From Stenotrophomonas maltophilia (GTDB lineage Bacteria > Pseudomonadota > Gammaproteobacteria > Xanthomonadales > Xanthomonadaceae): a stretch of 64,000 nucleotides of DNA. The notes under the pieces were generated by a model. It saw nothing but the letters and a program-made list of their open reading frames with translations. It had not been told where the DNA came from and ran no database searches. Shown here in pieces: positions 1 through 64,000 of the stretch. The stretch lies in contig NZ_CP015612.1 in NCBI RefSeq assembly GCF_002138415.1, forward strand, positions 2,210,001-2,274,000, given 5' to 3'. The first letter of the stretch is position 1. Every line of letters begins with the position of its first letter. The position numbers and the translations under genes were made by a program.

Positions 1-1
1 G

Positions 2-1468
2 CCGCAGCCGGTGGGCTACGACAAGGAAACCCTGGACGCGCTGTCACGGCAGATCGAGTTCAAGCTGAAGGACTTCCGCATCGACGCCCAGGTGGTCGGC
101 GCCAACCCTGGCCCGGTCATTACCCGCTTCGAGATCGAGCCCGCGCCGGGCATCAAGGTCAGCCAGATCAGTTCGCTCGACAAGGACATCGCGCGTGGCC
201 TGTCGGTGAAGTCGGTGCGCGTGGTGGACGTGATTCCGGGCAAGTCGGTGATCGGCCTGGAAATTCCCAACGTCACCCGCGAGATGATCTACCTCTCCGA
301 GCTGCTGCGTTCCAAGGAATACGACAAGTCGGCCAGCGTGCTGACCTTGGCGCTGGGCAAGGACATCGCTGGCCGCTCGACTGTGGCAGACCTGGCGCGC
401 ATGCCGCACCTGCTGGTGGCCGGTACCACCGGTTCGGGCAAGTCGGTGGCGGTCAACGCGATGGTGCTGAGCCTGCTGTTCAAGGCCTCGCCGAAAGACC
501 TGCGGATGCTGATGATCGACCCGAAGATGCTCGAACTGAGCGTCTACCAGGGCATTCCGCACCTGCTGGCGCCGGTGGTTACCGACATGAAGGAGGCCGC
601 CAACGGCCTGCGCTGGTGCGTGGCCGAGATGGAGCGCCGCTACAAGCTGATGAGCGCGGTCGGCGTGCGCAACCTGGCCGGCTTCAACAAGAAAGTGAAG
701 GAAGCCCAGGACGCCGGCCAGCCGCTGATGGACCCGCTGTTCAAGCCGAACCCCGAGCTGGGCGAGGCGCCGCGCCCGCTGGAGCCGCTGCCGTTCATCG
801 TCATCTTCATCGACGAATTCGCCGACATGATGATGATCGTCGGCAAGAAGGTGGAAGAGCTGATCGCGCGCCTGGCACAGAAGGCGCGTGCGGCCGGCAT
901 CCACCTGATCCTGGCCACGCAGCGCCCGTCGGTGGACGTGATCACCGGCCTGATCAAGGCCAACATTCCGACCCGCATCGCCTTCCAGGTCAGTTCCAAG
1001 ATCGACTCGCGCACCATCCTCGACCAGTCCGGCGCGGAAACCCTGCTCGGCCACGGCGACATGCTGTACCTGCCGCCGGGCACCGCGCTGCCCGAGCGCG
1101 TGCATGGTGCGTTCGTGTCCGACGATGAAGTGCATCGCGTGGTCGAGCACCTCAAGGCGATGGGCCCGGCCGACTATGTCGACGGCGTGCTGGACGAAGT
1201 GCAGACGATGGGCGACGGCGTGGTCGTCGGCGCCACCGGGCTGCCGGAGAACAGTTCGTCCGGCGACGAGTCCGACCCGTTGTATGACGAAGCACTGCGG
1301 GTGGTGACCGAGACCCGCCGCGCTTCGATTTCCGGCGTGCAGCGCCGGTTGAAGATCGGCTACAACCGTGCAGCGCGACTGATCGAGGCCATGGAAGCGG
1401 CCGGCGTGGTCAGTCCGCCCGAGCACAACGGCGACCGCACGGTGCTCGCACCGCCGCCGCCGAAGTAA
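2..1468 (+). CDS. ftsK: DNA translocase FtsK, C-terminal part (5' end outside window)
   Basis: The frame is open from the first base, so this is the 3' part of a gene that begins upstream. FtsK is a septal, membrane-anchored hexameric motor that pumps DNA toward the terminus and activates XerCD recombination at dif. Seen here: the end of the alpha/beta motor domain with Walker A (GTTGSGKS, about residue 138 from the first in-window GTG), Walker B near LRMLMIDPK, the FIDEFADMM segment, and a C-terminal winged-helix gamma domain (last ~65 residues, from [11 protein letters not shown]). In the family, the gamma domain reads KOPS sequences and contacts XerD. The N-terminal membrane part is not visible. 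A probable dif site lies about 44 kb downstream in this same window. Confidence 0.97.
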
Positions 1469-1507
1469 GGCCCGACGTATCCCCCACGACGTCCAAGGAA
1501 CCGACGC

Positions 1508-3451
1508 ATGCTTCACCCCGTACCAAGCGCGCTGGCACTGGCGCTGGCAGCCCTGATGGCTGCCGGCCCGGCACTGGCAGAAACCGCCACCTCCGCGCCC
1601 GCCACGGCGCCGCCTTCCACCAGCGGCGATACCGAAGCCAGCAACAATTTCAGCATTGTCCGTTACCGCGCCGACTACCAGGTGCGGCCGGATGCGGGCA
1701 ATGTGCAGACCGAAACCTACGAAGTCCTGCTCAAGACCAAGGCCTCCGTCGAGCAGTTCAGCCAGGTGCGGCTGAGCTACAGCGAAAAGATGGAAACGCT
1801 GGAAGTGCTGGGCGCCTACACCATCACCGCCGACGGCCAGCGCCGCGACGTGCCGGCCGACCGCATCTACACCCAGGAAAGCTATTCCAGCGCCTCGGCG
1901 GCGATGTATGCCGACCGCAAGGTGCGGGTGATCGTGTTCCCGAACCTGGCCCCGGGCACGCGCCTGTACTACGAGGTGCGCCGCACCCAGGCCACGCCGT
2001 ACTTCCCGGGCTACTTCGGCCTGTGGGAGACCTTCAATGTATTCACCCAGTACGAGGACGCCGAAGTCACCCTGAGTGCGCCGGCCAACCTGCCGATGTT
2101 CGTCGACAGTCGCGGCGTGCAGGGCAGCGATCGCCCGACGGTGAAGAACGGCCAGGCGCAGTGGCGCTGGCGCTACCAGCGTCGCGAGGCGATGCCGGCG
2201 CAGAACTGGTCGGCGGCGGGCTGGGAGTTCGGCCCGAACATCATGGCCAGTACCTATCGTGACTGGTCGCAGATGGGTCGCGCCTACCAGCTCAAGGCGG
2301 GCCCGGCGGCTGAGGTGACCCCGGCGCTGCAGGCGTTGGCTGATGAGATCACCGCGGGTATCAGCGACCGCCGCGAGCAGGCTGATGCGCTGTATCGCTG
2401 GGTTGCGCAGAACATCCGCTACGTGGCGGTGTACCTGGGCAATGGCGGGCTGGAGCCGAACAGCGCGCAGAGCATCCTCGACAACCACTATGGTGACTGC
2501 AAGGACCATGTGACGATCCTGGAGGCGCTGCTGGCAGCCAAGGGCATCGCCAGCTCGCCGGTGCTGATCGGCGCCGGCGGCGGTCCGACGCTGCCGAAGA
2601 TTCCGGTGCTGGGCCGCTTCAACCACGCCATCACCTACATTCCCGAGTTTGATCTGTACCTGGATTCGACCACCGCGTGGGCGCGCTTCGGTCAGCTGCC
2701 GGAAGGTGATCTGGGTGCGCCGGTGATGCGTACCCGCGACGCCACGCTGGCACGCACCCCGGCCAACACGCCGGAGCGTAACGCCACCTCGATGGAAGTA
2801 CGTTTCACCTTCGACGCCAACGGCAACCTGCGTGGAGAGACCATTCCGAAGCTGGGCGAGAACGCCGAGATCGGCATGCGCGCCCAGTTCTCCCAGCTCA
2901 ACGCGCAGAACCGTGCGCGCGCTGAAGAGCAGATCATGGCCGCGTCCGGTTTCGACGGGCGAGGGCAGCTGCAGATCCAGGGCGTGCCGGTCGATCTGAC
3001 CCGGCCGTTTGGCTATCGCATGGCGTTCCAGGCCGAGGACTACGCCGACTTCAGCGTGGCCGGCGGCATGGCCGTGCCGGACCCGCCGGGTGGCGAGTCG
3101 GTGCGTGGCTTGTACGCCACCGCCTCGGCGCCGGCCAACGAGACACCGTTCTACTGCAATGCCAGCCTGCGCGAGGAAACCTATCGCCTGCAGTTCCCGG
3201 CCAATGCGCCGATCATCGCCATCCCGGCCAGCCAGCGTTTCGCCAATGCAGCCGGCGAGTACCGGGTGGACTGGAGTCGCGAGGGGCAGGAGGTGATCGT
3301 GCACCACCGCTTGCAGCAGAATGCAGTGCGTGGGCCAGAGGCGTTGTGCCAGCCGCAGGATTATCCGGCGTTCCGCGCGCTGTACCGCGAAGTGCGGCGT
3401 GGCTTCCGCGGCCAGGTGCTGTACGGCAAGCTGCCGGGATCCGGTGGCTGA
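1508..3451 (+). CDS. exported DUF3857 / transglutaminase-like protein
   Basis: A 647-residue protein with a signal peptide (hydrophobic run ending near PALAETA), then a beta-rich DUF3857-type region and a transglutaminase-like fold. The cysteine of YGDCKDH (about residue 329), the histidine of FNHAITY (about 371) and the aspartate of YLDSTT (about 386) give the Cys-His-Asp order of the superfamily, so the papain-like core could be active. The last ~220 residues form a C-terminal beta domain. It begins 39 nt after ftsK, preceded by AAGGAA about 7 nt before the ATG, and may be cotranscribed with ftsK and lolA. Substrate and role are not known; a periplasmic location is inferred from the signal peptide. 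Confidence 0.85.
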   Translation: MLHPVPSALALALAALMAAGPALAETATSAPATAPPSTSGDTEASNNFSIVRYRADYQVRPDAGNVQTETYEVLLKTKASVEQFSQVRLSYSEKMETLEVLGAYTITADGQRRDVPADRIYTQESYSSASAAMYADRKVRVIVFPNLAPGTRLYYEVRRTQATPYFPGYFGLWETFNVFTQYEDAEVTLSAPANLPMFVDSRGVQGSDRPTVKNGQAQWRWRYQRREAMPAQNWSAAGWEFGPNIMASTYRDWSQMGRAYQLKAGPAAEVTPALQALADEITAGISDRREQADALYRWVAQNIRYVAVYLGNGGLEPNSAQSILDNHYGDCKDHVTILEALLAAKGIASSPVLIGAGGGPTLPKIPVLGRFNHAITYIPEFDLYLDSTTAWARFGQLPEGDLGAPVMRTRDATLARTPANTPERNATSMEVRFTFDANGNLRGETIPKLGENAEIGMRAQFSQLNAQNRARAEEQIMAASGFDGRGQLQIQGVPVDLTRPFGYRMAFQAEDYADFSVAGGMAVPDPPGGESVRGLYATASAPANETPFYCNASLREETYRLQFPANAPIIAIPASQRFANAAGEYRVDWSREGQEVIVHHRLQQNAVRGPEALCQPQDYPAFRALYREVRRGFRGQVLYGKLPGSGG

Positions 3452-3562
3452 ATCGCCGATGGACGTTTAGGGCGGCATAATGTCGCCCTGATCGCCCATT
3501 CATCTTTCCCCGGGCACACTGGCAACCACCTTTCCTGGCGCCCGCGCCCACAGGATTCCCGC

Positions 3563-4201
3563 ATGAACTTCCGCTTCCGCCGTTTCCTTGCCACCACCAC
3601 CCTGGCCGTGGCCTGCGCCGCCGCCGGCAGCGCCTGGGCTGGCGCCCGCGATGACCTGAAGACCTTCACCAGCGGCCTGAAGGGCCTGGATGGCCAGTTC
3701 AGCCAGCAGGTGTTCGACAGCCGCGGCAAGGTGAAGGAATCGACCAGTGGCCGAGTGGCCCTGTCGGCGCCGCGCCTGTTCCGTTGGGAATACGTGCGCC
3801 CGCACGAACAGCTGATCGTGGCCGACGGCAAGAAGGTCTGGATGTACGAGCCGGACCTGGAGCAGGCCACCGTGCGCGAGCAGGGCAAGGAAGAGCAGAA
3901 CAGCCCGCTGACCGCGCTGATCAATCCGGCGCTGCTGGAACAGCAGTACGACGTCAGCGAAGAGGCCGCGCAGCGCGACGGCCTGCAGTGGCTGTCGCTG
4001 TCGCCGAAGCGCGAGACCGAAGCCAGTTTCCAGTACGCCGCGCTGGGCTTCAACGCCCAGGGCCTGGCCAAGATGGAAATCACCGATGCGGTTGGCCAGC
4101 GTACCGTGATCAGCTTCAGTGGCTGGAAGCGCAACCCGGGCTTCGCGGCCGGCACCTTCAGCTTCACCCCGCCGAAGGGCACCGACGTCATCGGTAATTG
4201 A
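3563..4201 (+). CDS. lolA: outer-membrane lipoprotein carrier protein LolA
   Basis: A 212-residue periplasmic chaperone that takes lipoproteins from the LolCDE ABC transporter and hands them to LolB at the outer membrane. The signal peptide ends near AAAGSAWA. The mature part has the family features: LKTFTSGLKGLDGQFSQ early, then FRWEYVRPHEQLIVADGKKVW, and a C-terminal FSFTPPKGTDVI segment. Length is normal. The ftsK-lolA-rarA order is widely conserved in gammaproteobacteria, which supports the call. Downstream comes a cluster of palindromic repeats rather than a simple terminator. Confidence 0.95.
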   Translation: MNFRFRRFLATTTLAVACAAAGSAWAGARDDLKTFTSGLKGLDGQFSQQVFDSRGKVKESTSGRVALSAPRLFRWEYVRPHEQLIVADGKKVWMYEPDLEQATVREQGKEEQNSPLTALINPALLEQQYDVSEEAAQRDGLQWLSLSPKRETEASFQYAALGFNAQGLAKMEITDAVGQRTVISFSGWKRNPGFAAGTFSFTPPKGTDVIGN

Positions 4202-4221
4202 TCTGTGGGCGGAGACGCTTT

Positions 4222-4370
4222 GGTGGGTGTCAACCTTGGTTGACACGCTTTTGTTCTGCCGGCCAGCGGCCGGCACCACCGATCCTGTGGCCTGATCTGC
4301 CGGGCAGGGTTCGGTGCTGCCGCGATCCGACCTGACCCGCTCTGGTGGGTGCCAACCTTGGTTGGCACGC
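4222..4370. repeat. SMAG-type palindromic repeat cluster
   Basis: Three short perfect or near-perfect palindromes follow lolA. GTGTCAACC-TT-GGTTGACAC lies at 4227-4246, GCCGGCCAGCGGCCGGC at 4258-4274 (continuing into CACCACC), and GTGCCAACC-TT-GGTTGGCAC at 4349-4368. The same two arm types recur at 5698-5824 on the other side of the next gene. This alternation of a GGTGGGTGTCAACC type and a GTAG/GGTAGTGCCGGCC type is characteristic of Stenotrophomonas SMAG elements, which are REP-like and may stabilise or end transcripts. Confidence 0.8.
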
Positions 4371-4381
4371 GTTCGGCCAGC

Positions 4382-5551
4382 TCATCCGTTGTCCGGGTGA
4401 ACGATGACCTGCCAGTTGAGGCCATCAAATCGAACCAGATCCCACTGCGTCAACACCCATAGCACCCCATCGGCGGAACTGATGTCGTTAATGGCGGCGT
4501 CCACCAGTTCTTCAGGAATGCCCGCAGCCAAGCGTTCAACCACTCCAGAGGTGGGGCTGTAGAGATAGAGTCCATTCTCCGAGCCGATGTAGATGGATTG
4601 CCCGTACTGGCAGGCGCAGTAGAACGGTACGTCAGGGCTGATCTGATGCGGGACGGGCATGAAACCCGTATTGATCTGACCCGTTACGATTGTTGCCTCG
4701 GTACCGACCAGGAACAGTTCGCCCGAATCCGTTTTGGATGCATGCAGCAGTTCGGCGAAGGTGATCTGGTCCGGGATGGTCCAAGTTGCGCCATCCCAGT
4801 GCGCAATCAGGCCGTCAGAACCGATCGCATAGAGATCGGTAAAGCCGGTTCCGCAGAGGTCATTCACGCTGGCCAGTTCCAAATTGGCCAGCAGTTGGTC
4901 GAGCGCATGATCCTTCCCGATTCGAGCCAGATCAGCGCGTGATTCTTCGAATCTTCGCCGAAGCTCTGCGTCGCGCTCCGCCGGGTCAGCTGGTAGCGAC
5001 GGCACACCGTCCAGTTCGAATAGATGGCCAACGCAGTCAAGCCAGTTGTCGAAATCATCCAAATCAGGATCGTCTTCGCAGATCTGATGCTCGGGGGCAG
5101 GGAAGTGAGTAGGAAGCTGCTCCCAACCTGCCTCGCTCCGGTAATAGATCATGCCATGCACTCCGCAGCAGAATAGATCCTCACCCAGCTGCCGGATCCG
5201 GGTCAGCCCACCGGAAAAGTCATCACCATCATGTGAAATGTACTCGCATGTCGTGCCTGCTCGAGCGAGATCCTCAAGCTGGCCGTAGTAGTCAAGAGCC
5301 AATACTCGACGAGCGCGCCCGTCCTGTTGTTCAGGGACGAAGATGGTGGACTCGACCTGCCAGTCGGACAGGTCGTGATAGAACCATTTCTCATCCGTTT
5401 GATGTTGATAAAAGAACATCCGGGAGGGCGGGCCCGGATCCGGGTCGTAGCATTTGTGCCCCGGACCGATCCTTGCAGCCAAGTAGTAAATGTTCGCATC
5501 GACAGCGCAGCCGGCAACGAACTCAAGGACATTGGATTCGGGATCGCGCAC
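4382..5551 (-). CDS. hypothetical protein, probable beta-propeller
   Basis: A 389-residue protein with no signal peptide and no recognised family. Repeated short beta-type stretches with a DG/W spacing (GSDGLIAHWDGATWTIPDQ, LFLVGTEATIVTGQ, IYIGSENGLYLYSPTSG, VLWVLTQWDLVRFDGLNW) suggest a propeller with about five to seven blades. The start is a GTG at 5551: the frame is closed by a stop 36 nt upstream and offers no ATG. Base composition is visibly less G+C rich than its neighbours, and SMAG clusters flank both ends, so it may be an acquired single-gene insertion between lolA and rarA. Function unknown. Confidence 0.7.
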   Translation of the reverse strand: MRDPESNVLEFVAGCAVDANIYYLAARIGPGHKCYDPDPGPPSRMFFYQHQTDEKWFYHDLSDWQVESTIFVPEQQDGRARRVLALDYYGQLEDLARAGTTCEYISHDGDDFSGGLTRIRQLGEDLFCCGVHGMIYYRSEAGWEQLPTHFPAPEHQICEDDPDLDDFDNWLDCVGHLFELDGVPSLPADPAERDAELRRRFEESRADLARIGKDHALDQLLANLELASVNDLCGTGFTDLYAIGSDGLIAHWDGATWTIPDQITFAELLHASKTDSGELFLVGTEATIVTGQINTGFMPVPHQISPDVPFYCACQYGQSIYIGSENGLYLYSPTSGVVERLAAGIPEELVDAAINDISSADGVLWVLTQWDLVRFDGLNWQVIVHPDNG

Positions 5552-5891
5552 GAGTGGGGCCTGGATGGTTGAGCTGCAAATTCTCGGCTACTAATGAGGA
5601 TGCATGGCTCCCGGGAAAGGCCGTTCCATGTGAATCAGTGGCTTACCGATGAATTGGCTCCGGCGGCTTCGGCTCATTTCCGACACATTGCGGGGCTGCC
5701 GGCCAGCGGCCGGCACTACCACCCGTGCGGCCTGATCGCCGGCATGGCCCGGCGCTTTCTGCTCTGGTGGGTGTCAACCTTGGTTGACACGCTGTTGATC
5801 TGCCGGCCAGCGGCCGGCACTACCAGACATCGCGTCCCGCCCGCCGGGCACAGCCCGGCGCTACCGTTGGGCGGCGCGGTACAATGACCGG
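5552..5891. repeat. SMAG-type repeat cluster in the rarA upstream region
   Basis: This 340-nt gap has no convincing gene. It holds GCCGGCCAGCGGCCGGC followed by ACTACC at 5698-5720 (GTAG-ended when read on the minus strand), GTGTCAACC-TT-GGTTGACAC at 5771-5790, and a second copy of the first palindrome with ACTACC at 5802-5824. They match the cluster at 4222-4370 almost base for base. The promoter of rarA should lie in the last ~60 nt, but no clear -35/-10 pair was recognised. Confidence 0.75.
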
Positions 5892-7253
5892 GTGCCAAGA
5901 CATCGCTCCACTTCATTCCCCGGACCCGATCTGCTGAGCGTCGATCGGGAACACATGCGCCCGCTGGCCGAGCGCATGCGCCCCCGCACCCTGGACGAAA
6001 TGGTCGGGCAGAAGCGCCTGCTGGCGCCGGACAGTGCGCTGCGCCGCGCGGTCGAATCCGGTCGCGTGCATTCGATGATCCTGTGGGGGCCGCCGGGCTG
6101 CGGCAAGACCACGCTGGCGCTGCTGCTGGCCGAGTACGCCGATGCGGAATTCCGCGCCATCTCTGCCGTGCTGTCCGGCCTGCCGGAGGTGCGCCAGGTG
6201 CTGGCCGAGGCCGCGCAACGCTTCGCCGAAGGCCGCCGCACCGTGCTGTTCGTGGATGAGGTACACCGCTTCAACAAAGCGCAGCAGGATGCGTTCCTGC
6301 CGCACATCGAACGCGGCACGATCCTGTTCGTCGGTGCCACCACCGAGAATCCGTCGTTCGAGCTGAACTCGGCGCTGCTGTCGCGTTGCCGCGTGCACGT
6401 GCTCGAAGGCGTTTCGCCGACCGACATCGTCGAGGCGCTGGTGCGCGCACTGGGCGACCGCGAGCGCGGCCTGGGCGAGGAGGGCATCGAGGTCGCCCCC
6501 GAGCTGCTGCTGGAAATCGCGACCGCCGCCGACGGCGACGTGCGCCGTGCGCTGACCCTGCTGGAGATCGCCGCCGAGCTGGCGGGCGGGGAGGGTGGGC
6601 GCATCACGCCGCAGACCCTGACCCAGGTGCTGGCCGACCGCACCCGTCGCTTCGACAAGGGCGGCGAGCAGTTCTACGACCAGATCTCGGCGCTGCACAA
6701 ATCCGTGCGCAGCTCCAACCCGGACGCCGCGCTGTACTGGCTGACCCGCATGCTCGATGGCGGCTGCGATCCGTCTTACCTGGCGCGCCGGCTGACCCGC
6801 ATGGCCATCGAGGATATCGGCCTGGCCGACCCGCGTGCGCAGAGCATGGCGCTGGAAGCGTGGGACATCTATGAGCGACTGGGCAGTCCGGAGGGCGAAC
6901 TCGCGTTCGCCCAGCTGGTGCTGTACCTGGCCAGCACGGCCAAGTCGAATGCCGGCTATGCCGCGTTCAACCAGGCCAAGGCCGATGTGCGCGAGAGTGG
7001 TACCGAAGAAGTACCGCTGCACCTGCGCAATGCGCCGACCAAGCTGATGAAGGAGCTGGGCTACGGCGCCGAGTACCAGTATGACCACGACGCCGAAGGC
7101 GGCATCGCACTGGACCAGACCGGCTTCCCGGATGCGATGGGCGAACGGGTGTACTACAACCCGGTGCCGCGCGGGCTGGAAATCAAGCTGAAGGAAAAGC
7201 TGGACCGGCTGCGTGCCGAGCGTGAGGGTGCGCGGGCCGCTAAGGGCCGCTGA
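5892..7253 (+). CDS. rarA: replication-associated recombination protein A (RarA/MgsA), AAA+ ATPase
   Basis: A 453-residue AAA+ protein of the clamp-loader-like RarA/WRNIP1 family, which acts at stalled replication forks. Visible motifs: Walker A GPPGCGKTT (about residue 67), Walker B VLFVDEVHRFNKAQQD, sensor 1 GATTENPSFE, then the C-terminal tetramerisation part with AIEDIGLADPRA and KSNAGYAAFNQAK, all typical of RarA. The GTG at 5892 gives the longest protein. An ATG at 5955 (MRPLAERMRPRTLDEMVGQ) would start exactly where most family members align and is a real alternative. It stands in the conserved place downstream of lolA. Confidence 0.95.
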   Translation: MPRHRSTSFPGPDLLSVDREHMRPLAERMRPRTLDEMVGQKRLLAPDSALRRAVESGRVHSMILWGPPGCGKTTLALLLAEYADAEFRAISAVLSGLPEVRQVLAEAAQRFAEGRRTVLFVDEVHRFNKAQQDAFLPHIERGTILFVGATTENPSFELNSALLSRCRVHVLEGVSPTDIVEALVRALGDRERGLGEEGIEVAPELLLEIATAADGDVRRALTLLEIAAELAGGEGGRITPQTLTQVLADRTRRFDKGGEQFYDQISALHKSVRSSNPDAALYWLTRMLDGGCDPSYLARRLTRMAIEDIGLADPRAQSMALEAWDIYERLGSPEGELAFAQLVLYLASTAKSNAGYAAFNQAKADVRESGTEEVPLHLRNAPTKLMKELGYGAEYQYDHDAEGGIALDQTGFPDAMGERVYYNPVPRGLEIKLKEKLDRLRAEREGARAAKGR

Positions 7254-7263
7254 GCCAGCTCTT

Positions 7264-7327
7264 GTAGAGTCGAGCCATGCTCGACTCCGCTCTTCTGGAG
7301 CAGCAGTCGAGCATGGCTCGACTCTAC
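7264..7327. repeat. inverted pair of SMAG palindromes after rarA
   Basis: GTAGAGTCGAGCCATGCTCGACT at the left end and its near-exact reverse complement at the right end enclose 16 nt of spacer, so the whole could fold as one long hairpin. Each half is itself a palindrome around TCGAGC-CAT-GCTCGA. This is the commonest SMAG dimer arrangement and probably separates rarA from the next gene. Confidence 0.85.
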
Positions 7328-7395
7328 AGGGGCAATATTGTTCCCCGCGCCTGCATTTGGCACACTGCGCGGCTACTTTTTCAAGGATTGATGCC

Positions 7396-7785
7396 GTGCA
7401 GGAAATGATTCTGCCGTTGAAGCGCTATGCCCAGTTCGAGGGCCGCGCCAATCGCCGCGAGTATTGGATGTACCAGCTGTTCCTGTTCTTGGTCGCAACC
7501 GCGGTGATGCTGCTGGCCGGTGTGCTGGCGATCCTCTTGCGCAACAGTCCCGATGCGCTGGCCGGCATCCTGATCGGCATGGTGGTGCTGTTGTGTGTGA
7601 TGTGGCTGGCCACGATCGTGCCGCTGATCGCTGTGACCGTACGCCGCCTGCATGACTGCAACCAATCGGGCTGGCTGTTCCTGCTGGCGCTGGTGCCGGG
7701 CGGCGGGATCGTGATCATGATCTTCTCGCTGCTGCCGGGTACGCCGCAGGAGAACGTTTATGGTCCGGTGCCTTCGGGCCCGTGA
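7396..7785 (+). CDS. DUF805 family membrane protein
   Basis: A 129-residue inner-membrane protein of the DUF805 (YhaH) family, role unknown. Seen: the opening PLKRYAQFEGRANRREYWMYQLF typical of the family, three to four hydrophobic segments, and the conserved VRRLHDCNQSGWLFLL stretch. The GTG at 7396 is chosen because AAGGA ends 8 nt before it; an in-frame ATG at 7405 is the alternative. The frame extends upstream into the SMAG pair without another good start. It is transcribed alone and ends before a SMAG element and a bidirectional terminator. Confidence 0.88.
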   Translation: MQEMILPLKRYAQFEGRANRREYWMYQLFLFLVATAVMLLAGVLAILLRNSPDALAGILIGMVVLLCVMWLATIVPLIAVTVRRLHDCNQSGWLFLLALVPGGGIVIMIFSLLPGTPQENVYGPVPSGP

Positions 7786-7793
7786 TCTTGCAT

Positions 7794-7817
7794 GAGTCGA
7801 GCATGGCTCGACGCTAC
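7794..7817. repeat. single SMAG palindrome
   Basis: GTCGAGC-ATG-GCTCGAC followed by GCTAC, i.e. a GTAG-type end on the minus strand. It sits directly after the DUF805 stop and before the shared terminator. Confidence 0.75.
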
Positions 7818-7831
7818 AGAGGTAAAGAAAA

Positions 7832-7860
7832 GAAGCCGGCGTTTCGCCGGCTTCGTCTTT
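7832..7860. terminator. bidirectional intrinsic terminator
   Basis: A perfect 10-bp stem (GAAGCCGGCG with CGCCGGCTTC) closes a three-base loop at 7832-7854. Reading on the minus strand it is followed by TTTTCTTT; reading on the plus strand by GTCTTTA. It lies between the convergent genes at 7396-7785 and 7859-8233 and probably serves both, best for the minus-strand gene. Confidence 0.85.
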
Positions 7861-8233
7861 ACTTGATGGCGCAATCGCCGAAGGACAGGTAGTCCGTGCC
7901 GGAGCTGAACTGCAGCGTGCAGCTGGCGGTGAAGGCGGCGCCTTCTTCCAGCGCGCTGAGCTTGGCGGCCTGCTGCGCATCGTCGGTGGTCAGCCGGGCC
8001 AGGACATTGCCCTGGTCATCGCCGGCCTCGATCAGCGGCTCGCCCGCCAGGTTGCTGGAAACGCTCAGTGCCACGGCGGTGAACGTCACCGTCTGGTTGA
8101 GTTGGTCCATGCTCAACGTCGAATTGCCGGCCTCTTCAAAGGCCTGGTAGAGCGACGGCAGATCCTGCGCGGCGTGCGCAGCCAGTGGGGCGAGCAGGCC
8201 GAGGGTAAGGGCGATCAGTGCGGTGTGCTTCAA
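7859..8233 (-). CDS. exported OB-fold (tRNA_anti-like) protein
   Basis: A 124-residue protein with a clear signal peptide (MKHTALIALTLGLLAPLAAHAAQ). The mature ~100 residues read as a small beta-barrel: TVTFTAVALSVSSNLAGEPLIEAG, then a short helix, then FTASCTLQFSSG and a final LSFGDCAIK with two cysteines that could pair. This fits the tRNA_anti-like OB-fold proteins of the periplasm (PF12869 type), an assignment made on pattern only. No ligand is known. It is a single gene ending in a strong terminator. Confidence 0.75.
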   Translation of the reverse strand: MKHTALIALTLGLLAPLAAHAAQDLPSLYQAFEEAGNSTLSMDQLNQTVTFTAVALSVSSNLAGEPLIEAGDDQGNVLARLTTDDAQQAAKLSALEEGAAFTASCTLQFSSGTDYLSFGDCAIK

Positions 8234-8433
8234 GGGTTCTCACAATCATGGGATCCAATCCCATGGCAGTCATGGCGCGGATGAACGCGGCCTGGTCGGC
8301 GGCAGGCTGCCCGCCTTCCCTGGCTGCGCTGTAAGCGGGGCGATCCAATGCCCCGGTGGCCCGCAAAATAGGTGAAATGCCGGGCCCGGCGCAACCGGTC
8401 GTCGCGCGCGTGATACACAGCGTGACGTTCGAT

Positions 8434-8452
8434 CGATGTGATAATCATTCGC
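8434..8452 (+). promoter_or_regulatory. Fur-box-like operator ahead of the uptake operon
   Basis: The segment contains GATAATCATT, ten consecutive matches to the right part of the 19-bp Fur consensus, while the left arm is poor (about 12 of 19 overall). It lies about 60 nt before the esterase start at 8514, and GATAAT could at the same time be the -10 element. Iron control of the following heme/siderophore-type genes would make sense, but this is inference from one motif. Confidence 0.5.
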
Positions 8453-8513
8453 GTTTAAGGTAGACTGCGGTCCCTTGTGAACCGGCGGCCCTGGGCCGCT
8501 TCTGCCGCCGCTG

Positions 8514-9542
8514 ATGAAGCATTTCGTCCTGCCTTCGCGCCGTGGTCCGCTGGCCCGCGGCTTGGCCGCCTTGATGATGGGTCTGCTCCTGGCCACCCCG
8601 TACGCCCATGCACAGCAGCGCAATCCGCTGCAGAAGATCGGCCACACCGTGCTCGACGAGCCGGCGGCCAGCTATCGCTTCGAACATTTCGTGGTGGACA
8701 GCCCCGACCAGCAACGCCGCTGGCGGGTGAATGTGGCCATTCCCGCCAAGGCCGGCAAGGCGCCGCTGCCGGTGTTGTACGCGCTGGATGGCAATGCGGT
8801 GGCGATGGTGCTGGACCAGCCGTTGCTGGCCGAGCTGGCGGCACGCAAGGCGCCGCCGGTGCTGGTGCTGATCGGTTACGACAACGACCTGCGCATCGAT
8901 TCCAAGGCGCGCACCCGCGACTACACCGCGTGGATCGACCGTGCCGACGACGAGAGCGGCACAACCCAGGCCGTCGGCGGTGGTGCCGCCGCTTTCCTCG
9001 ACGTGATCGAACGCCGCATCAAGCCGGAGGTCGAGCGTCGCGCACGCATCGATACGCAGCAACAAGCGCTGTGGGGTCACTCGCTGGGCGGGTTGTTCGT
9101 GCTCAACGCGCTGTACACACGTCCCGCCGCTTTCCAGTCCTATCTGGCCGCCAGCCCGTCGCTGTGGTGGAGCCAGGGCGCGGCGCTGGGTGATCCGGAA
9201 CAGCAGTTCGTGCAGAACGTGCATGGCCAGCCGGCAAAGCTCTGGCTGATGCTGGGTGGTGCCGAGCGTGTCGGCGATCGCGGCAAGCGTGACATGACCA
9301 ATCCGCGCGTGGTCGCGCACCTGCGCCGCATCGGTGCCGCCACCCCGGATGCGGCGATGCAGTTGTCCGAACGATTGGCCAAGGTGCCGGGCATGCGCGT
9401 GCAGTACCGTGAGTTCGACGGCCTCGGCCACGGCCCGATGCTGCCAGCCTCGTTCCACGCGGCGCTGCATGAACTGTACGGCGTGACCGACCGCAGCGCC
9501 GGCGATGGCGCGCCCAACGATGGTGACAACGGCGCCGAATGA
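8514..9542 (+). CDS. secreted alpha/beta-hydrolase, siderophore-esterase-like (Fes/IroE family)
   Basis: A 342-residue esterase of the PF00756 type. The signal peptide ends near PYAHAQQ. The nucleophile elbow GHSLGG puts the catalytic serine near residue 190, and the final GLGHGPM supplies the likely histidine. The VLYALDGNAVAMVLDQP start of the fold is typical of enterobactin/salmochelin esterases. It is the first gene of a five-gene run with an ABC importer, behind a Fur-like site, so hydrolysis of a ferric siderophore or related ester in the periplasm is the best guess. Substrate not determined. Confidence 0.78.
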   Translation: MKHFVLPSRRGPLARGLAALMMGLLLATPYAHAQQRNPLQKIGHTVLDEPAASYRFEHFVVDSPDQQRRWRVNVAIPAKAGKAPLPVLYALDGNAVAMVLDQPLLAELAARKAPPVLVLIGYDNDLRIDSKARTRDYTAWIDRADDESGTTQAVGGGAAAFLDVIERRIKPEVERRARIDTQQQALWGHSLGGLFVLNALYTRPAAFQSYLAASPSLWWSQGAALGDPEQQFVQNVHGQPAKLWLMLGGAERVGDRGKRDMTNPRVVAHLRRIGAATPDAAMQLSERLAKVPGMRVQYREFDGLGHGPMLPASFHAALHELYGVTDRSAGDGAPNDGDNGAE

Positions 9543-9664
9543 ATCCCTTCGCACGCGATGTCGTGCGACCCCACTACCCAGGCGAGGCTGCCGACGTGCA
9601 GCGGCCCAGGCAACCGATGAATCCCGCGCCACGTGGCGCGGCCTACGTGTGCAAGGAGCCTTCC

Positions 9665-11041
9665 ATGTCGTTCCGTCCGTCTCTCCGTCTTACCTCTCTC
9701 GCCGCCGGTCTGCTGCTGGCGGTGACCGCCACCGCGCAGCCGGTGTTCGATCAGCCGGCCAACGCCACCTTCAAGGGTGAGGTCGTCTCACGTGGTGAGA
9801 ACGTGGTTCCCGGCAGCACTGCCGACGTGGTCGGCCGTGGCTTCGTACCGGGCCAGAAGGTCAGCCTGCTGCGTGGCGACAGCGTGCTCAATACGCAGCC
9901 GCTGGTGGTCGATGCCGATGGCAACTTCAAGACCCAGCTGAGCATTCCGGCCGACGCCGTGCCGGGTACCCACCCGGTGGTGGTGCGCGCCAGCCAGCCG
10001 GCTGCAGCCACCGTGCTGAAGCTGCGCGTCTCGCCGCAGTTGCCGCTGTCCGGCCAGGCGCAGTTCGCCACCCAGTCCAACAAGCTGGTGCCGGGCCTGT
10101 ACCAGTCCGCCTACAGCGCCGCCAGCAACGCGGTGTTCGTGACCTCGGCCGTGGGCCGCCCGCCGGTGACCCAGTCGCAGCTGCTGAAGCTGGACCCGAA
10201 GTCGCTGAAGGTGACCAAGGCGATCACCCCGGCGCAGGTGCCGGGCAGCACCAATGGTGCGGTGTACGCGGTCTACGGCGTGGGCGTGGATGACACCAAC
10301 GGCAACGTCTGGGTCACCAACACCCGCCAGAACTCCATCGCGGTCTACCGCCAGAAGGACCTGTCGCTGGTCCACCAGTTCCCGGTCGATGCCGTGCCGC
10401 ATGCGCGCGACGTGGTGGTTGATGGCACCCACGGCAAGGTGTTTGCCTCGGCCACGGGTGAGGACCACCTGTCGGTGTTCGACGCCAAGACCCTCAAGGA
10501 GCTGCCGGCAGTGACGCTGGAGTCCAGCGTGGACGACGGCAAGTTCACCCCGATGAGCCTGGTGCTGGACGAGAAGGGCGGCAAGCTGTTCACCGTCAGC
10601 ATCGGCACCCCGGAAGCGGCAGTGATCGATGTGGCCAACGGCAAGGTCGAGAAGGTCATCGACCTGGGCAACTCGATCAGTGCCTCGGGCGTGGCCTTCG
10701 ACGCGGCGCGCAACCGCCTGTACGTGGCCTCGCAGGGCACCGACAACCTGCTGATCGTCGACGTGGCGGCCGGCAAGGTGCTGCATGACGTGCCGGTCGG
10801 CGCCGGCGCACTGAACGTCGCCTTCGATGATGCCTCCGGCCTGGCCTACGTCAGCAACCGTGGTGCTGGCACGGTCACCGTGGTGAACGGTGACGGCAAG
10901 GTGGTCGCCAACCTCGACGGCGGCACGCTGCCGAACCACGTCCGTGCCGATGGCAAGGGCAACGTGTTCGCGGTGAACAAGTCGCGCGGCGCTGAAGACC
11001 CGAAGGGTGACCGCATCACCCGCATCACCCCGAAGCAGTAA
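9665..11041 (+). CDS. exported YncE-like beta-propeller protein
   Basis: A 458-residue periplasmic protein. AAGGAG 6 nt before the ATG at 9665 and a signal peptide (LTSLAAGLLLAVTATAQ) fix this start over the upstream in-frame ATGs. About 120 residues of immunoglobulin-like beta sandwich (GSTADVVGRGFVPGQKVSLL) precede a seven-bladed YVTN/YncE propeller with repeated NxVWVTNT, GKVFASATGEDHLSVFD, NRLYVASQGTDNLLIVD and GLAYVSNRGAGTVTVVNGDGKV units. YncE in E. coli is iron-regulated. Its place between an esterase and a heme-type ABC importer points to iron or heme capture, role unproven. Confidence 0.82.
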   Translation: MSFRPSLRLTSLAAGLLLAVTATAQPVFDQPANATFKGEVVSRGENVVPGSTADVVGRGFVPGQKVSLLRGDSVLNTQPLVVDADGNFKTQLSIPADAVPGTHPVVVRASQPAAATVLKLRVSPQLPLSGQAQFATQSNKLVPGLYQSAYSAASNAVFVTSAVGRPPVTQSQLLKLDPKSLKVTKAITPAQVPGSTNGAVYAVYGVGVDDTNGNVWVTNTRQNSIAVYRQKDLSLVHQFPVDAVPHARDVVVDGTHGKVFASATGEDHLSVFDAKTLKELPAVTLESSVDDGKFTPMSLVLDEKGGKLFTVSIGTPEAAVIDVANGKVEKVIDLGNSISASGVAFDAARNRLYVASQGTDNLLIVDVAAGKVLHDVPVGAGALNVAFDDASGLAYVSNRGAGTVTVVNGDGKVVANLDGGTLPNHVRADGKGNVFAVNKSRGAEDPKGDRITRITPKQ

Positions 11042-11092
11042 GTCACACGGCAGGGCGGCGTGCGCGTCGCCCTGCCAGCAAGGAGAACGAGC

Positions 11093-12139
11093 ATGAACAT
11101 CGCGTCCCGTCTGCGCCTCTGTGCGCTTCCGTTGGCTGTCTCGCTGGCACTGGCTGCCTGTGGCGGCTCGTCGGCGCCGCCTGATGGCCAGAAGTCCACC
11201 GAGCCGCCCGCCGCGACGGCGACTGCGGAAGCCGCATTGCCGGCTGGCTGGCAGCGCGTGGCTGGCACCGATATGCCGGTCGTGCGCGACCAGAAGGCCG
11301 TGCTGCCGGCCAAGGTGCATTCCGATGACGGCGCCAACGTCGAGGTGGCCGATACCAGCCGCATCATCGCCGGTGGTGACGACGTGATCGCGGTGATCGA
11401 GGCGCTGGGGCTGGACAAGCAGGTGTTCGCCGCGCCGACCAACACCACCACCCGGGCCGGCCTGGCCGCGCCCCACCAGTTCCTGTTCAACCGCACCACG
11501 GGCGTGGAGGGCGTGCTGAGCCTGCAGGGCTCGCTGTTCCTCGGCAACAGCCTGCGCCGCCACACCGAGCTGGCGAAGAAGCTGCGTGAGGTGGGCGAAC
11601 CGGCAGTGGTCATCGATGACCTGCAGCCGGCGCCGGACAAGGTGCGCAAGGTCGCCGCCGCACTAGGGCTGGCCGAGGCAGGGCAGACACTTGCCACGCA
11701 GGTGCAGCGCCAGCTCGATGAGGCTGCAGCGATTGGCAAGGGCCTGGGCCATGCGCCACGACTGATCCACGTGTCGGCCACCGGCGCCGGTGGCTCGCCG
11801 ACTGTTGCGGGTGCCGACAGCGCATCGGCGCAGCTGATCGCACTGGCTGGCGGCATCAACATCGGCACCGAGGCAGGGGTGAAGAACTACTCGCAGCTGA
11901 GCAATGAAGGCGTGGTCGCGGCGGCACCGGAGGTGATCCTGGTGACCGAGCATGACCTGCAGCTGTTCGGTGGTGCCGAGGGCCTGTGGAAGGCGTACCC
12001 GACGCTGAAGCAGACCCCGGCCGGGCAGGCCAACCGGGTCTGGGTGATGCCGGATGTGCAGCTGAAGTACACCAGTGTCGGATCCGGTGCTGGCGCGCTG
12101 GCGCTGGCCAAGGCCCTGGCAGCGTTGCCGAAGGCATGA
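11093..12139 (+). CDS. heme/cobalamin-type ABC transporter substrate-binding lipoprotein
   Basis: A 348-residue binding protein of the HmuT/BtuF class (PF01497). The signal peptide ends in a lipobox (LALAAC), so it is anchored in the membrane as a lipoprotein. AGGAG 7 nt before the ATG at 11093 supports the start. The N-lobe has DTSRIIAGGDDVIAVIEALGL and the C-lobe LIALAGGINIGTEAGVKNYSQLSNEGVVAAAPEVILV, the usual pattern in hemin-binding members. The stop overlaps the permease ATG by 4 nt. Heme is the most likely ligand; cobalamin or a siderophore cannot be excluded from sequence alone. Confidence 0.88.
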   Translation: MNIASRLRLCALPLAVSLALAACGGSSAPPDGQKSTEPPAATATAEAALPAGWQRVAGTDMPVVRDQKAVLPAKVHSDDGANVEVADTSRIIAGGDDVIAVIEALGLDKQVFAAPTNTTTRAGLAAPHQFLFNRTTGVEGVLSLQGSLFLGNSLRRHTELAKKLREVGEPAVVIDDLQPAPDKVRKVAAALGLAEAGQTLATQVQRQLDEAAAIGKGLGHAPRLIHVSATGAGGSPTVAGADSASAQLIALAGGINIGTEAGVKNYSQLSNEGVVAAAPEVILVTEHDLQLFGGAEGLWKAYPTLKQTPAGQANRVWVMPDVQLKYTSVGSGAGALALAKALAALPKA

Positions 12140-13179
12140 GTCCGGCGGATCGGCGCCGCCGTCGCGGGCGGACGATGTTGCTGGTGGCGTTGCTGGCACT
12201 GCTGGGGGCAGTGCTGGCCTCGTTCGCCGTGGGCCCGTTGCGGTTGCCGCCGCTGGAGGTGATGCAGGCGCTGGCAGTGAAGCTGGGGATGCTTGACCCG
12301 CAGGCGGTCAGCAGCCGCGATCTGGCGGTGGTGTGGCAGCTGCGCATTCCGCGCGCCCTGTTGGGCGCGATGGTCGGTGCGTCGCTGGCGATGGCCGGTG
12401 CCAGCCTGCAGGGACTGTTCGGCAACCCGCTGGCCGACCCCGGCATCGTTGGTGTCAGCCAGGGTGCTGCGCTGGGTGCAGTCGCTGCCATTGTTCTCGG
12501 CGCTGCGGGCGCAGCCGGCTGGCTGGTGCCGGTGGCTGCATTCGCTGGTGGTGCACTGGCGATCGGCCTGACCTACGCATTGGCCCGGCCCGGCAAGGGT
12601 ACGGGCAACGCCACGTTGCTGTTGGTCGGCATCGCGATGGCCGCCTTCTGCTCGGCGCTGATCGGTTTCCTCACGTACATTGCCAGCGAAAGCGAGCTGC
12701 AGTCGCTGGTGTTCTGGCAGATGGGCTCGCTGGCGCGCGCCAACTGGGCCGACGTGGCCGCGGTGGTGCCGCTGTTTGCGATTGGTGTATTCGCGTTGCA
12801 GCGGCTGGCTACGCCGCTGGACATGCTGGCACTGGGCGAACGCCAGGCGCAGCATCTGGGGCTGGATGTCACCCGCACGCGTCGTCGCCTGGTGGCGTTC
12901 AGTGCGCTGCTGGTGGGTGCGGCGGTGGCGTTTGCGGGTTCGATCAGTTTCGTTGGCCTGGTGGTGCCGCACGTGGCACGTCTGCTGGTTGGCCCTGGCC
13001 ATCGCTGGTTGCTGCCGTTGTCCGGTCTGCTCGGTGCGCTGCTGATCGTGGTGGCCGATACCGCGGCTCGCACGCTCGATCCCCCGGCGGAGATTCCGCT
13101 GGGCCTGTTCTCGGCCGCGCTGGGCGCGCCGTTCTTCCTGTGGCTGGTGCTGCAGCAGCGCCGCAAGGCCGCGGCATGA
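12136..13179 (+). CDS. FecCD-family ABC permease (heme-type importer)
   Basis: A 347-residue inner-membrane permease with about ten hydrophobic segments. FecCD landmarks are present: LRIPRALLGAMVGASLAMAGASLQGLFGNPLADPGIVGVSQGAALG near the N-terminus, the GERQAQHLGLDV coupling region, and GSISFVGLVVPHVARLLVGPGHR followed by RTLDPPAEIPLGLFSAALGAPFF at the end. Its ATG is shared with the stop of the binding protein (ATGA) and its stop overlaps the ATPase start in the same way, so the three ABC genes are translationally coupled. It would form a homodimeric channel. Confidence 0.93.
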   Translation: MSPADRRRRRGRTMLLVALLALLGAVLASFAVGPLRLPPLEVMQALAVKLGMLDPQAVSSRDLAVVWQLRIPRALLGAMVGASLAMAGASLQGLFGNPLADPGIVGVSQGAALGAVAAIVLGAAGAAGWLVPVAAFAGGALAIGLTYALARPGKGTGNATLLLVGIAMAAFCSALIGFLTYIASESELQSLVFWQMGSLARANWADVAAVVPLFAIGVFALQRLATPLDMLALGERQAQHLGLDVTRTRRRLVAFSALLVGAAVAFAGSISFVGLVVPHVARLLVGPGHRWLLPLSGLLGALLIVVADTAARTLDPPAEIPLGLFSAALGAPFFLWLVLQQRRKAAA

Positions 13180-13937
13180 GCGTGCTGTTGAAACTGCACG
13201 AGGTGGTGGTGCGTCGCCAGCAGCGCGAGATCCTGCATGGCATCTCGCTGGCGTTCGAACCGGGTACGGTCACCGCGCTGGTGGGCCCGAATGGCGCGGG
13301 CAAGTCCACGTTGCTGGCTGTTGCCGCTGGTGACCTGCGTGCCGACGCAGGCGAGGTAAGTCTGCTCGGCAAGCCGTTGGCCGGCTACAAAGCCGGGCCG
13401 CTGGCGCGCGAGCGTGCGGTGATGCCGCAGGAGCATGGCGTGCGTTTCGCCTTCAGCGTGGAAGAAGTTGTGGCAATGGGGCGACTGCCGCATCCGCCCG
13501 ACCCTGTGGTGGATGACGCCAAGGTGGAAGCCGCCATTGATGCCGCCGAACTGCAGGCGCTGCGCCTGCGCGAGGTGCAGCAGCTGTCCGGTGGCGAGTC
13601 CGCCCGGACCACGTTCGCGCGCGTGCTGGCGCAGGACACGCCGTTGCTGCTGCTGGATGAACCGACTGCAGCGCTGGACCTGCGCCACCAGGAACGCACC
13701 CTGCGCAGCGTGCGCGCCTGTGCCGAGGCCGGTGCGTGTGTGATCGTGGTGCTGCACGACCTGAATCTGGCCGCTGGCTATGCCGACCGCATCGTGCTGC
13801 TGGAGCAGGGCAGGGTGGCAGCCGATGGCACGCCGTTGCAGGTGCTGACTGAAGAAAACCTGCAGCGGGTGTACCAGCAGGATGTGGTGGTGCTGGAGCA
13901 CCCACGGCGCGGCGTGCCGCTGGTAGTGGTGACCTGA
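13176..13937 (+). CDS. hmuV: heme-type ABC importer ATPase (HmuV-like)
   Basis: A 253-residue ATP-binding subunit. Walker A is GPNGAGKST (about residue 37), the Q-loop is MPQEHGVRF, the signature is LSGGE, Walker B is LLLLDEPTAALD and the H-loop is VVLHDLNLA. The LSGGESARTTFARVLAQ and AALDLRHQE stretches are typical of hemin importer ATPases (HmuV). It ends the operon. The symbol rests on family resemblance and the company of the FecCD permease; the binding protein's ligand has not been shown. Confidence 0.88.
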   Translation: MSVLLKLHEVVVRRQQREILHGISLAFEPGTVTALVGPNGAGKSTLLAVAAGDLRADAGEVSLLGKPLAGYKAGPLARERAVMPQEHGVRFAFSVEEVVAMGRLPHPPDPVVDDAKVEAAIDAAELQALRLREVQQLSGGESARTTFARVLAQDTPLLLLDEPTAALDLRHQERTLRSVRACAEAGACVIVVLHDLNLAAGYADRIVLLEQGRVAADGTPLQVLTEENLQRVYQQDVVVLEHPRRGVPLVVVT

Positions 13938-13998
13938 GCGTCCAGTCGTTCTGCGCGGCGACGTATCATGTGCAGTTCGTCTTCTTCAATGGACTGAT

Positions 13999-14745
13999 GT
14001 GATGATCTGTTTCTTCCCGCGCGGCGCACTCTTTGCTGCAATGGCTGCGGTTGCTGGCGTGGTGAGTGCTGCACCGGCAACCTCCATTTCCCTGATGGAT
14101 GCAACCGAGCAGGCTTCGCTGATCGAGAGCCACCATTCCTCTGGCGAGGGCGCTGCGGTGTCGTCGATGAGCACCAGGTACTACGCCAGTGACGAAATGC
14201 ATTTCAGCTGGGACGGTCAGCAGGTCCTGACGTTGTGCGAGGGTGCGGTGTATCTGAGGTTTCCCGAGGGCAAGCGGATGATGTTGACCGCAGAGCAGCG
14301 TCAGATGTTCGCTTACCAGGCCATGATGTCCAGTCTTGGAGCAATCGCTGCCGTTGGTGCCGCATCGGGCGAATCCCTGGGGGTGGCGGCTGACGGCAGC
14401 GAGACCCGCAGCGCGGGGGAGAGTCCCTGGGCCTATGGGGTGGAGCGCTTCGAGGTGACCACCCAGCGCATGCCGGATGGCGCGGTGCGCGTGCATTCCC
14501 GCAAGACCGAGATCGTGAACACGACGCCCCCGGCGCGCCCGGACGACATGTTCGGCACCGAAGATGACCAGGCGGCACGCCTGTCCGAGTTGGCGCCGGT
14601 GGGCAGCTGGACCGAGGTGGTTGTCCATGAGGGGCCGAGGCTGCCACATGTGGATCCGGCGATGTCGTTGAAGGGCTGGATCTCGATGGGGGACGACCAG
14701 GCTGCGACGGTGGCCGAGGCGCGCAAGCTGCACGGGTGCAAGTGA
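13999..14745 (+). CDS. hypothetical exported protein
   Basis: A 248-residue protein with no recognised domain. It starts GTG-ATG, so the first codon is either 13999 or 14002. A hydrophobic leader (GALFAAMAAVAGVVSAAPA) looks like a cleavable signal peptide. The mature part holds SEDEMHFSWDGQ-type beta stretches, a hydrophobic helix around SSLGAIAAVGAASGESLG and a single cysteine two residues from the C-terminus. It lies 61 nt downstream of hmuV on the same strand but shows no iron-related motif, so a link with that operon is not implied. Confidence 0.65.
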   Translation: MMICFFPRGALFAAMAAVAGVVSAAPATSISLMDATEQASLIESHHSSGEGAAVSSMSTRYYASDEMHFSWDGQQVLTLCEGAVYLRFPEGKRMMLTAEQRQMFAYQAMMSSLGAIAAVGAASGESLGVAADGSETRSAGESPWAYGVERFEVTTQRMPDGAVRVHSRKTEIVNTTPPARPDDMFGTEDDQAARLSELAPVGSWTEVVVHEGPRLPHVDPAMSLKGWISMGDDQAATVAEARKLHGCK

Positions 14746-14753
14746 GCTGAGCT

Positions 14754-14797
14754 GGGGTCGGAGCCCTTTGCCCGTGGCAAGGGGACCCGACCCCGAT
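14754..14797. repeat. inverted repeat of the GGGGTCGG...CCGACCCC type
   Basis: GGGGTCGGAGCCCTT and AAGGGGACCCGACCCC form the arms of a hairpin with TGCCCGTGGC at the top. Such elements are common between genes in Stenotrophomonas and Xanthomonas. It lies just after the stop of the hypothetical gene and may act as its terminator, though without a T-run. Confidence 0.6.
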
Positions 14798-14839
14798 GCC
14801 CGTCGGTCTCATCGTTCCATTTATGTGCTCAATATTCAC

Positions 14840-14867
14840 TTGCGCGCCAGATTGGCAGGTCTAGAAT
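14840..14867 (+). promoter_or_regulatory. candidate sigma70 promoter of the EF-G paralogue leader
   Basis: TTGCGC (14840-14845) and TAGAAT (14862-14867) are spaced by 16 nt. The predicted start, around 14873, falls at or immediately before the ATG of the small leader ORF, giving a transcript of about 300 nt before the EF-G-like gene. Confidence 0.55.
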
Positions 14868-14874
14868 GCGCCCC

Positions 14875-14964
14875 ATGAACCGGATGCCGCTCCTGAAGTT
14901 TTTCACCCTGACCCGCGCAAGCGCGGAACGGGCGTGTCTGCCTGGAGCCCCACGAGGCCGTTGA
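14875..14964 (+). CDS. candidate 29-residue leader peptide
   Basis: The small ORF begins ATG AAC CGG ATG and ends with TGA at 14962; the second ATG (14884) could also be used. The peptide begins MNRMPLLKFFTLTRASAERA and ends CLPGAPRGR. No Shine-Dalgarno precedes it and the predicted transcript start is within a few bases, so it would be read from a leaderless or nearly leaderless mRNA. Its stop codon lies inside a hairpin (AGGCCG-TTGAAG-CGGCCT), and an intrinsic terminator follows 26 nt later. Position and architecture match leader peptides of attenuators that respond to ribosome stalling. That it is translated is inference. Confidence 0.45.
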   Translation: MNRMPLLKFFTLTRASAERACLPGAPRGR

Positions 14965-14989
14965 AGCGGCCTTCGCTGGACCTTCGACA

Positions 14990-15018
14990 GAGCGCCCTCC
15001 GGGGCGCTCTTTTCGTTT
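14990..15018 (+). terminator. intrinsic terminator inside the leader (candidate attenuator)
   Basis: GAGCGCCC (14990-14997) and GGGCGCTC (15002-15009) form a perfect 8-bp stem with a four-base loop, followed by TTTTCGTTT. It stands about 160 nt before the EF-G-like start and downstream of the small leader ORF, on the same strand, with no other gene to terminate. An upstream GGGCG (about 14930) could pair with the CGCCC of the 5' arm as an antiterminator. Confidence 0.65.
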
Positions 15019-15077
15019 CCGTCATTTCATTTTTCAACACCGCCGGCCCTGCCGGCCCACCGCAAGGAGAACGTGCC

Positions 15078-15107
15078 ATGCACCAGATCGCCGAGACCGA
15101 ACGCTAG
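15078..15107 (+). CDS. candidate 9-residue upstream ORF
   Basis: ATG CAC CAG ATC GCC GAG ACC GAA CGC TAG encodes MHQIAETER. It has a textbook AAGGAG 8 nt upstream, stronger than the site of the real gene behind it. A hairpin follows at once (CCGCGCACCC 15108-15117 with GGGTGTGCGG 15130-15139), ending 31 nt before the EF-G-like ATG. It could tune translation of the downstream gene. It might also be a remnant; only ribosome footprints would tell. Confidence 0.4.
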   Translation: MHQIAETER

Positions 15108-15170
15108 CCGCGCACCCTGTCGCCAACCGGGGTGTGCGGCCCCTGAAGTTGGCTTTGCAGGAACCTCTTT

Positions 15171-17207
15171 ATGAACACCCAAGTCCTTTCCCGCCGTCGC
15201 AACCTCGGCATCATTGCCCACATCGACGCCGGCAAAACCACGCTCACCGAACGCCTGCTGTGGAAAAGCGGCGAAATCCATCGCGTCGGTGAAGTGCACG
15301 ACGGCAACGCGACCACCGATTTCTCGGCGATCGAACGCGAGCGCGGCATCACCATCGGCGCTGCCGCCGTGCAGGCGCAGTGGGCGCCGCGCGACCTGCC
15401 GCCGCATCGGTTGACCCTGATCGACACTCCCGGCCACATCGACTTCGCCATTGAAGTCGAGCGTTCGCTGCGCGTGCTCGACGGTGCCGTGGCCGTGTTC
15501 TCGGCGGTGGATGGCGTGCAGCCGCAGTCCGAGACCGTGTGGCGCCAGGCGCGCCGCCACCGCGTGCCGCTGATCGCGTTCGTCAACAAGATGGATCGCG
15601 TCGGTGCTTCCTTCGAGCGTGTGCTGGAGCAGTTGCAGGACAAGCTGCGCGCGCGACCGTGGGCGCTGGGCGTGCCGCTGGGCAGCGAGAGCGGCTTCAA
15701 CGGCTGGGTCGATCTGGTCGATGAGCGTGTGCTGCAGTGGCAGGATGGCGCTGCGGCGACGGTCACCGCGTGGGACGACGCGGCGCGGGCCCAGTGGCAA
15801 GTCCAGCGCGATGCGCTGGTCGAGGCCGTGGCCGATCATGACGAGCAGCTGGCTGATGCCTGGCTGGAAGGTCGCGTGATTGATGCCGGGCAGCTGCGCG
15901 CGGCGATCCGACGGGCGACGCTGACCGGTGCGGGCGTGCCGGTGCTGGCCGGTGCCGCGTTCAAGGACAAGGGCATCGAGACGCTGCTGGACGCGGTGGT
16001 CGATTACCTGCCGTCGCCGCTGGATCGCCCTGCCGTCAGCGCCGAAAGCGATGAGGGCGAGGTGCTGCTGCCGCCGGATCCGGACGGTCCGCTGGCGGGT
16101 CTGCTGTTCAAGATCACCCACCAGCAGCATGGCGCGCTGAGCTTCGTGCGGCTTTACTCGGGCACGTTGAAGGTCGGCGATGCCGTGGCCAGTTCGCAGC
16201 ATCCGCAGGGGCGGCGTGTGAGCCGCCTGGTGCGGGTGCAGGCCGACCAGACCCACGACATCGAACAGGCCGTGGCCGGTGACATCGTCGCGGTGCTGGG
16301 CTGGAAGGATGCGGTCAGCGGTGAAACGCTGAGTGGCCGTGCGCAGCCGTTGCGCCTGGAGAACATCCAGGCACAGGCGCCGGTGCTGGCTTGGCGGTTG
16401 GAGCCGGCGCGTGCGGCCGACCTGATCCGGATGGCGCAGGGCCTGGCCAGCCTGGCCCAGGAAGATCCCTCGTTCCGCGTTGAAACCGATCGCGACACGG
16501 CGGAGACCCTGGTCTGGGGTATGGGCGAGCTGCACCTGGAGGTGATGGTCGAACGCCTGCGCAGTGAATGGAAGGTGGACGTGGGCGTAGGTGCGCCGCG
16601 CGTGGCCTACCAGGAGACGCCGATGCGTGCGATGACCGGCGTGGTGGGGCGGCTGGTCAAGCAGACCGGTGGCCAGGGCCAGTTCGCGCACGTGGTGCTG
16701 AATGTATCGCCGCGCGAGGACGACCAGGTGGTGTTCAACGACCGAATCGTCGGTGGCGTGGTGCCGCGCAGCTTCATAGCGGCGGTGGAGAAGGGCGTGC
16801 GTGCCGCGCTGTCGGAAGGGCCGCAGGGCCATCCGGTGGTCGGTATCGAGGTCAGTCTTGTCGATGGCCAGACCCATGCCAAGGACTCGTCGGAGATGGC
16901 GTTCCACCGCGCAGGCGCCGAGGCGATCAAGTCGGCGCTGGCCGAAGGTGGCACGCAGCTGCTGGAACCGGTGATGGCGGTGACGGTGCATTCGCCGTCG
17001 GCATCGGTGGGTGATGTGGTCGGCGACCTCAACCGTCGCCACGGTCGCATTGCCCGCATCGACGACCAGGACGGTCGCGCCGAAGTCAGTGGCTTTGCGC
17101 CGCTGGCGCAGCTGGTGGGCTACACCACCTCGCTGCGTTCGCTCAGCCAGGGACGGGCCAGCAGCGAGGCGCATCTGCACGGTTACGAGCCTGTACGCGC
17201 TGCATGA
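15171..17207 (+). CDS. EF-G paralogue / ribosomal-protection-like translational GTPase
   Basis: A 678-residue GTPase with the five-domain layout of elongation factor G: G1 AHIDAGKTT, switch II DTPGHIDF, G4 NKMD (about residue 138), domain II about 290-390, domain IV with GGQGQFAHVVLNV and GGVVPRSFIAAVEKG, and a domain V ending at EPVRAA. It is not the canonical fusA, which sits in the str operon with rpsL, rpsG and tuf: here it stands alone. Length lies between Tet(M)-type protection proteins and housekeeping EF-G, and the sequence is closer to EF-G. It begins with AGGA 8 nt before the ATG and ends in a strong terminator. The structured leader suggests control by translation stress. Whether it protects against drugs, recycles ribosomes or is a spare EF-G is open. 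Confidence 0.85.
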   Translation: MNTQVLSRRRNLGIIAHIDAGKTTLTERLLWKSGEIHRVGEVHDGNATTDFSAIERERGITIGAAAVQAQWAPRDLPPHRLTLIDTPGHIDFAIEVERSLRVLDGAVAVFSAVDGVQPQSETVWRQARRHRVPLIAFVNKMDRVGASFERVLEQLQDKLRARPWALGVPLGSESGFNGWVDLVDERVLQWQDGAAATVTAWDDAARAQWQVQRDALVEAVADHDEQLADAWLEGRVIDAGQLRAAIRRATLTGAGVPVLAGAAFKDKGIETLLDAVVDYLPSPLDRPAVSAESDEGEVLLPPDPDGPLAGLLFKITHQQHGALSFVRLYSGTLKVGDAVASSQHPQGRRVSRLVRVQADQTHDIEQAVAGDIVAVLGWKDAVSGETLSGRAQPLRLENIQAQAPVLAWRLEPARAADLIRMAQGLASLAQEDPSFRVETDRDTAETLVWGMGELHLEVMVERLRSEWKVDVGVGAPRVAYQETPMRAMTGVVGRLVKQTGGQGQFAHVVLNVSPREDDQVVFNDRIVGGVVPRSFIAAVEKGVRAALSEGPQGHPVVGIEVSLVDGQTHAKDSSEMAFHRAGAEAIKSALAEGGTQLLEPVMAVTVHSPSASVGDVVGDLNRRHGRIARIDDQDGRAEVSGFAPLAQLVGYTTSLRSLSQGRASSEAHLHGYEPVRAA

Positions 17208-17217
17208 GGAAGGTGAG

Positions 17218-17246
17218 GGGAGCTCGTTCGCGGGCTCCCTTTTTTT
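17218..17246 (+). terminator. intrinsic terminator of the EF-G paralogue
   Basis: GGGAGC (17218-17223) and GCTCCC (17234-17239) enclose a ten-base loop and are followed by seven T residues, 10 nt after the stop codon. Confidence 0.85.
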
Positions 17247-17266
17247 GAGCTGGCGTGGGTTTGCGT

Positions 17267-17289
17267 ATCCACGCATGGCGTGGATCTAC
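17267..17289. repeat. SMAG-type palindrome (ATCCACGC family)
   Basis: ATCCACGC-ATG-GCGTGGAT followed by CTAC; read on the minus strand it begins GTAGATCCACGCC, a frequent SMAG variant in Stenotrophomonas. Confidence 0.75.
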
Positions 17290-17435
17290 TGCGAAGCGGC
17301 GCGAATGATGGATCCGCATCGGCACGCGAATATTTGCATTGCATCGCAACAAAACTGCAGAAAAAGCTGGATTAAAGTGATGCCTCACGATAAATTGCGC
17401 ACCCCCCGTTGCTCGCCGCCGCCCGCACCCCTCTC

Positions 17436-17708
17436 ATGCGTGATGACAAAGACCCCGGAACCTTGGAGTTGACCCTGCCGCGAAAGCGCGGCCGTCCGCC
17501 CAAGTTCGGGTACGCAATGAGTGACGCGCAGCGGGCCGCGCGCTACCGTGCGCGCAGGGCGGGGCAGGCCAACCACGCCGACGTGCGCTCGTGCAGCGAC
17601 ATGGTGCTGCTGGACAAGATCCGTGCTGCGGTCAGCGCGCGCGACACCGAACTGGCCGGGTTCCTGGTTCACGTCCTCTGGCAGCGCTACCCCCTGCAGT
17701 TGAAATAG
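17436..17708 (+). CDS. small basic protein with RGRPPK AT-hook-like motif
   Basis: A 90-residue protein from the ATG at 17436. After an acidic start (MRDDKDPGTLELTLP) comes RKRGRPPKFGYAMSDAQRAARYRARRAG: an RGRP AT-hook core followed by an arginine-rich helix. The rest (MVLLDKIRAAVSARDTELAGFLVHVLWQRY) is a predicted helical half. Minor-groove DNA binding is plausible but is inferred from the motif. The upstream ~150 nt are A/T-rich for this genome and end after the SMAG element. No partner gene is evident. Confidence 0.65.
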   Translation: MRDDKDPGTLELTLPRKRGRPPKFGYAMSDAQRAARYRARRAGQANHADVRSCSDMVLLDKIRAAVSARDTELAGFLVHVLWQRYPLQLK

Positions 17709-17818
17709 GCCGTCGGTGGGGTGGCCGTTGTCATCGAGCTTGTTGATAATGCGGGATTCAGGTTGTTCCCGCTGGCGCGCCCGGGATGGCAGGCGCGCAT
17801 GATCGAACGGTTCCCAAG

Positions 17819-18574
17819 ATGACCACCACCAGCGACACCACCACCGAAGCGGCGCCGAGCGGCGCCCCCCTGTTCTACACCCGTCCGGTGCCGCTGCAGG
17901 CCGATGTGCACGCCGATCTGCGCATCCTGCCGGGCAGGCTCGAGTTTGCTGCTGGCAACAACGCCATTCCGCTGGTGCTCGGCGAGTTCTCGCTGGCGCT
18001 GCACCACTTCCCGATCCTGTTCGCTGGCCCGACCGCCGTGCCGATGGCCGCCGTCGGCGTTTCCGACCAGAACCTGTTCATCAAGGACGGCCTGTGGGAA
18101 GACGAGGCCTACATTCCGGCCTACCTGCGTCGCCACCCCTTCATCTTCATCGACACCGGTGCAGACAACGACTTCCTGCTGGGCATCGACGAAGAGAGCT
18201 CGCGCGTGGTCAAGGGCGGTGACGAAGGCCAGCCGCTGTTCGTTGACGGCAAGGCCACCGAAATGGTGCAGCAGGCGCTGGAGTTCTGCGGCCAGTTCAC
18301 TCGTGAGCACGAACAGACCCAGGCCTTCTCCAAGGCCCTGGTCGACAACGGCCTGCTGGTCGAGCGCAATGCCACCGTGCGTACCCCGGATGGCCGTGAG
18401 TTCAACCTCAACGGCTTCCTGGTCGTGGACGTCGAAAAGTTCGTGGCGCTGCCGGAAGCAACGGTGATCGAGTGGCACCGCAGTGGCTGGCTGGCCCTGA
18501 TCCACCAGCACCTGATGTCGCTGGGCCGTTTCAACGACCTGACCCGTCGCCAGGTCGAGCGTCTGGCGGCCTGA
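17819..18574 (+). CDS. SapC family protein
   Basis: A 251-residue protein of the SapC family (PF07277), named after a gene in an S-layer secretion locus but found widely without S-layers; the biochemical role is unknown. Family features: PLFYTRPVPL near the start, NAIPLVLGEFSLALHHFPILFAG, the DGLWEDEAYIPAYLRRHPFIF core (about residues 85-110), and an acidic DTGADNDFLLGIDEESSRVV stretch. No signal peptide. The start is the ATG at 17819, preceded by no strong ribosome-binding site. It is convergent with, and abuts, the broken sensor gene (stop codons adjacent). Confidence 0.88.
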   Translation: MTTTSDTTTEAAPSGAPLFYTRPVPLQADVHADLRILPGRLEFAAGNNAIPLVLGEFSLALHHFPILFAGPTAVPMAAVGVSDQNLFIKDGLWEDEAYIPAYLRRHPFIFIDTGADNDFLLGIDEESSRVVKGGDEGQPLFVDGKATEMVQQALEFCGQFTREHEQTQAFSKALVDNGLLVERNATVRTPDGREFNLNGFLVVDVEKFVALPEATVIEWHRSGWLALIHQHLMSLGRFNDLTRRQVERLAA

Positions 18575-20901
18575 TCAGTCGGGCGGCATGGCTTCCGTAC
18601 TGCGGAAGCCATGCCAGCGCTGCAGTGCCTGCAGCAGGCGCCGCACATCGACCCAGTCGGGTGTGGCGTCGTTCCCGAGTTCCCATAGATCGGCCGCGAT
18701 GCGGACCTGATCGGTTGCACCGCAGAACTGCAGCGTGCCCTGCAGACGATGCGCGTGATGACGCAGCGCCGTCGCATCGCAGTCTTCCGCAGCCCGCCCG
18801 ATGCCCAGCAGTTCGCTGTTGATGTCGGCCAGATACGCCTGATCCAGCGGCGCTACGGCGTCCAGAGTCGTTCCTCCGGCAGCCGGCGGCAGTTCGAGTG
18901 CCTGCAGCAGCTGCCCGATCTGCAAGGGTTTGGCCAGGACCGCATCGAATCCTGCATCGCGGCAGCGCGCCCGATGCCTGCGGCCTGTCCGCGCAGACAG
19001 CGCAATCAGTCGCGGCGACTTGCCGGGCTGGCTGCGCAACTGCCGGGCCAGCGTGTAGCCATCCATCCCGTGCAGGCCGATGTCCACCAGTACGATCCTT
19101 CGCGGGTACCGGGTCTGCTCGGCCAGCGCATCGGCTGCGTCGGCCAGTGCATGCACGTCGGCCCCCAGGCGACGCAGTTGCTCGGCGATGATCTGACGGT
19201 TCATTGCGTGATCTTCGACCAGCAACAGCTCCAGGTCGACAAGTGGCAGGCCACCGGTGGTCTGCTCCGCTGGCGGCAAGCCGGCCTTCGCGATCTGTGC
19301 CGGCAATCGCAGGGTAAACCGGCTGCCGCGACCGGGCACGCTGTGCAGGGTCAGTGTGCCGCGCATGGCGTGCGCCAGTTCCCGGGCGATGGCCAGGCCC
19401 AATCCGGCGCCGCCGCGCGCCTGCCCGTCCTTGCCCTGCTGGTACGGCTGGAACAATCGCGCAGCCTGCCTGGCATCGATGCCGATACCACTGTCGATCA
19501 CATCGACCAGCAGCTCCTGCGGGCCGACAGCGGGCCTCAGCTGTACGCGCAGATCAATCCCACCGATATCGGTGAACTTCACCGCGTTGGCCAGCAGGTT
19601 ATCGACAATCTGTCGCAGCCCTTCGGGATCGAGGATGAGTGCGGGTGACCGCTCCGGGGTGGCCTCGAAGCGCAGCTCCAGTCCCTTCAGCAGCGCCTGT
19701 GGGCGGATTGCGTCCAGCGACTGCCGGCAGAGCAGATGCACGTCGCAGTGCTGCGCGCGCGGTGTGAATCCGCCCTCGGCCAGGCGCGCGAACTCCAATG
19801 AGCGATTCAACATGCCGCGCAACGCATGCCCAGCCGCCTTGGCGGCGGCAAGCAGTTCTCGCTGCTGCCTGGGTGCGGGCGATTGGCTGAGCAGGTCGAT
19901 CGAGGTGAGTACGACCTGGGCCGAATTGCGTATCTCGTGGCTGATCACACCCGCTGCGCGTGTCTGCTTGCGCAGGTCACGGCCCCGCTGCTGATGCAGC
20001 GAGAGCCAGAGCACCGGAAGACCTGCCAGCAGGACAAGCACCGCCAATAGCCAGGCTGGGGGCGGAATGCGCATCCAGCCCATCGCCTTTTCGACCGTGG
20101 CCGGCAGTATCTGCCCGGCCCAGAACTGCAGCAGACCGGCATGCTCCTTCAGTGTGATGTCCTGCAGGGCCTGGTCAATGCGCGCCAGCAGTTGCTGGTC
20201 CTCCCGGCGGACCAGCAGGCGCATGTCGGTGGAGAACCCCATCTCGAACGGCTGCACCTGCAGCGTGCTGGCGAAGTGCTGCCGGATCATCGGTTGCAGC
20301 GTGGTTTCCACTCCGATCGCGACATCGGCCATGCCGGCTTCGACGGCAGACAGGGTGGCATGCCGGTCAGGCAGCTGCAGTAACGGGACCCGTGGGTGAT
20401 GGGCGGCCAGCCATCCGGCATACGGCCCACCGCTGACCACCGCCAGTGTGCGGCCGTGCAATTGCGTGATGTCGTGCGGCAAGCGGTCATCGGTGCGCCC
20501 GGCCAGCAGGGTCCTGCCACCGCGGAAAGGTGCAGACGGCACCAGGTGGGTGCAGGGCGGCCGTGGATGCCCTGCCGTCCCGACCACCAGTACCAGGTCG
20601 GCGTCGCCACGGCATACAGCGCGTACCGATGCGTCGGTACTGGGTAGGGGTGCTCCTTGAACTGCAGTCCGGAGTGCCGCGCCACGAGTTCGGCATAGCC
20701 GTGGGCGAGGGTGGGCAGCGGTGCCGTACCCGCCAGGCCTACGGGCAATGGGCGCAGCGATGGCGCGGTGGCGACGCGGACCTCGCGGCCGGGCAGCCAT
20801 CGATGCAACTGGGCGTCCTCGGCCGAAGCGGCCGGCAACAGAAGCAGGGCCGGCAGCAGCAGGAAGGCGGCATGCCGGTGGGGATGGTCGCGCCGCTTCA
20901 C
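18575..20901 (-). pseudogene. EvgS/BvgS-type hybrid sensor kinase, frameshifted
   Basis: Reading from a GTG at 20901, a signal peptide and the start of a periplasmic solute-binding domain run in one frame to HRYALYAV. The rest continues in another frame from GDADLVLVVG: binding domain, membrane segment (WLLAVLVLLAGLPVLWLS), HisKA with SHEIRN, HATPase (DNLLANAVKF, DSGIGI, GAGLGLAI), receiver (LLLVEDH, IVLVDIGL) and an HPt with HHAHRLQGT. One G missing from the pair at 20607-20608 (complement) would explain the break; restored, the protein would be 775 residues. Start overlaps the stop of the regulator gene (GTGA). Either a true lesion or a sequencing error. If real, the gene cannot make an intact sensor, though the kinase part stays open. 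Confidence 0.8.
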
Positions 20902-21524
20902 GCGACGTCCTGCGGGCGCCGCATGGCATAGATTTCAGCGTCGTTGCGCAGCCCGAGCTTGCGCAGGGCGGCGACCTTCTGCGTGCTGACAGTCTTGACG
21001 CTGCGGTGGCGGTGCCGTGCGATCTCGGAGACGGTCAGGCCAGTCAGCAGCAGGTCCAGTACTTCACGCTCGTTGCGGCTGAGCTCGCTGTGATCCGCCG
21101 GGATGGTGTAGTCGGGTGGCAGTCGCTCCAGCCCTTGTGAAACGCGAATGATCGCTTCGGACAGCATGGGAAGGGGCTCGGCTTTGCTGACGACGCCACT
21201 GATGCCGGCCATGAGCAGGTGGTGGAGACGGGTGCAGGGGGAAAGGGTGGCGAAGGCGAGAAGCGGCGTCTGCGGGGATGCCGCGCGCAGCAGGGGGATC
21301 AGCTCTGCGCTGCTGCGGTCGCCACGCGCCAGCGTCAGATCGATGACGGCGACATCCACCCGTGTCTGCTGCAGTGTCTGGATGAAGGCATCGCTGTGCC
21401 CATGGCTGGCGATGATCCTGAAGCGGGCGTCCTGCGACAGGTGCAGGGCGGTGCCACGACGGACGATCTCATGGTCGTCCAGAAGCGCCAGGCGCAGTCG
21501 GCGCGGTGCGGGTTGTCCTTTCAT
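20898..21524 (-). CDS. NarL/LuxR-type response regulator (EvgA/BvgA-like)
   Basis: A 208-residue two-domain regulator. The receiver has LLDDHE at about residues 15-20 and the phospho-acceptor in VAVIDLTLA (D62); the conserved lysine lies in VVSKAEP. After a linker comes a LuxR-type helix-turn-helix (about 145-195): LSRNEREVLDLLLTGLTVSEIARHRHRSVKTVSTQKVAALRKLGL. It precedes and overlaps the EvgS-like sensor gene by 4 nt, the usual EvgAS/BvgAS order, so the two are a cognate pair. A divergent permease operon starts about 340 nt away and could be its target. Confidence 0.92.
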   Translation of the reverse strand: MKGQPAPRRLRLALLDDHEIVRRGTALHLSQDARFRIIASHGHSDAFIQTLQQTRVDVAVIDLTLARGDRSSAELIPLLRAASPQTPLLAFATLSPCTRLHHLLMAGISGVVSKAEPLPMLSEAIIRVSQGLERLPPDYTIPADHSELSRNEREVLDLLLTGLTVSEIARHRHRSVKTVSTQKVAALRKLGLRNDAEIYAMRRPQDVA

Positions 21525-21866
21525 GCGCAGGGAGGTGATCGGCGCCCCGGGGGCGTGGCGATCATTCTGGCGCTGGCGCCCTGCTGATCATCAGATCTGC
21601 AGGTTTTTTGCGATTATTCCTAAGTATCGATCATCGATGAATATTGAACTCGCCAATGTTCATTGATGGGGGTGATGAACGGGCCGGTCAGATCGATTTG
21701 CCGCGCGGCATGATGACGCCAGCAGGGCCGCATCCCAAAGCCGTCGCCGCCCCGGTCCGCACTGTCGGAGGGCCCGTCCATCGTCCGCCTGGTCGGTTTA
21801 AACCTTTCTGGCAATCCCTGCATCGTATCTGCATGGAGCATGACGAACGCAGGGGATGCACCTTCC
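21525..21866. promoter_or_regulatory. divergent intergenic region with an imperfect 15-bp inverted repeat
   Basis: About 340 nt without a gene, clearly A/T-richer around 21596-21670. CATCGATGAATATTG (21632-21646) and CAATGTTCATTGATG (21654-21668) are inverted arms matching at 13 of 15 positions with a 7-nt centre. The repeat lies 108 nt before the regulator start and about 200 nt before the permease start, a sensible place for an operator of the neighbouring response regulator. Confidence 0.45.
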
Positions 21867-23186
21867 ATGATGGGCTATTACCTGAAACTGGCGCTGCACA
21901 ATGCCAGGCGCAACACGATCATTACCGCATTGATGGTGCTGGCGGTTGCCGTGGGAATCGGCGCCAGCATGACCACGCTGACCGTTACCCACTTGCTTTC
22001 CGGAGATCCGCTGCCCGGCCGGAGCGACCGGATCTTCTATCCGCAGGTGGATGTCGATCCCGGATCGAAAGGGCGCGAACCACACGACGTGCTCGACTAT
22101 CGGACCGCGTACGATCTCTGGTCATCCGGCCAGGCAGACCGGCAGACCATGGTGGTGGTCAATCCAGTGAAGCTCCGTTCGGATCTGGCCGGGATGGCGC
22201 CGCTGATGGGATCCTCGATCTCGACCACGGCGGACTTCTTCCCCATGTTCGAGGTGCCCTTCCAGTATGGCCGCGCCTGGACGGCTGACGACGACCAGCG
22301 TCGCGGCCGCGTCGCGGTCATCTCGGCCCGGTTGAACCAGCGCCTGTTCGGGGGCCGCGACAGTGTCGGCCAGACCCTTCGGGTCAAGGATACCCATGTG
22401 CAGGTGATCGGCGTGCTGGATCACTGGCGGCCCTCTCCCTTGTTCTACAAGATCAGGGGAGGGCGGTTCTCGGGTGGCGAGACGTCAAGTTTCTACGCCG
22501 CGGCCGATGACATCTATCTGCCAATGTCGACCAGCCTGGATATCAACGAGGGCGACTTCCAGCCCTTTACCTGCTGGGCAATGCCCGATAAGCCGGGTGT
22601 GCTGCAGAACTCGCCCTGCGTGGCGGTCGCGGTCTGGGTGGAACTCGGCAGCCCGGAGAAGGTGGCCAGCTATCGTCGCTATCTGTCCAACTACGCTGGC
22701 GAACAGCAGCGTCTGGGGCGCATCCGGCACGCGGACAACACCCGGCTCCGTTCGTTGATGGAGTGGCTGGACTTCAACCAGGTGGTGCCAAGTGACGTGA
22801 AGGTGCAGACGGTGCTGTCCTTTGCGTTCCTGATGGTCTGCCTGGCCAATGTGGTCGGGCTGCTGCTGGCACGCTTCCTGCGCCACGGGGGGGAAATCGG
22901 CCTGCGGCGCGCGCTGGGCGCCAGCCGGCGCGCGGTGTTCACCCAATGCATGCTGGAAGCCGGGCTGATCGGTGTCGCCGGAGGGGTGGGGGGACTGCTG
23001 CTGACCTTGCTGGGCCTGTGGGTGATCCGTGCCCAGCCGGTTGCCTATGCGGACCTGATCCATCTGGACCTGGCCATGTTCATGGCCACCTTTGGCTTTT
23101 CCCTGTTGGCCAGCCTGGTGGCAGGCGCGATTCCCGCCTATCGCGCCAGTTCGATCCAGCCTGTGGCGCAGCTCAAACTGCTGTAA
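21867..23186 (+). CDS. FtsX/MacB-type ABC permease, first of a pair
   Basis: A 439-residue inner-membrane protein with the MacB layout: one N-terminal membrane helix (TIITALMVLAVAVGIGASM), a large periplasmic domain (about residues 40-300, with FEVPFQYGRAW and VAVISARLNQRLFGG), then three C-terminal helices with the FtsX motif HGGEIGLRRALGASRRAVF. The ATG at 21867 is preferred; one at 21840 is also in frame. Followed 11 nt later by a second permease. The family moves substrates mechanically across the periplasm when paired with a LolD/MacB-like ATPase. None is present here. Confidence 0.85.
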   Translation: MMGYYLKLALHNARRNTIITALMVLAVAVGIGASMTTLTVTHLLSGDPLPGRSDRIFYPQVDVDPGSKGREPHDVLDYRTAYDLWSSGQADRQTMVVVNPVKLRSDLAGMAPLMGSSISTTADFFPMFEVPFQYGRAWTADDDQRRGRVAVISARLNQRLFGGRDSVGQTLRVKDTHVQVIGVLDHWRPSPLFYKIRGGRFSGGETSSFYAAADDIYLPMSTSLDINEGDFQPFTCWAMPDKPGVLQNSPCVAVAVWVELGSPEKVASYRRYLSNYAGEQQRLGRIRHADNTRLRSLMEWLDFNQVVPSDVKVQTVLSFAFLMVCLANVVGLLLARFLRHGGEIGLRRALGASRRAVFTQCMLEAGLIGVAGGVGGLLLTLLGLWVIRAQPVAYADLIHLDLAMFMATFGFSLLASLVAGAIPAYRASSIQPVAQLKLL

Positions 23187-23197
23187 AGGAAACGATC

Positions 23198-24412
23198 ATG
23201 CAAACCGGACTGATCATCGCAGCGCTGCGCAAGCACCGGCTGGCCACCCTGTTGATTGCATTGGAGATCGCGCTGGCCTGCGCCGTGCTGTGCAATGCCA
23301 TCTTCATGCTCACCGAGAAGGGGCGTGCACTGAACCTGGACAGTGGCATCGCCGAGTCGTCGCTGGGCATCGTGCAGCTCTCCGGATTCGACGCCGCCCA
23401 GGCGGTCGATCTCAACGCCCGTGTGACCGGCGCACTGCAGGCGATTCCGGGCGTAAGGTCGGTCGGCCTCATCAGCGCCGTTCCGTTCGGTGAGCCGGGT
23501 GTCCGCGCGGGCGTCCATACCGATGAGGGCGGCAAGGTCTTCGGCGGGGTTCTCGATTTCTACCTGGGTGATGCGACGGCGATCCAGGCGCTGGATCTGA
23601 AGCTGTTGGCCGGGCGCCTGCCGGATGCCGCCGAGTACGCGCCGATCGGGCAGTACGTGCCCGCCAACGCGCCGATCCTGGTGACGCGGCAGCTGGCGGA
23701 ACGCTACTGGCCGGGTGAGCCGGCAGTGGGGCGCAGCCTGTGGTCGATGGACAGCCGTTTCACCGTCATCGGCGTGGTCGAGCACCTGGCTGTATCACAG
23801 CCCGGTGGAGGGGAGGCGCTGGGCAATGACTGGTCCGTGCTGATGCCGGCCAAGCCGGGCCCGCAGTTGGCGGGGCGCTACCTGGTGCGGGCCGCGCCCG
23901 AAGCGCTGCCCCGGGTGATGGCCGACGCACAGCGGGCAGTGGCAGCAGCAGCCCCCGACGTGGTGTTCGACCAGGCCGCCAGCCGCACCGTCGCCGAGCT
24001 GCGCGCGGACTATTTCCATGGCGCCAGGTTGATGATGGCCCTGCTGGCGGGCGTGATCGTTGCGCTGCTGGGAGCCACTGCGTTGGGCATTGTCGGCCTT
24101 GCCAGCTACTGGGTTGAGCAGCGGCGCAGACAGATCGGCATTCGCCGTGCGCTGGGAGCCACCCGCCGCGACATCCTGCACTACTTCCAGCTGGAGAACT
24201 TCCTGGTCGTTAGCCTGGGTGTCGTAGCTGGTGCACTGCTGGCCTATGCTTTCAACCTCGGCCTGATGCGGTTCTACGAACTGCCAAGGCTTCCACTGGC
24301 GTACCTGCCGATCAGTGCGCTGGCGCTGTGGCTGCTGGGGCAGGTGGCGGTGCTTGCACCTGCATTGAGGGCGTCCGCGATCATGCCCGTGCAGGCCATC
24401 CGGTCTGCCTGA
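23198..24412 (+). CDS. FtsX/MacB-type ABC permease, second of a pair
   Basis: A 404-residue partner of the preceding permease, with AAAGGAAA about 7 nt before its ATG. An N-terminal helix (LATLLIALEIALACAVLCNAIF) is followed by a periplasmic domain with TRQLAERYWPGEPAVGRSLW and FTVIGVVEHL. Then come three membrane helices and the coupling motif RRRQIGIRRALGATRRDILHYF. The two are probably a heterodimer. They lack an adjoining ATPase and membrane-fusion protein, so they must borrow an ATPase encoded elsewhere. Confidence 0.85.
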   Translation: MQTGLIIAALRKHRLATLLIALEIALACAVLCNAIFMLTEKGRALNLDSGIAESSLGIVQLSGFDAAQAVDLNARVTGALQAIPGVRSVGLISAVPFGEPGVRAGVHTDEGGKVFGGVLDFYLGDATAIQALDLKLLAGRLPDAAEYAPIGQYVPANAPILVTRQLAERYWPGEPAVGRSLWSMDSRFTVIGVVEHLAVSQPGGGEALGNDWSVLMPAKPGPQLAGRYLVRAAPEALPRVMADAQRAVAAAAPDVVFDQAASRTVAELRADYFHGARLMMALLAGVIVALLGATALGIVGLASYWVEQRRRQIGIRRALGATRRDILHYFQLENFLVVSLGVVAGALLAYAFNLGLMRFYELPRLPLAYLPISALALWLLGQVAVLAPALRASAIMPVQAIRSA

Positions 24413-24467
24413 CTTCCGGTGCGGCGTGGCTGCTGGGGACGCTCGGCTGATACGGAGCGCTGGACGA

Positions 24468-24860
24468 TCAATGCCCGCTTGTGGAGGGCCCGGTTCCGGT
24501 TACGGTGCGATGCACCGTCTGCTGCAACGTATCGAGATGGAATGGTTTGGCCACGAACGGTGCGCGGCGATGTCGCGCGGGAACGAGCTGGTCATAGACC
24601 GCTGACACGAACAGATAGGGAATGCCGAGGTCGGCCAGGCGGTCGGCGACCGGAAACACCACGCCGTCACGCAGCTCCACATCCAGTACGGCGCCATCGA
24701 AGTGCTGGGTGTCGAGCAATCCCATCGCGTCGAACACGCTGTAGGCATGTGTCACCTGGCCACCCCCGTCCTGCAGCGCCCGTTCCATCAAGGCGGCCAG
24801 GTCGAACTGATCCTCCACCAGCAACAGGTTGCAGGTGCGCGTGTGGGATTGGGGATGCAT
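24468..24860 (-). CDS. single-domain response regulator
   Basis: A receiver-only protein of about 130 residues from the ATG at 24860 (MHPQSHTRTCNLLLVEDQ); an earlier in-frame ATG at 24914 would add 18 residues with no receiver character. Acid pocket in LLVEDQFD, phospho-acceptor in GAVLDVELRDG, threonine/serine position in LFVSAVYDQ and lysine in VAKPFH. No output domain. It is convergent with the permeases. Similar lone receivers often serve a hybrid kinase elsewhere; the partner here is unknown. Confidence 0.82.
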   Translation of the reverse strand: MHPQSHTRTCNLLLVEDQFDLAALMERALQDGGGQVTHAYSVFDAMGLLDTQHFDGAVLDVELRDGVVFPVADRLADLGIPYLFVSAVYDQLVPARHRRAPFVAKPFHLDTLQQTVHRTVTGTGPSTSGH

Positions 24861-24983
24861 GCCGGTGGTGCCTGTCTTGCGTGGGGTACTGCAGTGTGCC
24901 CGGCAGTGCATCAACAGCGTGGATGGGCGGCGTCAGATTGGCGCGAAGTGTCGCCTGCCTTGGCGGGTTTCTGGCGGGGGGCT

Positions 24984-25517
24984 TCATCGCACCGACTGCG
25001 GTACGCGTCTCAGCTTGCGCGTGTCATAGCCCATCGCAGCAATGCGCTGCACCGCTTGCTGGTAGTCGCTTTCCGAGACGTGGGGGGTGCGTGCCATGTA
25101 CCAGACGTAGTCGCGCTTGCTCCGCGCGACGATGGTCTGCCGGTAGTCTTCGTCGAGCCAGGCGATGATGTATTCGGCCTGGATCGGCCAGATGAACTGC
25201 ATGCCCCAGAGGGCGCCGTTTCCTTCCTTCTCCACCCGGCCAATCGGATGCATCGACTTCTGCGGAGCGTCGAAGCTGCCCTTGCGATAGGTGAAGGTGG
25301 TCTGGATGCGTCCATCCGGTCGCAGTGCGTAGCTCTCCACGGCATCGAAGGCCTCGCGCTCGGGCCGCGACGGAATGTGTGCGATCACATACCAGTCGCC
25401 CATGAAGCGCGGCACGTCCACCGCAGGTGGGCGCGGCAGGGGGCGGCTATCGCTCGCGCTGCAGCCGGAACCGAACAGGCTGACTGCAAGCAAGGGGAGC
25501 AGCGAGAACATGCGCAT
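24984..25517 (-). CDS. blc: outer-membrane lipocalin Blc
   Basis: A 177-residue bacterial lipocalin. The ATG at 25517 has GAGGTG 6 nt upstream. A lipobox (LFGSGC) ends the signal peptide, so it is a lipoprotein. Lipocalin landmarks are clear: VDVPRFMGDWYVIAHIP (the GxW motif), YRKGSFDAPQK, and AEYIIAWLDEDYRQTIVARSKRDYVWYMARTP. Blc proteins bind fatty acids and lysophospholipids. It closes the run of lipid genes at 25-32 kb; lipocalins recur beside this set in other proteobacteria. It follows the methyltransferase with its start inside the end of that gene's coding sequence. Confidence 0.9.
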   Translation of the reverse strand: MRMFSLLPLLAVSLFGSGCSASDSRPLPRPPAVDVPRFMGDWYVIAHIPSRPEREAFDAVESYALRPDGRIQTTFTYRKGSFDAPQKSMHPIGRVEKEGNGALWGMQFIWPIQAEYIIAWLDEDYRQTIVARSKRDYVWYMARTPHVSESDYQQAVQRIAAMGYDTRKLRRVPQSVR

Positions 25518-25525
25518 GTGACACC

Positions 25526-26599
25526 TCAACGGGGACGGAACAGGTAGTGGGCCACCAGCCACTGCTGGCCGTCGTCATAGCCGAACAGCTCGGCACAGGC
25601 CATCCAGAACATGCGCCAGCGCTGCCACCAGATCTTCGCCGCAGCCTGGCCGTAGGTGGCGACCAGGACCGGCATCACCTGCTCGCGGGCGGCATCCTGG
25701 TTGGCCAGCCAGTGGTTGGCAGTGCGCTGGTAGTGGGTGCCATCCAGCAGCCAGCGTTGATCGAGCCGCAGGTCGCGCTGGAAGTGCAGCAGCGTATCGG
25801 CCGCCGGCATCAGCCCGCCGGTGAAGAAGTGACGCCCCATCCAGTTGTCGCCACCCTCGGTTTCAAACGGGTACATCAGCGTGCGATGGGCGAAGATGTG
25901 CACGAACAGCGCGCCGTCGGGCTTCAGCCATCGTGCGATGCCTGCCAGCAGGCGCTGGTAGTTGCGTACGTGCTCGAACATCTCCACCGAGACGCAGCGA
26001 TCGAACCGGGCCGTTGGTAGGTCAAGCTGGTTGACGTCACGGGTCAGCACCTCGACGTTGCCCAGGCCACGCGCCTGGCACTGCGCCATGATGTGCTGGC
26101 GTTGGCTGTGTGAGTTGGAGACGGCGGTGATCTGCGCCTGCGGATAGCGTTCGGCCATCCACAGGGTCAATGAACCCCAGCCGCAGCCCAGCTCAAGAAT
26201 CTGCTGGCCATCGACCAGTCCCGCGCGCTGGGCGTACAGTTCCAGCATGGCTTCCTCCGCCTGGTCCAGCGTTTCGCGCCCGGTGGGGTAGTAGCAGCTG
26301 CTGTACTTCAGGCGCTTGCCCAGGCAGGCCTGGAAGAAGGCCGCGGGAACTTCGTAGTGCTGGCGGTTGGCGGCGTCGGTATGCAGCGCGAGCGGGCTGT
26401 CGGCGAGTTCTGCGATGCGACGGCTGAACCGCGCGGACTGTGCTTCGATACCGCCCAGCAGTTCCTCGTGCAGGCGTTGCGCGCACAGGCGACGGATGCC
26501 GGTGCGTAGGGCCGCATCGGGAACCAGTCCGCGCTCGGCCCAGGCGATCAGCCCGGTTTCCGCATCTTCGGCCGGATTCAGTGACGGGATCGCGCTCAT
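25526..26599 (-). CDS. SAM-dependent methyltransferase, CFA-synthase-like (second copy)
   Basis: A 357-residue class I methyltransferase. The SAM site is ILELGCGWGSLTLWMAERYP (about residue 130); DVNQLDL and SVEMFEHVRNY follow, then a C-terminal aromatic-rich region (KIWWQRWRMFWMACAELFGYDDGQQW). The ATG at 26599 overlaps the DUF1295 stop (ATGA). It is shorter than true cyclopropane synthases and belongs to the related group that travels with DUF1295 and lipocalin genes. It probably modifies unsaturated acyl chains. It is a distant relative, not a duplicate, of the enzyme at 27925-29184. Confidence 0.85.
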   Translation of the reverse strand: MSAIPSLNPAEDAETGLIAWAERGLVPDAALRTGIRRLCAQRLHEELLGGIEAQSARFSRRIAELADSPLALHTDAANRQHYEVPAAFFQACLGKRLKYSSCYYPTGRETLDQAEEAMLELYAQRAGLVDGQQILELGCGWGSLTLWMAERYPQAQITAVSNSHSQRQHIMAQCQARGLGNVEVLTRDVNQLDLPTARFDRCVSVEMFEHVRNYQRLLAGIARWLKPDGALFVHIFAHRTLMYPFETEGGDNWMGRHFFTGGLMPAADTLLHFQRDLRLDQRWLLDGTHYQRTANHWLANQDAAREQVMPVLVATYGQAAAKIWWQRWRMFWMACAELFGYDDGQQWLVAHYLFRPR

Positions 26600-27381
26600 G
26601 CGGAATGCTCCTTGGAAGAACGGGGGAACCAGGGGAAGAACATCGGCGTGCTGCGCTGGTAGGCGCGGTAGTCGTCGCCGCGGCTGCGCAGCGCCTGCTT
26701 TTCGGTGAACGGGATACCGCTCAGGTAGCGCAGGAATACGTACATCAGCAGCGGGCCGGCCAACGCCAGCCACCACAGTGGCGAGCCGACCGCGAGCAGG
26801 ACATAGCTGAACCAGTGCAGCAATTCGAAGAAGTAGTTGGGGTGGCGGGAGTAGCGCCAGAGCCCATCGCGGCAGGTGCGGCCCTTGTTCGCCGCATCGG
26901 CGCGGAAGCGGGCCAGCTGATGGTCGGCCAGGCTTTCGCCGCCGACGCTCAGCAGCCAGACCAGCGCTGCGGCGACCACCCACAGGCTCAGATCGGTTCG
27001 AGGATTGGCAGACACCGCCACGAAGGGCAGGGCGAACAGGACGATCAGCAGGGCCTGCGCCATGAAGAAGCCGAAGATCCTGCCCTGATGCCCGTGCCAG
27101 TACTCGCGCAGGTAGCGGTAGCGTCCGTCCTCCTGTTCGTGGCGGACCCGGTGCCACAGATGCAGGGCCAGGCGGCTGCCCCACAGTCCACCCAGCACGC
27201 CCAGCGCAACCCGTGGTATCACGGCGCCGTCGCCGAGCAGCGCCAGCAACAGGGCCGATGCGCCCACGCCCTTGGCCCAGAGCACATCGACCACGCCGAT
27301 GTTGTGGTGGCGGCGCTGCCAGGCCCAGCCCCAGCTCATCACCAGCACGGCGTACAGCAGGACCCACAGCAGATTGATCAT
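26596..27381 (-). CDS. DUF1295 membrane protein (steroid-reductase/ICMT-like fold)
   Basis: A 261-residue integral membrane protein. Six or so hydrophobic segments surround the family signature near the C-terminus: GLWRYSRHPNYFFELLHWFSY, then a last segment with YRAYQRSTPMFFPWFP. DUF1295 shares a fold with isoprenylcysteine methyltransferases and sterol reductases and is thought to act on lipid chains. The ATG at 27381 overlaps the DUF2878 stop by 4 nt and the gene's stop overlaps the next ATG likewise, so it is firmly within the operon. Confidence 0.88.
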   Translation of the reverse strand: MINLLWVLLYAVLVMSWGWAWQRRHHNIGVVDVLWAKGVGASALLLALLGDGAVIPRVALGVLGGLWGSRLALHLWHRVRHEQEDGRYRYLREYWHGHQGRIFGFFMAQALLIVLFALPFVAVSANPRTDLSLWVVAAALVWLLSVGGESLADHQLARFRADAANKGRTCRDGLWRYSRHPNYFFELLHWFSYVLLAVGSPLWWLALAGPLLMYVFLRYLSGIPFTEKQALRSRGDDYRAYQRSTPMFFPWFPRSSKEHSA

Positions 27382-27923
27382 GACGACGCTCCTGCGAAGG
27401 GCGGCTGCGGGGTGTGCATGCCGCGACCGGCGGTGTGGCACAGCAGGGAAAGCGCAATGCTCCAGCCCGCGCCCAGGACCAGCAGCCCCGGCCATGCAGG
27501 ATCTGCGAACCGCACTGCATCGAACCCCCGTGCGGCGGAGAGATAGGCCAGAGGTGCCAGCAGCAGGCCGAACAGAGGCGGCAGCGCCGGGTGGCGCTGC
27601 AGGAAGCGCATCGACGCGGTCAGCGTCATCGCGAACGCCGCCCACAACGCCATGATCCAGGGCGGCGGCGCCCAACCCAGCGGAGCTGCCGCGTAGCGCA
27701 CCGTACCGCTGGCGGCGGTACTGGCATCGACCAGCCATGCGCAGGCCAGCGCCAACAGCATCAGCCGAAGATCCAGCCGGGGGTGTGGTGAGGTCAGCAG
27801 CTGGCTACCGATGTAGATCGTCGCTGCCAGCAGCGCCGGCCACTGCAAACCGCGTCCGGCGTTGGCCACGGCGCACAGCCAGACCAGCTGGTTGCCGAGC
27901 AGATTGGCCCAGAACCGGCGCAT
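27378..27923 (-). CDS. DUF2878 membrane protein
   Basis: A 181-residue inner-membrane protein with five or six hydrophobic helices, starting MRRFWANLLGNQLVWLCAV at 27923, one base after the stop of the CFA-synthase-like gene. Members of DUF2878 are small membrane proteins found almost only with DUF1295, DUF1365 and CFA-like genes. Their activity is unknown. No catalytic motif is visible; the charged/aromatic pattern at WANLLGNQ and the DASTAASGTVRY loop are the conserved-looking parts. Confidence 0.82.
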   Translation of the reverse strand: MRRFWANLLGNQLVWLCAVANAGRGLQWPALLAATIYIGSQLLTSPHPRLDLRLMLLALACAWLVDASTAASGTVRYAAAPLGWAPPPWIMALWAAFAMTLTASMRFLQRHPALPPLFGLLLAPLAYLSAARGFDAVRFADPAWPGLLVLGAGWSIALSLLCHTAGRGMHTPQPPFAGASS

Positions 27924-27924
27924 C

Positions 27925-29184
27925 TCAGCCGCCTTGACCCGATGCGCCAGCGGGACGATGCCCCGGGCGCGCCAGCAACAGATGCGAGACGCCGATCGAA
28001 CGTTCCAGGAAGCCGCCCTCGCAATAGGCCAGATAGAACTCCCACAGCCGACAGAAGCGCGCATCAAAGCCCTGCGCCTGCACTGCGGGAAGCTGGATCA
28101 GGAAGCGCTGGCGCCACGCGCGCAGGGTCAGCGCGTAGGAGTGGCCGAAGTCCTGCTGGGCGATCAGCTGCAGGTCGCTGGCCCGGGTCTTGGCGGCCAT
28201 GATCGCGTTGATCGATGGGATGAAGCTGCCCGGGAACACATAGCGCTTGATGTAGTCGACGCTGCGCCGGGCCTGTTCGTAGCGATGGTCCTCAATGGTG
28301 ATGGCCTGCAGCAGTGCAACACCGTCGGGTTTGAGCAGGCGCTGCAGCGTCGCCATGTAGGTGTCCAGGTATTGGGCACCGATGGCTTCGATCATCTCGA
28401 TCGATACCAGCTTGTCGAACTGGCCCTGCAGGTCGCGGTAGTCCTGCATCAGCAGCGTGACCTGGTCCTGCAGCCCTGCGTCCCGCACGCGCTGGGTGGC
28501 CAGCGCATGCTGCTCGACAGAGATGGTGGTGGTGGTGATATGGCAGCCATAGTGCTGGGCGGCATGTACCGCGAAACCACCCCAGCCGGTGCCGATTTCC
28601 ACCACGCGGTCGCCCGGCTTGAGCTGCAGCTGTCGGCAGATGTGGTCCAGCTTGCGCCGCGAAGCGGATTCCAATGACTCGGACTCACTGGCGAACAACG
28701 CCGACGAGTACATCAGGTCCGGCGACAGGAACAGGGCAAAGAAATCGTTGCCCAGGTCATAGTGCGCGGCAATGTTGCGGCGGCTGCCTTCACGGCTGTT
28801 GCGGCGCAGACGGTTCCAGCCCCGCAGCAGCCAGCCTCCCACACGGGCCGGGCCACGCTCCATGCCATCCAGCAGGTCACGATTACGCACCAGCAGCCGG
28901 ATCAGCGCCACCAGGTCATCGCAGTGCCACTCGCCCTGGATGTAGCTTTCACCTGCACCCACACTGCCTTGCGCAGCAACTTTGCGATAGAACGCCGGGT
29001 CATCGATGGTGACGGTGACATGCAGTTCGCCGCGGGCATCGCCCAGCCAGACTTCGCCAAGTGCATCGCGCACGCACAGCCGACCGTCGCGCAGGGGGGC
29101 AAGCTGGGCCAGCAGGCGGCGGCGCAGGAAAGCATCCAAGGCACCGGGGCGTGGCAGCGCGACCGAAGGAGTCATCGAGTTCAT
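27925..29184 (-). CDS. cyclopropane-fatty-acyl-phospholipid synthase family methyltransferase (UfaM/CfaA-like)
   Basis: A 419-residue SAM-dependent enzyme acting on double bonds of membrane phospholipid acyl chains. A lipid-binding N-terminal part (about 1-115, with AGESYIQGEWHCDDL) precedes the methyltransferase domain: NIAAHYDLGNDFFALFL, SAM site VVEIGTGWGGFAVHAA, SIEMIEAIG, and IKRYVFPGSFIPS. Start at 29184 overlaps the DUF1365 stop. In Rhodobacter the homologue in the same neighbourhood, UfaM, makes a methylated unsaturated chain, the first step to furan fatty acids, rather than a plain cyclopropane. Which product is made here cannot be read from sequence. Confidence 0.88.
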   Translation of the reverse strand: MNSMTPSVALPRPGALDAFLRRRLLAQLAPLRDGRLCVRDALGEVWLGDARGELHVTVTIDDPAFYRKVAAQGSVGAGESYIQGEWHCDDLVALIRLLVRNRDLLDGMERGPARVGGWLLRGWNRLRRNSREGSRRNIAAHYDLGNDFFALFLSPDLMYSSALFASESESLESASRRKLDHICRQLQLKPGDRVVEIGTGWGGFAVHAAQHYGCHITTTTISVEQHALATQRVRDAGLQDQVTLLMQDYRDLQGQFDKLVSIEMIEAIGAQYLDTYMATLQRLLKPDGVALLQAITIEDHRYEQARRSVDYIKRYVFPGSFIPSINAIMAAKTRASDLQLIAQQDFGHSYALTLRAWRQRFLIQLPAVQAQGFDARFCRLWEFYLAYCEGGFLERSIGVSHLLLARPGHRPAGASGQGG

Positions 29185-29948
29185 CGCGGTTTCTCGGCAA
29201 GAGTGGGGTGGTCGTGCACCGGGTTGCGTTTCAACCACAGCCGCAGTGCGTGCCAGTGAATGGCGGCCACCACCTGGGTGGTCATCAGGGGATAACAGGC
29301 CAGGACCCGGGCCAGCCCGCGGCCATCCAGGGCACGCCGCTGCATGGCCTGGGTGGCATCGAACTGACGCACGCCGTCGCGCCAGACCTGCATGTGCACG
29401 CGCAGGTCCTGGTCCGGGCGGTTGAACCGCCAGTCGTAGCGGCAGTCCATCGGCATGAACGGCGAGACATGGAAGCACTTGTCGAACCGCCAGCGAAGTG
29501 AGGTGCCTTCATGCGTGGCCGTCGCGACTGGCAGCACATAGGCGTGCCGTTCCTTCCAGGGCGTGTTGGTGATCTCGGCGACGATGCAGTCCAGGGTGCT
29601 GCCATCGGCCCGGTAGCAGTAGTAGAAGCTGACCGGGTTGAACACACGCCCGGCGAAGCGAAGATGGGTGAGCAGGCGCACCGGGCCGGTCGGCCGGTAG
29701 CCGAGCGTGGTTGCAGCGTGGTCGCGCACTGCATCGGCCAGTGGGCGGGCGGGATCGCCGAAGTAGTCGCTACGGCGGAACTCGGCCAGGTTGCGGCGAT
29801 TGACCGACCATAGCCAGCGGCCGGCGAACACCGTGTCCAGCTCGTCCAGATCAAGGAACAGCTGCGCGATGGGGTAGCGGAATGCATGCGGATGCGGATG
29901 ATGCCGGCGATGCATCACCTGCCCGAAGTAGAGCGCGCTGGTGCTCAT
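29181..29948 (-). CDS. DUF1365 family protein
   Basis: A 255-residue protein that begins MSTSALYFGQVMHRRHHPHPHAFRYP. Family motifs are intact: FLDLDEL, HLRFAGRVFNPVSFYYCY, VAEITNTPWKERHAYVL and KCFHVSPFMPMDCRYDW. No signal peptide or strong membrane helix. The family is nearly always encoded between an FAD oxidase and a CFA-like methyltransferase, as here, and is required or presumed for the same lipid modification. Its own reaction is unknown. Four-base overlaps with both neighbours indicate translational coupling. Confidence 0.9.
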   Translation of the reverse strand: MSTSALYFGQVMHRRHHPHPHAFRYPIAQLFLDLDELDTVFAGRWLWSVNRRNLAEFRRSDYFGDPARPLADAVRDHAATTLGYRPTGPVRLLTHLRFAGRVFNPVSFYYCYRADGSTLDCIVAEITNTPWKERHAYVLPVATATHEGTSLRWRFDKCFHVSPFMPMDCRYDWRFNRPDQDLRVHMQVWRDGVRQFDATQAMQRRALDGRGLARVLACYPLMTTQVVAAIHWHALRLWLKRNPVHDHPTLAEKPR

Positions 29949-31222
29949 GCCGCCACCTCATCCGCGGCGGATGCCAGCCGATGTGGAGCGCAGGCCTGCA
30001 GGGCATCGACCACGCGGCGGGCGCTGCGGATGCCATCCTCATGGAAGCCCCAGCCCCAATAGGCGCCTGCGAACCACGTATGGCGACGGCCCTGCAGTTC
30101 CGCCCAGCGCTGCTGTGCCCGCACCGCGGCGTGGTCGTGCACCGGGTGGGCATAGCGCAGCGTACGCAGTACTTTGGCCGGATCGATTGCCTCGCTGCGG
30201 TTGAGGGTAACCACCAGGGGCGTATCGCCGGGCAGGCCCTGCAGCAGGTTCATGCAGTAGCTGACCGTGCAGGGCGCGGCGCGATCCTCTGGCACGTGCG
30301 CGTTCCATGCTGCCCACGCCTTGCGGTTGCGCGGCAGCAACGAGGCATCGGTGTGCAGCACCGCTTCATTGGTTTGATAGCGGATGGCGCCGAGCACGTC
30401 GCGCTCGATGGGGTCGGCGTCGCGCAGCAGCGCCAGGGCCTGGTCGCTGTGGCAGGCCAGGATGACCTCATCGAAGCCTTCCACGCCGGCCGCGCTGTGC
30501 ACGCGCGCGCCCCAGGGCATGCGCTCGACCGACTGCACCGGGCACTCCAGCCGCTCATGCACCCGCCAGCGGGCGCGCAGGGCATCGACATAGCGTGCCG
30601 ATCCGCCGCTCACCACCCGCCACGGCGCGCGCCCGCTCATCTGCAGCATCTGGTGATTGGCCATGAACTGGGCCAGATAGCGCGCCGGGAAGTCCTGCAC
30701 GGTGGCGGTCGGTGAGGACCACAGTGCCGAGGCCATCGGCAGCAGGTGCTCGTCGATGAAGGCCTCGCCATAGCGCTGGCTGCGCAGGTACTCGCCGAGC
30801 GTGGGGCCGTCTTCCTCGGCCAGCAGCAACGGCGCATCCCGATAGAACCGGCGCAGGTCGGCCAGCATGCCCCAGAATCGAGATGACACCAGGTTGCGGC
30901 GCTGGCAGAACAGGCCATCCAGCGAGGTGGCGTTGTACTCCACGCCGCTGCGCTCGCTGTGCATCGAGAAACTCATCGTGGTCGGCTGCGAAGCCACACC
31001 CAGCTCGTCGAAGAGCGCGGTCAGCAGCGGATAGTGCTGGGGATTGAACACGATGAACCCGGTATCCACCGCCATGCGTGTGCCATCCACCTGCACGTCG
31101 TGCGTGTGGGTATGACCACCGAGGTAGTCGTTGGCCTCGAACAGTGTGACGTCGTGCTGGCCATCGAGCCACCAGGCACTGGCCAGCCCCGCGATACCCG
31201 AGCCGATGACGGCGATGCGCAT
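29945..31222 (-). CDS. FAD-dependent amine-oxidase-like desaturase/oxidase (UfaD-like)
   Basis: A 425-residue flavoprotein. The dinucleotide-binding motif is at the very N-terminus (IAVIGSGIAGLASAWWL), followed by LFEANDYLGGHTHTH and TGFIVFNPQHYP. The C-terminal FAD-contact region is TWFAGAYWGWGFHEDGIRSARRVVDAL. The fold is that of phytoene desaturase/amine oxidases. In Rhodobacter a homologue in the sigmaE-ChrR regulon (UfaD) introduces a second double bond on the way to furan fatty acids. Context here, next to DUF1365 and the methyltransferase, fits that role; the substrate is inferred. Confidence 0.88.
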   Translation of the reverse strand: MRIAVIGSGIAGLASAWWLDGQHDVTLFEANDYLGGHTHTHDVQVDGTRMAVDTGFIVFNPQHYPLLTALFDELGVASQPTTMSFSMHSERSGVEYNATSLDGLFCQRRNLVSSRFWGMLADLRRFYRDAPLLLAEEDGPTLGEYLRSQRYGEAFIDEHLLPMASALWSSPTATVQDFPARYLAQFMANHQMLQMSGRAPWRVVSGGSARYVDALRARWRVHERLECPVQSVERMPWGARVHSAAGVEGFDEVILACHSDQALALLRDADPIERDVLGAIRYQTNEAVLHTDASLLPRNRKAWAAWNAHVPEDRAAPCTVSYCMNLLQGLPGDTPLVVTLNRSEAIDPAKVLRTLRYAHPVHDHAAVRAQQRWAELQGRRHTWFAGAYWGWGFHEDGIRSARRVVDALQACAPHRLASAADEVAA

Positions 31223-31223
31223 G

Positions 31224-32174
31224 TCAGTACCTCGCCTTGGCCAGGACCCACTCGGGGATGGGCTTGAGACCTTTGACCAGGCCCAGCGCCGCCATCGCGC
31301 GCAGTCCGTACCAGGTCAAATCCACTTCCCACCAGCGGAAGCCCTGGCGGGCAGTGCCGGGGAAGAAGTGGTGGTTGTTGTGCCAGCCTTCGCCGAAGGT
31401 GAGCAGCGCCAGCCACAGGTTGTTGCGGCTGTCATCGCGTGTATCGAAGCGGCGGCGGCCGAATCGATGCGCCAGCGAATTGATGGTGACCGTGGCATGG
31501 AACAGCACGATGGTGGAGATGAAGAAGCCCCACACCAGCAACTGCGGGCCTGTGGTGTGCAGCCCTGGCACCCACCGCTCCAGCGCGGCGCCCAGTGCGT
31601 ACAGTGCCGCGGCCAGCAGTACCGGCACTGCCGTATCGAAGCGGTCCAGCCAGCGCAGCTCGGGGAAGCGCGCCAGGTCCGGTACCCGTGACAGATCGGT
31701 GGCGAACGCCTCGCGGGTCAGGAACCAACCCATGTGGCTGCGCCAGAAGCCGCCCTCGCGTGGCGAGTGCGGATCCAGCGGCTGGTCGGCATGCCGATGG
31801 TGATGGCGATGATGGGCGGCCCACCAAAGCGGCCCACGCTGCACGCTGGAGGCGCCGATGACAGCGAACACGAACTGCACCGGGCGCGATGCCTGAAAAG
31901 TGCGGTGTGAGAAGTAGCGGTGGTAGAACGCCGTGATGGCGAACATACGCACCGCATAGAGCACTGCGGCGACGATCACCGCTGTCCATGAGATTCCGAC
32001 CCAGAGCACAGCGATGCAGGCCAGGTGCATCAGTGCGAATGGCACGGCGCGCAACCAGTCGATGCGGCCGGACTGTTCGCCGGTGGTCTCTGCGACGTTG
32101 CCGGTGTCGATCCAGCGTTGCAGCGTACGCAGCAGGCGCGAGCGTCGACGGGGGAGGGGCGCTACAGAGGCCAT
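31224..32174 (-). CDS. membrane fatty-acid desaturase (acyl-CoA delta-9 type)
   Basis: A 316-residue di-iron desaturase. The three histidine clusters are present: HRYFSH (about residue 87), HRHHHRHAD (about 122) and HNNHH (about 263), between four hydrophobic segments. It would place a cis double bond in a saturated acyl chain, supplying the substrate for the methyltransferases downstream. The ATG at 32174 is chosen; an in-frame codon further up adds a low-complexity extension. One base separates its stop from the FAD oxidase start, so it probably heads the seven- or eight-gene lipid operon. Confidence 0.9.
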   Translation of the reverse strand: MASVAPLPRRRSRLLRTLQRWIDTGNVAETTGEQSGRIDWLRAVPFALMHLACIAVLWVGISWTAVIVAAVLYAVRMFAITAFYHRYFSHRTFQASRPVQFVFAVIGASSVQRGPLWWAAHHRHHHRHADQPLDPHSPREGGFWRSHMGWFLTREAFATDLSRVPDLARFPELRWLDRFDTAVPVLLAAALYALGAALERWVPGLHTTGPQLLVWGFFISTIVLFHATVTINSLAHRFGRRRFDTRDDSRNNLWLALLTFGEGWHNNHHFFPGTARQGFRWWEVDLTWYGLRAMAALGLVKGLKPIPEWVLAKARY

Positions 32175-32256
32175 TGGGGGATCTCGGCGGGTGTCGTGTC
32201 TACCTGTACGCAGCAGCGCGTGCAATGGATGCGCTGCCACGCGAAGAATCTCGACT

Positions 32257-33033
32257 TCACCTGGGCGTCACGGCGCAGCGGTCGACCAGAGGATGCGTCC
32301 AGGCCTGCTGCCATTCCGCGGCAGTCTGCTCGGCAGCAGGCGAGCTGAAGCGCACCGTCACCTGCGGATAAGTGCCGCGTGCATCGCGCAGGTTGCTGGT
32401 ACCGCGGAATTCCAGCAGGCGGCGGTCGGTGCTGGCATAGACCAGTGACAGACGCGGGGCGATGCCGCCGTACCATGTGTCCAGACTGACGTCGATCGAC
32501 TGGCCATCAATACCCTGCCAACGTACCGGACCGATGCGCCGCACCTGCACCGGGAAGTAGCGCTGCCGCCCCGGCACCAGAAAGGGCAGACTGATGCGTT
32601 CGCCGCGCAGCAGCGCCGGCCAGTGCAGGCGCACCGCGGCGTCGAACCCTGCATCGATGACCGCGTCCGGCGGCAGTTCAAGCCGGCGCTGATGCGGCTG
32701 GCTGGCGGCATCTTCCTTCCAGGCAATCGACACCGAGTCGCCAGTGGCGTCGACTTCGGCGGTCTGGCCGCTGCGGCGGTCCTGCAGCGAATAGCCCCGT
32801 GCCTGCGGGCGGGCGCTGGCGGGCAGATGCTTGCGGGCGAAGGGTTGGCCATCCGGGCACTGGTACAGCACCCAGCGCTCGGCGCCCTCTGTTGCCTCGC
32901 GTCGCCAGTGCACTTCACGGTAAAGAACGGCGCCTTGGCTGGAGGTCGCCACGCCCTCACTTCGCAGCCAGGGGGCCGCCAGCGCGGCATGGGGCAGGCA
33001 CAGCAACAGCCAGGCAATGCGCATGGCGTTCAT
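32257..33033 (-). CDS. hypothetical exported protein next to the sigmaE-ChrR pair
   Basis: A 258-residue protein with a signal peptide (MRIAWLLLCLPHAALAAPW). The mature part is beta-rich: VLYREVHWRREATEGAERWVLYQCPDG, then LPFLVPGRQRYFPVQVRRIG and LSLVYASTDRRLLEFRGTSNL, a pattern like the lipid-binding periplasmic barrels of DUF3108 type, though no family is certain. It starts at 33033 (or 33024) and is divergent from the sigma factor, with an inverted repeat between them. Distance to the desaturase is 82 nt, so it could be the true first gene of the lipid operon. Confidence 0.7.
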   Translation of the reverse strand: MNAMRIAWLLLCLPHAALAAPWLRSEGVATSSQGAVLYREVHWRREATEGAERWVLYQCPDGQPFARKHLPASARPQARGYSLQDRRSGQTAEVDATGDSVSIAWKEDAASQPHQRRLELPPDAVIDAGFDAAVRLHWPALLRGERISLPFLVPGRQRYFPVQVRRIGPVRWQGIDGQSIDVSLDTWYGGIAPRLSLVYASTDRRLLEFRGTSNLRDARGTYPQVTVRFSSPAAEQTAAEWQQAWTHPLVDRCAVTPR

Positions 33034-33074
33034 CCGGAGGGGAAGGGCTCTGGTGATACGCCGGGAGGGGCTGG

Positions 33075-33102
33075 TTGGATGCATTGTGTTGCCTGCATCC
33101 AA
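33075..33102. promoter_or_regulatory. perfect 9-bp inverted repeat between divergent genes
   Basis: TTGGATGCA (33075-33083) and TGCATCCAA (33094-33102) are exact inverted arms around a 10-bp centre. It lies 42 nt before the minus-strand gene start (33033) and 56 nt before the sigma factor ATG (33158), where both promoters should be. A dimeric regulator site is the simplest reading; a transcript hairpin is possible. Confidence 0.5.
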
Positions 33103-33157
33103 TGGCTGCCCCTGCGCGTACAAAGGACAGACCTTCACCTGCCCGCCGCGAACGCAG

Positions 33158-33781
33158 ATGTACCCTGACGCCGCCAGCACACTCCTCAACTTCGATAGCG
33201 CACGCACCGTGTCCAGTTCCCAGCAGCCGAGCAGCGAGCCGACGAACTGGGCCGGTGACATGGACGGGGTGGCGCGGCTGCGCGACCGCGAGTGTTTCAT
33301 GCGGATCTACGACTACTTCATGCCGCGGCTGTGCGTGTACCTGCGCGGCCTGGGCGCACCCGATGCCGTAGCCGAAGAAGTGGCGCAGGAATGCCTGTTG
33401 CGCCTATGGCTGCGGGCCGCCGATTTCGATCCGGCGCAGGGGGCGCTGAGTACGTGGCTGTATCGCATCGCCCGCAACCTGCATATCGATCGAGTGCGCC
33501 GTGAGCGCAGCTGGATGCAGGTGCAGGCGGCGGTGGAGGACGCGGCGACGCTGGATGTGATCGAGCGCAGCAGCGCCGAGCAGTTCGCCGACCAGGCGCG
33601 TCTGCGCCAGCGCATCAACGAGCTGCCTGCGGTGCAGGCACGGCTGGTGCGGATGTCCTATTTCGAAGCCAGGAGCCACAGCGAAATCGCCGAAGCGCTG
33701 GGCATGCCACTGGGGACGGTCAAATCGCACCTGCGCCGTGCCTTCCTGCAACTGCAGGCGAAAGTGGGAGGTGTGCTGTGA
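33158..33781 (+). CDS. ECF sigma factor, ChrR-associated (RpoE/ECF11 type)
   Basis: A 207-residue extracytoplasmic-function sigma factor. Region 2 is at about residues 50-115 (FMRIYDYFMPRLCVYLRGLGAPDAVAEEVAQECLLRLW, then LSTWLYRIARNLHIDRVRRE) and region 4 at about 145-200 (LPAVQARLVRMSYFEARSHSEIAEALGMPLGTVKSHLRRAF). The ATG at 33158 is chosen as the first without overlap of the divergent gene. The anti-sigma gene overlaps its stop by 4 nt. In Rhodobacter the homologous sigmaE drives singlet-oxygen defence genes including the CFA-like, DUF1365 and FAD-oxidase genes that lie beside it here, so those are its probable targets. Confidence 0.92.
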   Translation: MYPDAASTLLNFDSARTVSSSQQPSSEPTNWAGDMDGVARLRDRECFMRIYDYFMPRLCVYLRGLGAPDAVAEEVAQECLLRLWLRAADFDPAQGALSTWLYRIARNLHIDRVRRERSWMQVQAAVEDAATLDVIERSSAEQFADQARLRQRINELPAVQARLVRMSYFEARSHSEIAEALGMPLGTVKSHLRRAFLQLQAKVGGVL

Positions 33782-34452
33782 ATCCGCACCACCACCTGCA
33801 CGAATCCACGCTGATGAGCTATGCCGCGGGTGCGCTGCCGGCGCCGTTGAGCATCGTGGCCGGTGCTCATCTGGAGCAGTGCCCGCATTGCCGTCAGCGC
33901 CTGCGCGATGCTGAGGCGATCGGTTCGGTACTGCTGGAGCAGACCCAGCCGCCTGCAACCGACACGCGGCGCGAACAGTTGCGCGAGGCCATGCTGATGC
34001 AGCTGGCGACGGAAACCCCGACGGCCATGGCGGAATCCCTGCGCCCTATGCCGAAGGAGCGGCCCGAGGCCGATCCCGATCATCTGCCGGTGTCACTGCA
34101 TCCCTACTTTGGCACCTCGCTGGGTGACCTGCGCTGGCGTTGGATGGCGCCGGGGGTGCACTGCATCCGGGCTGAGCAGATGCCCTCGCTGATCATGCTG
34201 AAGATCGCCCCGGGCAAATGCCTGCCCATGCACAGCCATGGCCGCAGCGAGCTGACCCAGATTCTGCGTGGCTCGTACAACGATGCGCTGGGGTTGTTCG
34301 CACCGGGAGATGTGGCGGATCTGGATGAGGATGTCGAGCATCAACCGGTAACCGCGCCGGGCGTGCCGTGCATCTGTGTATCAGCGTTGGATGCGCCGTT
34401 GGTGTTCAGTGGCTGGCTGGCGCGTAAGATCCAGCGTTTCGTGAAGCTCTAG
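33778..34452 (+). CDS. chrR: ChrR-family zinc/cupin anti-sigma factor
   Basis: A 224-residue anti-sigma factor. The N-terminal domain keeps the zinc ligands of Rhodobacter ChrR at the same positions: H6, H31, C35 and C38 (AHLEQCPHC). The C-terminal cupin has the metal motif H152, H154, E158 and H188 (MHSHGRSELTQ, then EHQPV). In the model system ChrR holds sigmaE until singlet oxygen or organic peroxides trigger its turnover. GTG start at 33778 overlaps the sigma factor stop (GTGA), giving tight coupling. Full set of ligands suggests a working sensor. Confidence 0.94.
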   Translation: MNPHHHLHESTLMSYAAGALPAPLSIVAGAHLEQCPHCRQRLRDAEAIGSVLLEQTQPPATDTRREQLREAMLMQLATETPTAMAESLRPMPKERPEADPDHLPVSLHPYFGTSLGDLRWRWMAPGVHCIRAEQMPSLIMLKIAPGKCLPMHSHGRSELTQILRGSYNDALGLFAPGDVADLDEDVEHQPVTAPGVPCICVSALDAPLVFSGWLARKIQRFVKL

Positions 34453-34453
34453 G

Positions 34454-35155
34454 ATGAGTGCGGCGATGGCAACGGGCGCGCTACGGGTTCTGTTGACCGG
34501 TGCCGCGGGGCTGGTGGGGCAGGGTGTGGCCCTGGCCTGCCAGCGATCGCCCCGGGTCGCCAATCTGACCGCGCTGGTCCGGCACCCGGGAAGCCTCAAC
34601 GGCAGCGGCAGCGAACTGATCGTGCCTGACTTCCTCAGGATCGAGGAGCGGCAGGATGTTCTGTCGGGGTTCGATGCCTGCTTCTACTGCGCGGGTGCTC
34701 CACCGGTGGGCACGGCCGAGGCCGAGTACCGACGGGTGACGCTGGACACTACCCTGGCCGTTGCCCGCGCCTGGGCAGCGGCGAATCCGCAGGGGTGTTT
34801 CCTCTATGTATCCGGCGCCGGTGCGGATGCGCGAAGCCGGTTGATGCCGTTGCGGGTCAAGGGCGAAACCGAGCAGGCACTGCAGGCGCTGCCGGTTCGT
34901 ACGGTCATGCTGCGTCCGGGCGGCGTGCGCCCCGTGGAAGGCACCGGCACCCGTCATGGCCTGTTGAAGCCGCTGTACTGGGGTGGCGCGCCCTTGATGA
35001 AACTGGCTGGAGCGATTGCGCCGTCGCTGGTGACCAGCAACCTGGCACTGGGCCAGGCGATGATTGCGCTGGCCGGCAGGGAGCATCCGCCGGCCACGGT
35101 GGAGTGCGCGGACATCAACCGGATCGCAGCGCACCTTCGCGACCCGCTTTCCTGA
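34454..35155 (+). CDS. NAD(P)-binding Rossmann-fold protein (epimerase/NmrA-like)
   Basis: A 233-residue short-chain-type dinucleotide-binding protein that begins 1 nt after chrR. The glycine motif is LLTGAAGLVGQG (about residues 13-24), followed by ALVRHPGS and CFYCAGAPPVGTAEAEY. The SGAGAD and later MLRPGGVRP segments are like atypical SDRs. Its place as third gene behind sigmaE-ChrR recurs in related bacteria and suggests a role in the same stress response. Substrate unknown. It is convergent with the hybrid kinase, stop codons 2 nt apart. Confidence 0.85.
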   Translation: MSAAMATGALRVLLTGAAGLVGQGVALACQRSPRVANLTALVRHPGSLNGSGSELIVPDFLRIEERQDVLSGFDACFYCAGAPPVGTAEAEYRRVTLDTTLAVARAWAAANPQGCFLYVSGAGADARSRLMPLRVKGETEQALQALPVRTVMLRPGGVRPVEGTGTRHGLLKPLYWGGAPLMKLAGAIAPSLVTSNLALGQAMIALAGREHPPATVECADINRIAAHLRDPLS

Positions 35156-35157
35156 CC

Positions 35158-37557
35158 TCAGTGCGCCGCACCTTCCAGCGCGGCACGCACCGCCTGGGCC
35201 AGATCGCTGCGGGTGAATGGTTTGGGCAACAGCGCGGCTGCCCGGCCCTGGCTGCCGACCGCGTCGTGGTCGCGCGGATAGCCTGAGGTGAACAGGACCG
35301 CGACCTCGGGCCATCGCTCGCGCACTTCCCGCACCAGCTCCCAACCCGACATGCCGGGCATCACCACGTCGGAGAACAGCAGGTCCACCCGGGTGTCGGG
35401 ACGTTCCAGCAGGCGCAGTGCGGAGGGGCCGTCGTGCGCTTCCAGCACGCGATAGCCCAGCAGCCGCAGTGCATCGACGGTGTGCGCACGCACGTCATCG
35501 TTGTCCTCGGCCACCAGGATGGTCTCCTCGCGTGGTGAGTAACCGGCCAGGCCGGTCTGTGGTGCGCTGATCTCGCAGGGCAGGGCCAGCGCCGAACGCG
35601 GGAACATCATGGTGATGCTGGTGCCGCCGCCTTCCACCGAGTCGATCAGCACGTGGCCGCCGGACTGCTTGACGAAGCCATGCACCATCGACAGGCCCAG
35701 GCCTGTACCACGGCCGACCTGCTTGGTGGTGAAGAAGGGCTCGAACACGCGCGCGAGGGTGGCCGCGTCCATGCCGTGGCCGTTGTCGCGGACCCGCAGC
35801 ATCACGTACTCGCCAGGGGCTGCATCGGGGAACAGGGCGGCGTAGTCGTGGTCGAGATGGCTGTTGTCGACCTCGATCACCAGCCGGCCGCCGTGGGGCA
35901 TGGCATCGCGGGCGTTGACGGCCAGGTTGAGGACCGAGGCCTCCAGCTGGCTGACGTCGATCTCGACGCACCAGACGTCCTCGGCGGCGCGGATTTCCAG
36001 CTGTACCAGCTCACCCAGCGCACGCTGCAGCATGTCATGCATGTCCAGCAGCCGGTCGTTGAGGTTGGCGGCCTGGCTGTGCAACGGCTGGCGCCGGGCA
36101 AATGCGAGCAGGCGCTGGGTCAGGCTGGCGGCACGGCCCACGCCCTTGAGGGCATTGTCCAACGCACGGCTGACCATGGCGCCCGGCTCGCCGGCACGTT
36201 CGCTGAGCAGCATGGCGTGTTCGACATTGCCGGAAATCACCGTCAGGATGTTGTTGAAATCGTGGGCGATGCCGCCGGTGAGCTGGCCCACCGCTTCGAT
36301 CTTCTGTGATTGGCGCAGCGCATGCTCGGCCTGCAGGCGGGCAGTGGTTTCCACTGCCTCCGACACCACCGCCGTCACCACGCCTTCGGCATCCAGTAGC
36401 GGACGGAACGAGAAATCGTAGCTTCGGCGGCCCGTGGGCAGCTCCAGCTCCAGTGCATGCAGCGAGCTGTGCCCGTTCGCGGCAGCGGCAACGGCCTGAT
36501 CCACCAGGGGGCCGACGTCGCCGCTGGTGACGAACCACAGCGATTGCCCATAGCGCTGGCCCACAACGTCGGACTTGTCGGCCAGTACGGCAGCCAACGA
36601 CGCGACATTGGCGTCGACCACGCGGCCATCCAGGTCCAGCAGTACCTGATGCTGGAAACTGGATTCGAAGATGGCTTGCAAGCGTCGCTTGCTGGCCCGC
36701 AGTTCGGCGGTGCGAGCCTGCACCTGCCGTTCAAGCAGTTGGTTGTCTTCGCGCAAAGCGAGCTCGGCCTGCTTCAGCCCGGAGACGTCGCTGCCCAGGC
36801 AGATGTAACCGACCACGGCGCCGTCGGCGCCTCGTTCCGGCACGCAGTCCATCTGCACGAAGCGCGATTCGCCGCTGCGGTGGGCCAGTTCCACCTGGAA
36901 GCGGGTGCGCTCGCCCTGCAGCACCCGTTCGATGCTGGGCAGGGCGTGTTCGAACGCGGAAATGCCGCTGACATCGCGCGCCGTGCGGCCCAGCAGTTCG
37001 GCCAGGCTGACGCCGTGCCAGTCCAGGAAGGCCTTGTTGGCAAAACGGTAACGATGCTCCCTGTCGAGCTGGGCGATCAGAGCCGGAACGGCATCGGTGA
37101 CCTGCTGCAGCTGCGCCTGGCTGTCGTTCAGCGCGGCCTGCGCATTGGCCAGTTGGGTGCGCTCGTGCGCCTCCTGGCGGGCGCGTCGGATCGCATCCGG
37201 CAGACGTTGCAGGCGCTGCTTGACCACGTAATCGCGTGCGCCGCGGGTCAGGGCCTGTACCGCCAGTTCCTCGGTGAGCGTGCCAGAGACAAAGATGAAG
37301 GGCGTCTGCGGGATGCGCTCACGGGCCAGCGCCAGCGCGGCGTCGCCATCGAATCCGGGCAGCACATGATCGGCCAGGATGACATCGAAGGCGCGATTCT
37401 CGATCGCCTCGATGAAGGCATTGCGGGTCCACAGGCGCTCAGCCTCGAAGTCGAGGCCGGCCCGTTGCAGTTGTGCGGTGATCAACTCCGCATCAAGCGC
37501 ACTGTCCTCCAGCATGAGGATGCGCAGGCGCTCGCTGCGGCGCGATCCATCACGCAT
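35158..37557 (-). CDS. hybrid histidine kinase (REC-PAS-PAS-HisKA-HATPase-REC)
   Basis: A 799-residue soluble kinase. Receiver 1 (about 10-130: LMLEDSALD, ILADHVLPG, FVSGTL), PAS (about 150-265: YRFANKAFLDWHGVSL), coiled coil, a second PAS (about 300-415), HisKA with GGIAHDFNN, HATPase (NLAVNARDAMPHGG, VRDNGHGMD, GTGLGLSMV) and a final receiver (VAEDNDD, LLFSDVVMPG, PKPFTR). No membrane segments. It is the last of three genes with a receiver and a bacteriophytochrome, overlapping the receiver stop by 8 nt. It is likely a downstream partner in red/far-red light signalling, with its N-terminal receiver as the input. Confidence 0.93.
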   Translation of the reverse strand: MRDGSRRSERLRILMLEDSALDAELITAQLQRAGLDFEAERLWTRNAFIEAIENRAFDVILADHVLPGFDGDAALALARERIPQTPFIFVSGTLTEELAVQALTRGARDYVVKQRLQRLPDAIRRARQEAHERTQLANAQAALNDSQAQLQQVTDAVPALIAQLDREHRYRFANKAFLDWHGVSLAELLGRTARDVSGISAFEHALPSIERVLQGERTRFQVELAHRSGESRFVQMDCVPERGADGAVVGYICLGSDVSGLKQAELALREDNQLLERQVQARTAELRASKRRLQAIFESSFQHQVLLDLDGRVVDANVASLAAVLADKSDVVGQRYGQSLWFVTSGDVGPLVDQAVAAAANGHSSLHALELELPTGRRSYDFSFRPLLDAEGVVTAVVSEAVETTARLQAEHALRQSQKIEAVGQLTGGIAHDFNNILTVISGNVEHAMLLSERAGEPGAMVSRALDNALKGVGRAASLTQRLLAFARRQPLHSQAANLNDRLLDMHDMLQRALGELVQLEIRAAEDVWCVEIDVSQLEASVLNLAVNARDAMPHGGRLVIEVDNSHLDHDYAALFPDAAPGEYVMLRVRDNGHGMDAATLARVFEPFFTTKQVGRGTGLGLSMVHGFVKQSGGHVLIDSVEGGGTSITMMFPRSALALPCEISAPQTGLAGYSPREETILVAEDNDDVRAHTVDALRLLGYRVLEAHDGPSALRLLERPDTRVDLLFSDVVMPGMSGWELVREVRERWPEVAVLFTSGYPRDHDAVGSQGRAAALLPKPFTRSDLAQAVRAALEGAAH

Positions 37558-38017
37558 TGTGCTGCCCCGAGCCGTTGGGGCGATGCGGCGGCGGCTGGTT
37601 GGTGATGCCCCAGAACATGCCCAGGCCCTGGATGGCGTCGAAGAACTCCTTGAAGTCCACCGGCTTGACCACGAATGCGTTGACGCCCAGTTCGTAACTG
37701 CGCACCAGATCCTGCTCTTCGCGGGAGGAGGTCAGCATCACCACTGGCGTGCTGCTCAGGTTCGAATCGCCACGGACCTGCTCCAGCACTTCCAGGCCAT
37801 TCACCTTGGGCAGCTTCAGGTCGAGCAGCACCACCACCGGCCCGCCGTGGTTGGCGCCGGCGAATTTGCCTTCGCAGCGCAGGTAATCCAGCGCTTCGGC
37901 GCCGTCACGTACATGGATGACATCGTTCAGCAACTGGCAACGCGACAGCGCCGCCAGCGTCAGCTCTGCATCCTTGGGGCTGTCCTCTACCAGGAGGATC
38001 GGCCGCAGGTCCCTCAT
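37550..38017 (-). CDS. Rcp1-like single-domain response regulator
   Basis: A 155-residue receiver of the phytochrome-associated Rcp1 type: ILLVEDSPKDAELT, insertion with LRCEGKFAG, phospho-acceptor in VVLLDLKLPKVNG, TSSREEQD and VKPVDFKEF. The ATG at 38017 overlaps the phytochrome stop by 4 nt. In the family such receivers take the phosphate from the bacteriophytochrome kinase, and the tight gene order (bphP, receiver, hybrid kinase) suggests a phosphorelay. Confidence 0.94.
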   Translation of the reverse strand: MRDLRPILLVEDSPKDAELTLAALSRCQLLNDVIHVRDGAEALDYLRCEGKFAGANHGGPVVVLLDLKLPKVNGLEVLEQVRGDSNLSSTPVVMLTSSREEQDLVRSYELGVNAFVVKPVDFKEFFDAIQGLGMFWGITNQPPPHRPNGSGQHNA

Positions 38018-40254
38018 GGGTGATCTCCTGTGGAACGGGGTAGGGTGAAGTGGATCGTGGCGCCCTTGCCGGGTTCGCCCTCGGCCCAGGTGCGGCCGCC
38101 ATGGCGGCCGATGATGCGGCGCACGTTGGCCAGGCCGATGCCGGTGCCTTCGAATTCCTCGACGTGATGCAGGCGCTGGAATACGCCGAACAGCTTGTCC
38201 ACGTAGCGCATGTCGAAGCCGCAGCCGTTGTCACGCACGAAAAAGTGGTCTTCGTCGACGTTGCGCTCGTGACCGACCTCGATAACGGCCTGATCGCGCT
38301 CGCGGGTGAACTTGATCGCGTTGGCAAGCAGGTTCTGCCAGACCAGGCGCAGCATCGTCGGGTCGGCTTCGACCTCCGGCAACGGTGCAAGCGTCCACTG
38401 CACGTCGCGACCTGCGTAGTCCAGGGCCAGGCTGCGGCGCACATCCTCGGCCAGCGCGGCCATATCCAGCCGCACCCGGCCCAGCGTGGAGCGGCCCATC
38501 TGCGAGAAGCTCAGCAGGTCGTCCACCAGCGTTCCGGCGGATTTGGCCGACTCCACGATCGTATCCAGGAAGCGGCGCTCGGTATCGTTGAGGCGCTCGC
38601 CGGCCGAGCTGCCCAGCAGTTCCGAGTAACCGACGATGTGGCGGAATGGCGCGCGCAGGTCGTGGCTGACCGAATAGGAAAACGCTTCGAGTTCCTTGTT
38701 GCTGCGGACCAGCTGCTCGTTGAGCTCAGCCATTTCCTCGGCCTTGCGCAGCACGATGTCGACGATGGCCGTGCGCATTTCGTGCGCGGCATCGCGGTCG
38801 GCGTCGTTCCACGGCAGGCTGCGCTGCTGGACGATTTCCTTCCAGGCCTCGAAGGAGCTGCGCGGCGAAAGTGTTACGTCGGGTGCTTCGGTCTTGCGTG
38901 GATCGCCGCCCCAGCGCACGGTACGCACCACCTCCGGTCGGAACCACATCAGGTAGCTGTCGTGCAGCTGCGAGATGGACACCGCCAGTACGCCGCTGGC
39001 CACGTCGGACAGGCGCGCACCGGGCGCCCAGTCGGCTGCCAGATGGTCACTGCAGTACGTTTCCTGCCCGGCCTGCTGTGCGGCCAGCCAATCGGCCAGG
39101 GCCAACACGTCGGTCGCGGGCGGGCACTGGCCCACACGCATGCAGTCGCCCTTGTGCACAATGGCGGCGCCTGTGGCACCGGTCAGCGACAGCAGGCTGG
39201 CTTCATCGTGGCGCAGCGCAGCCATGAAATCCTCGTCGCCGGCCATACGTGCCAGCAGCTTGACCAGCACCGAGCGGCGCGCCACGCGCTCTTCGATGGC
39301 GCGTGCACGCTCCTTCAGGGCGATCTGCAGTGACAGGATCTGGCCCATGAATTCACAGGCGGTGCGCACGTGATAGGGCAGGCGGCGCGGCTGCACCGTG
39401 TGGCAGGACACCAGGCCCCACAGCTGGCCCTCATGCACCAGTGACACCGACATCGACGCGCCAGTGCCCATGTTGCGCATGTACTGCAGGTGCACGGGCG
39501 AAACGCTGCGCAGCACGGCCAGGCTCAGGTCGGTAGCCGGCGCATTGCGATGGTCCTCGGCCCGCATCAGCGGGGTAGGGGTATAGCTGTTGTCCGCGAT
39601 CAGGCGCACCCGATTGCGGCGGTACAGCTCGCGGGCCTGCGCAGGAATGTCCGACTCGGGGAAGCGCAGGTCCAGGTAGGACGGCAACAGGCCGTTGCCA
39701 TCCTCGGCGACCACGATGCCGTTCCAGCCGGGATCGAACTGGTAGACCAGGGTGCGGTCGAAGCCGGTCAGCCGGCGCATGTGCGCGGCCGCCAACTGGC
39801 ACAGATCTTCCACGGTGGTGGCCGATTCGATGCCGCTCATCAGTTCGCGGATCGACGGATACAGTTCTTCCAGCGAACCAGGCTGGCCGGGAACCGGCGC
39901 CTCCAGCTCGATCAGCAGATCGGTGGCGGAGCGATGCACCAACAATTGATGGCGGCCGTGGCCATCCAGGTGCACGGCGCCGACATGCGCGCTGCTGCCC
40001 ATCGTGGCCTGCTGGAACAGCGCCTGAAAGGGCGCCAGCACGCCGCCCAGTACCTCGCTGACATGCTGCATCAACGGTTCGCCGAACTGCTGCAGCAGTC
40101 CGGGATGACTGACGGCGCGCTCGCGCACCCGCAGGGACTGCGGTTCAACGACCAGAAGCACGCCGTAGGGTTGGATCGCGCCGGGGGTGTGGATCGGTTC
40201 GCGCGCGCAACTGGACAAGGCAGTGTCGTGCGTGGACTCGGCAGAAGGCATCAA
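38014..40254 (-). CDS. bphP: bacteriophytochrome histidine kinase
   Basis: A 746-residue red/far-red photoreceptor. PAS-GAF-PHY sensory core: the biliverdin-binding cysteine is C16 in SSCAREPIHTPGAIQPYG, the GAF has FPESDIPAQARELYRRNRVR (DIP motif intact), and the PHY tongue keeps LSPRSSFEAW. HisKA follows with FSYSVSHDLRAP and HATPase with NLLANAIKF, DNGCGFD and GTGIGLANV. All key residues are present, so it should bind biliverdin and autophosphorylate. No heme oxygenase gene (bphO), which often precedes bphP and makes biliverdin, is adjacent. It heads a three-gene operon. Confidence 0.96.
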   Translation of the reverse strand: MMPSAESTHDTALSSCAREPIHTPGAIQPYGVLLVVEPQSLRVRERAVSHPGLLQQFGEPLMQHVSEVLGGVLAPFQALFQQATMGSSAHVGAVHLDGHGRHQLLVHRSATDLLIELEAPVPGQPGSLEELYPSIRELMSGIESATTVEDLCQLAAAHMRRLTGFDRTLVYQFDPGWNGIVVAEDGNGLLPSYLDLRFPESDIPAQARELYRRNRVRLIADNSYTPTPLMRAEDHRNAPATDLSLAVLRSVSPVHLQYMRNMGTGASMSVSLVHEGQLWGLVSCHTVQPRRLPYHVRTACEFMGQILSLQIALKERARAIEERVARRSVLVKLLARMAGDEDFMAALRHDEASLLSLTGATGAAIVHKGDCMRVGQCPPATDVLALADWLAAQQAGQETYCSDHLAADWAPGARLSDVASGVLAVSISQLHDSYLMWFRPEVVRTVRWGGDPRKTEAPDVTLSPRSSFEAWKEIVQQRSLPWNDADRDAAHEMRTAIVDIVLRKAEEMAELNEQLVRSNKELEAFSYSVSHDLRAPFRHIVGYSELLGSSAGERLNDTERRFLDTIVESAKSAGTLVDDLLSFSQMGRSTLGRVRLDMAALAEDVRRSLALDYAGRDVQWTLAPLPEVEADPTMLRLVWQNLLANAIKFTRERDQAVIEVGHERNVDEDHFFVRDNGCGFDMRYVDKLFGVFQRLHHVEEFEGTGIGLANVRRIIGRHGGRTWAEGEPGKGATIHFTLPRSTGDHP

Positions 40255-40503
40255 GGGCGGGACTCATGATTCGTGGATGGCTGGAATGGCCCAGCGTCGC
40301 ATCCGGTATGCATGGATGGTGAAGCAAAATCGTGCATTCGCCTACCAGCACGTGCGCGTGAAGAACGTTTCATTCAAACCTGAACTCTTCATCTGGACAT
40401 TCCAACAGCACTTGCATGTTTCGCGAAAGGTACATGCGCGCTGCACGCGCGCTCGACACCGACTTGCCTAGAGTGAACGCACATTCCTGAGTGACCACGT
40501 CCC

Positions 40504-40797
40504 GTGAACCTGCAGACCTTGCCTTCAACGCCATACCGCATGCTTGCCGACAGCTGCCAGTTTGAACTGCTGGATGTGGATGCGTTGCAGGACCCGGCCA
40601 GTGGACGCCTGCTTCACCTCTACTCGCTGGTTGCACGGTGCATGAGCTGCGAAACGGTGTTCAAGGCCGAGGAAGGGCAGGGACTGGTCAGCCATACCGC
40701 CGCACGCGTGGTGCGATGCCCCACGGGTTGTGGCCAGCAGGCGTTCAAGCCGGCGTTGCTGCGTGCATGGCGGCCGCAGCGCGTCGCACAGGCCTGA
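40504..40797 (+). CDS. hypothetical small cysteine-rich protein
   Basis: A 97-residue protein starting with GTG at 40504. Two cysteine pairs, CMSC (about residues 46-49) and CPTGC (about 72-76), 22 residues apart, resemble a zinc ribbon or rubredoxin-like knuckle. The C-terminal tail is basic (FKPALLRAWRPQR). No family recognised. It is divergent from bphP across a 250-nt gap that is A/T-richer than average and should carry both promoters, and convergent with tspO. Confidence 0.6.
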   Translation: MNLQTLPSTPYRMLADSCQFELLDVDALQDPASGRLLHLYSLVARCMSCETVFKAEEGQGLVSHTAARVVRCPTGCGQQAFKPALLRAWRPQRVAQA

Positions 40798-40813
40798 GAG
40801 TCCTGATCCCGGC

Positions 40814-41299
40814 TCACAGCAACCCGGGATTGGCCCGCCACACCGCGAAGTTCAGCGCCGAGGCGAACGATATCCAGGCCAGGTAAGGCAGCAGCATCAC
40901 CGCCGCACCGCGATGGAGGCGTGCGAAGGCAACAACCGTTGCGCACACCAGCGTGATCAGTACCAGGATGTCGGCGAAGGCCAGCGCACCCAGTTTCCAG
41001 CCGAAGAACAGCCAGCTCCAGAGGGCATTGACGGCCAGCTGCACCAGATAGAGCACCAGGGCCGGCTGTGCGTTGCGCCAGCCGCGTTCGCGCCAGACCA
41101 GCCACGCCGCAATGGCCATCATCGCGTAGAGCAGGCTCCACACCGGGCCAAACACGCTGGCAGGCGGTGCCCAGGCAGGCCGGGCGAGGGTGGCGTAGAA
41201 GCTGGCGGCGGATGTCGATGCCCACGCGCCGACTGCCGCCGCCGCAAAAGTGACCACGCCCCATCCCAGAAGACCCATAACCTGTGAACGCCGCTTCAT
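40814..41299 (-). CDS. tspO: TspO/MBR family tryptophan-rich sensory protein
   Basis: A 161-residue five-helix membrane protein from the ATG at 41299 (15 nt further in than the longest frame). Family marks: FYATLARPAWAPPASVFGPVWSLLYAMMA, VWRERGW, VNALWSWLFFGWKLGALAFADI and LPYLAWISFASALNFAVWRANPG. TspO binds porphyrins and cholesterol-like ligands. In Rhodobacter it tunes photosynthesis genes to oxygen. Its nearness to a bacteriophytochrome and a singlet-oxygen sigma system fits porphyrin or light stress handling. Confidence 0.93.
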   Translation of the reverse strand: MKRRSQVMGLLGWGVVTFAAAAVGAWASTSAASFYATLARPAWAPPASVFGPVWSLLYAMMAIAAWLVWRERGWRNAQPALVLYLVQLAVNALWSWLFFGWKLGALAFADILVLITLVCATVVAFARLHRGAAVMLLPYLAWISFASALNFAVWRANPGLL

Positions 41300-41370
41300 T
41301 CCGTGCCGCTCCATCCTGCGTTTACACGCTCATACGAACGGAGGCGGCAAATGGATGCAGCCCGGGACGA

Positions 41371-43566
41371 TCAATCTGAAGAACCTGCAGTGCTTCCACT
41401 TCCGCCAGCGGGCAACAGCGAAGGGCGCTGGTCGAACCATTCGCGCGCCTTGGCCAGATGCCACTGGCGCTTTTCGCCATCAAGCTCGATGCCCGCGCCC
41501 AGCAGCCCCCAGCGCAGGTAGAGATCGCCACGCTTGCGCTGCTCCAGAAGATCCAGCCGCGCACGTACCGCCAGGCGATCATTCTCGGCCCGCAGGCCGT
41601 CGATCAGCAGATGACCCGGGCGCCAGCGCAACGTGGCCTGTGCATCGACTTGGCCGGAGTCGAGCAGCGACAGCGTCCAGCGCGGGTAGTCGGTGCGCTT
41701 GGCGAACACGGCCAGCAGGGGGCGTGCATCGCTCAGGGTCAGATCGGTGGTAGCGTCCACCTGGAACGGGGACTGCGCGTCGATGCGGCCCCGCTTGAAC
41801 ACAGCACGGCCTTTCCACGCGTTGCTGGAGTCGGTACCGGCCACCTGCACATTGCGCAGTTCCACGGTGGTGCCGGACAGATCGAAGTGGCGCTGGTTGA
41901 AGTCCCCGCGGCGAAGCGTCGCGTTCACGTCGACATCGCCGCCCATGTCCAGGCCTGCAACCTTCGCGCTGGCGTTGCGCCCCTGCAGGCGCGCGGTGCC
42001 GTGGCCGATGCGGCCATCGGTGTCGAGCGTGGCGTCGCCGCTGAGGCTGCCGGTGCCACGCAGCAGGCGCACCTGTCGAGAGCCAAGGTAGCGGTTGTAG
42101 GCGGCCAGGTCCGGGATGGTCGCTTGGCTGAAGCGCAAGCGCGCACGAACACCCTTGCGCAGTTCCTGCAGGCGTCCATCGCCGGTGAGGTCCACGGCCA
42201 GGTCACGCCCGTCGAACAGCCGCACATCCTTCGCATCGCTTGGGCGCGCGGTGAAGCGGGGCAGGCGGATCGCCAGCTGAGCCTGAGTGGGGGCGCCGGC
42301 CTTCAGCTCGCCATGCGCACTGGCCGTGCCGGCCAGGCGCACGCCAGCGACCTCGGCCACGGCGGCAGCCGAAGGAATGTCCACGGTGCTGCCTTCGATC
42401 AGTTCGCCATTGCGCAGGCGCAGATCGGCCTTCAGGGTGCCGCCGCCATCCAGCTGCAGCCACGGCTTGCGCACGAACAGGGCAGGGATCCAGTTGAGCG
42501 AGGTGAAGGCCCATTCGCCACGCACGGTGCCGGAGCTGCGTTCCAGCAACTGGGCAGGGTGCTGGAATGGGATCTCGCGCCCGGTGATGTGCAGGTCGGC
42601 ATCGATGCCGGCGGCCGAATCCGGGCGTGGCGGCAGGCGGGCCTGCAGGCGCAGGTCGTTGGCCACATTGAGCTGCAGGGCCAGCACACCGCGATTGGGC
42701 GCGCCATCGCCGAGGAAGAGCGGTACCTGCCAGAGTGCGTGGTCACCGGGTTGCAGCTGGCCGTCGATCATGTGAACTGCCAGTTGCAGGCGTCCGGGCA
42801 CCGGCGCGCTGGAGATGCGCGGCGTCTGCGCGTCCGTATCCATGCGCAGGCCCTGGCTGCGCGCGTCCACCTCAAGTTGCGCATGCAGCAGCTTCAACTT
42901 GGCCAGGCCGGGCGCCTGGTCGCGATAGTGCCGCGGATAGCTGAAGCGCGCGGTCAGGTCCATGTCGCCCAGCAGCTGCACGCCGTCATAGCTGGTGTCT
43001 GCCTTGCTGAACGAGACCTCGGAATCGAACAGTTCGGACGGGCCGCCGCGCAGCTGCTTGAGGAACCCGACCGTGCCGCGGCCCTTGCCGATGATCAGCA
43101 GCTTGCCGAGCCGGGCACTGCGAATGCTGTCGCTGTGGATGGCGTCGAAACGCAGGGTCCAGCCCTGGTCGCTACGCGGCGGTGACGGAATGGCGTCCTC
43201 GACGCGATTGATTTCGGCCGACACACCTGTGGCCTGCAATCGGGGAACCCGCACTTCGCGGCTAAACAGGGGCAGGACCGCCAGGCGGGCGCTGGCACGC
43301 TCGGCATGCAGTACGTAGACGGTATGGTTGACGTGGCCGCGCATATGCACGTTCCAGGCAATGACGTGGCCAGGCAGCAGCGTGATGGCCGGGCCGGTCG
43401 TCATCACGAACTTGTGCGGCTTGCGGTTGGTGACCTGGTCGAACAGCGGGGTGTTGAGGAAGATGTTGCCGGCCAGCAGGTAGAGAACGTACACGCCCAG
43501 CAGGATGTAGCCAGCGACGCGCCATCGGCGGAGCCGGTGCGGGATGCGCGCGGAAGTAGGGGGCAT
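41371..43566 (-). CDS. AsmA/DUF748-like large envelope protein
   Basis: A 731-residue protein with one N-terminal membrane anchor (VAGYILLGVYVLYLLAGNIFL) and a long periplasmic beta-rich body. Repeats of the type LRLQARLPPRPDSAAGIDADLHITG and AELRNVQVAGTDSSNAWKGRAVFKRGRIDAQ suggest the AsmA/TamB beta-groove fold, which shuttles phospholipids between membranes. The start is the ATG at 43566; ten more codons upstream would need a TTG. C-terminus runs KREWFDQRPS-type polar tail. Family assignment is on pattern, so AsmA-like rather than a named member. Confidence 0.8.
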   Translation of the reverse strand: MPPTSARIPHRLRRWRVAGYILLGVYVLYLLAGNIFLNTPLFDQVTNRKPHKFVMTTGPAITLLPGHVIAWNVHMRGHVNHTVYVLHAERASARLAVLPLFSREVRVPRLQATGVSAEINRVEDAIPSPPRSDQGWTLRFDAIHSDSIRSARLGKLLIIGKGRGTVGFLKQLRGGPSELFDSEVSFSKADTSYDGVQLLGDMDLTARFSYPRHYRDQAPGLAKLKLLHAQLEVDARSQGLRMDTDAQTPRISSAPVPGRLQLAVHMIDGQLQPGDHALWQVPLFLGDGAPNRGVLALQLNVANDLRLQARLPPRPDSAAGIDADLHITGREIPFQHPAQLLERSSGTVRGEWAFTSLNWIPALFVRKPWLQLDGGGTLKADLRLRNGELIEGSTVDIPSAAAVAEVAGVRLAGTASAHGELKAGAPTQAQLAIRLPRFTARPSDAKDVRLFDGRDLAVDLTGDGRLQELRKGVRARLRFSQATIPDLAAYNRYLGSRQVRLLRGTGSLSGDATLDTDGRIGHGTARLQGRNASAKVAGLDMGGDVDVNATLRRGDFNQRHFDLSGTTVELRNVQVAGTDSSNAWKGRAVFKRGRIDAQSPFQVDATTDLTLSDARPLLAVFAKRTDYPRWTLSLLDSGQVDAQATLRWRPGHLLIDGLRAENDRLAVRARLDLLEQRKRGDLYLRWGLLGAGIELDGEKRQWHLAKAREWFDQRPSLLPAGGSGSTAGSSD

Positions 43567-43699
43567 GTACTGCTCTAAGGGCCGGAATTCACTCAACTAT
43601 TGCCGAACCGATGGCGGTGGCGCGTGAAGCGGGTGCGGGGCACTTGCTGGATTCTGCTAGTGTCCGCCTTGCCCGCTACGCCGATCCGCGAGGAATCGC

Positions 43700-44179
43700 A
43701 TGGAAATTCGAGCTGCCACCGCCGGTGACTTCGACGCCATGTGGGCGATCTTCAAGGCGGCCATTGCGATGGAGGATTCGCTTCCATTCGCCGGCACCTT
43801 CGAGGCCGGAGCCTTTCGGGACCATTGGTTCGGAGTGCAGGCGGCCTTTGTGGCCGTTCTGGAAGGGCGCGTGGTCGGAATGTACAAGATGGGCGCCAAC
43901 TACCCGGACCTGGGGGCGCATGTGGCCAGCGCTACCTATGTGGTCGATCCGCTGACGCAAGGGCGTGGCATCGGGCGGGCGCTTGTGGCGCACAGCCTGG
44001 ATCGCGCCAGATCGGACGGGTTCCTGGCCATGCAGTTCAATTACGTGGTCAGCACCAATGCGCCAGCGGTTGAGCTGTACGGGAAGCTGGGGTTTGCGGT
44101 GGTCGGGACGCTACCGGAGGCGTTCCGGCATCGGGAGCTGGGCCTGATTGACGTCTATGTGATGCACAGGTTTCTGTAG
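43700..44179 (+). CDS. GNAT family N-acetyltransferase
   Basis: A 159-residue acetyltransferase. MEIRAATAGDFDAMWAIFKA opens the fold, and VVDPLTQGRGIGRALVAHSLDRARSDG is the acetyl-CoA pyrophosphate loop (motif A, Q/RxxGxG/A). The C-terminal part has NAPAVELYGKLGFAVVGTLPEAFRH, typical of phosphinothricin/amino-acid acetyltransferase relatives. Substrate not predictable. Single gene between the divergent AsmA-like gene and a convergent AraC regulator. Confidence 0.92.
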   Translation: MEIRAATAGDFDAMWAIFKAAIAMEDSLPFAGTFEAGAFRDHWFGVQAAFVAVLEGRVVGMYKMGANYPDLGAHVASATYVVDPLTQGRGIGRALVAHSLDRARSDGFLAMQFNYVVSTNAPAVELYGKLGFAVVGTLPEAFRHRELGLIDVYVMHRFL

Positions 44180-44199
44180 GTCGACGTGGGGCAGGGGGT

Positions 44200-45048
44200 T
44201 CACGGTGAGCGGCCGGCACTGGTTCCGCGCACGAAGGCGGCGGCCAGCCGCAGTGCATCGTTGCTGCCACGATCACTGCGCAGCGCGTTGGCCAGTCGGC
44301 CGGGTGTGACGCCGGTCCAGCGCACCAGATCATGCGTGGCATGGGCCTGGTCGCTGTAACCGTGGCGCGCCGCAGCGGAGGCGATGCTGGTGGCTTCTCC
44401 ATCCAGCGTGTGCAACAGAGCCTGCAGCCTGCAAACCCGGGCATATTCTTTCGGGGTCATGCCCACGGCCGCCAGAAAACGCGACTGCAAGCCACGCAGG
44501 GACATGCCAAGCCGCCGTGCCAGTTCGGCGATGCGCAGAGTGCCTTCCGCTGCATCCAGTTCCGCAACGGCCAGTTCGATGCGCTCGTCCAGGGCGAAGC
44601 TGGCACAACGATCCCGCAGCACCTGCCAGAGGGGCTCGGGCGTTCCGCTGGCGGCGCTTGCCCGCGCGGCGGCGCTGAAGGTCTCGGCAAAGATGGCATC
44701 CAGCGTGTACAGGTCCGGCGCCTGGTCACGAAGCCCGGGCAGGCGGACGCCGGCAATCAAGGCGCTCGCGGCCGGCTGCAGGCGCACGCCGATGCACGAA
44801 ACCGGGCCGACAGCCTGCAGACGAATCGGGCCGCATTGCTGTGCAGCGAAGCAGAACGGCAGATCGGAGCGGATCCGGCCATCTGCCCCATGAAGATGCA
44901 GCGGCACGCCCAGTTCCGCCAGCAACTCGCAGCGGCCATCGGGATAGATGACCTGCACGTCATGGCCGGGGGCTTCGTCCCGCAGCCACCATAGGCACTG
45001 GACATGACGGCGCAGGTCGTCGGGGGCAGGGTGCTCGCGGTAGTCCAT
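44200..45048 (-). CDS. AraC family transcriptional regulator
   Basis: A 282-residue regulator from the ATG at 45048 (MDYREHPAPDDL). The N-terminal ~160 residues are a DUF6597-type sensor domain (HVQCLWWLRDEAPGHDVQVIYPDGRCELL). The C-terminal AraC domain has two helix-turn-helix units (RIAELARRLGMSLRGLQSRFLAAVGMTPKEYARVCRLQALL, then GYSDQAHATHDLVRWTGVTPGRLA). It is divergent from the exported DUF6265 protein with 90 nt between starts and may control it. Confidence 0.9.
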   Translation of the reverse strand: MDYREHPAPDDLRRHVQCLWWLRDEAPGHDVQVIYPDGRCELLAELGVPLHLHGADGRIRSDLPFCFAAQQCGPIRLQAVGPVSCIGVRLQPAASALIAGVRLPGLRDQAPDLYTLDAIFAETFSAAARASAASGTPEPLWQVLRDRCASFALDERIELAVAELDAAEGTLRIAELARRLGMSLRGLQSRFLAAVGMTPKEYARVCRLQALLHTLDGEATSIASAAARHGYSDQAHATHDLVRWTGVTPGRLANALRSDRGSNDALRLAAAFVRGTSAGRSP

Positions 45049-45138
45049 GCGGCATCGGACGCCATCCTGCGCATTTTTACAAGCGCCCTTGGCAGCCCTG
45101 CCGCTAGCCTGCAGCCAATCCATCCAGGAGGTCTGTAC

Positions 45139-45600
45139 ATGTTGAAGTCGAAGGTGGCAGTGCTGGGCGCAGGCCTGGCGTTGGGAAGCGGCGCGGCCAT
45201 GGCTGCACCGGCCGAGTTTGACTGGCTGGCCGGGCATTGGTGTGGCGGTACCGAGGAGCGCAGGCTTGATGAGGTCTGGCTGCCCGAGGCCGGCGGCGCC
45301 TTGCTTGGCATGTCGCGCACGCTGAGCCGCGGCGATATGGAGTCATTCGAGTACATGCGCCTGGTGCCTGCAGGCAAAGCGGCTGGCCTGCATGTGCAGC
45401 CGAACGGCGTGGCGCCGACGACATTCGTCATTGCCGACCATGGCGCAAACTGGGTGGTGTTCGTGAACCCGCAGCATGACTTCCCGAATCGCATCGAGTA
45501 CCGGCGTGATGGCGCTGCGCTGAAGGCGAGCATTTCCGGTCCGGGAGATGATGGGAAGATCCTGCGGATTCCGTTTGACTATCAACGCTGCGGGGATTGA
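45139..45600 (+). CDS. exported DUF6265 family protein
   Basis: A 153-residue protein with a signal peptide (VLGAGLALGSGAAMAAPA) and AGGAGG 8 nt before the ATG at 45139. The mature part keeps the family stretch FDWLAGHWCGGTEERRLDEVWLPEAGGALLGMSRTL and ends NRIEYRRDGAALKASISGP. This is the DUF6265/PF19780 pattern, a small calycin-like barrel of unknown ligand. It is the last ordinary core-like gene before the dif site 77 nt further on. Confidence 0.82.
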   Translation: MLKSKVAVLGAGLALGSGAAMAAPAEFDWLAGHWCGGTEERRLDEVWLPEAGGALLGMSRTLSRGDMESFEYMRLVPAGKAAGLHVQPNGVAPTTFVIADHGANWVVFVNPQHDFPNRIEYRRDGAALKASISGPGDDGKILRIPFDYQRCGD

Positions 45601-45676
45601 GTGGGAACGCTGGCCAAGAGTGAGGTCAGGGATCTGAGGACCGGGAAGGCTCTGGCTTCTTGGGTAGCGATCTTGT

Positions 45677-45704
45677 CGGTAACATAATATACATTATGCG
45701 AAAT
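45677..45704 (-). other. dif: probable chromosome dimer resolution site dif (XerCD)
   Basis: Read on the minus strand: XerC-type arm ATTTCGCATAA, centre TGTATA, XerD-type arm TTATGTTACCG. The middle 17 bases (CGCATAA through TTATGTTA without the outer ends) equal the gammaproteobacterial dif core; only the outer bases of the XerD arm (ACCG against AAAT) differ. KOPS octamers (GGGNAGGG) found by eye point at it from both sides. Plus strand at 4302, 6588, 13808, 20642, 21168, 22456, 27025, 32151, 33040, 35578, 36937, 38038, 39573, 40675, 42480, 42552, 44189 and 45024; minus strand at 49098, 50528, 50666, 51640, 53295 and 58627, with none seen the wrong way. It would mark the replication terminus. 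Confidence 0.85.
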
Positions 45705-46147
45705 GCTGTATCGGTCTCTTGCTGCCTTCGCTGGCCCCACATGGCAATGGCTGAGGCTCTGGCTTGGCTCTTGCCTCCCTGTTGGAACGCCCGACAAGGA
45801 TGAGCTTGGCTGGGCACATGTTCACCCCTGAGGGTCACCAGTTGGAGCCTTGTGACATGACCTGGTGGTCCCTGACCTGCAACTTCGCGCGGGAATGGCG
45901 GCTGATGATGGCTGAGGCGGTTCCCCGGGGCCTCAGCTGCACGAAAAGCTTTGACCACGGCGAAATCCAGCGTCATCTACCTAGCCGAAGCCCTCAGAAT
46001 TCGACATGAACGGCGGTTTGGCGTTCGTGATCCCGGCCCCGGCGCCGAAACGTCCAATGTGGTCTACATGAGCCGTGGGCTTAGGCCCAGTCAGCGCGGA
46101 TGAAGCGCTTCCGTAGGGCCCCTGCACTCTGCCCCTGCAGCCACTGT
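45705..46147. other. gene-free stretch right of dif
   Basis: About 440 nt (550 nt counting the left flank) without a convincing gene. Short open frames on both strands have no start signals and no coherent fold. Lower G+C than the left side and no repeat recognised. No second dif-like core was found within the window, so there is no sign of a complete Xer-integrated phage here. Confidence 0.5.
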
Positions 46148-46747
46148 CTATTCCAAATGAAATCCGTCCGGCACTGGTGGCAGGGCTAGTTGACCATTGA
46201 AGTTGCGTACACCTTCTTCCCCGCAAGTGGCCGCTGTGGTGGTCCTGAAGATGGTGCTCGGACTCGAAGTGTGCTCGTACTCAACGATGATGACAATTCG
46301 AACTAGATGAGAGCCCCTTAGCACCTTCCAATAGTCGTCGCTAGAGAGCTTCCTATCGCTGTTGTTGACTACACATTGACTTTGCCCAGGAGCGAGAACT
46401 GTGAGCGTGCCATCACCGATTCGCTTCTGTATGCGAGCCCTAGCAATTCCACTGTGCTGCTTAGCCTGGTCCGCCGGCAGAATCTCCCAATATGATTCCA
46501 CCCTTAGACGAACTGCGGGCGAAGTGCCCTCAACGGTAATCCATTGAGCGAACGGTACTGGCCGATCCGAAACGATAGCTCCGGTCAAAGTGCACGGTCC
46601 CTTCATGACGACCCATGGGCGAATCTGTGCGAGGGAAATGCGTTGCTGTAGTTGATGAGCATCGCGCGAGAGCTTGAGTGCGCTTCGTGCAATCAAGAGC
46701 GAGCCCAAAGTTCCCAGTAAAGCGACTCCATCGATCCAGTCGGCCAT
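46148..46747 (-). CDS. hypothetical protein with one N-terminal membrane segment
   Basis: A 199-residue protein. GGGAGAA lies 3-9 nt before the ATG at 46747. A single hydrophobic helix (VALLGTLGSLLIARSALKL) is followed by a helix (RDAHQLQQRISLAQIRPW) and a beta-rich cytosolic or periplasmic domain (RLRVESYWEIL, LTVLAPGQSQCVVNN, LVRIVIIVEYEHTSSPSTIFRTTT). No family recognised. G+C is clearly below the local average and codon use is relaxed, which together with the dif-side position suggests horizontal gain. Confidence 0.65.
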   Translation of the reverse strand: MADWIDGVALLGTLGSLLIARSALKLSRDAHQLQQRISLAQIRPWVVMKGPCTLTGAIVSDRPVPFAQWITVEGTSPAVRLRVESYWEILPADQAKQHSGIARARIQKRIGDGTLTVLAPGQSQCVVNNSDRKLSSDDYWKVLRGSHLVRIVIIVEYEHTSSPSTIFRTTTAATCGEEGVRNFNGQLALPPVPDGFHLE

Positions 46748-46846
46748 TGTTCTTCTCCCGAGATTGGCTGATACCTAAGAACTACCAATTCCGGCAGCGC
46801 AGCCATTCGCGGCCGGTGAGAAAAGATCGATCGAGCATACTAATCA

Positions 46847-47704
46847 CTAATCATCAAATCGTATTCTGAAGCCATTTTTCCGCACCAATGCTAATCGCAG
46901 GTCATCCCAGTTCAGCAGGAGAGGGACTGCTTCTACTAGCGATTGATCATGGTAGTGGCACGACTCCAGGCCGATGCCTGTCGTCGATGCATGATTCCTG
47001 GCCTGTTGTGCCTCTCCGTATTCGGCGATAGCCGCCTCAATGACTAGGCGACTAGATTCAACATGGGCATTGACCAGTAAGCGCAGCGCGAGGTGAATCC
47101 CATTCACCTGCTGCATGTACTCGCGCAGGATCCTCCTGAGGTAGATTCTGTCAGGAGTCTCGTCGAGGATAGACTTCTTGAACTTCCCTCGGTCAGCCGC
47201 GATCTTTTCCTTCGCTGCATACAGTCCATGTTCGCCTCTCCCACCCTCTTGCCCATCCACAGGAAGGGCGCGATGTTGGGAACGATCACGCAGTTGGCAG
47301 GTTAGTCGATAGGCAAGGCTGTTGTCATAGGCCAGAGAGGCCAGATTCTTGGCGTGACGGGCAAATTCACCTTCCTCACCGAATGACTTGAAGTCACGTG
47401 CCACTTGATCCACGTATGTCTTGCCACTGGTGAACAGATTTATTATGTGTCGATTGGCTTCCATTAGAAGCGCGTCGCCACTCTCATAGCTCCAGTCCCT
47501 GCGCAGCTCACTTCGCAGGTGGGATACGGCACAGAACTCCTCGAATGCTAGAAAGTTGCCCATAAGTAGCTCGTAGCGCCGCTCAAAGGATCCTGCGTCA
47601 ATGAGGCAATGCCGCGCGTTTGCCAAGGCAACGTGGCGATCTTGGCTGATCTCTAGGATCGTCTGGGGCCCAATATGCGCGCCCCGTAGCTGATAGATAT
47701 CCAT
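46847..47704 (-). CDS. hypothetical soluble helical protein, low G+C
   Basis: A 285-residue protein from the ATG at 47704, preceded by AAGGGG. It looks all-helical: ILEISQDRHVALANARHCLIDAGSF, EEFCAVSHLRSELRRDWSYE, LMEANRHIINLFTSGKTYVDQVARDFKSFG, LLVNAHVESSRLVIEAAIAEYG. The repeated H/R/E pairs do not match a known nuclease or toxin motif. Codon use and G+C (near 52-55%) are unlike the rest of the window, so it is probably imported. It and the gene at 46148 may be one two-gene unit, 99 nt apart. Confidence 0.68.
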   Translation of the reverse strand: MDIYQLRGAHIGPQTILEISQDRHVALANARHCLIDAGSFERRYELLMGNFLAFEEFCAVSHLRSELRRDWSYESGDALLMEANRHIINLFTSGKTYVDQVARDFKSFGEEGEFARHAKNLASLAYDNSLAYRLTCQLRDRSQHRALPVDGQEGGRGEHGLYAAKEKIAADRGKFKKSILDETPDRIYLRRILREYMQQVNGIHLALRLLVNAHVESSRLVIEAAIAEYGEAQQARNHASTTGIGLESCHYHDQSLVEAVPLLLNWDDLRLALVRKNGFRIRFDD

Positions 47705-47871
47705 GTATCCCCTTCCATCAAGACAGCCCCAACACATTGTGACATGCAGCGTTCTGCCTAGCAGATTGCAATCCAATTAACGTGACGCGTCACGCCCAAT
47801 CGCCCCACCCCATTGGCGCCCCACCCCACGCCCACTATAGTGCCAACCCCCACAAGGACGAGGCGGCACAC

Positions 47872-48627
47872 ATGCCCTATATCGGAATCGGACTCCACGT
47901 ACTGGCAGCCATCTACTTCGCGGTGCACGCCATCCGCTCGGGCCAGAGCCTCTACTGGCTCATCCTGCTCTTCTCGTTCCCGCTGCTGGGCAGCGTCGTC
48001 TACTTCCTTGCGATCTACTTCCCGGAAGCCCGCAACTCGCGCGGCGCGCGGCAGGCAATCCGCTCCGCAAAGCAGCTCATGGACCCTGGCCAGGACCTGC
48101 GTAACGCTCGCGCTGATCTGTCGCGAACGCCCACCGTGCAGAACCGGGTTCGTCTCGGCATGACGCTGCTGGATGCCGGCCAGGCGGAGGAAGCCAGAAC
48201 CCTGCTTGAGCAGGCCGCAAGCTCGCCACTGGGCGACGACCCCTACATCCTGACCGGCCTGGCGCGTGCTCGCCTCGAGTCCGGGCACGCCGCGCTTGCA
48301 GTTGAGACGCTGGACGGCCTGTTCGCCCGCCATCCGGATGTGCGTCGCAAGCCGGAACAGACCCTGCTCCATGCGCAGGCGCTGGCTGCTGCGCAGGCAC
48401 CTGGCACCCGCGCCGCGTTCGAGCGCGCCGTGGAAAGTGGAAATGATGCGGCCGCCCGCTGCCTGTTCGCCGAGTGGCTGATGGCACAACCGCAGCCCGC
48501 CGACCGTGAGCAGGCCCGCAGCCTGTTCGCCAGCATCATCGACGATGCCCAACACTGGTCGCGCCACGCACGCAGCCACAATGCCGCCTGGCTGGAGCGG
48601 ACCAAAGCCGCGTTGAAGGGCTACTGA
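47872..48627 (+). CDS. PLDc_N-type membrane-anchored tetratricopeptide-like protein
   Basis: A 251-residue protein. Two N-terminal hydrophobic helices (IGIGLHVLAAIYFAVHAIRSG and LYWLILLFSFPLLGSVVYFLAIYF) resemble the PLDc_N anchor. The rest is a helical solenoid: NRVRLGMTLLDAGQAEEARTLLEQA, DDPYILTGLARARLESGHAALAVETLDGLFARHPD, RCLFAEWLMAQPQPADREQARSLFASIIDDA, i.e. about four TPR-like repeats. The ATG at 47872 begins the membrane part; upstream codons are not conserved in character. Scaffold role likely, partner unknown. G+C returns to the genome average here. Confidence 0.78.
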   Translation: MPYIGIGLHVLAAIYFAVHAIRSGQSLYWLILLFSFPLLGSVVYFLAIYFPEARNSRGARQAIRSAKQLMDPGQDLRNARADLSRTPTVQNRVRLGMTLLDAGQAEEARTLLEQAASSPLGDDPYILTGLARARLESGHAALAVETLDGLFARHPDVRRKPEQTLLHAQALAAAQAPGTRAAFERAVESGNDAAARCLFAEWLMAQPQPADREQARSLFASIIDDAQHWSRHARSHNAAWLERTKAALKGY

Positions 48628-48851
48628 CGCCTGACGGCCTTGGCAATCCTGTCGCATTCGCCTCGCTCAGCGCCTCGCCGGGCGGATGCCGACACTCGTC
48701 AGGCTTGTACACCGACAAGGCCGATAGCCTTGCGGTGCAAAGCTCCAGCCTCATTGCGCCGCATGCAACGATTCTGAAAATGTTGAAAGTGGTGTCGGCA
48801 TCGGCCTTACTGCATTGGCATCGCGCACAGCCGGGCGTATTCCTTTCCGTG

Positions 48852-48899
48852 CCACCGAAAACAGGTGGCCGGGATTCGAAACCCCGGTAGTTCGCTGAA
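48852..48899 (-). repeat. structured repeat module, left copy (minus strand)
   Basis: Minus-strand order: TTCAGCGAAC (48890-48899), CCGGGG, TTTCGAA (48875-48881), then a hairpin CCACC (64-68) / GGTGG (52-56) with a 7-nt loop. It is the inverted counterpart of 48997-49049. On its downstream side only a four-codon ORF (ATGCCAATGCAGTAA) follows, so any gene it served has decayed. Confidence 0.7.
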
Positions 48900-48907
48900 G
48901 TAAACGC

Positions 48908-48946
48908 TTGCCAGCCGGCATCACCCTGTGTGGTGCCGGCTGGCAA
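48908..48946. repeat. large central palindrome between the two modules
   Basis: TTGCCAGCCGGCA and TGCCGGCTGGCAA are 13-bp exact arms, extended inward by CACC/GGTG, with a short CTGT loop. It lies between the oppositely oriented repeat copies and could end transcription from either side or act in recombination. Confidence 0.75.
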
Positions 48947-48996
48947 TCCGTCGGCCGGCTATGGCGGGCGGTGCGTGGAGGCCTTGTGCCTGCCGG

Positions 48997-49052
48997 TTCA
49001 GCGAACACCGGGTTTCGAACCACGCATCGTCCGCCACCTTTATCGGTGGCGG
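48997..49052 (+). repeat. structured repeat module, right copy (plus strand)
   Basis: TTCAGCGAAC (48997-49006), CCGGG, TTTCGAA (49013-49019), and then CCGCCACC (49031-49038) / GGTGGCGG (49045-49052) hairpin with a 6-nt loop. Order and spacing match the left copy, with a longer insert before the hairpin. The ORF at 49081 starts 28 nt further on, so the module is probably its 5' leader. Confidence 0.7.
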
Positions 49053-49080
49053 CTTCTGCATGCACGCAAGGAGCCCAGCC

Positions 49081-49437
49081 ATGGCCCAGCCCCACTCCCC
49101 TGCCCCGCACCCGATCCACGACGCGCCGGCCAACAGCCCCGCGTTGGATCCGAACACGCTCATCGCCCTGCTGCACAGCATCGGTTCTGGTGCCGCCTCC
49201 GATGGTCAGCCCTGGCCAGAGCGCCATCAGATGCCCGGCCGGCGCATCGCCCTGGCGGATACCGATTGCTCCCTGGCCGGCCTCCGCGTGGTGCTGGAGA
49301 TACTGCTGGCCGCGCAGCGCGCCCGCGAGAACGGCGAACTGGAACAGTACGTTGGCCCGCGCGTCATGGAGGGCCTGATCATGGCCGGGTTGGGACTCAC
49401 GGCGCACGCCATCGAACGGATGCGTCCGGAGGGCTGA
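49081..49437 (+). CDS. hypothetical small protein behind the repeat module
   Basis: A 118-residue protein. AAGGAG lies 8-13 nt before the ATG at 49081. A proline-rich start (MAQPHSPAPHPIHDAPANSPALDPN) is followed by two helices, LIALLHSIGSGAASDGQ and CSLAGLRVVLEILLAAQRARENGELEQYVGPRVMEGLIMAGLGLTAHAIERM. Families of such short proteins, each with a similar structured leader, occur in several copies in Pseudomonas and Stenotrophomonas genomes. Their role is unknown. The next frame starts directly at its stop. Confidence 0.6.
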   Translation: MAQPHSPAPHPIHDAPANSPALDPNTLIALLHSIGSGAASDGQPWPERHQMPGRRIALADTDCSLAGLRVVLEILLAAQRARENGELEQYVGPRVMEGLIMAGLGLTAHAIERMRPEG

Positions 49438-49908
49438 GTGGCGCGGTACTGCTGGGCGGCCACGCTGCTGTACATCGTGGCGGTGGTTGCAGCACAGACG
49501 CGGTGGCTGGCGCCCCCACTGCCATCTCCTATTGGGTTCCAAAGCATCAACGACGATCGATTCTCACAACTGCGCCGCCAAGCGATGCAGTTCGTGGAGT
49601 CTCGGCCACGACAGGGCTTCCAGATTGTTGAGCGGCATCGAGATGCCGAGTTCCAGATTGATTGCCGAGGCATACCAGTGCTGTGGCTGGAGAGGCGCTC
49701 GCAACATCTGCTGTTGCGTGTCTCACTGGACGCGAAGCAGCGGGCACCCGCCGTTGTGCGGTTGCGGGCGCTCCTCCAATGGCAGTTGGAGCCGTTGGGT
49801 TACCTGGAGCAGGTACTGGCTGGCGTGCCGGAACCTGTTCTGTTGGATCGCGTGCTGCAGATATTCGCGGGCGAGGTGCCTGAGGGGGTGCGATGTGGTG
49901 TGCTGTAG
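49438..49908 (+). CDS. hypothetical protein, start uncertain
   Basis: An open frame of 156 codons whose GTG directly abuts the preceding stop codon. The first ~30 residues are hydrophobic (YCWAATLLYIVAVVAAQTRWL) and could be a membrane anchor. The remainder looks like a real charged domain (RRQAMQFVESRPRQGFQIVERHRDAEFQIDCRG, LLQWQLEPLGYLEQVLAGVPEPVLLDRVLQIFAGEVPEG). No family recognised. The DNA changes character at about 49560, so the first part may be fortuitous. It ends at a SMAG palindrome. Confidence 0.45.
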   Translation: MARYCWAATLLYIVAVVAAQTRWLAPPLPSPIGFQSINDDRFSQLRRQAMQFVESRPRQGFQIVERHRDAEFQIDCRGIPVLWLERRSQHLLLRVSLDAKQRAPAVVRLRALLQWQLEPLGYLEQVLAGVPEPVLLDRVLQIFAGEVPEGVRCGVL

Positions 49909-49929
49909 TCGAGCATTGCTCGACTCTAC
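49905..49929. repeat. SMAG palindrome
   Basis: GTAGTCGAGC-ATT-GCTCGACTCTAC, GTAG-ended on both strands. It overlaps the stop region of the frame before it and the end of the convergent membrane protein gene, and may serve as their common terminator. Confidence 0.75.
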
Positions 49930-50657
49930 AGAGGCGCGGGCTGCGGCGGCTCAGGTTCGTGGATGGAGCCTTCGAGCAAGGCGACGTAGGTGTCCAGGCG
50001 GATGCGCATGCTGATCAGCATCCAGCCCAACAGGTACAGAAGCACCATGGCGAGGATTAACAACCCGCCGACCAGACTGACGTCGAAGGCGCCTGCCCAG
50101 TCGCCCCATTTCCATCCCCGGAACTGCAAATAAAACGCAATGAGCAGCGGGAATGGCCCAAGGCGTTGCAGCCCGCCGTACATCAGGCCCATGCGCTCGA
50201 TCATGTTGCTGCGCAGCTGACTGACATACTTGAGGCGGCGCTCGCGCTCAATGCGAGGGAAACGGCGAAGCTCGGTAACCACCGCTTGCCAGTGGGCGAA
50301 GTCACCGTCCATCTCCTTGGCGTGCGACAGCCGTGGCTGACTGAATTGGCGGATGCCTCTGCGGGCCGCCAGGGCGCCCCCAATAATGAAGCCCCCGATT
50401 TCGATTGCCAGGCAGGCAATAACCACTTGGAGTACTGCGCCAATAGGCAGCCATCGATCCGGAAGCTGAGCAGCAAGTATGCCGATGATCGCCGCACCCA
50501 TGCCGATGCGAAACGACCAGGTCTCCACCCTGCCCGCCTTACGGTAGATGCTATGTTCAACCAGCCCTTGCACCCGCTGGTAGAGCCAGTGGAAGGTCAG
50601 TTCCTGGTGCTTCGTCCTGTCCGGCGAATCGAATCCGCCCTCTGCCTGCATATCCAT
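49926..50657 (-). CDS. hypothetical membrane protein with four helices
   Basis: A 243-residue protein from the ATG at 50657 (MDMQAEGG). Two helices near the N-terminus (MGAAIIGILAAQLP and LQVVIACLAIEIGGFIIGGALAA), a long charged cytosolic loop (RLSHAKEMDGDFAHWQAVVTELRRFPRIERERRLKYVSQLRSNMIERM) and two further helices (FPLLIAFYLQF and VGGLLILAMVLLYLLGWMLI). The two-plus-two layout with a helical loop resembles SLATT-type effectors, but no motif proves it. The C-terminal tail is proline-rich. Confidence 0.65.
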   Translation of the reverse strand: MDMQAEGGFDSPDRTKHQELTFHWLYQRVQGLVEHSIYRKAGRVETWSFRIGMGAAIIGILAAQLPDRWLPIGAVLQVVIACLAIEIGGFIIGGALAARRGIRQFSQPRLSHAKEMDGDFAHWQAVVTELRRFPRIERERRLKYVSQLRSNMIERMGLMYGGLQRLGPFPLLIAFYLQFRGWKWGDWAGAFDVSLVGGLLILAMVLLYLLGWMLISMRIRLDTYVALLEGSIHEPEPPQPAPL

Positions 50658-50712
50658 TGCGTCCCCCCTGCCCGCCGGCGCAGATGCCGGCGCCACCATC
50701 GTAGCCGACGAC

Positions 50713-51339
50713 TCACCTCCCGGCATCGATCCAGCCCGCAAGGCGCGCACGCGCGAGATCTTCTGGCGTGTCAACATCCAGGCCCAGCTCCGGCGCTTGA
50801 AGGGCATGCACGGCATCGATGGGAAGCTGCCTCAAGCGCGCTCCAAAGCCGCGGTCACCGGTTGCACCCGCAGAGTTGAACCATGCACGCGGCACTACTG
50901 CGGGAATGCCAAGCACACTTCCGTGGCGGGTACCCGCGCACCCTGACGCCGAGACGCGGGCACCCGAAAGCAGCGCCTGCAGATGGGAGCGCTCGATTGC
51001 GGGCTGGTCGCATGCCACGACCATCACCGCAGTCACCGTGGGCAGCAGGTGTGCGCCGGCAACCTGCAGACTGCTGGCCAGGCCGCTTTCCCAGCGGTGG
51101 TTGGTTACCGGGGTGGCATCCAGTCCGGCAATGCTGGATGTCACGCCCTGTGCGTTGCCGCCCACCACCACCAACACCTGCGATGGCGCGAGCTCCAGCG
51201 CCAACCGCACTACGCGATGTACAAGGGTCTCGCCCTGCCGGGTCAGAAGCTGCTTGGGCTGGCCAAGCCGGGTGCTCCCGCCCGCCGCAAGCACGACGAC
51301 CGCATGCGCGGCCGTCACCTGCCGGGCGCGATGCGCCAT
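50713..51339 (-). CDS. mocA: MocA/MobA-like molybdopterin nucleotidyltransferase
   Basis: A 208-residue nucleotidyltransferase. The signature VVVLAAGGSTRLGQPKQLL (about residues 13-31) is the nucleotide site of the MobA/MocA family, with MVVACDQPAI (about 110) as the metal-binding loop. MocA transfers CMP to the molybdenum cofactor used by xanthine-dehydrogenase-type enzymes. It is the last gene of the operon with the paoABC-like subunits and xdhC, exactly where such a maturation factor is expected. Its start overlaps the end of the xdhC-like gene by 25 nt. Confidence 0.92.
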   Translation of the reverse strand: MAHRARQVTAAHAVVVLAAGGSTRLGQPKQLLTRQGETLVHRVVRLALELAPSQVLVVVGGNAQGVTSSIAGLDATPVTNHRWESGLASSLQVAGAHLLPTVTAVMVVACDQPAIERSHLQALLSGARVSASGCAGTRHGSVLGIPAVVPRAWFNSAGATGDRGFGARLRQLPIDAVHALQAPELGLDVDTPEDLARARLAGWIDAGR

Positions 51340-52376
51340 TGCTGCAGCTGGGCGGCGATGCTGAGCGAAATCGCCTCCGGTCCCCGCCCTCCGATGTTGA
51401 GGCCGATCGGCGATCGAAGCCTGGGAGACAGGCGGCTACGCTGATCCTGTGTCAGCAGCTTGAACAGATCCTCACGCCTTCGCCGCGGACCCAGAAGTCC
51501 AATGAAGGCAACCTCGGTACCGGCCAGGGCCACCAGCGCCTCGCGGTCCAGCTCGAAGTCGTGGTGCATCACCAGCACCGCGTCGCACGGGTCGGCATGG
51601 AGGGCCTCGGCCGGGCTCACCTGGAGCTGTGCATCCGCGCCCTGCCCCGCTGAGGACCAGCGCGCTCGTCGTTCGGCTACGCTGACCCGCCACCCCAGTC
51701 CCCGCAGCAACGGAACCAGGAAGGGCGTTTCTGGACCGCCACCCAGCACCAGAGCCCGTGGAAGCCGGGGCAACGGCAAACGCCACGCTGCTTCTCCAAA
51801 GGGCTGCGCCCCGTCCATCGGGTTCAGCTGCCATGCCTGCTCGCGATGGCCGGCGCGGAAAACGATCTGCCCCGACGTGCGAAGGTCGCGCTGGAGTGAC
51901 ACCCCCTCGCGCAGCCAAGCCTCGATCACGGTGTCGATGCCCGTCATGACCCGCAACGGCAGAAGCGCAATCCGAAGCCGGCCGCGGCAGCCGAGCGCGG
52001 ACCCACTCAACAGGTCGTCGTCACTGCGGGTGTCGATCTCGATCCAGTCGACCTGCCCTGCCGCGCTCACCTGCTCCGCGCGTCGCGCGAGCTCGGGCTC
52101 CAGGCATCCGCCACTGAGCCAGCCGACCTGGCTGCCGTTGCAGAACAGCACCATGTCGCCGGCACCGGCGTAGGTGGAGCCATCGGTTTCCAGCACCAGC
52201 GCAAGCACGGCGTGCTCCCCCGCGCGCAGGTGCGTCACCGCCGCCTCGAGCACGCCGCGCGGGCTGCCTTCGGTGAGGAAGTCCGGCGCTGCGGACAGGT
52301 GTCCGGCAGGATCCCTGGGTTCCACTCCCTCTGCCGCAGAGGGCTCCAGGACGGGTGAGGCCACGGGTCGGTCCAT
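51315..52376 (-). CDS. XdhC-family molybdenum cofactor insertion protein (PaoD-like)
   Basis: A 353-residue protein of the XdhC/CoxI family, which binds the finished molybdenum cofactor, directs its sulfuration and hands it to the enzyme. The N-terminal XdhC domain has LALVLETDGSTYAGAGDMVLF and GWLSGGCLEPEL. The C-terminal Rossmann domain has LPRALVLGGGPETPFLVPLL and ALVALAGTEVAFIGLLGPRRR. The ATG at 52376 is chosen. It lies 9 nt after the large subunit gene. E. coli PaoD has the same role and order. Confidence 0.92.
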   Translation of the reverse strand: MDRPVASPVLEPSAAEGVEPRDPAGHLSAAPDFLTEGSPRGVLEAAVTHLRAGEHAVLALVLETDGSTYAGAGDMVLFCNGSQVGWLSGGCLEPELARRAEQVSAAGQVDWIEIDTRSDDDLLSGSALGCRGRLRIALLPLRVMTGIDTVIEAWLREGVSLQRDLRTSGQIVFRAGHREQAWQLNPMDGAQPFGEAAWRLPLPRLPRALVLGGGPETPFLVPLLRGLGWRVSVAERRARWSSAGQGADAQLQVSPAEALHADPCDAVLVMHHDFELDREALVALAGTEVAFIGLLGPRRRREDLFKLLTQDQRSRLSPRLRSPIGLNIGGRGPEAISLSIAAQLQQWRIAPGR

Positions 52377-52385
52377 GCGCAAGGG

Positions 52386-54590
52386 TCAGCCCACGTCGGG
52401 CAAGCCGGGCAACAGCTTGTCCAGGGTGATGGGATAGTTGCGCACGCGCACACCGGTGGCGTTGTAGACCGCATTGGCGATCGCGGCGCCGACCCCACAG
52501 ATGCCCAGCTCACCCACGCCCTTGGCCTTCATTGGCGAGATCACCGGATCCAGCGTGTCGAGGAAGACCACCTGCTGGTGTGGAATATCGGCGTGCACGG
52601 GAACCTCGTATCCCGCCAGGTCGTGGTTGATGAACAAGCCAAGCCGCTTGTCGACCACCAGTTCCTCCATCAGGGTCGCGCCCGCACCCATCACCATCCC
52701 GCCGATGACCTGGCTGCGTGCGGACAGCGGATTGAGGATTCTGCCGCCATCACATACGGCAAGCATCCTGCGGATGCGCGTCTCTCCGGTGTAGGCATGC
52801 ACGGCAACCTCGCAGAAATGCGCTGCGTAGGTGCCGACGTCGTAGCCCTGCTTGAACTTGCCGAAGGCAATGCCGTCCTCTGCTGAAAGCGTCCCCGCTT
52901 CGGCCAGGTCGATGGTCCGCCCACCCGCCTCGATACGGCCATTGGCGAAGTTTGCGGTGTCGCCGTCGAAGCCCAGTTTCTCGCCCACCTTGCGGCGCAG
53001 GCTGACGCACGCCGCGTACACGCCTGCGGTGGAGCTTGCCGCGCCCCACTGGCCACCGGAACCGGCGGAGGCGGGGTGACGCGAGTCGCCGAGGGTCACC
53101 TGAACCCGGTCCAGCGGCACGCCCATGGTCTCGGCTGCCGTCTGCGCGATGATCGTGTAGGAGCCGGTGCCGATGTCGGTCATGTCGGTTTCCACGATCA
53201 CCCCACCCTGGCCGTCAAGCCGGACCCGCGCCGCCGACTTCATCGTCGGCGCGCCGCGATAGCCCGCAGACACGCCCATGCCGACCAGCCAGTGCCCTTC
53301 CCTTACCTGCGCCGGCTTGGCGTTGCGCTTGTTCCAGTTGAAGCGTTCCGCGCCCTCGCGCAGGCAGCGCACCAGGTTGCGGTCGGAGAACTTCTTGCTC
53401 GGATCGCCGGGTACGACCTCGGGTTCGTTGAGGATGCGGAACGCGATCGGGTCGAGGCCCAGCTTCTCGGCCATTTCGTCCATCGCCACTTCCAGCGCCA
53501 TGTGGCCCGGTGCTTCGCCCGGCGCGCGCATCGCATTGCCTTCGGGCATGTCGAGCGTGGCGATGTAGTTGGCGACCAGGCGGTTGGCGCCTGCATAGAG
53601 CTTGGGCGTCTGCAGGGTGCCGTTCTCGCCGTCCTCGCCGTTGATGTTGCCCGACCAGTTCTCATGGGCGATGGCGGAGATCCTGCCGTCCTTCGCGCAA
53701 CCGATCCGGACGCGTTGGATGGTCGCGTGCCGGTGCGTGGTGTTGTTGGGCATCAACGGGCGTTGCAGCGCGATCTTCACCGGCCGCCCGACCTGCTTGG
53801 CCGCCAGCGCGGCCAGCACTGCATCGGCGCGGATGAACAGCTTGCCGCCGAAGCCGCCGCCGATATAGGGCGAGTCCACACGCACCTTGTCGGGATCGAT
53901 GCCGAGGATCGCCGCCATGCCCTGCCTGGCCCAGTCGATCATCTGGTTCGAGGTCCACAGGGTGAGCGTGTCGCCTTCCCAGGCGGCGATGGTGGCGTGC
54001 GGCTCCATCATCGAATGACTTTCGTCGGCTGTGTGGTAGGTCTCGTCGAGCTTGACCGTCGCGCTAGCGTAGGCGCTGTCGAAATCGCCGAGCGTCTGCC
54101 GGTCGGGCTTGCCACCGCGCCCCTTGGCCAGCGGCGCGGACGGCGCCAGCGCTGGGAAATCGAAGCGCCCCTTGCCGCGCTCGTAACGGGTGCGGATCAA
54201 CGCTGCGGCGGCGCGGGCCTGCTCGAAGGTCTCTGCCACCACGCAGGCAATGGCCTGGTGGTAATGGGCGACCTCGGGCCCGCCGAACAATGGCGCATTG
54301 TTCCAGTTGGATGTGCCGACCGGTTTGGTCTCCGGTGCGGTGATCACCGCCAGTACGCCGGGGGCGGCACGTGCACGGGAGGCATCCATCGAAATGATGC
54401 GCCCCTTGCCGATGCCCGCGCCGACGATGTAGCCGTAGACCTGGTTTGGCGCCACGTCATGGCGCTCGTAGGCATAGGGGGCGGTGCCGGTGGTCTTGCG
54501 TGGGCCGTCGATGCGCGGCGTCGACTTGCCGACCACCTTGGCCTTGTCGAACAGGTTGTCGCCGGCGGGGGCGTTGAATTCGAGGGGCAT
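52386..54590 (-). CDS. paoC: aldehyde oxidase / xanthine dehydrogenase-type molybdenum subunit (PaoC-like)
   Basis: A 734-residue molybdopterin-binding subunit. Cofactor-binding stretches are clear: DSPYIGGGFGGKLFIRADAVLAALAA, MRAPGEAPGHMALE, TDIGTGSYTIIAQTAAE, SAGSGGQWGAAS, and near the end KAKGVGELGICGVGAAIANAVYNATG with the catalytic glutamate (GVGELG). It would oxidise aldehydes by hydroxylation, with electrons passing to the 2Fe-2S and FAD subunits. The start overlaps the FAD-subunit stop (TGATG). The enzyme is periplasmic, carried out with the Tat-signal subunit. Confidence 0.94.
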   Translation of the reverse strand: MPLEFNAPAGDNLFDKAKVVGKSTPRIDGPRKTTGTAPYAYERHDVAPNQVYGYIVGAGIGKGRIISMDASRARAAPGVLAVITAPETKPVGTSNWNNAPLFGGPEVAHYHQAIACVVAETFEQARAAAALIRTRYERGKGRFDFPALAPSAPLAKGRGGKPDRQTLGDFDSAYASATVKLDETYHTADESHSMMEPHATIAAWEGDTLTLWTSNQMIDWARQGMAAILGIDPDKVRVDSPYIGGGFGGKLFIRADAVLAALAAKQVGRPVKIALQRPLMPNNTTHRHATIQRVRIGCAKDGRISAIAHENWSGNINGEDGENGTLQTPKLYAGANRLVANYIATLDMPEGNAMRAPGEAPGHMALEVAMDEMAEKLGLDPIAFRILNEPEVVPGDPSKKFSDRNLVRCLREGAERFNWNKRNAKPAQVREGHWLVGMGVSAGYRGAPTMKSAARVRLDGQGGVIVETDMTDIGTGSYTIIAQTAAETMGVPLDRVQVTLGDSRHPASAGSGGQWGAASSTAGVYAACVSLRRKVGEKLGFDGDTANFANGRIEAGGRTIDLAEAGTLSAEDGIAFGKFKQGYDVGTYAAHFCEVAVHAYTGETRIRRMLAVCDGGRILNPLSARSQVIGGMVMGAGATLMEELVVDKRLGLFINHDLAGYEVPVHADIPHQQVVFLDTLDPVISPMKAKGVGELGICGVGAAIANAVYNATGVRVRNYPITLDKLLPGLPDVG

Positions 54591-55540
54591 CAGCGCTCTC
54601 CTTCGGCCAGAACGGCTGCGAGGGTGCGCTCGGCGAGCGCGATCTTGAACGCGTTCTCCTGCGTTGGACGGGCACCAGCGAACACCTGCCGGGTCGCGGC
54701 CTTGACGCTGTCGCGCAGCAGGGGTTCGGCTGCTTCGATGCGCCACGGCTTCGGCGCGACCCCGCCGAAGGCGAACCGCGCCGAGCCGTCACGCTGCACG
54801 ACCGCGGCGACCGACACCAGTGCGAACGCATAGGACGCGCGGTCACGTACCTTGTGGTACACGTGCCGGCCGCCCAGCGGTTCCGGCAGCGTGACGTGGG
54901 TGATCAGCTCACCGCGCTGCAGCACGTTGTCCTGCTGTGGCGTGTCGCCCGGGGAACGATGGAAATCGGCAATCGGGATGCTGCGCGTGCTGCCATCGCC
55001 CTTGATGGTCTGGATCGAGGCGTCCAGCACGCGCAGCGCCACCGCCATATCACCCGGATAGGTCGCGATGCAGCTGTCCGAGGTGCCGATCACGCCCATC
55101 TGCCGGGAGAACCCTTCGAGCGCGCCGCAGCCTGATCCGGGCAGGCGCTTGTTGCAGGGCAGATGGGGATCGTAAAAGTACGGGCAGCGCGTGCGCTGCA
55201 GCAGGTTGCCGCCGGTGGTGGCCTTGTTGCGCAGCTGCCCGGACGCGCCAGCCACGATCGCGCGGGTCAGCACACCGTAGTCGCGGCGCACGCGCTCATG
55301 CGAGGCCAGTGCGGTATTGGTGACCAGCGTGCCGATGCGCAGGCCGCCATCGTCTGTAGGTTCGATCCTGTCCAGGCCGATGTCCTGCACGTCGACAAGG
55401 TGCGCGGGCGTCTCGACCTCCAGCTTCATCAGGTCGAGCAGGTTGGTTCCTCCCGCCAGGAACTTCGCGCCCTCGGTGCCGGCGACGGCCTTGGCGGCCT
55501 CGGCAGGAGACTTCGCGCGTTCGTAACTGAAGACCTTCAT
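54590..55540 (-). CDS. paoB: FAD-binding subunit with extra [4Fe-4S] site (PaoB-like)
   Basis: A 316-residue medium subunit. The FAD-pyrophosphate site is [20 protein letters not shown] and [14 protein letters not shown] cysteine-rich insertion, [26 protein letters not shown] with a further [11 protein letters not shown], matches the additional [4Fe-4S] cluster of E. coli PaoB and sets it apart from plain xanthine dehydrogenase FAD subunits. It is coupled to both neighbours by overlapping start and stop codons. Confidence 0.93.
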
Positions 55541-56205
55541 GAGCGCCCCCTTCCAGAGGTCGCGCCAGCGACCTCTTGCATCGCCTCGGCAATGTTGGAA
55601 TACGCGCCGCAGCGGCAGAGGTTGCCGCTCATACGTTCACGCATCTCCATGTTGGTGGCCTGGGGCCGTGCGCTGACATCGGCCTGCGCATGGCTGGGGA
55701 CACCCCGCTTGATCTCGTCCAGTACCGCCACCGCCGAACAGATCTGCCCCGGCGTGCAATACCCGCACTGGTAACCGTCATGCTTGATGAAGGCGGCCTG
55801 CATCGGATGCAGGTTGTCGGGGGTTCCGAGGCCTTCGATGGTGGTGATGGCGTCGCCCTGGTGCTGCACCGCCAGGCTGAGGCACGCATTGATGCGTTCA
55901 CTGTTGACCAGTACGGTACAGGCGCCGCACTGACCGTGGTCGCAGCCCTTCTTGGTACCGGTCAGTTTCAGATGTTCGCGCAGGGCGTCTAGCAGCGTCG
56001 TGCGGGTGTCCAGCTCTAGCTCACGATGCGTGCCGTTGACCGTCAACCCCACCGTACTGATGACCGGCGACCTGGGCGGCGGGGATGCCGCCAGTTCGGC
56101 GGCGAGCGATGAAGCCCCCGGTGCGGCGGACATCGCCACGGTCGTGGCGCCGCCGGCGATCACCTGGCGACGCGTCAACTTCATTCCTTCGTTCCAACTT
56201 GGCAC
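55537..56205 (-). CDS. paoA: 2Fe-2S subunit with Tat signal (PaoA-like)
   Basis: A 222-residue small subunit. The GTG at 56205 is chosen because AGGAGG lies 5 nt upstream; the ATG at 56184 has no proper ribosome site. The twin-arginine signal [18 protein letters not shown] sends the folded complex to the periplasm. The plant-type ferredoxin cluster is [11 protein letters not shown] with INACLSL, and the second cluster is [14 protein letters not shown] with [12 protein letters not shown]: all eight cysteines are present. First gene of the five-gene molybdoenzyme operon. Confidence 0.94.
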
Positions 56206-56525
56206 AGTGACCTCCTGGCGTTCGGGGAAACCCCGTGGCTGGATGGACGCGCTCAGACTACCCAAGGGGCACTATGCCCGGCTGGGTAGTACAGATCCGT
56301 GAAGCCTGTCCAGCGTGTGCCGGCATCGTCGGCCGAGCCTGCTGGCCGGTCATCTTCAACGCCGCCTCTGGCGAACGCGGGCCTCGCGGACAGCGTATTG
56401 ATGCGCAAGGCGTGCCTCGCTGGTCTGCGGAACTGCGCCATGCGGCGCTCGGATACGGTGCTGCGTCGGTGGTCAGCAATCGCTGTGGTCCGGGCGAGCT
56501 GCCACGGCCGTGCGTGATGCTGGAC
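56206..56525. promoter_or_regulatory. upstream region of the molybdoenzyme operon
   Basis: A 320-nt gap. CTACCCA and TGGGTAG (about 56257-56289) are inverted arms around an 18-nt centre that includes GGGGCACTATGCCCG, about 50 nt before the paoA start, and could be an operator. A plus-strand open frame crossing the gap lacks coding character. No promoter was recognised with confidence. Confidence 0.35.
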
Positions 56526-56858
56526 TCATTGCCGTGTGGATCGGCTGCGGGAAGACGCCAGAAGGATGAGCAGCACATAGCAGGCCAACGCCCCCAGGGT
56601 CAGGCCCATGGCCTCGAGTTCCCAGTTCCTGCGGTACGGAGAAGGCCCGATGAAGGCCCAGATCAACAGGAGCGCCCCAATCACGAGCATGGTCTTGTTG
56701 GCTGCTGAGATGAGCTTGGCTTCAGAGGAATACCCAAGATTGGGGTCGAACGGGCCGAGCATCCAGCCGAGGCTCTTGAAGTAGTCACGCGCAAGAAAGA
56801 ACAGGAAGACAAACACCCCCATGAGCACGCTCGCCAGCAGCTGATAGTGCGGTTCCAT
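56526..56858 (-). CDS. hypothetical small membrane protein
   Basis: A 110-residue protein with three hydrophobic helices: LLASVLMGVFVFLFFLARDY, MLVIGALLLIWAFIG and MGLTLGALACYVLLILLASS. The loop between the first two (LGPFDPNLGYSSEAKLISAANK) is polar, and the C-terminus is Arg/Ser-rich. No recognised family. Its G+C is a little low. Single gene; start at 56858 with no strong ribosome site. Confidence 0.65.
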   Translation of the reverse strand: MEPHYQLLASVLMGVFVFLFFLARDYFKSLGWMLGPFDPNLGYSSEAKLISAANKTMLVIGALLLIWAFIGPSPYRRNWELEAMGLTLGALACYVLLILLASSRSRSTRQ

Positions 56859-56963
56859 GGCAGCCTCTTGAGGGGATCTGGCGTTTCCACGCGTGGACGC
56901 CCCGCAGCTTAGCCGGATTTACATGAGGAGTGCATCCGTTGGCCGGAAGCGGACGTCAGGGCA

Positions 56964-56990
56964 ATAGTCGAACATGGCTCGACTTTACAG
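56964..56990. repeat. degenerate SMAG palindrome
   Basis: TAGTCGAACATGGCTCGACTTTAC is a worn form of the GTAGTCGAGC type with one arm mismatch. It lies just beyond the stop of the Ohr gene. Confidence 0.5.
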
Positions 56991-57500
56991 AGGCGCAGCC
57001 TGCGGGCCGACCCGCACATGCACCACATGGCTGATGCCACGATGGAACATCTTGGCGTACGGGCAGACGCGTTCGGTGTTGCGCACCAGTTCGCCGGCCA
57101 GGTTCGCATCCATGCCGGGAAGATGGACCACGATCTCGGCCGACAGCAGGTACAGCCCATCTGTCGGATCACGGGCGAAGGTGACCGCCACTTCGACGCT
57201 GGGGTTGTGCAGCAGCAGGCCGGCACGCGCGGCCACCAGTACCATGGCGCCGTGGAAGCAACCGGCGTAGCTTGCGGCCAATAGCTGCTCGGGATTGGAG
57301 CCGCCGCCAAGCCCACCAAGTTCCGGCGGCAGGCGCAGGTCCACCGCCAGTGCACCGTCGTCCGATCGAACCACGCCGGACGCGCGCCCGTGCTGGGCCT
57401 GGCCGCCGCTCACCCGCACGCGGCCGGTGTACAGCGGCTGCACGTCGTCGCCCTGGTAGCGGTCCAGCATGGCGGGCGAAGGTGGCTTCAGCTCGGTCAT
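56985..57500 (-). CDS. organic hydroperoxide resistance protein (Ohr/OsmC family)
   Basis: A 171-residue thiol peroxidase that reduces organic hydroperoxides with a lipoamide-derived reductant. Both redox cysteines are in place: GGGSNPEQLLAASYAGCFHGA (peroxidatic) and NTERVCPYAKMFHRG (resolving). An N-terminal stretch of about 20 residues (MTELKPPSPAMLDRYQGDDV) is extra to short Ohr proteins. It is next to the NAD(P)-binding reductase at 57522, 21 nt upstream on the same strand, and may be cotranscribed with it. Confidence 0.92.
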   Translation of the reverse strand: MTELKPPSPAMLDRYQGDDVQPLYTGRVRVSGGQAQHGRASGVVRSDDGALAVDLRLPPELGGLGGGSNPEQLLAASYAGCFHGAMVLVAARAGLLLHNPSVEVAVTFARDPTDGLYLLSAEIVVHLPGMDANLAGELVRNTERVCPYAKMFHRGISHVVHVRVGPQAAPL

Positions 57501-57521
57501 TGGCAGGCGATCGATGGCCGC

Positions 57522-58289
57522 TCAGGCGGGCTGCCGCTGCAACAGGCCGGACTGCTGCAGCCAGGCGTCGAAGCCGACCTGCCCCAGCCACGCCTGCCCC
57601 ACCGGCACCAGCGTATCGATCTGCAGCGGCGCGCCGAAATACAGTGCCTCGGCGTCTGCCACGACCTGCCGCGGGTCGCCGGTCCGCTGCAGATACTGCC
57701 TGGCCAGATCTGCCATCGCGGCGCGCTGGGGGCCCGCAATTTCCACGACGCCATTGTGGGGGGGCTGCTGCGCGATGCGTGCCACCGCTTCGGCAACATC
57801 CTCGGCGGCAATCGGCTGTACGTCGGCGGCCGGCAGCCGCAGGGTCGCCCCCTCGCCGGCGGACTGGATGATGCCTGGCAGGAACTCGAAGAACTGCGTG
57901 GAATGGATGATGGTGTACGGCAGGCCTGAATCGCGGATCAGGCGCTCCTGCGCGATCTTGCCGCGGAAGTAGCCGCTGGCCGCAAGCTTGTCGGTGCCTA
58001 CGACGGAAAGCGCAACGTGGTGGCGTACGCCGGCACGGGCGGCGGCGGTGAGGATGTTGTGGCCAGCGGTCACGAAGAACGAAAGCACTGCCGCATCTTC
58101 GAACGAGGGCGAGTTGGCCAGGTCCACCACCACGTCGACGCCGTCCATGGCGGCGTCCAGGCCTTCACCGGTCAGGACATCCACGCCGGTGGAGGGCGCG
58201 GCCACCACGTTGTCATGCCCGGCGGTGCGCAGGCGCTCCACCACCTTGCTGCCGATGCGGCCGGTACCACCGATGACGAGGAATTTCAT
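57522..58289 (-). CDS. NAD(P)-binding NmrA-type reductase/epimerase
   Basis: A 255-residue atypical SDR starting MKFLVIGGTGRIGSKVVERL, with the GGTGxxG motif at residues 7-13. VVVDLANSPSFED, LSVVGTDKL and ERLIRDSGLPYTIIHSTQFFEFL follow, as in NmrA/quinone-reductase-like proteins. Genes of this type (oxidoreductase/epimerase, with peroxide or carboxymuconolactone enzymes) are the usual companions and targets of ECF41 sigma factors, one of which lies 1.5 kb away. Substrate unknown. Confidence 0.88.
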   Translation of the reverse strand: MKFLVIGGTGRIGSKVVERLRTAGHDNVVAAPSTGVDVLTGEGLDAAMDGVDVVVDLANSPSFEDAAVLSFFVTAGHNILTAAARAGVRHHVALSVVGTDKLAASGYFRGKIAQERLIRDSGLPYTIIHSTQFFEFLPGIIQSAGEGATLRLPAADVQPIAAEDVAEAVARIAQQPPHNGVVEIAGPQRAAMADLARQYLQRTGDPRQVVADAEALYFGAPLQIDTLVPVGQAWLGQVGFDAWLQQSGLLQRQPA

Positions 58290-58417
58290 GACGTGTCTCC
58301 TGGAATGTAGAAGGGGCGACCGGCTGTGGCCGGGCGTGCTGGAATCGTAGGCAGCGTGGGCGCGGGGCAGTAGGTCCGCGCTGGGGCGCGCACTGTTGCC
58401 CGGCACGCACCAATGCT

Positions 58418-59449
58418 TCAGGCCCAGGCGGGCTGTGCCTCTGGCTTCATGGACGTGGCCTGTTGGCGCGCTTCCCAATGCGAGATCACATCCAGCTCGA
58501 GCGCGCGCACCCGCTGCGTGCTGAAGTCGATGAAGGCCCGCACACGCTTGGGAAGCTGGCGGCGGCTGAGGTAGCACAGGTAGTGGCCGCGATCGAGCGG
58601 CGCATGCCGATCCAGGCAGGTCACCACCCTGCCCGCCCACAGCGCTTCACGTATCTGATAGCTGGGCAGCTGGGCGATGCCCAGCCCGTCGATGACGGCC
58701 TGCAGGGCCAGGTCGGCATCGTTGAACACCAGTGCGGCCGGCAGCTGCAGGTGCACATCGGTGCCGTCGACCCGGAATTCCCAGGGCTGCATGCGTCCAC
58801 CCGGCAGGCGCCGCCCGATGCAGGCATGCGTGGACAGCGCATCCACCGACGGCGGTAAACCATGCGCCTGCACGTACGCCGGTGACGCGCACACCACCAG
58901 CTGCATCGGCACCAGCTGCTTGGCGATCACCTGGCTGTCTTCCAGCAGGCCATCGCGGAACGCCACATCGATGCGGTCACCGGCCAGGTCGGGGGCCTGC
59001 TCGTCCAGCAGCAGTTCTACAGAGACCTGCGGGTACTCGGCGCGGAAGGCGGCCAGCAGGGGGGCGATCACCCGCCGGCCGAAGCCGTGGCTGGCACTGA
59101 TGCGCAGGTGCCCGCGCGGCGGACCCTCGCGCAGGTCGCGCATTTCCTCCAGCGCCTGCAGGATGCAGTTCACGCCCGGGTTGCAGCCCTCCAGGAACAG
59201 CTCGCCTTCGCGGGTCAGCGTGGTCGAGCGCGTGGTGCGCAGGAACAACCGCACGCCCAGCTGGCTTTCCAGCTTCTGCATGCTGCGGCTGACAGCCGAA
59301 CGGCCGATGCCGAGGCGGTCGGCCGCGCGGGCGAAACTGCCCTCGGCCGCCACTGCAATGAAGGCCAGCACGCCGGCGTAGCTGGTGGAGAAGGATGCAT
59401 TGAGCGCATCGTGGCCGTCGCTGGCCGGGCTGGGCTGTGCGGTGTTCAT
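58418..59449 (-). CDS. LysR-type transcriptional regulator
   Basis: A 343-residue regulator from the ATG at 59449. The winged helix-turn-helix is at about residues 28-90 (YAGVLAFIAVAAEGSFARAADRLGIGRSAVSRSMQKLESQLGVRLFLRTTRSTTLT). The effector-binding domain follows (LRISASHGFGRRVIAPLLAAFRAEYPQVSVELLLDE). Its start overlaps the stop of the small sigma-like gene (ATGA), an unusual pairing. It may regulate the reductase and Ohr genes downstream on the same strand, or the divergent sigma gene. Confidence 0.92.
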   Translation of the reverse strand: MNTAQPSPASDGHDALNASFSTSYAGVLAFIAVAAEGSFARAADRLGIGRSAVSRSMQKLESQLGVRLFLRTTRSTTLTREGELFLEGCNPGVNCILQALEEMRDLREGPPRGHLRISASHGFGRRVIAPLLAAFRAEYPQVSVELLLDEQAPDLAGDRIDVAFRDGLLEDSQVIAKQLVPMQLVVCASPAYVQAHGLPPSVDALSTHACIGRRLPGGRMQPWEFRVDGTDVHLQLPAALVFNDADLALQAVIDGLGIAQLPSYQIREALWAGRVVTCLDRHAPLDRGHYLCYLSRRQLPKRVRAFIDFSTQRVRALELDVISHWEARQQATSMKPEAQPAWA

Positions 59450-59754
59450 GGGCGGCCTGGCTCCAGGCGGGCACGTTGCGCGTGCAGGTGGTTCCGCGCC
59501 AGCGCCAGGCGCTGCCTGCACGCGGACAGGTCGAGCCCCAGCAGGGGCACGATGTCCTCGAACCCGGCGCCCAGCACGTCGTGCAGCAACAGCACCGCAC
59601 GTGCATCGGGCGGCAATTCGCGCAGTGCGGCGAGGAAGGTCTGCCAGACCTGTTCGCTGGCAGGGCGGAATGCGGTGCGCAGGTGCGATGCGGTGTCCAT
59701 GCCCGGCAGACGGCCGAGCATCGGCCGCTGTGACAGGCCATTGGTGTTTTTCAT
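59446..59754 (-). CDS. orphan sigma-70 region 4-like protein
   Basis: A 102-residue protein from the ATG at 59754 (MKNTNGLSQRP). From about residue 35 it is a sigma region 4 only: LPPDARAVLLLHDVLGAGFEDIVPLLGLDLSACRQRLALARNHLHAQRARLE. The line LPPDARAVLLLHDV is nearly the same as LAPDARAAFLLHDV in the divergent ECF41 sigma factor 75 nt away, so it seems to be derived from it. With no region 2 it cannot be a sigma factor by itself; it could bind -35 DNA or compete for core enzyme. Coupled to the LysR gene by a 4-nt overlap. Confidence 0.7.
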   Translation of the reverse strand: MKNTNGLSQRPMLGRLPGMDTASHLRTAFRPASEQVWQTFLAALRELPPDARAVLLLHDVLGAGFEDIVPLLGLDLSACRQRLALARNHLHAQRARLEPGRP

Positions 59755-59829
59755 GCAACAGCATGCGGCCCGGCCCCGGCCTACCGGCAGTGCGGGCGCA
59801 GGCCTAGCCTCGCTGTGTCCTACGCTGGC

Positions 59830-60711
59830 ATGGACGATTCCACTGCGCTGTTCTCCCGCCTCCGCCCGCGCCTGTTCGGCGTGGCCTACCGCATGCTCGG
59901 GTCTTCGCACGAAGCCGAGGACGTGGTGCAGGATGTCTGGCTGCGCTGGCATGGCGCCGACCCGTCACAGATCGAGAATCCCGAAGCCTGGCTGGTGGCC
60001 ACCACCACCCGTCGCGCCATTGATGGCCTGCGCCTGGCACGGCATACGCGCGAACACTATGTCGGCATGTGGTTGCCGGAGCCGCTGCTGACCGATGACA
60101 CCAGCACCCCTGAATATGTGCTGGAAACCGCCAGCGATCTGTCGGTCGCCTTCCTCAGCGTGCTCGAACGGTTGGCACCGGATGCGCGTGCGGCCTTCCT
60201 GCTGCACGACGTGTTCGATCAGGACTACGCGGTGGTCGCGCGCACCCTGGACAAGACAGAAGCCGCCTGCCGGCAGATCGTGCATCGCGCACGCCTGCAG
60301 CTCAGGCAGGAGCGCCCGCGCTACAACGTCCCGCAGGAGGTGCACCAGAAACTGCTGCGCCGTTTCGCCGAGGCCGTATCCAGCGGCGATTTCCGCACGA
60401 TGAAGGCGCTGATGGCCGAGTCGGCCGAGCTGGTGGGTGACGGCGGCGGCATCGTCACCAGCTTCCCCAGGCCGATGGTCGGGGGCGCACGCATTGCCCA
60501 GCTGCTGTATGCCCCGCACCTGCGGCGCAGCGCGCAGTTGCGGATGGTGCCGGCCATGCTCAACGGACGGCTGGGACTGCTGCGCTATTTCGATGGTGAG
60601 CTGGAAGCGGCGATGGCCTTCGAGACCGATGGCGAACGGATCACGCAGATCCTGGTGCAGCGCAACCCGCACAAGCTGCAGCGGCTGGCACTACCCACCT
60701 CCATCCAGTAG
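59830..60711 (+). CDS. ECF41-type sigma factor with SnoaL-like C-terminal domain
   Basis: A 293-residue sigma factor (GTG at 59815 is an alternative start). Region 2: LRPRLFGVAYRMLGSSHEAEDVVQDVWLRW. Linker: the ECF41 signature WLPEPL (about residue 92). Region 4: LAPDARAAFLLHDVFDQDYAVVARTLDKTEAACRQIVHRAR. The C-terminal NTF2/SnoaL-like extension carries DGGG (about 208) and NPHKL, the other two ECF41 marks. In this class no anti-sigma factor is used; the C-terminal domain itself tunes activity. The usual COE-type partner genes lie at 56985-58289. Confidence 0.93.
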   Translation: MDDSTALFSRLRPRLFGVAYRMLGSSHEAEDVVQDVWLRWHGADPSQIENPEAWLVATTTRRAIDGLRLARHTREHYVGMWLPEPLLTDDTSTPEYVLETASDLSVAFLSVLERLAPDARAAFLLHDVFDQDYAVVARTLDKTEAACRQIVHRARLQLRQERPRYNVPQEVHQKLLRRFAEAVSSGDFRTMKALMAESAELVGDGGGIVTSFPRPMVGGARIAQLLYAPHLRRSAQLRMVPAMLNGRLGLLRYFDGELEAAMAFETDGERITQILVQRNPHKLQRLALPTSIQ

Positions 60712-60825
60712 ATCCGCGCCCCGCGTGGATGGCATCCATTGCGACCTCGTTCTTGCGGGATTCGACCGGGGCGCCGATGCGCCCCGATCGTGAACGCCTG
60801 CCTGCGCAACGGCCGCAGGACCCGA

Positions 60826-61746
60826 TCAGAAGTCCCAGAACACCGGCACCCAGCGGAAGGTCTCGCCCTCCAGCGACACCCGGCCCACTGACGGGAACGG
60901 AAGATGCGTGGCCACCAGCATTTCGCCGGTGCCTGCCAGTTCCTTCAGCAGGGCGATGCGTACGCGCGCGGATTCCTCCGGGTCGTGCTCGAAGCCGTTG
61001 TGCCAGTTCGGCTGGTCGAAGCCGACCGCGAACACCGCGTCACCGGCGAAGGTCAGGGCCTGCCCGGCAGACGCCACGCGCACCACGCAGTGGCCGGGGG
61101 TATGCCCTCCGGTTCGGCGGGCCGTCACGCCCGGCGCGATCTGCTGTTCGTCCTGGAAGGTGTGCACGTAGCTGCTGTACTCGGCCCAGAAGTGCTTGGC
61201 CGTGGCGCGCAGCGCATCGGGGAACCCCTGCGGCATGTTGGTGCGGCTGAAGTCCGGCGACTTCCAGAACTCCACCTCCGCCTCGGCCACGTGGATCTTC
61301 AGGTCCGGGCGCAGCTGTTCCTTCACGCCTTCAACCAGCAGCCCGCCGACGTGGTCCATGTGCATGTGGGTGACCACCACATCGGTGATTTCGCCCAGGT
61401 TGATACCGGCGGCACCGAGGCGGCGGATCAACTGGCCGGCGCGCGGCAACTGCAGGTCCGGGTCCATGCCCAGGCCGGCATCGATGAGGATGGTGCGATC
61501 ACCGCTGTGCACCACCATCACGTTCAATGCCCAGTCGAAGGCATCCTGCGGCAGGTACATCTCTTCGAACCATTCGGCACGGTCGGCGGCCGGTACGTTG
61601 TGGCCGAGCATCTGGGTGGGCAACGGCAGGACGCCATCGCTGATCACCAGCACTTCGACGTCGCCCACCTTCAAGGCGTAGCGCGAGGGCACCAGTTCAT
61701 CGAGGGCGGGGGCAATGGGCGCGGCGGTGTTTTCCAGACTGAACAT
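60826..61746 (-). CDS. MBL-fold metallo-hydrolase
   Basis: A 306-residue metallo-beta-lactamase-fold enzyme. The zinc site is VTHMHMDHVGG (about residue 120), with later GGHTPGHCV and TFAGDAVF supplying the other ligands. No signal peptide, so it is cytosolic. The region LVISDGVLPLPTQMLGHNVP and the DAGLG stretch are typical of quorum-quenching lactonase-like and AttM-like members, but substrate cannot be assigned. Single gene followed by a 270-nt gap of high-G+C sequence without features. Confidence 0.9.
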   Translation of the reverse strand: MFSLENTAAPIAPALDELVPSRYALKVGDVEVLVISDGVLPLPTQMLGHNVPAADRAEWFEEMYLPQDAFDWALNVMVVHSGDRTILIDAGLGMDPDLQLPRAGQLIRRLGAAGINLGEITDVVVTHMHMDHVGGLLVEGVKEQLRPDLKIHVAEAEVEFWKSPDFSRTNMPQGFPDALRATAKHFWAEYSSYVHTFQDEQQIAPGVTARRTGGHTPGHCVVRVASAGQALTFAGDAVFAVGFDQPNWHNGFEHDPEESARVRIALLKELAGTGEMLVATHLPFPSVGRVSLEGETFRWVPVFWDF

Positions 61747-62018
61747 GAGGGATCTCCACGAAGGGGCATTGGGCGGGCAGCGATGCAAGGCTGGCGCGAA
61801 CGATTCCGGGCGCTTTCCCACGGCGCAGGGCGTGGCGTTGCCAGGGCACGGATGCCTGGCAGGCCAACGCTGCAGGGTTCATGGGAAGACGGGCCACTGC
61901 GCAAGCGGTGGGCCCGGAACACGGCTTGTGCCGTGTGCGATCAGGCTAGGCAGCACACCGTTGCTGCGGTAGGCCCGTGGAGGGGGACGTGATGTTGCAT
62001 TCCGGGAAGCAATGCGAA

Positions 62019-62495
62019 TCACATACCCAGATCAGACAGCCCCGGATGATCATCCGGGCGGCGCCCCAGCGGACAGTGGAACTTGCGGTCACTTTCCTTG
62101 ATCGGCATGTCGTTGATGCACGAAAAGCGGCGCTGCATCAGGCCATCGGCGCCGAACTCCCAGTTCTCGTTTCCATAGGAGCGGAACCAGTTGCCGGAGT
62201 CGTCATGCCACTCATAGGCGTAGCGCACGGCAATATGGTTTTCGGTGAAGGCCCATAGCTCCTTGATCAGCCGGTACTCAAGCTCCTTGTTCCACTTGCG
62301 GGCCAGGAACTGCCGGGCTTCCTCGCGGCCATGGGTGAACTCGGCACGGTTGCGCCACTCGGTGTCCAGCGAATAGGCCAGCGAAACCTTGTCGGCATCG
62401 CGGGTGTTCCAGCCATCCTCGGCAAGGCGCACTTTCTCGATGGCCGATTCACGGGTGAATGGGGGAAGTGGCGGACGGGGTGCTTCAATGGACAC
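62019..62495 (-). CDS. DUF1348 family NTF2-like protein
   Basis: A 158-residue protein of the nuclear-transport-factor-2 fold, DUF1348 type. The start is the GTG at 62495. Hallmarks: [88 protein letters not shown] and [13 protein letters not shown]. Function unknown, often next to TetR or hydrolase genes. It lies 61 nt downstream of the TetR gene on the same strand, so the two may form an operon. Confidence 0.9.
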
Positions 62496-62556
62496 GGTGG
62501 CGCCTCCAATCAGGTGGATGAACGGGGTGCTTCGACGGGATTTGATGACTCAGGCG

Positions 62557-63126
62557 TCAGCGCCTGGCCTGCTCCAACAACACCGCTGCAACATCCCTTG
62601 CAGTGTCTGCGGCGTCGTAGTCGCCCATCACGCGCGAGACGGTGATGGCGCCTTCCATGAGAACCAGCAGCTGCCGCGCCAGTGCTTCCGGCTGCTTGAT
62701 ATCCAGTTGCGTGGTGAGTTCCAGCGTGTAATCGAGCAGCTTCTGTTTGTGATGTTTGGCGATGTGGCGAATCGGATCGTCGGGGTCGCCGACCTCGCCT
62801 GCGGTGTTGATGAAGGCACAGCCGCGATAACCCTCCGACTGGAACCAGCCCTTGAGCACGGTGAACATGCCGAGGATGCGTGCTTCCGGGGTGTCGGCCT
62901 TGTCGCATTCCTGCTGGAACCACTGAAGCCAACGAACATCGCGTGCGTTCAAAGCAGCTGCAGCAACCTGGTCCTTGTTTTCAAAGTGACGGTAGATGCT
63001 CTTCCGGGCAACGCCGGAGGTCTTCACCAGCAGGTCCATGCCGGTGGCGTGGATCCCGTTCTGGTAGATCAGCGCCTCGGCGGTGGCCAGGATCTTCTGC
63101 GCGGTGTCGGTGCCGGTCTTGTGCAT
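62557..63126 (-). CDS. TetR family transcriptional regulator
   Basis: A 189-residue repressor from the ATG at 63126. Helix-turn-helix at about residues 10-55: [47 protein letters not shown]. The C-terminal domain has the TetR_C layout with [21 protein letters not shown] 20-bp palindrome sits 9 nt upstream of its start, so it very probably represses itself and the divergent secreted hydrolase. Inducer unknown. Confidence 0.93.
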
Positions 63127-63134
63127 GGCTGCAA

Positions 63135-63154
63135 GGTAGAACGACCGTTCTACC
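63135..63154. promoter_or_regulatory. TetR-type operator palindrome
   Basis: GGTAGAACG and CGTTCTACC are exact 9-bp arms around a 2-bp centre (AC). It lies 8 nt before the tetR start and about 140 nt before the hydrolase start, and TAGAAC/GTTCTA is typical of TetR sites of the NemR/AcrR kind. Repression of the regulator's own promoter is expected. Confidence 0.75.
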
Positions 63155-63294
63155 GTGTCAACGGGCAATGGGTGGCGGTTCGTGTGTGCACAACCGTGCA
63201 AGACGATCTATCAAGAAATCCGGGCAGTTCATCACCCAGGCGCCTGATTGCTGGCGCAAAGTACGCCTCACCACCCACCCATGAGAATTCCCGC

Positions 63295-64000
63295 ATGAAC
63301 ACCTTCGCCCGCACCCTGGCCGTTGCCGCCCTCGCCCTCTCGGTCCAGACCGGCCTGTCCGCGCAGGCCGCCGAACCGGCCAAGCCGGCGCCGATTACCA
63401 GCGTCGCCCGCACCGCCAGCTACATCACAACCGCCGATGGCGTGCAGCTCTACTACAAGGACTGGGGCCCGAAGGACGGCCCGGTGGTTACCTTCAGCCA
63501 CGGCTGGCCGCTGAACTCGGACAGCTGGGAATCGCAGATGATCTTCCTCGCCAACCACGGCTACCGCGTCATCGCCCATGACCGTCGTGGCCACGGCCGT
63601 TCCAGCCAGCCGTGGGACGGCAACGACATGGATCACTATGCCGACGACCTGGCCACGGTGATCAACACGCTCGACCTGCATGACGTGACCTTGGTGGGCT
63701 TCTCTACCGGCGGCGGCGAAGTGGCGCGCTACATCGGCCGCCATGGCACCGGCCGGGTGAAGAAGGCGGTGCTGATCAGCTCGGTGCCGCCGTTCATGCT
63801 GAAGACCGCCGACAACCCGAACGGCCTGCCGATCGAAGTGTTCGATGGCATCCGAAAGGCGCAGATGGACAACCGCGCGCAGCTGTACAAGGACATCCCG
63901 TCGGGCCCGTTCTACGGCTTCAACCGCCCGGGCGCGAAGGTATCTCAGGGCTTGATCGATGCGTGGTGGGCACAGGGCATGCAGGGTGGCCACAAGAACA
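63295..64000 (+). CDS. exported alpha/beta hydrolase, haloperoxidase-like (3' end outside window)
   Basis: The frame runs open from the ATG at 63295 to the last base, so at least 235 residues are visible. The signal peptide ends near QTGLSAQAA. The fold is that of non-heme chloroperoxidases and arylesterases: [32 protein letters not shown], the [12 protein letters not shown] loop, nucleophile elbow VGFSTGGGE (serine about residue 140). The catalytic histidine lies beyond the window. Divergent from tetR with its palindrome, it is the likely target of that repressor. Confidence 0.92.

What the first reader, a model, noticed from the sequence alone, without database searches (positions are those of the whole stretch)
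45677..45704. Probable chromosomal dif site with a KOPS polarity switch around it
The sequence shows an 11-6-11 site with the conserved dif core. By eye I found 18 plus-strand GGGNAGGG octamers to its left and 6 minus-strand ones to its right, and none in the opposite sense. A change of KOPS polarity at a dif-like site is the mark of the replication terminus. The outer XerD arm (ACCG instead of AAAT) is unusual and may be a lineage variant or a scar of an Xer-using element.
Basis: partly seen in the sequence, partly recalled or inferred. Interest (0 to 1): 0.85.

Follow-up and report, generated by a model that had tools for sequence, protein, structure and literature searches.

The report
Chromosome dif site beside phage relic
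This is the ordinary site where this bacterium untangles its two chromosome copies before dividing, sitting where DNA replication ends; one of its flanks looks like a leftover of a filamentous virus that once integrated there.

Summary
The 28-mer at 45677-45704 is the chromosomal dif of a complete 4,668,743-bp chromosome. It is the only such site there; XerC, XerD and an FtsK gamma domain are encoded. Cumulative GC skew peaks 230 bp away and GGGNAGGG polarity flips in the interval that holds it. The window has 20 plus-strand octamers to the left, 6 minus-strand to the right, none opposed. The ACCG end is not special: the last XerD-arm bases are degenerate in 78 genus members (6 of 78 end in AAAT), and X. 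campestris dif lacks AAAT too (PMC2731167). A scar exists, but on the other arm: the XerC half-site plus about 100 bp outside it match attP regions of Stenotrophomonas inoviruses SMA9 and PSH1, followed by a frameshifted phage gene and two orphan ORFs. Inovirus genes flank dif in 31 of 78 loci. Side lead in relatives: a kfrA_N/tyrosine-recombinase pair, in some genomes with Tni genes and anti-phage cargo, clusters at dif; a 67% homologue of one orphan ORF lies in one such island. The core finding is a new member of a known kind.

The parts
45677..45704 (-). dif site, 11-6-11; XerC arm 45694-45704, centre 45688-45693, XerD arm 45677-45687
   Evidence: sequence; unique in window and genome; core present in 83 of 91 genus genomes searched; columns aligned in 78
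4302..45031 (+). 20 plus-strand GGGNAGGG (KOPS-like) octamers pointing to dif
49098..58634 (-). 6 minus-strand GGGNAGGG octamers pointing to dif
45705..45808 (-). XerC-side flank of about 104 bp, homologous to DNA beside the attP core of inoviruses SMA9 and PSH1
   Evidence: 37 of 78 genomes have such a flank
45815..46097 (+). relic of an inovirus DUF3653-type gene, start lost and frame broken (two pieces in different frames)
   Evidence: tblastn pieces 45815-45919 frame 3 at 97% and 45942-46097 frame 1 at 69%; the G069 relative scores just below the DUF3653 cut-off, the G034 relative above it
46148..46747 (-). orphan ORF of 199 aa in AT-richer DNA; no family or relative found
46847..47704 (-). 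orphan ORF of 285 aa (listed as 309 aa from a TTG); 67% identical homologue in a dif-adjacent island of relative G050 next to a GajA/UvrD-helicase pair
   Evidence: no Pfam, PADLOC or NCBIfam hit
47781..47794 (.). perfect palindrome CGTGACGCGTCACG upstream of the TPR gene; homology with several relatives breaks just on the dif side of it
47782..48627 (+). TPR-repeat gene, conserved chromosomal neighbour on the XerC side in several relatives
45004..45600 (+). DUF6265 gene, chromosomal neighbour on the XerD side; its end lies 108 bp from the XerC end of dif in 5 genomes
1268..1450 (+). FtsK gamma domain (part of a 795-aa open frame), 44 kb from dif

Best explanation
The site is the chromosomal dif. 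XerC binds 45694-45704 and XerD binds 45677-45687. FtsK, steered by polar GGGNAGGG octamers that point to the site from both sides, pumps the DNA until the two sister sites meet at the septum, and its gamma domain switches on XerD to resolve chromosome dimers. The site coincides with the GC-skew switch, so it also marks the terminus. Shown here: sequence, uniqueness, polarity switch, presence of XerC, XerD and FtsK gamma. Inferred from other bacteria: binding, translocation and catalysis. The XerC half-site and its outer 104 bp were most likely brought by a filamentous phage of the SMA9/PSH1 kind that integrated at dif and has since decayed. The variable last bases of the XerD arm reflect weak constraint, not an element scar.
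For: Single site in 4.67 Mb; 83 of 91 genus genomes have the core; KOPS change point and skew maximum at dif; XerC 352.4 bits and XerD 350.8 bits, both over their NCBIfam cut-offs; FtsK gamma 99.3 bits; dnaA at base 358, dif at 48.3% of the circle. Arm degeneracy: positions 26, 27 and 28 carry 0.24, 0.24 and 0.02 bits over 78 genomes. In five genomes that share the XerD-side flank at fixed distance, positions 24-28 differ by substitution without insertion. Phage origin of the XerC side: blastn to SMA9 and PSH1, attP read in both, broken DUF3653 relic, prophage genes at the same place in relatives.
Against: No experiment. The E. coli octamer is assumed to be the KOPS of this genus; only its polarity was tested. 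Positions 24-28 are less alike (56%) than the flank beside them (80%) in the five collinear genomes, which plain drift does not explain. The block 1-20,000 by dnaA shows the polarity of the right arm (0 plus / 4 minus), so the skew origin is not exactly at dnaA. The chromosome's pre-phage XerC flank was never seen, so the direction of transfer between phage and chromosome is inferred.
Confidence: 0.96

Rival explanations
1. The 28-mer is an attachment-site copy left by an Xer-using phage, and the functional dif is elsewhere.
For: Phage-like XerC flank and relic gene directly beside it.
Against: No second site in the genome at up to 2 mismatches in the core and no second exact half-site; skew and KOPS flip here; type A half-sites in relatives and the attP of SMA9 and PSH1 lack the TTATGT inner XerD arm, this site has it.
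Confidence: 0.02
2. The ACCG end of the XerD arm is the scar of an element that integrated through the XerD side (type B, TLC-like) and later left.
For: Type B layouts exist in relatives, and there the full site and the far half-site have different outer XerD arms (G002, G024, G034).
Against: The XerD-side flank of the window is collinear with G025, G032, G039 and G063, with the DUF6265 end at the same 108 bp, and the arm differs among them by substitutions only. Such diversity is genus-wide.
Confidence: 0.04
3. The 104-bp XerC flank is chromosomal DNA that phages picked up, not phage DNA left in the chromosome.
For: It occurs beside dif also in genomes without recognised phage genes nearby (for example G017 and G033), and beside both half-sites in G015, G019, G022 and G027.
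Against: In SMA9 and PSH1 it lies inside an annotated phage ORF, as attP does inside ORF12 of XacF1 (PMC5666396, abstract in the listing); 37 of 78 genomes have it, not all; in the window it is followed by a phage gene relic.
Confidence: 0.15

Closest known systems
dif of Xanthomonas campestris ATCC 33913 (Carnoy and Roten 2009, PMC2731167, passages seen)
   Same: Same core and XerC arm, ACATAATATACATTATGCGAAAT on the window strand; also without AAAT at the XerD end; 257 bp from the skew switch in that paper's table
   Different: Outer XerD arm TCCTG there, CGGTA here (plus-strand reading)
dif-integrating inoviruses: SMA9 and PSH1 of Stenotrophomonas; XacF1 of X. citri (PMC5666396, abstract only)
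   Same: XerC half-site plus outer flank as in the window; attP inside a phage ORF
   Different: The window keeps only the flank and one broken gene; no Zot or Rep homologue in the window
VGJ-phi and TLC-phi of Vibrio cholerae (PMC4246890, passages seen)
   Same: VGJ: exchange by XerC, no homology next to the XerD side, as in the type A layout here; TLC: first exchange by XerD, as the type B layout suggests
   Different: No recombination was tested here; genes and hosts differ

Membership tests
chromosomal dif | 28-bp 11-6-11 site with XerC and XerD arms | tested here: met
chromosomal dif | single copy at the skew/KOPS switch opposite the origin | tested here: met
chromosomal dif | XerC, XerD and FtsK gamma encoded in the genome | tested here: met
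chromosomal dif | XerD outer arm ending TTAAAT as in E. coli (recalled) and Vibrio (PMC2731167 table) | tested here: not met
   ends TTACCG; but 72 of 78 genus members do not end in AAAT either, so it does not define dif in this genus
chromosomal dif | XerCD-mediated, FtsK-dependent dimer resolution | not testable with these tools
   needs bench work
KOPS | polar 8-mer, over-represented and pointing to dif on both arms | tested here: met
   965 GGGNAGGG against 420 of the pattern read backwards in the genome; 61/9 and 7/72 in blocks
KOPS | bound by FtsK gamma | not testable with these tools
   needs bench work
Xer-using inovirus prophage (IMEX) | second, flanking half-site | tested here: not met
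   no second exact TTCGCATAATGTATA in the window's genome; 13 of 91 genus genomes have one 6.5-8.6 kb away on the XerC side
Xer-using inovirus prophage (IMEX) | Zot and Rep genes | tested here: not met
   no homologue of 4 Zot and 2 Rep proteins of relatives in the window at 1e-3; found in 31 of 78 dif loci at 1e-10. The window holds a relic only

The most novel reading that the evidence does not exclude
In this genus dif is not only an inovirus att site but the preferred target of a family of Tni-type (Tn5053/Tn7-like) islands that sense Xer-bound dif as 'res hunters' sense resolvase-bound res. They carry a kfrA_N/tyrosine-recombinase module at the dif-proximal end and anti-phage systems as cargo, so that the dif flank is a defence hotspot; ORF 46847-47704 of the window is a leftover cargo gene of such an island. 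A second bold reading: repeated inovirus turnover keeps the XerC arm uniform while the XerD arm drifts, which reverses the published rule that the XerD arm is the better conserved one.
Probability: 0.35. Interest if true: 0.7.

Novelty: new member of a known kind. Interest (0 to 1): 0.38.

Why it matters
It fixes the terminus of this chromosome to within a few hundred bases and shows which dif bases vary across a genus: the outer XerD arm, where published surveys call that arm the better conserved one. What looks like an odd arm is ordinary, while the inconspicuous arm is the one that a virus probably replaced. The side lead, mobile islands with anti-phage cargo beside dif, would give defence-gene discovery a landmark that one 16-base pattern finds in most genomes of the genus.

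Tried and rejected
Rejected: a second or better dif; a type B scar in the XerD arm; a half-site at the outer end of the window's relic (best similarity 11 of 22 bases, against 10-13 at the junctions of six relatives). Led nowhere: Pfam, PADLOC and NCBIfam for the two orphan ORFs; viral contigs (four pattern matches, none a relative; none); the phages collection (none; one 27% hit in Marinobacter phage PS3); PDB by sequence; two genome-contig scans meant to name the organism (no hit), so the genus is only inferred from the phage hits, which are named Stenotrophomonas phages. The structure of ORF 46847-47704, folded from the single sequence, is useless (mean pLDDT 37.6; nine earlier collecting calls found it unfinished); no fold search was made. 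Terminal inverted repeats and target duplications of the islands were sought by script: for G072 a 16-of-24 inverted match lies behind the TniA gene but the 5-base neighbours differ; none convincing for G050, G039, G057, G058, G089.

Literature: searches found no paper with all terms. Searches returned papers; I saw passages of PMC8453159, PMC11630473, PMC8649781 and PMC11472951; PMC7765201 holds neither 'dif' nor 'XerC' as whole words (82); the other papers listed were not opened. None of what I saw describes Tni-type islands at dif.

Weak points: the 20 PADLOC test proteins were chosen by hand out of 60 candidates (mostly genomes without an intact inovirus), the 19 controls come from one genome, and the one control hit is a set of helicase-type models. 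The 78 genomes leave out 5 of the 83 with a dif match (G055, G076, G080, G086, G088), whose flanks I did not fetch. Positions 7-22 of the dif alignment were selected by the search pattern (at most 1 mismatch), and my scripts also fixed parts of positions 3-12 and 19-22 (no fetched genome was lost by that), so invariance there is partly by construction; positions 1-2 and 23-28 were free. Fetched flanks range from 0.2 to 9 kb a side, so counts of prophage genes are lower bounds.

Full report
What is there. The minus strand of 45677-45704 reads ATTTCGCATAATGTATATTATGTTACCG. The 23-base core occurs once in the window and in none of 100 shuffles. The window lies at 2,210,001-2,274,000 of a single contig of 4,668,743 bases, and the core pattern has a single place in it at up to 2 mismatches. 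Neighbours are a DUF6265 gene on the XerD side (45004-45600) and a TPR gene on the XerC side (47782-48627), with 2 kb of AT-richer DNA between dif and the TPR gene.

Polarity. In the window 20 plus-strand GGGNAGGG lie left of the site and 6 minus-strand copies right of it, none opposed; the shuffle mean is 12.6 in all. Genome-wide there are 455 and 510 on the two strands, against 196 and 224 for the pattern read backwards. In 560 kb of blocks plus the window the counts are 61/9 left and 7/72 right; the control GGGANGGG gives 20/10 and 12/16. In the contiguous 204 kb the best change point puts 65 of 69 octamers in the right sense and lies between 2,255,024 and 2,259,098; the cumulative G-C maximum is at 2,255,920. 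dif is inside the first interval and 230 bp from the second. dnaA is at base 358. XerC (352.4 bits) and XerD (350.8 bits) exceed their NCBIfam cut-offs. The only FtsK gamma match of the genome is in the same window at 1268-1450.

How it works (E. coli and Vibrio model, recalled): FtsK at the septum follows the octamers towards dif, brings the sister sites together and activates XerD; XerC completes the exchange and dimers become monomers. The facts above are what that model needs; binding and catalysis were not tested.

The odd arm. I aligned 78 genomes: the window's and 77 of the 82 other genus genomes with a match. Positions 7-22 were selected by the search pattern, so their constancy says little; the free positions 1-2 and 23-28 are informative. 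Positions 1 and 2 are A and T in 73 of 78 each; position 23 is T in 78 of 78; position 24 carries 1.08 bits, 25 0.91, 26 and 27 0.24 each, 28 0.02. Only 6 of 78 end in AAAT, and ACCG occurs once. Published dif of X. campestris reads TCCTGACATAATATACATTATGCGAAAT, and that paper reports variable outer ends, but also that the XerD site is the best conserved and that A at position 25 is highly conserved (PMC2731167, passages); PMC3025954 (passages) likewise calls the XerC arm the more variable. Here it is the other way round at the outer ends, and position 25 is C in 40 and A in 37 of 78. In five genomes with a collinear XerD flank the arm differs by substitutions only; positions 24-28 are 56% identical on average, the next 32 bases 80%. 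So ACCG is not a scar; why these bases differ even more than the flank is open.

The scar on the other side. Blastn of the window's 2.2 kb against 50,697 phage records gave four records, two of SMA9 and two of PSH1, filamentous phages named after Stenotrophomonas; the match is the XerC half-site and the flank outside it. Reading the phages shows the half-site ATTTCGCATAATGTATA followed by other bases where the XerD arm should be. 37 of 78 genomes have this flank at dif. In the window it is followed by a DUF3653-type gene without its start and with a broken frame; relatives with the longer form have about 70 bases more between flank and gene. In 13 of 91 genomes a second exact half-site lies 6.5-8.6 kb away on the XerC side (a fourteenth genome has its second match on another contig; G022 and G069 have one with mismatches). 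Three genomes have the mirror layout, with centre plus XerD arm repeated on the XerD side. By Pfam, Zot and Rep_trans were found in the one type A element scanned (G003) and Zot in the three type B elements, Rep_trans in the one of them scanned for it (G024); by tblastn, Zot or Rep homologues flank dif in 31 of 78 loci, and none is in the window. The layouts correspond to VGJ-phi (exchange by XerC) and TLC-phi (first exchange by XerD) as reviewed in PMC4246890 (passages); that they work so here is inferred. After type A integration the full site keeps the chromosomal XerD arm and gets the phage's XerC arm, which is what the window shows. If phages keep resupplying the XerC arm, that would also explain why it is the uniform one here (inference).

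The two orphan genes. ORF 46148-46747 found no relative. ORF 46847-47704 starts where relatives G017, G039, G049 and G089 have the start codon of a different gene, and shares the sequence upstream of it, so it may use a captured promoter (inference). Its only close relative among the fetched loci, 67% over 283 residues, lies 6.7 kb from dif in G050, on the other strand next to a GajA homologue and a UvrD-type helicase, the make-up of a Gabija pair.

Side lead in relatives. A search with a KfrA_N protein found near dif in G039 gave 41 matches in 36 of 91 genomes, none in the window's own. 25 matches (23 genomes) lie within 3 kb of dif, 4 at 7-8 kb (in G038 and G052 just beyond a type A half-site), 9 between 18 and 77 kb, and 3 on contigs without the dif match. 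All 38 on the dif contig are thus within 78 kb of it; short contigs favour this in draft genomes, but several are complete ones. Where a tyrosine-recombinase gene accompanies it, KfrA_N is the nearer of the two to dif in 17 of 17 loci, on either side; copies are related, so these are not 17 independent events. G050 and G072 have a TniA-like gene (Mu-transpos_C) at 14-16 and 35-37 kb on the same side with a TniB gene beside it. Of 10 strong TniB matches on a contig with dif, 8 lie within 119 kb of it and 2 more than 1.3 Mb away. Of 10 cargo proteins chosen for their place, 8 matched PADLOC at 1e-5, among them a short Argonaute pair (G039), Olokun (G072), a NsnB/GajA-like ATPase (G057) and Avs3a (G025); two matches are weak. 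In a hand-picked set, 8 of 20 proteins from dif flanks and 1 of 19 from elsewhere in the window's own genome matched at 1e-10 (Fisher p 0.012). Filamentous and tailless prophages at dif, and defence genes in such prophages, are known in Vibrio (PMC11630473, passages), so defence genes at dif are not new in themselves; Tni-type islands there did not turn up in my searches. Ends and target duplications could not be established, so targeting of dif by transposition is a hypothesis.

Verdict. The core finding is right and ordinary: a chromosomal dif at the replication terminus. The unexpected parts are the phage-like XerC side and, in relatives, the accumulation of mobile islands with anti-phage genes at this landmark.

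Noticed in passing
relatives G039 (L143), G050 (L161-L162), G072 (L157-L158), G057 (L149), G040 (L037), G089 (L146) and others: KfrA_N gene within 3 kb of dif in 23 of 91 genomes; where a tyrosine-recombinase gene accompanies it, KfrA_N is the nearer gene in 17 of 17 loci; TniA/TniB genes farther out in G050 and G072.
   Followed up: partly
XerC- or XerD-side flanks of dif in relatives: L143, L158, L149, L089, L044, L047, L061, L070, L125: Anti-phage genes by PADLOC: short Argonaute with REase-TIR partner, Olokun, NsnB/GajA-like, Avs3a, Gabija GajA, RT-nitrilase, Lamassu LmuB.
   Followed up: partly
L073, L088, L091 (G002, G024, G034): Inovirus prophages in mirror layout, on the XerD side of dif with a centre-plus-XerD half-site; there the full site and the far half-site differ in the outer XerD arm.
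   Followed up: partly
window 47700-47794: ORF 46847-47704 starts at the start codon that belongs to another gene in G017, G039, G049 and G089; a 14-base palindrome CGTGACGCGTCACG marks the edge of variable DNA.
   Followed up: partly
window 1268-1450: The only FtsK gamma match of the genome lies 44 kb from dif; whether ftsK is near dif across the genus was not tested.
   Followed up: no
G000 bases 1-20000 (L092): The 20 kb beside dnaA have the polarity of the right arm (GGGNAGGG 0 plus / 4 minus, GC skew -0.025), and the first listed plus-strand octamer is at 41,981; the skew origin may lie 20-42 kb from dnaA.
   Followed up: no
window dif positions 24-28: In five collinear genomes these five bases are less alike (56%) than the neighbouring flank (80%); drift alone does not predict that.
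   Followed up: no
L050, L012, L048, L043 (G053, G012, G051, G046): Another tyrosine-recombinase gene lies about 100 bp from the XerC arm in G053, G012 and G051 (59-70% alike, a fragment in G046), all four with a T at dif position 1.
   Followed up: no
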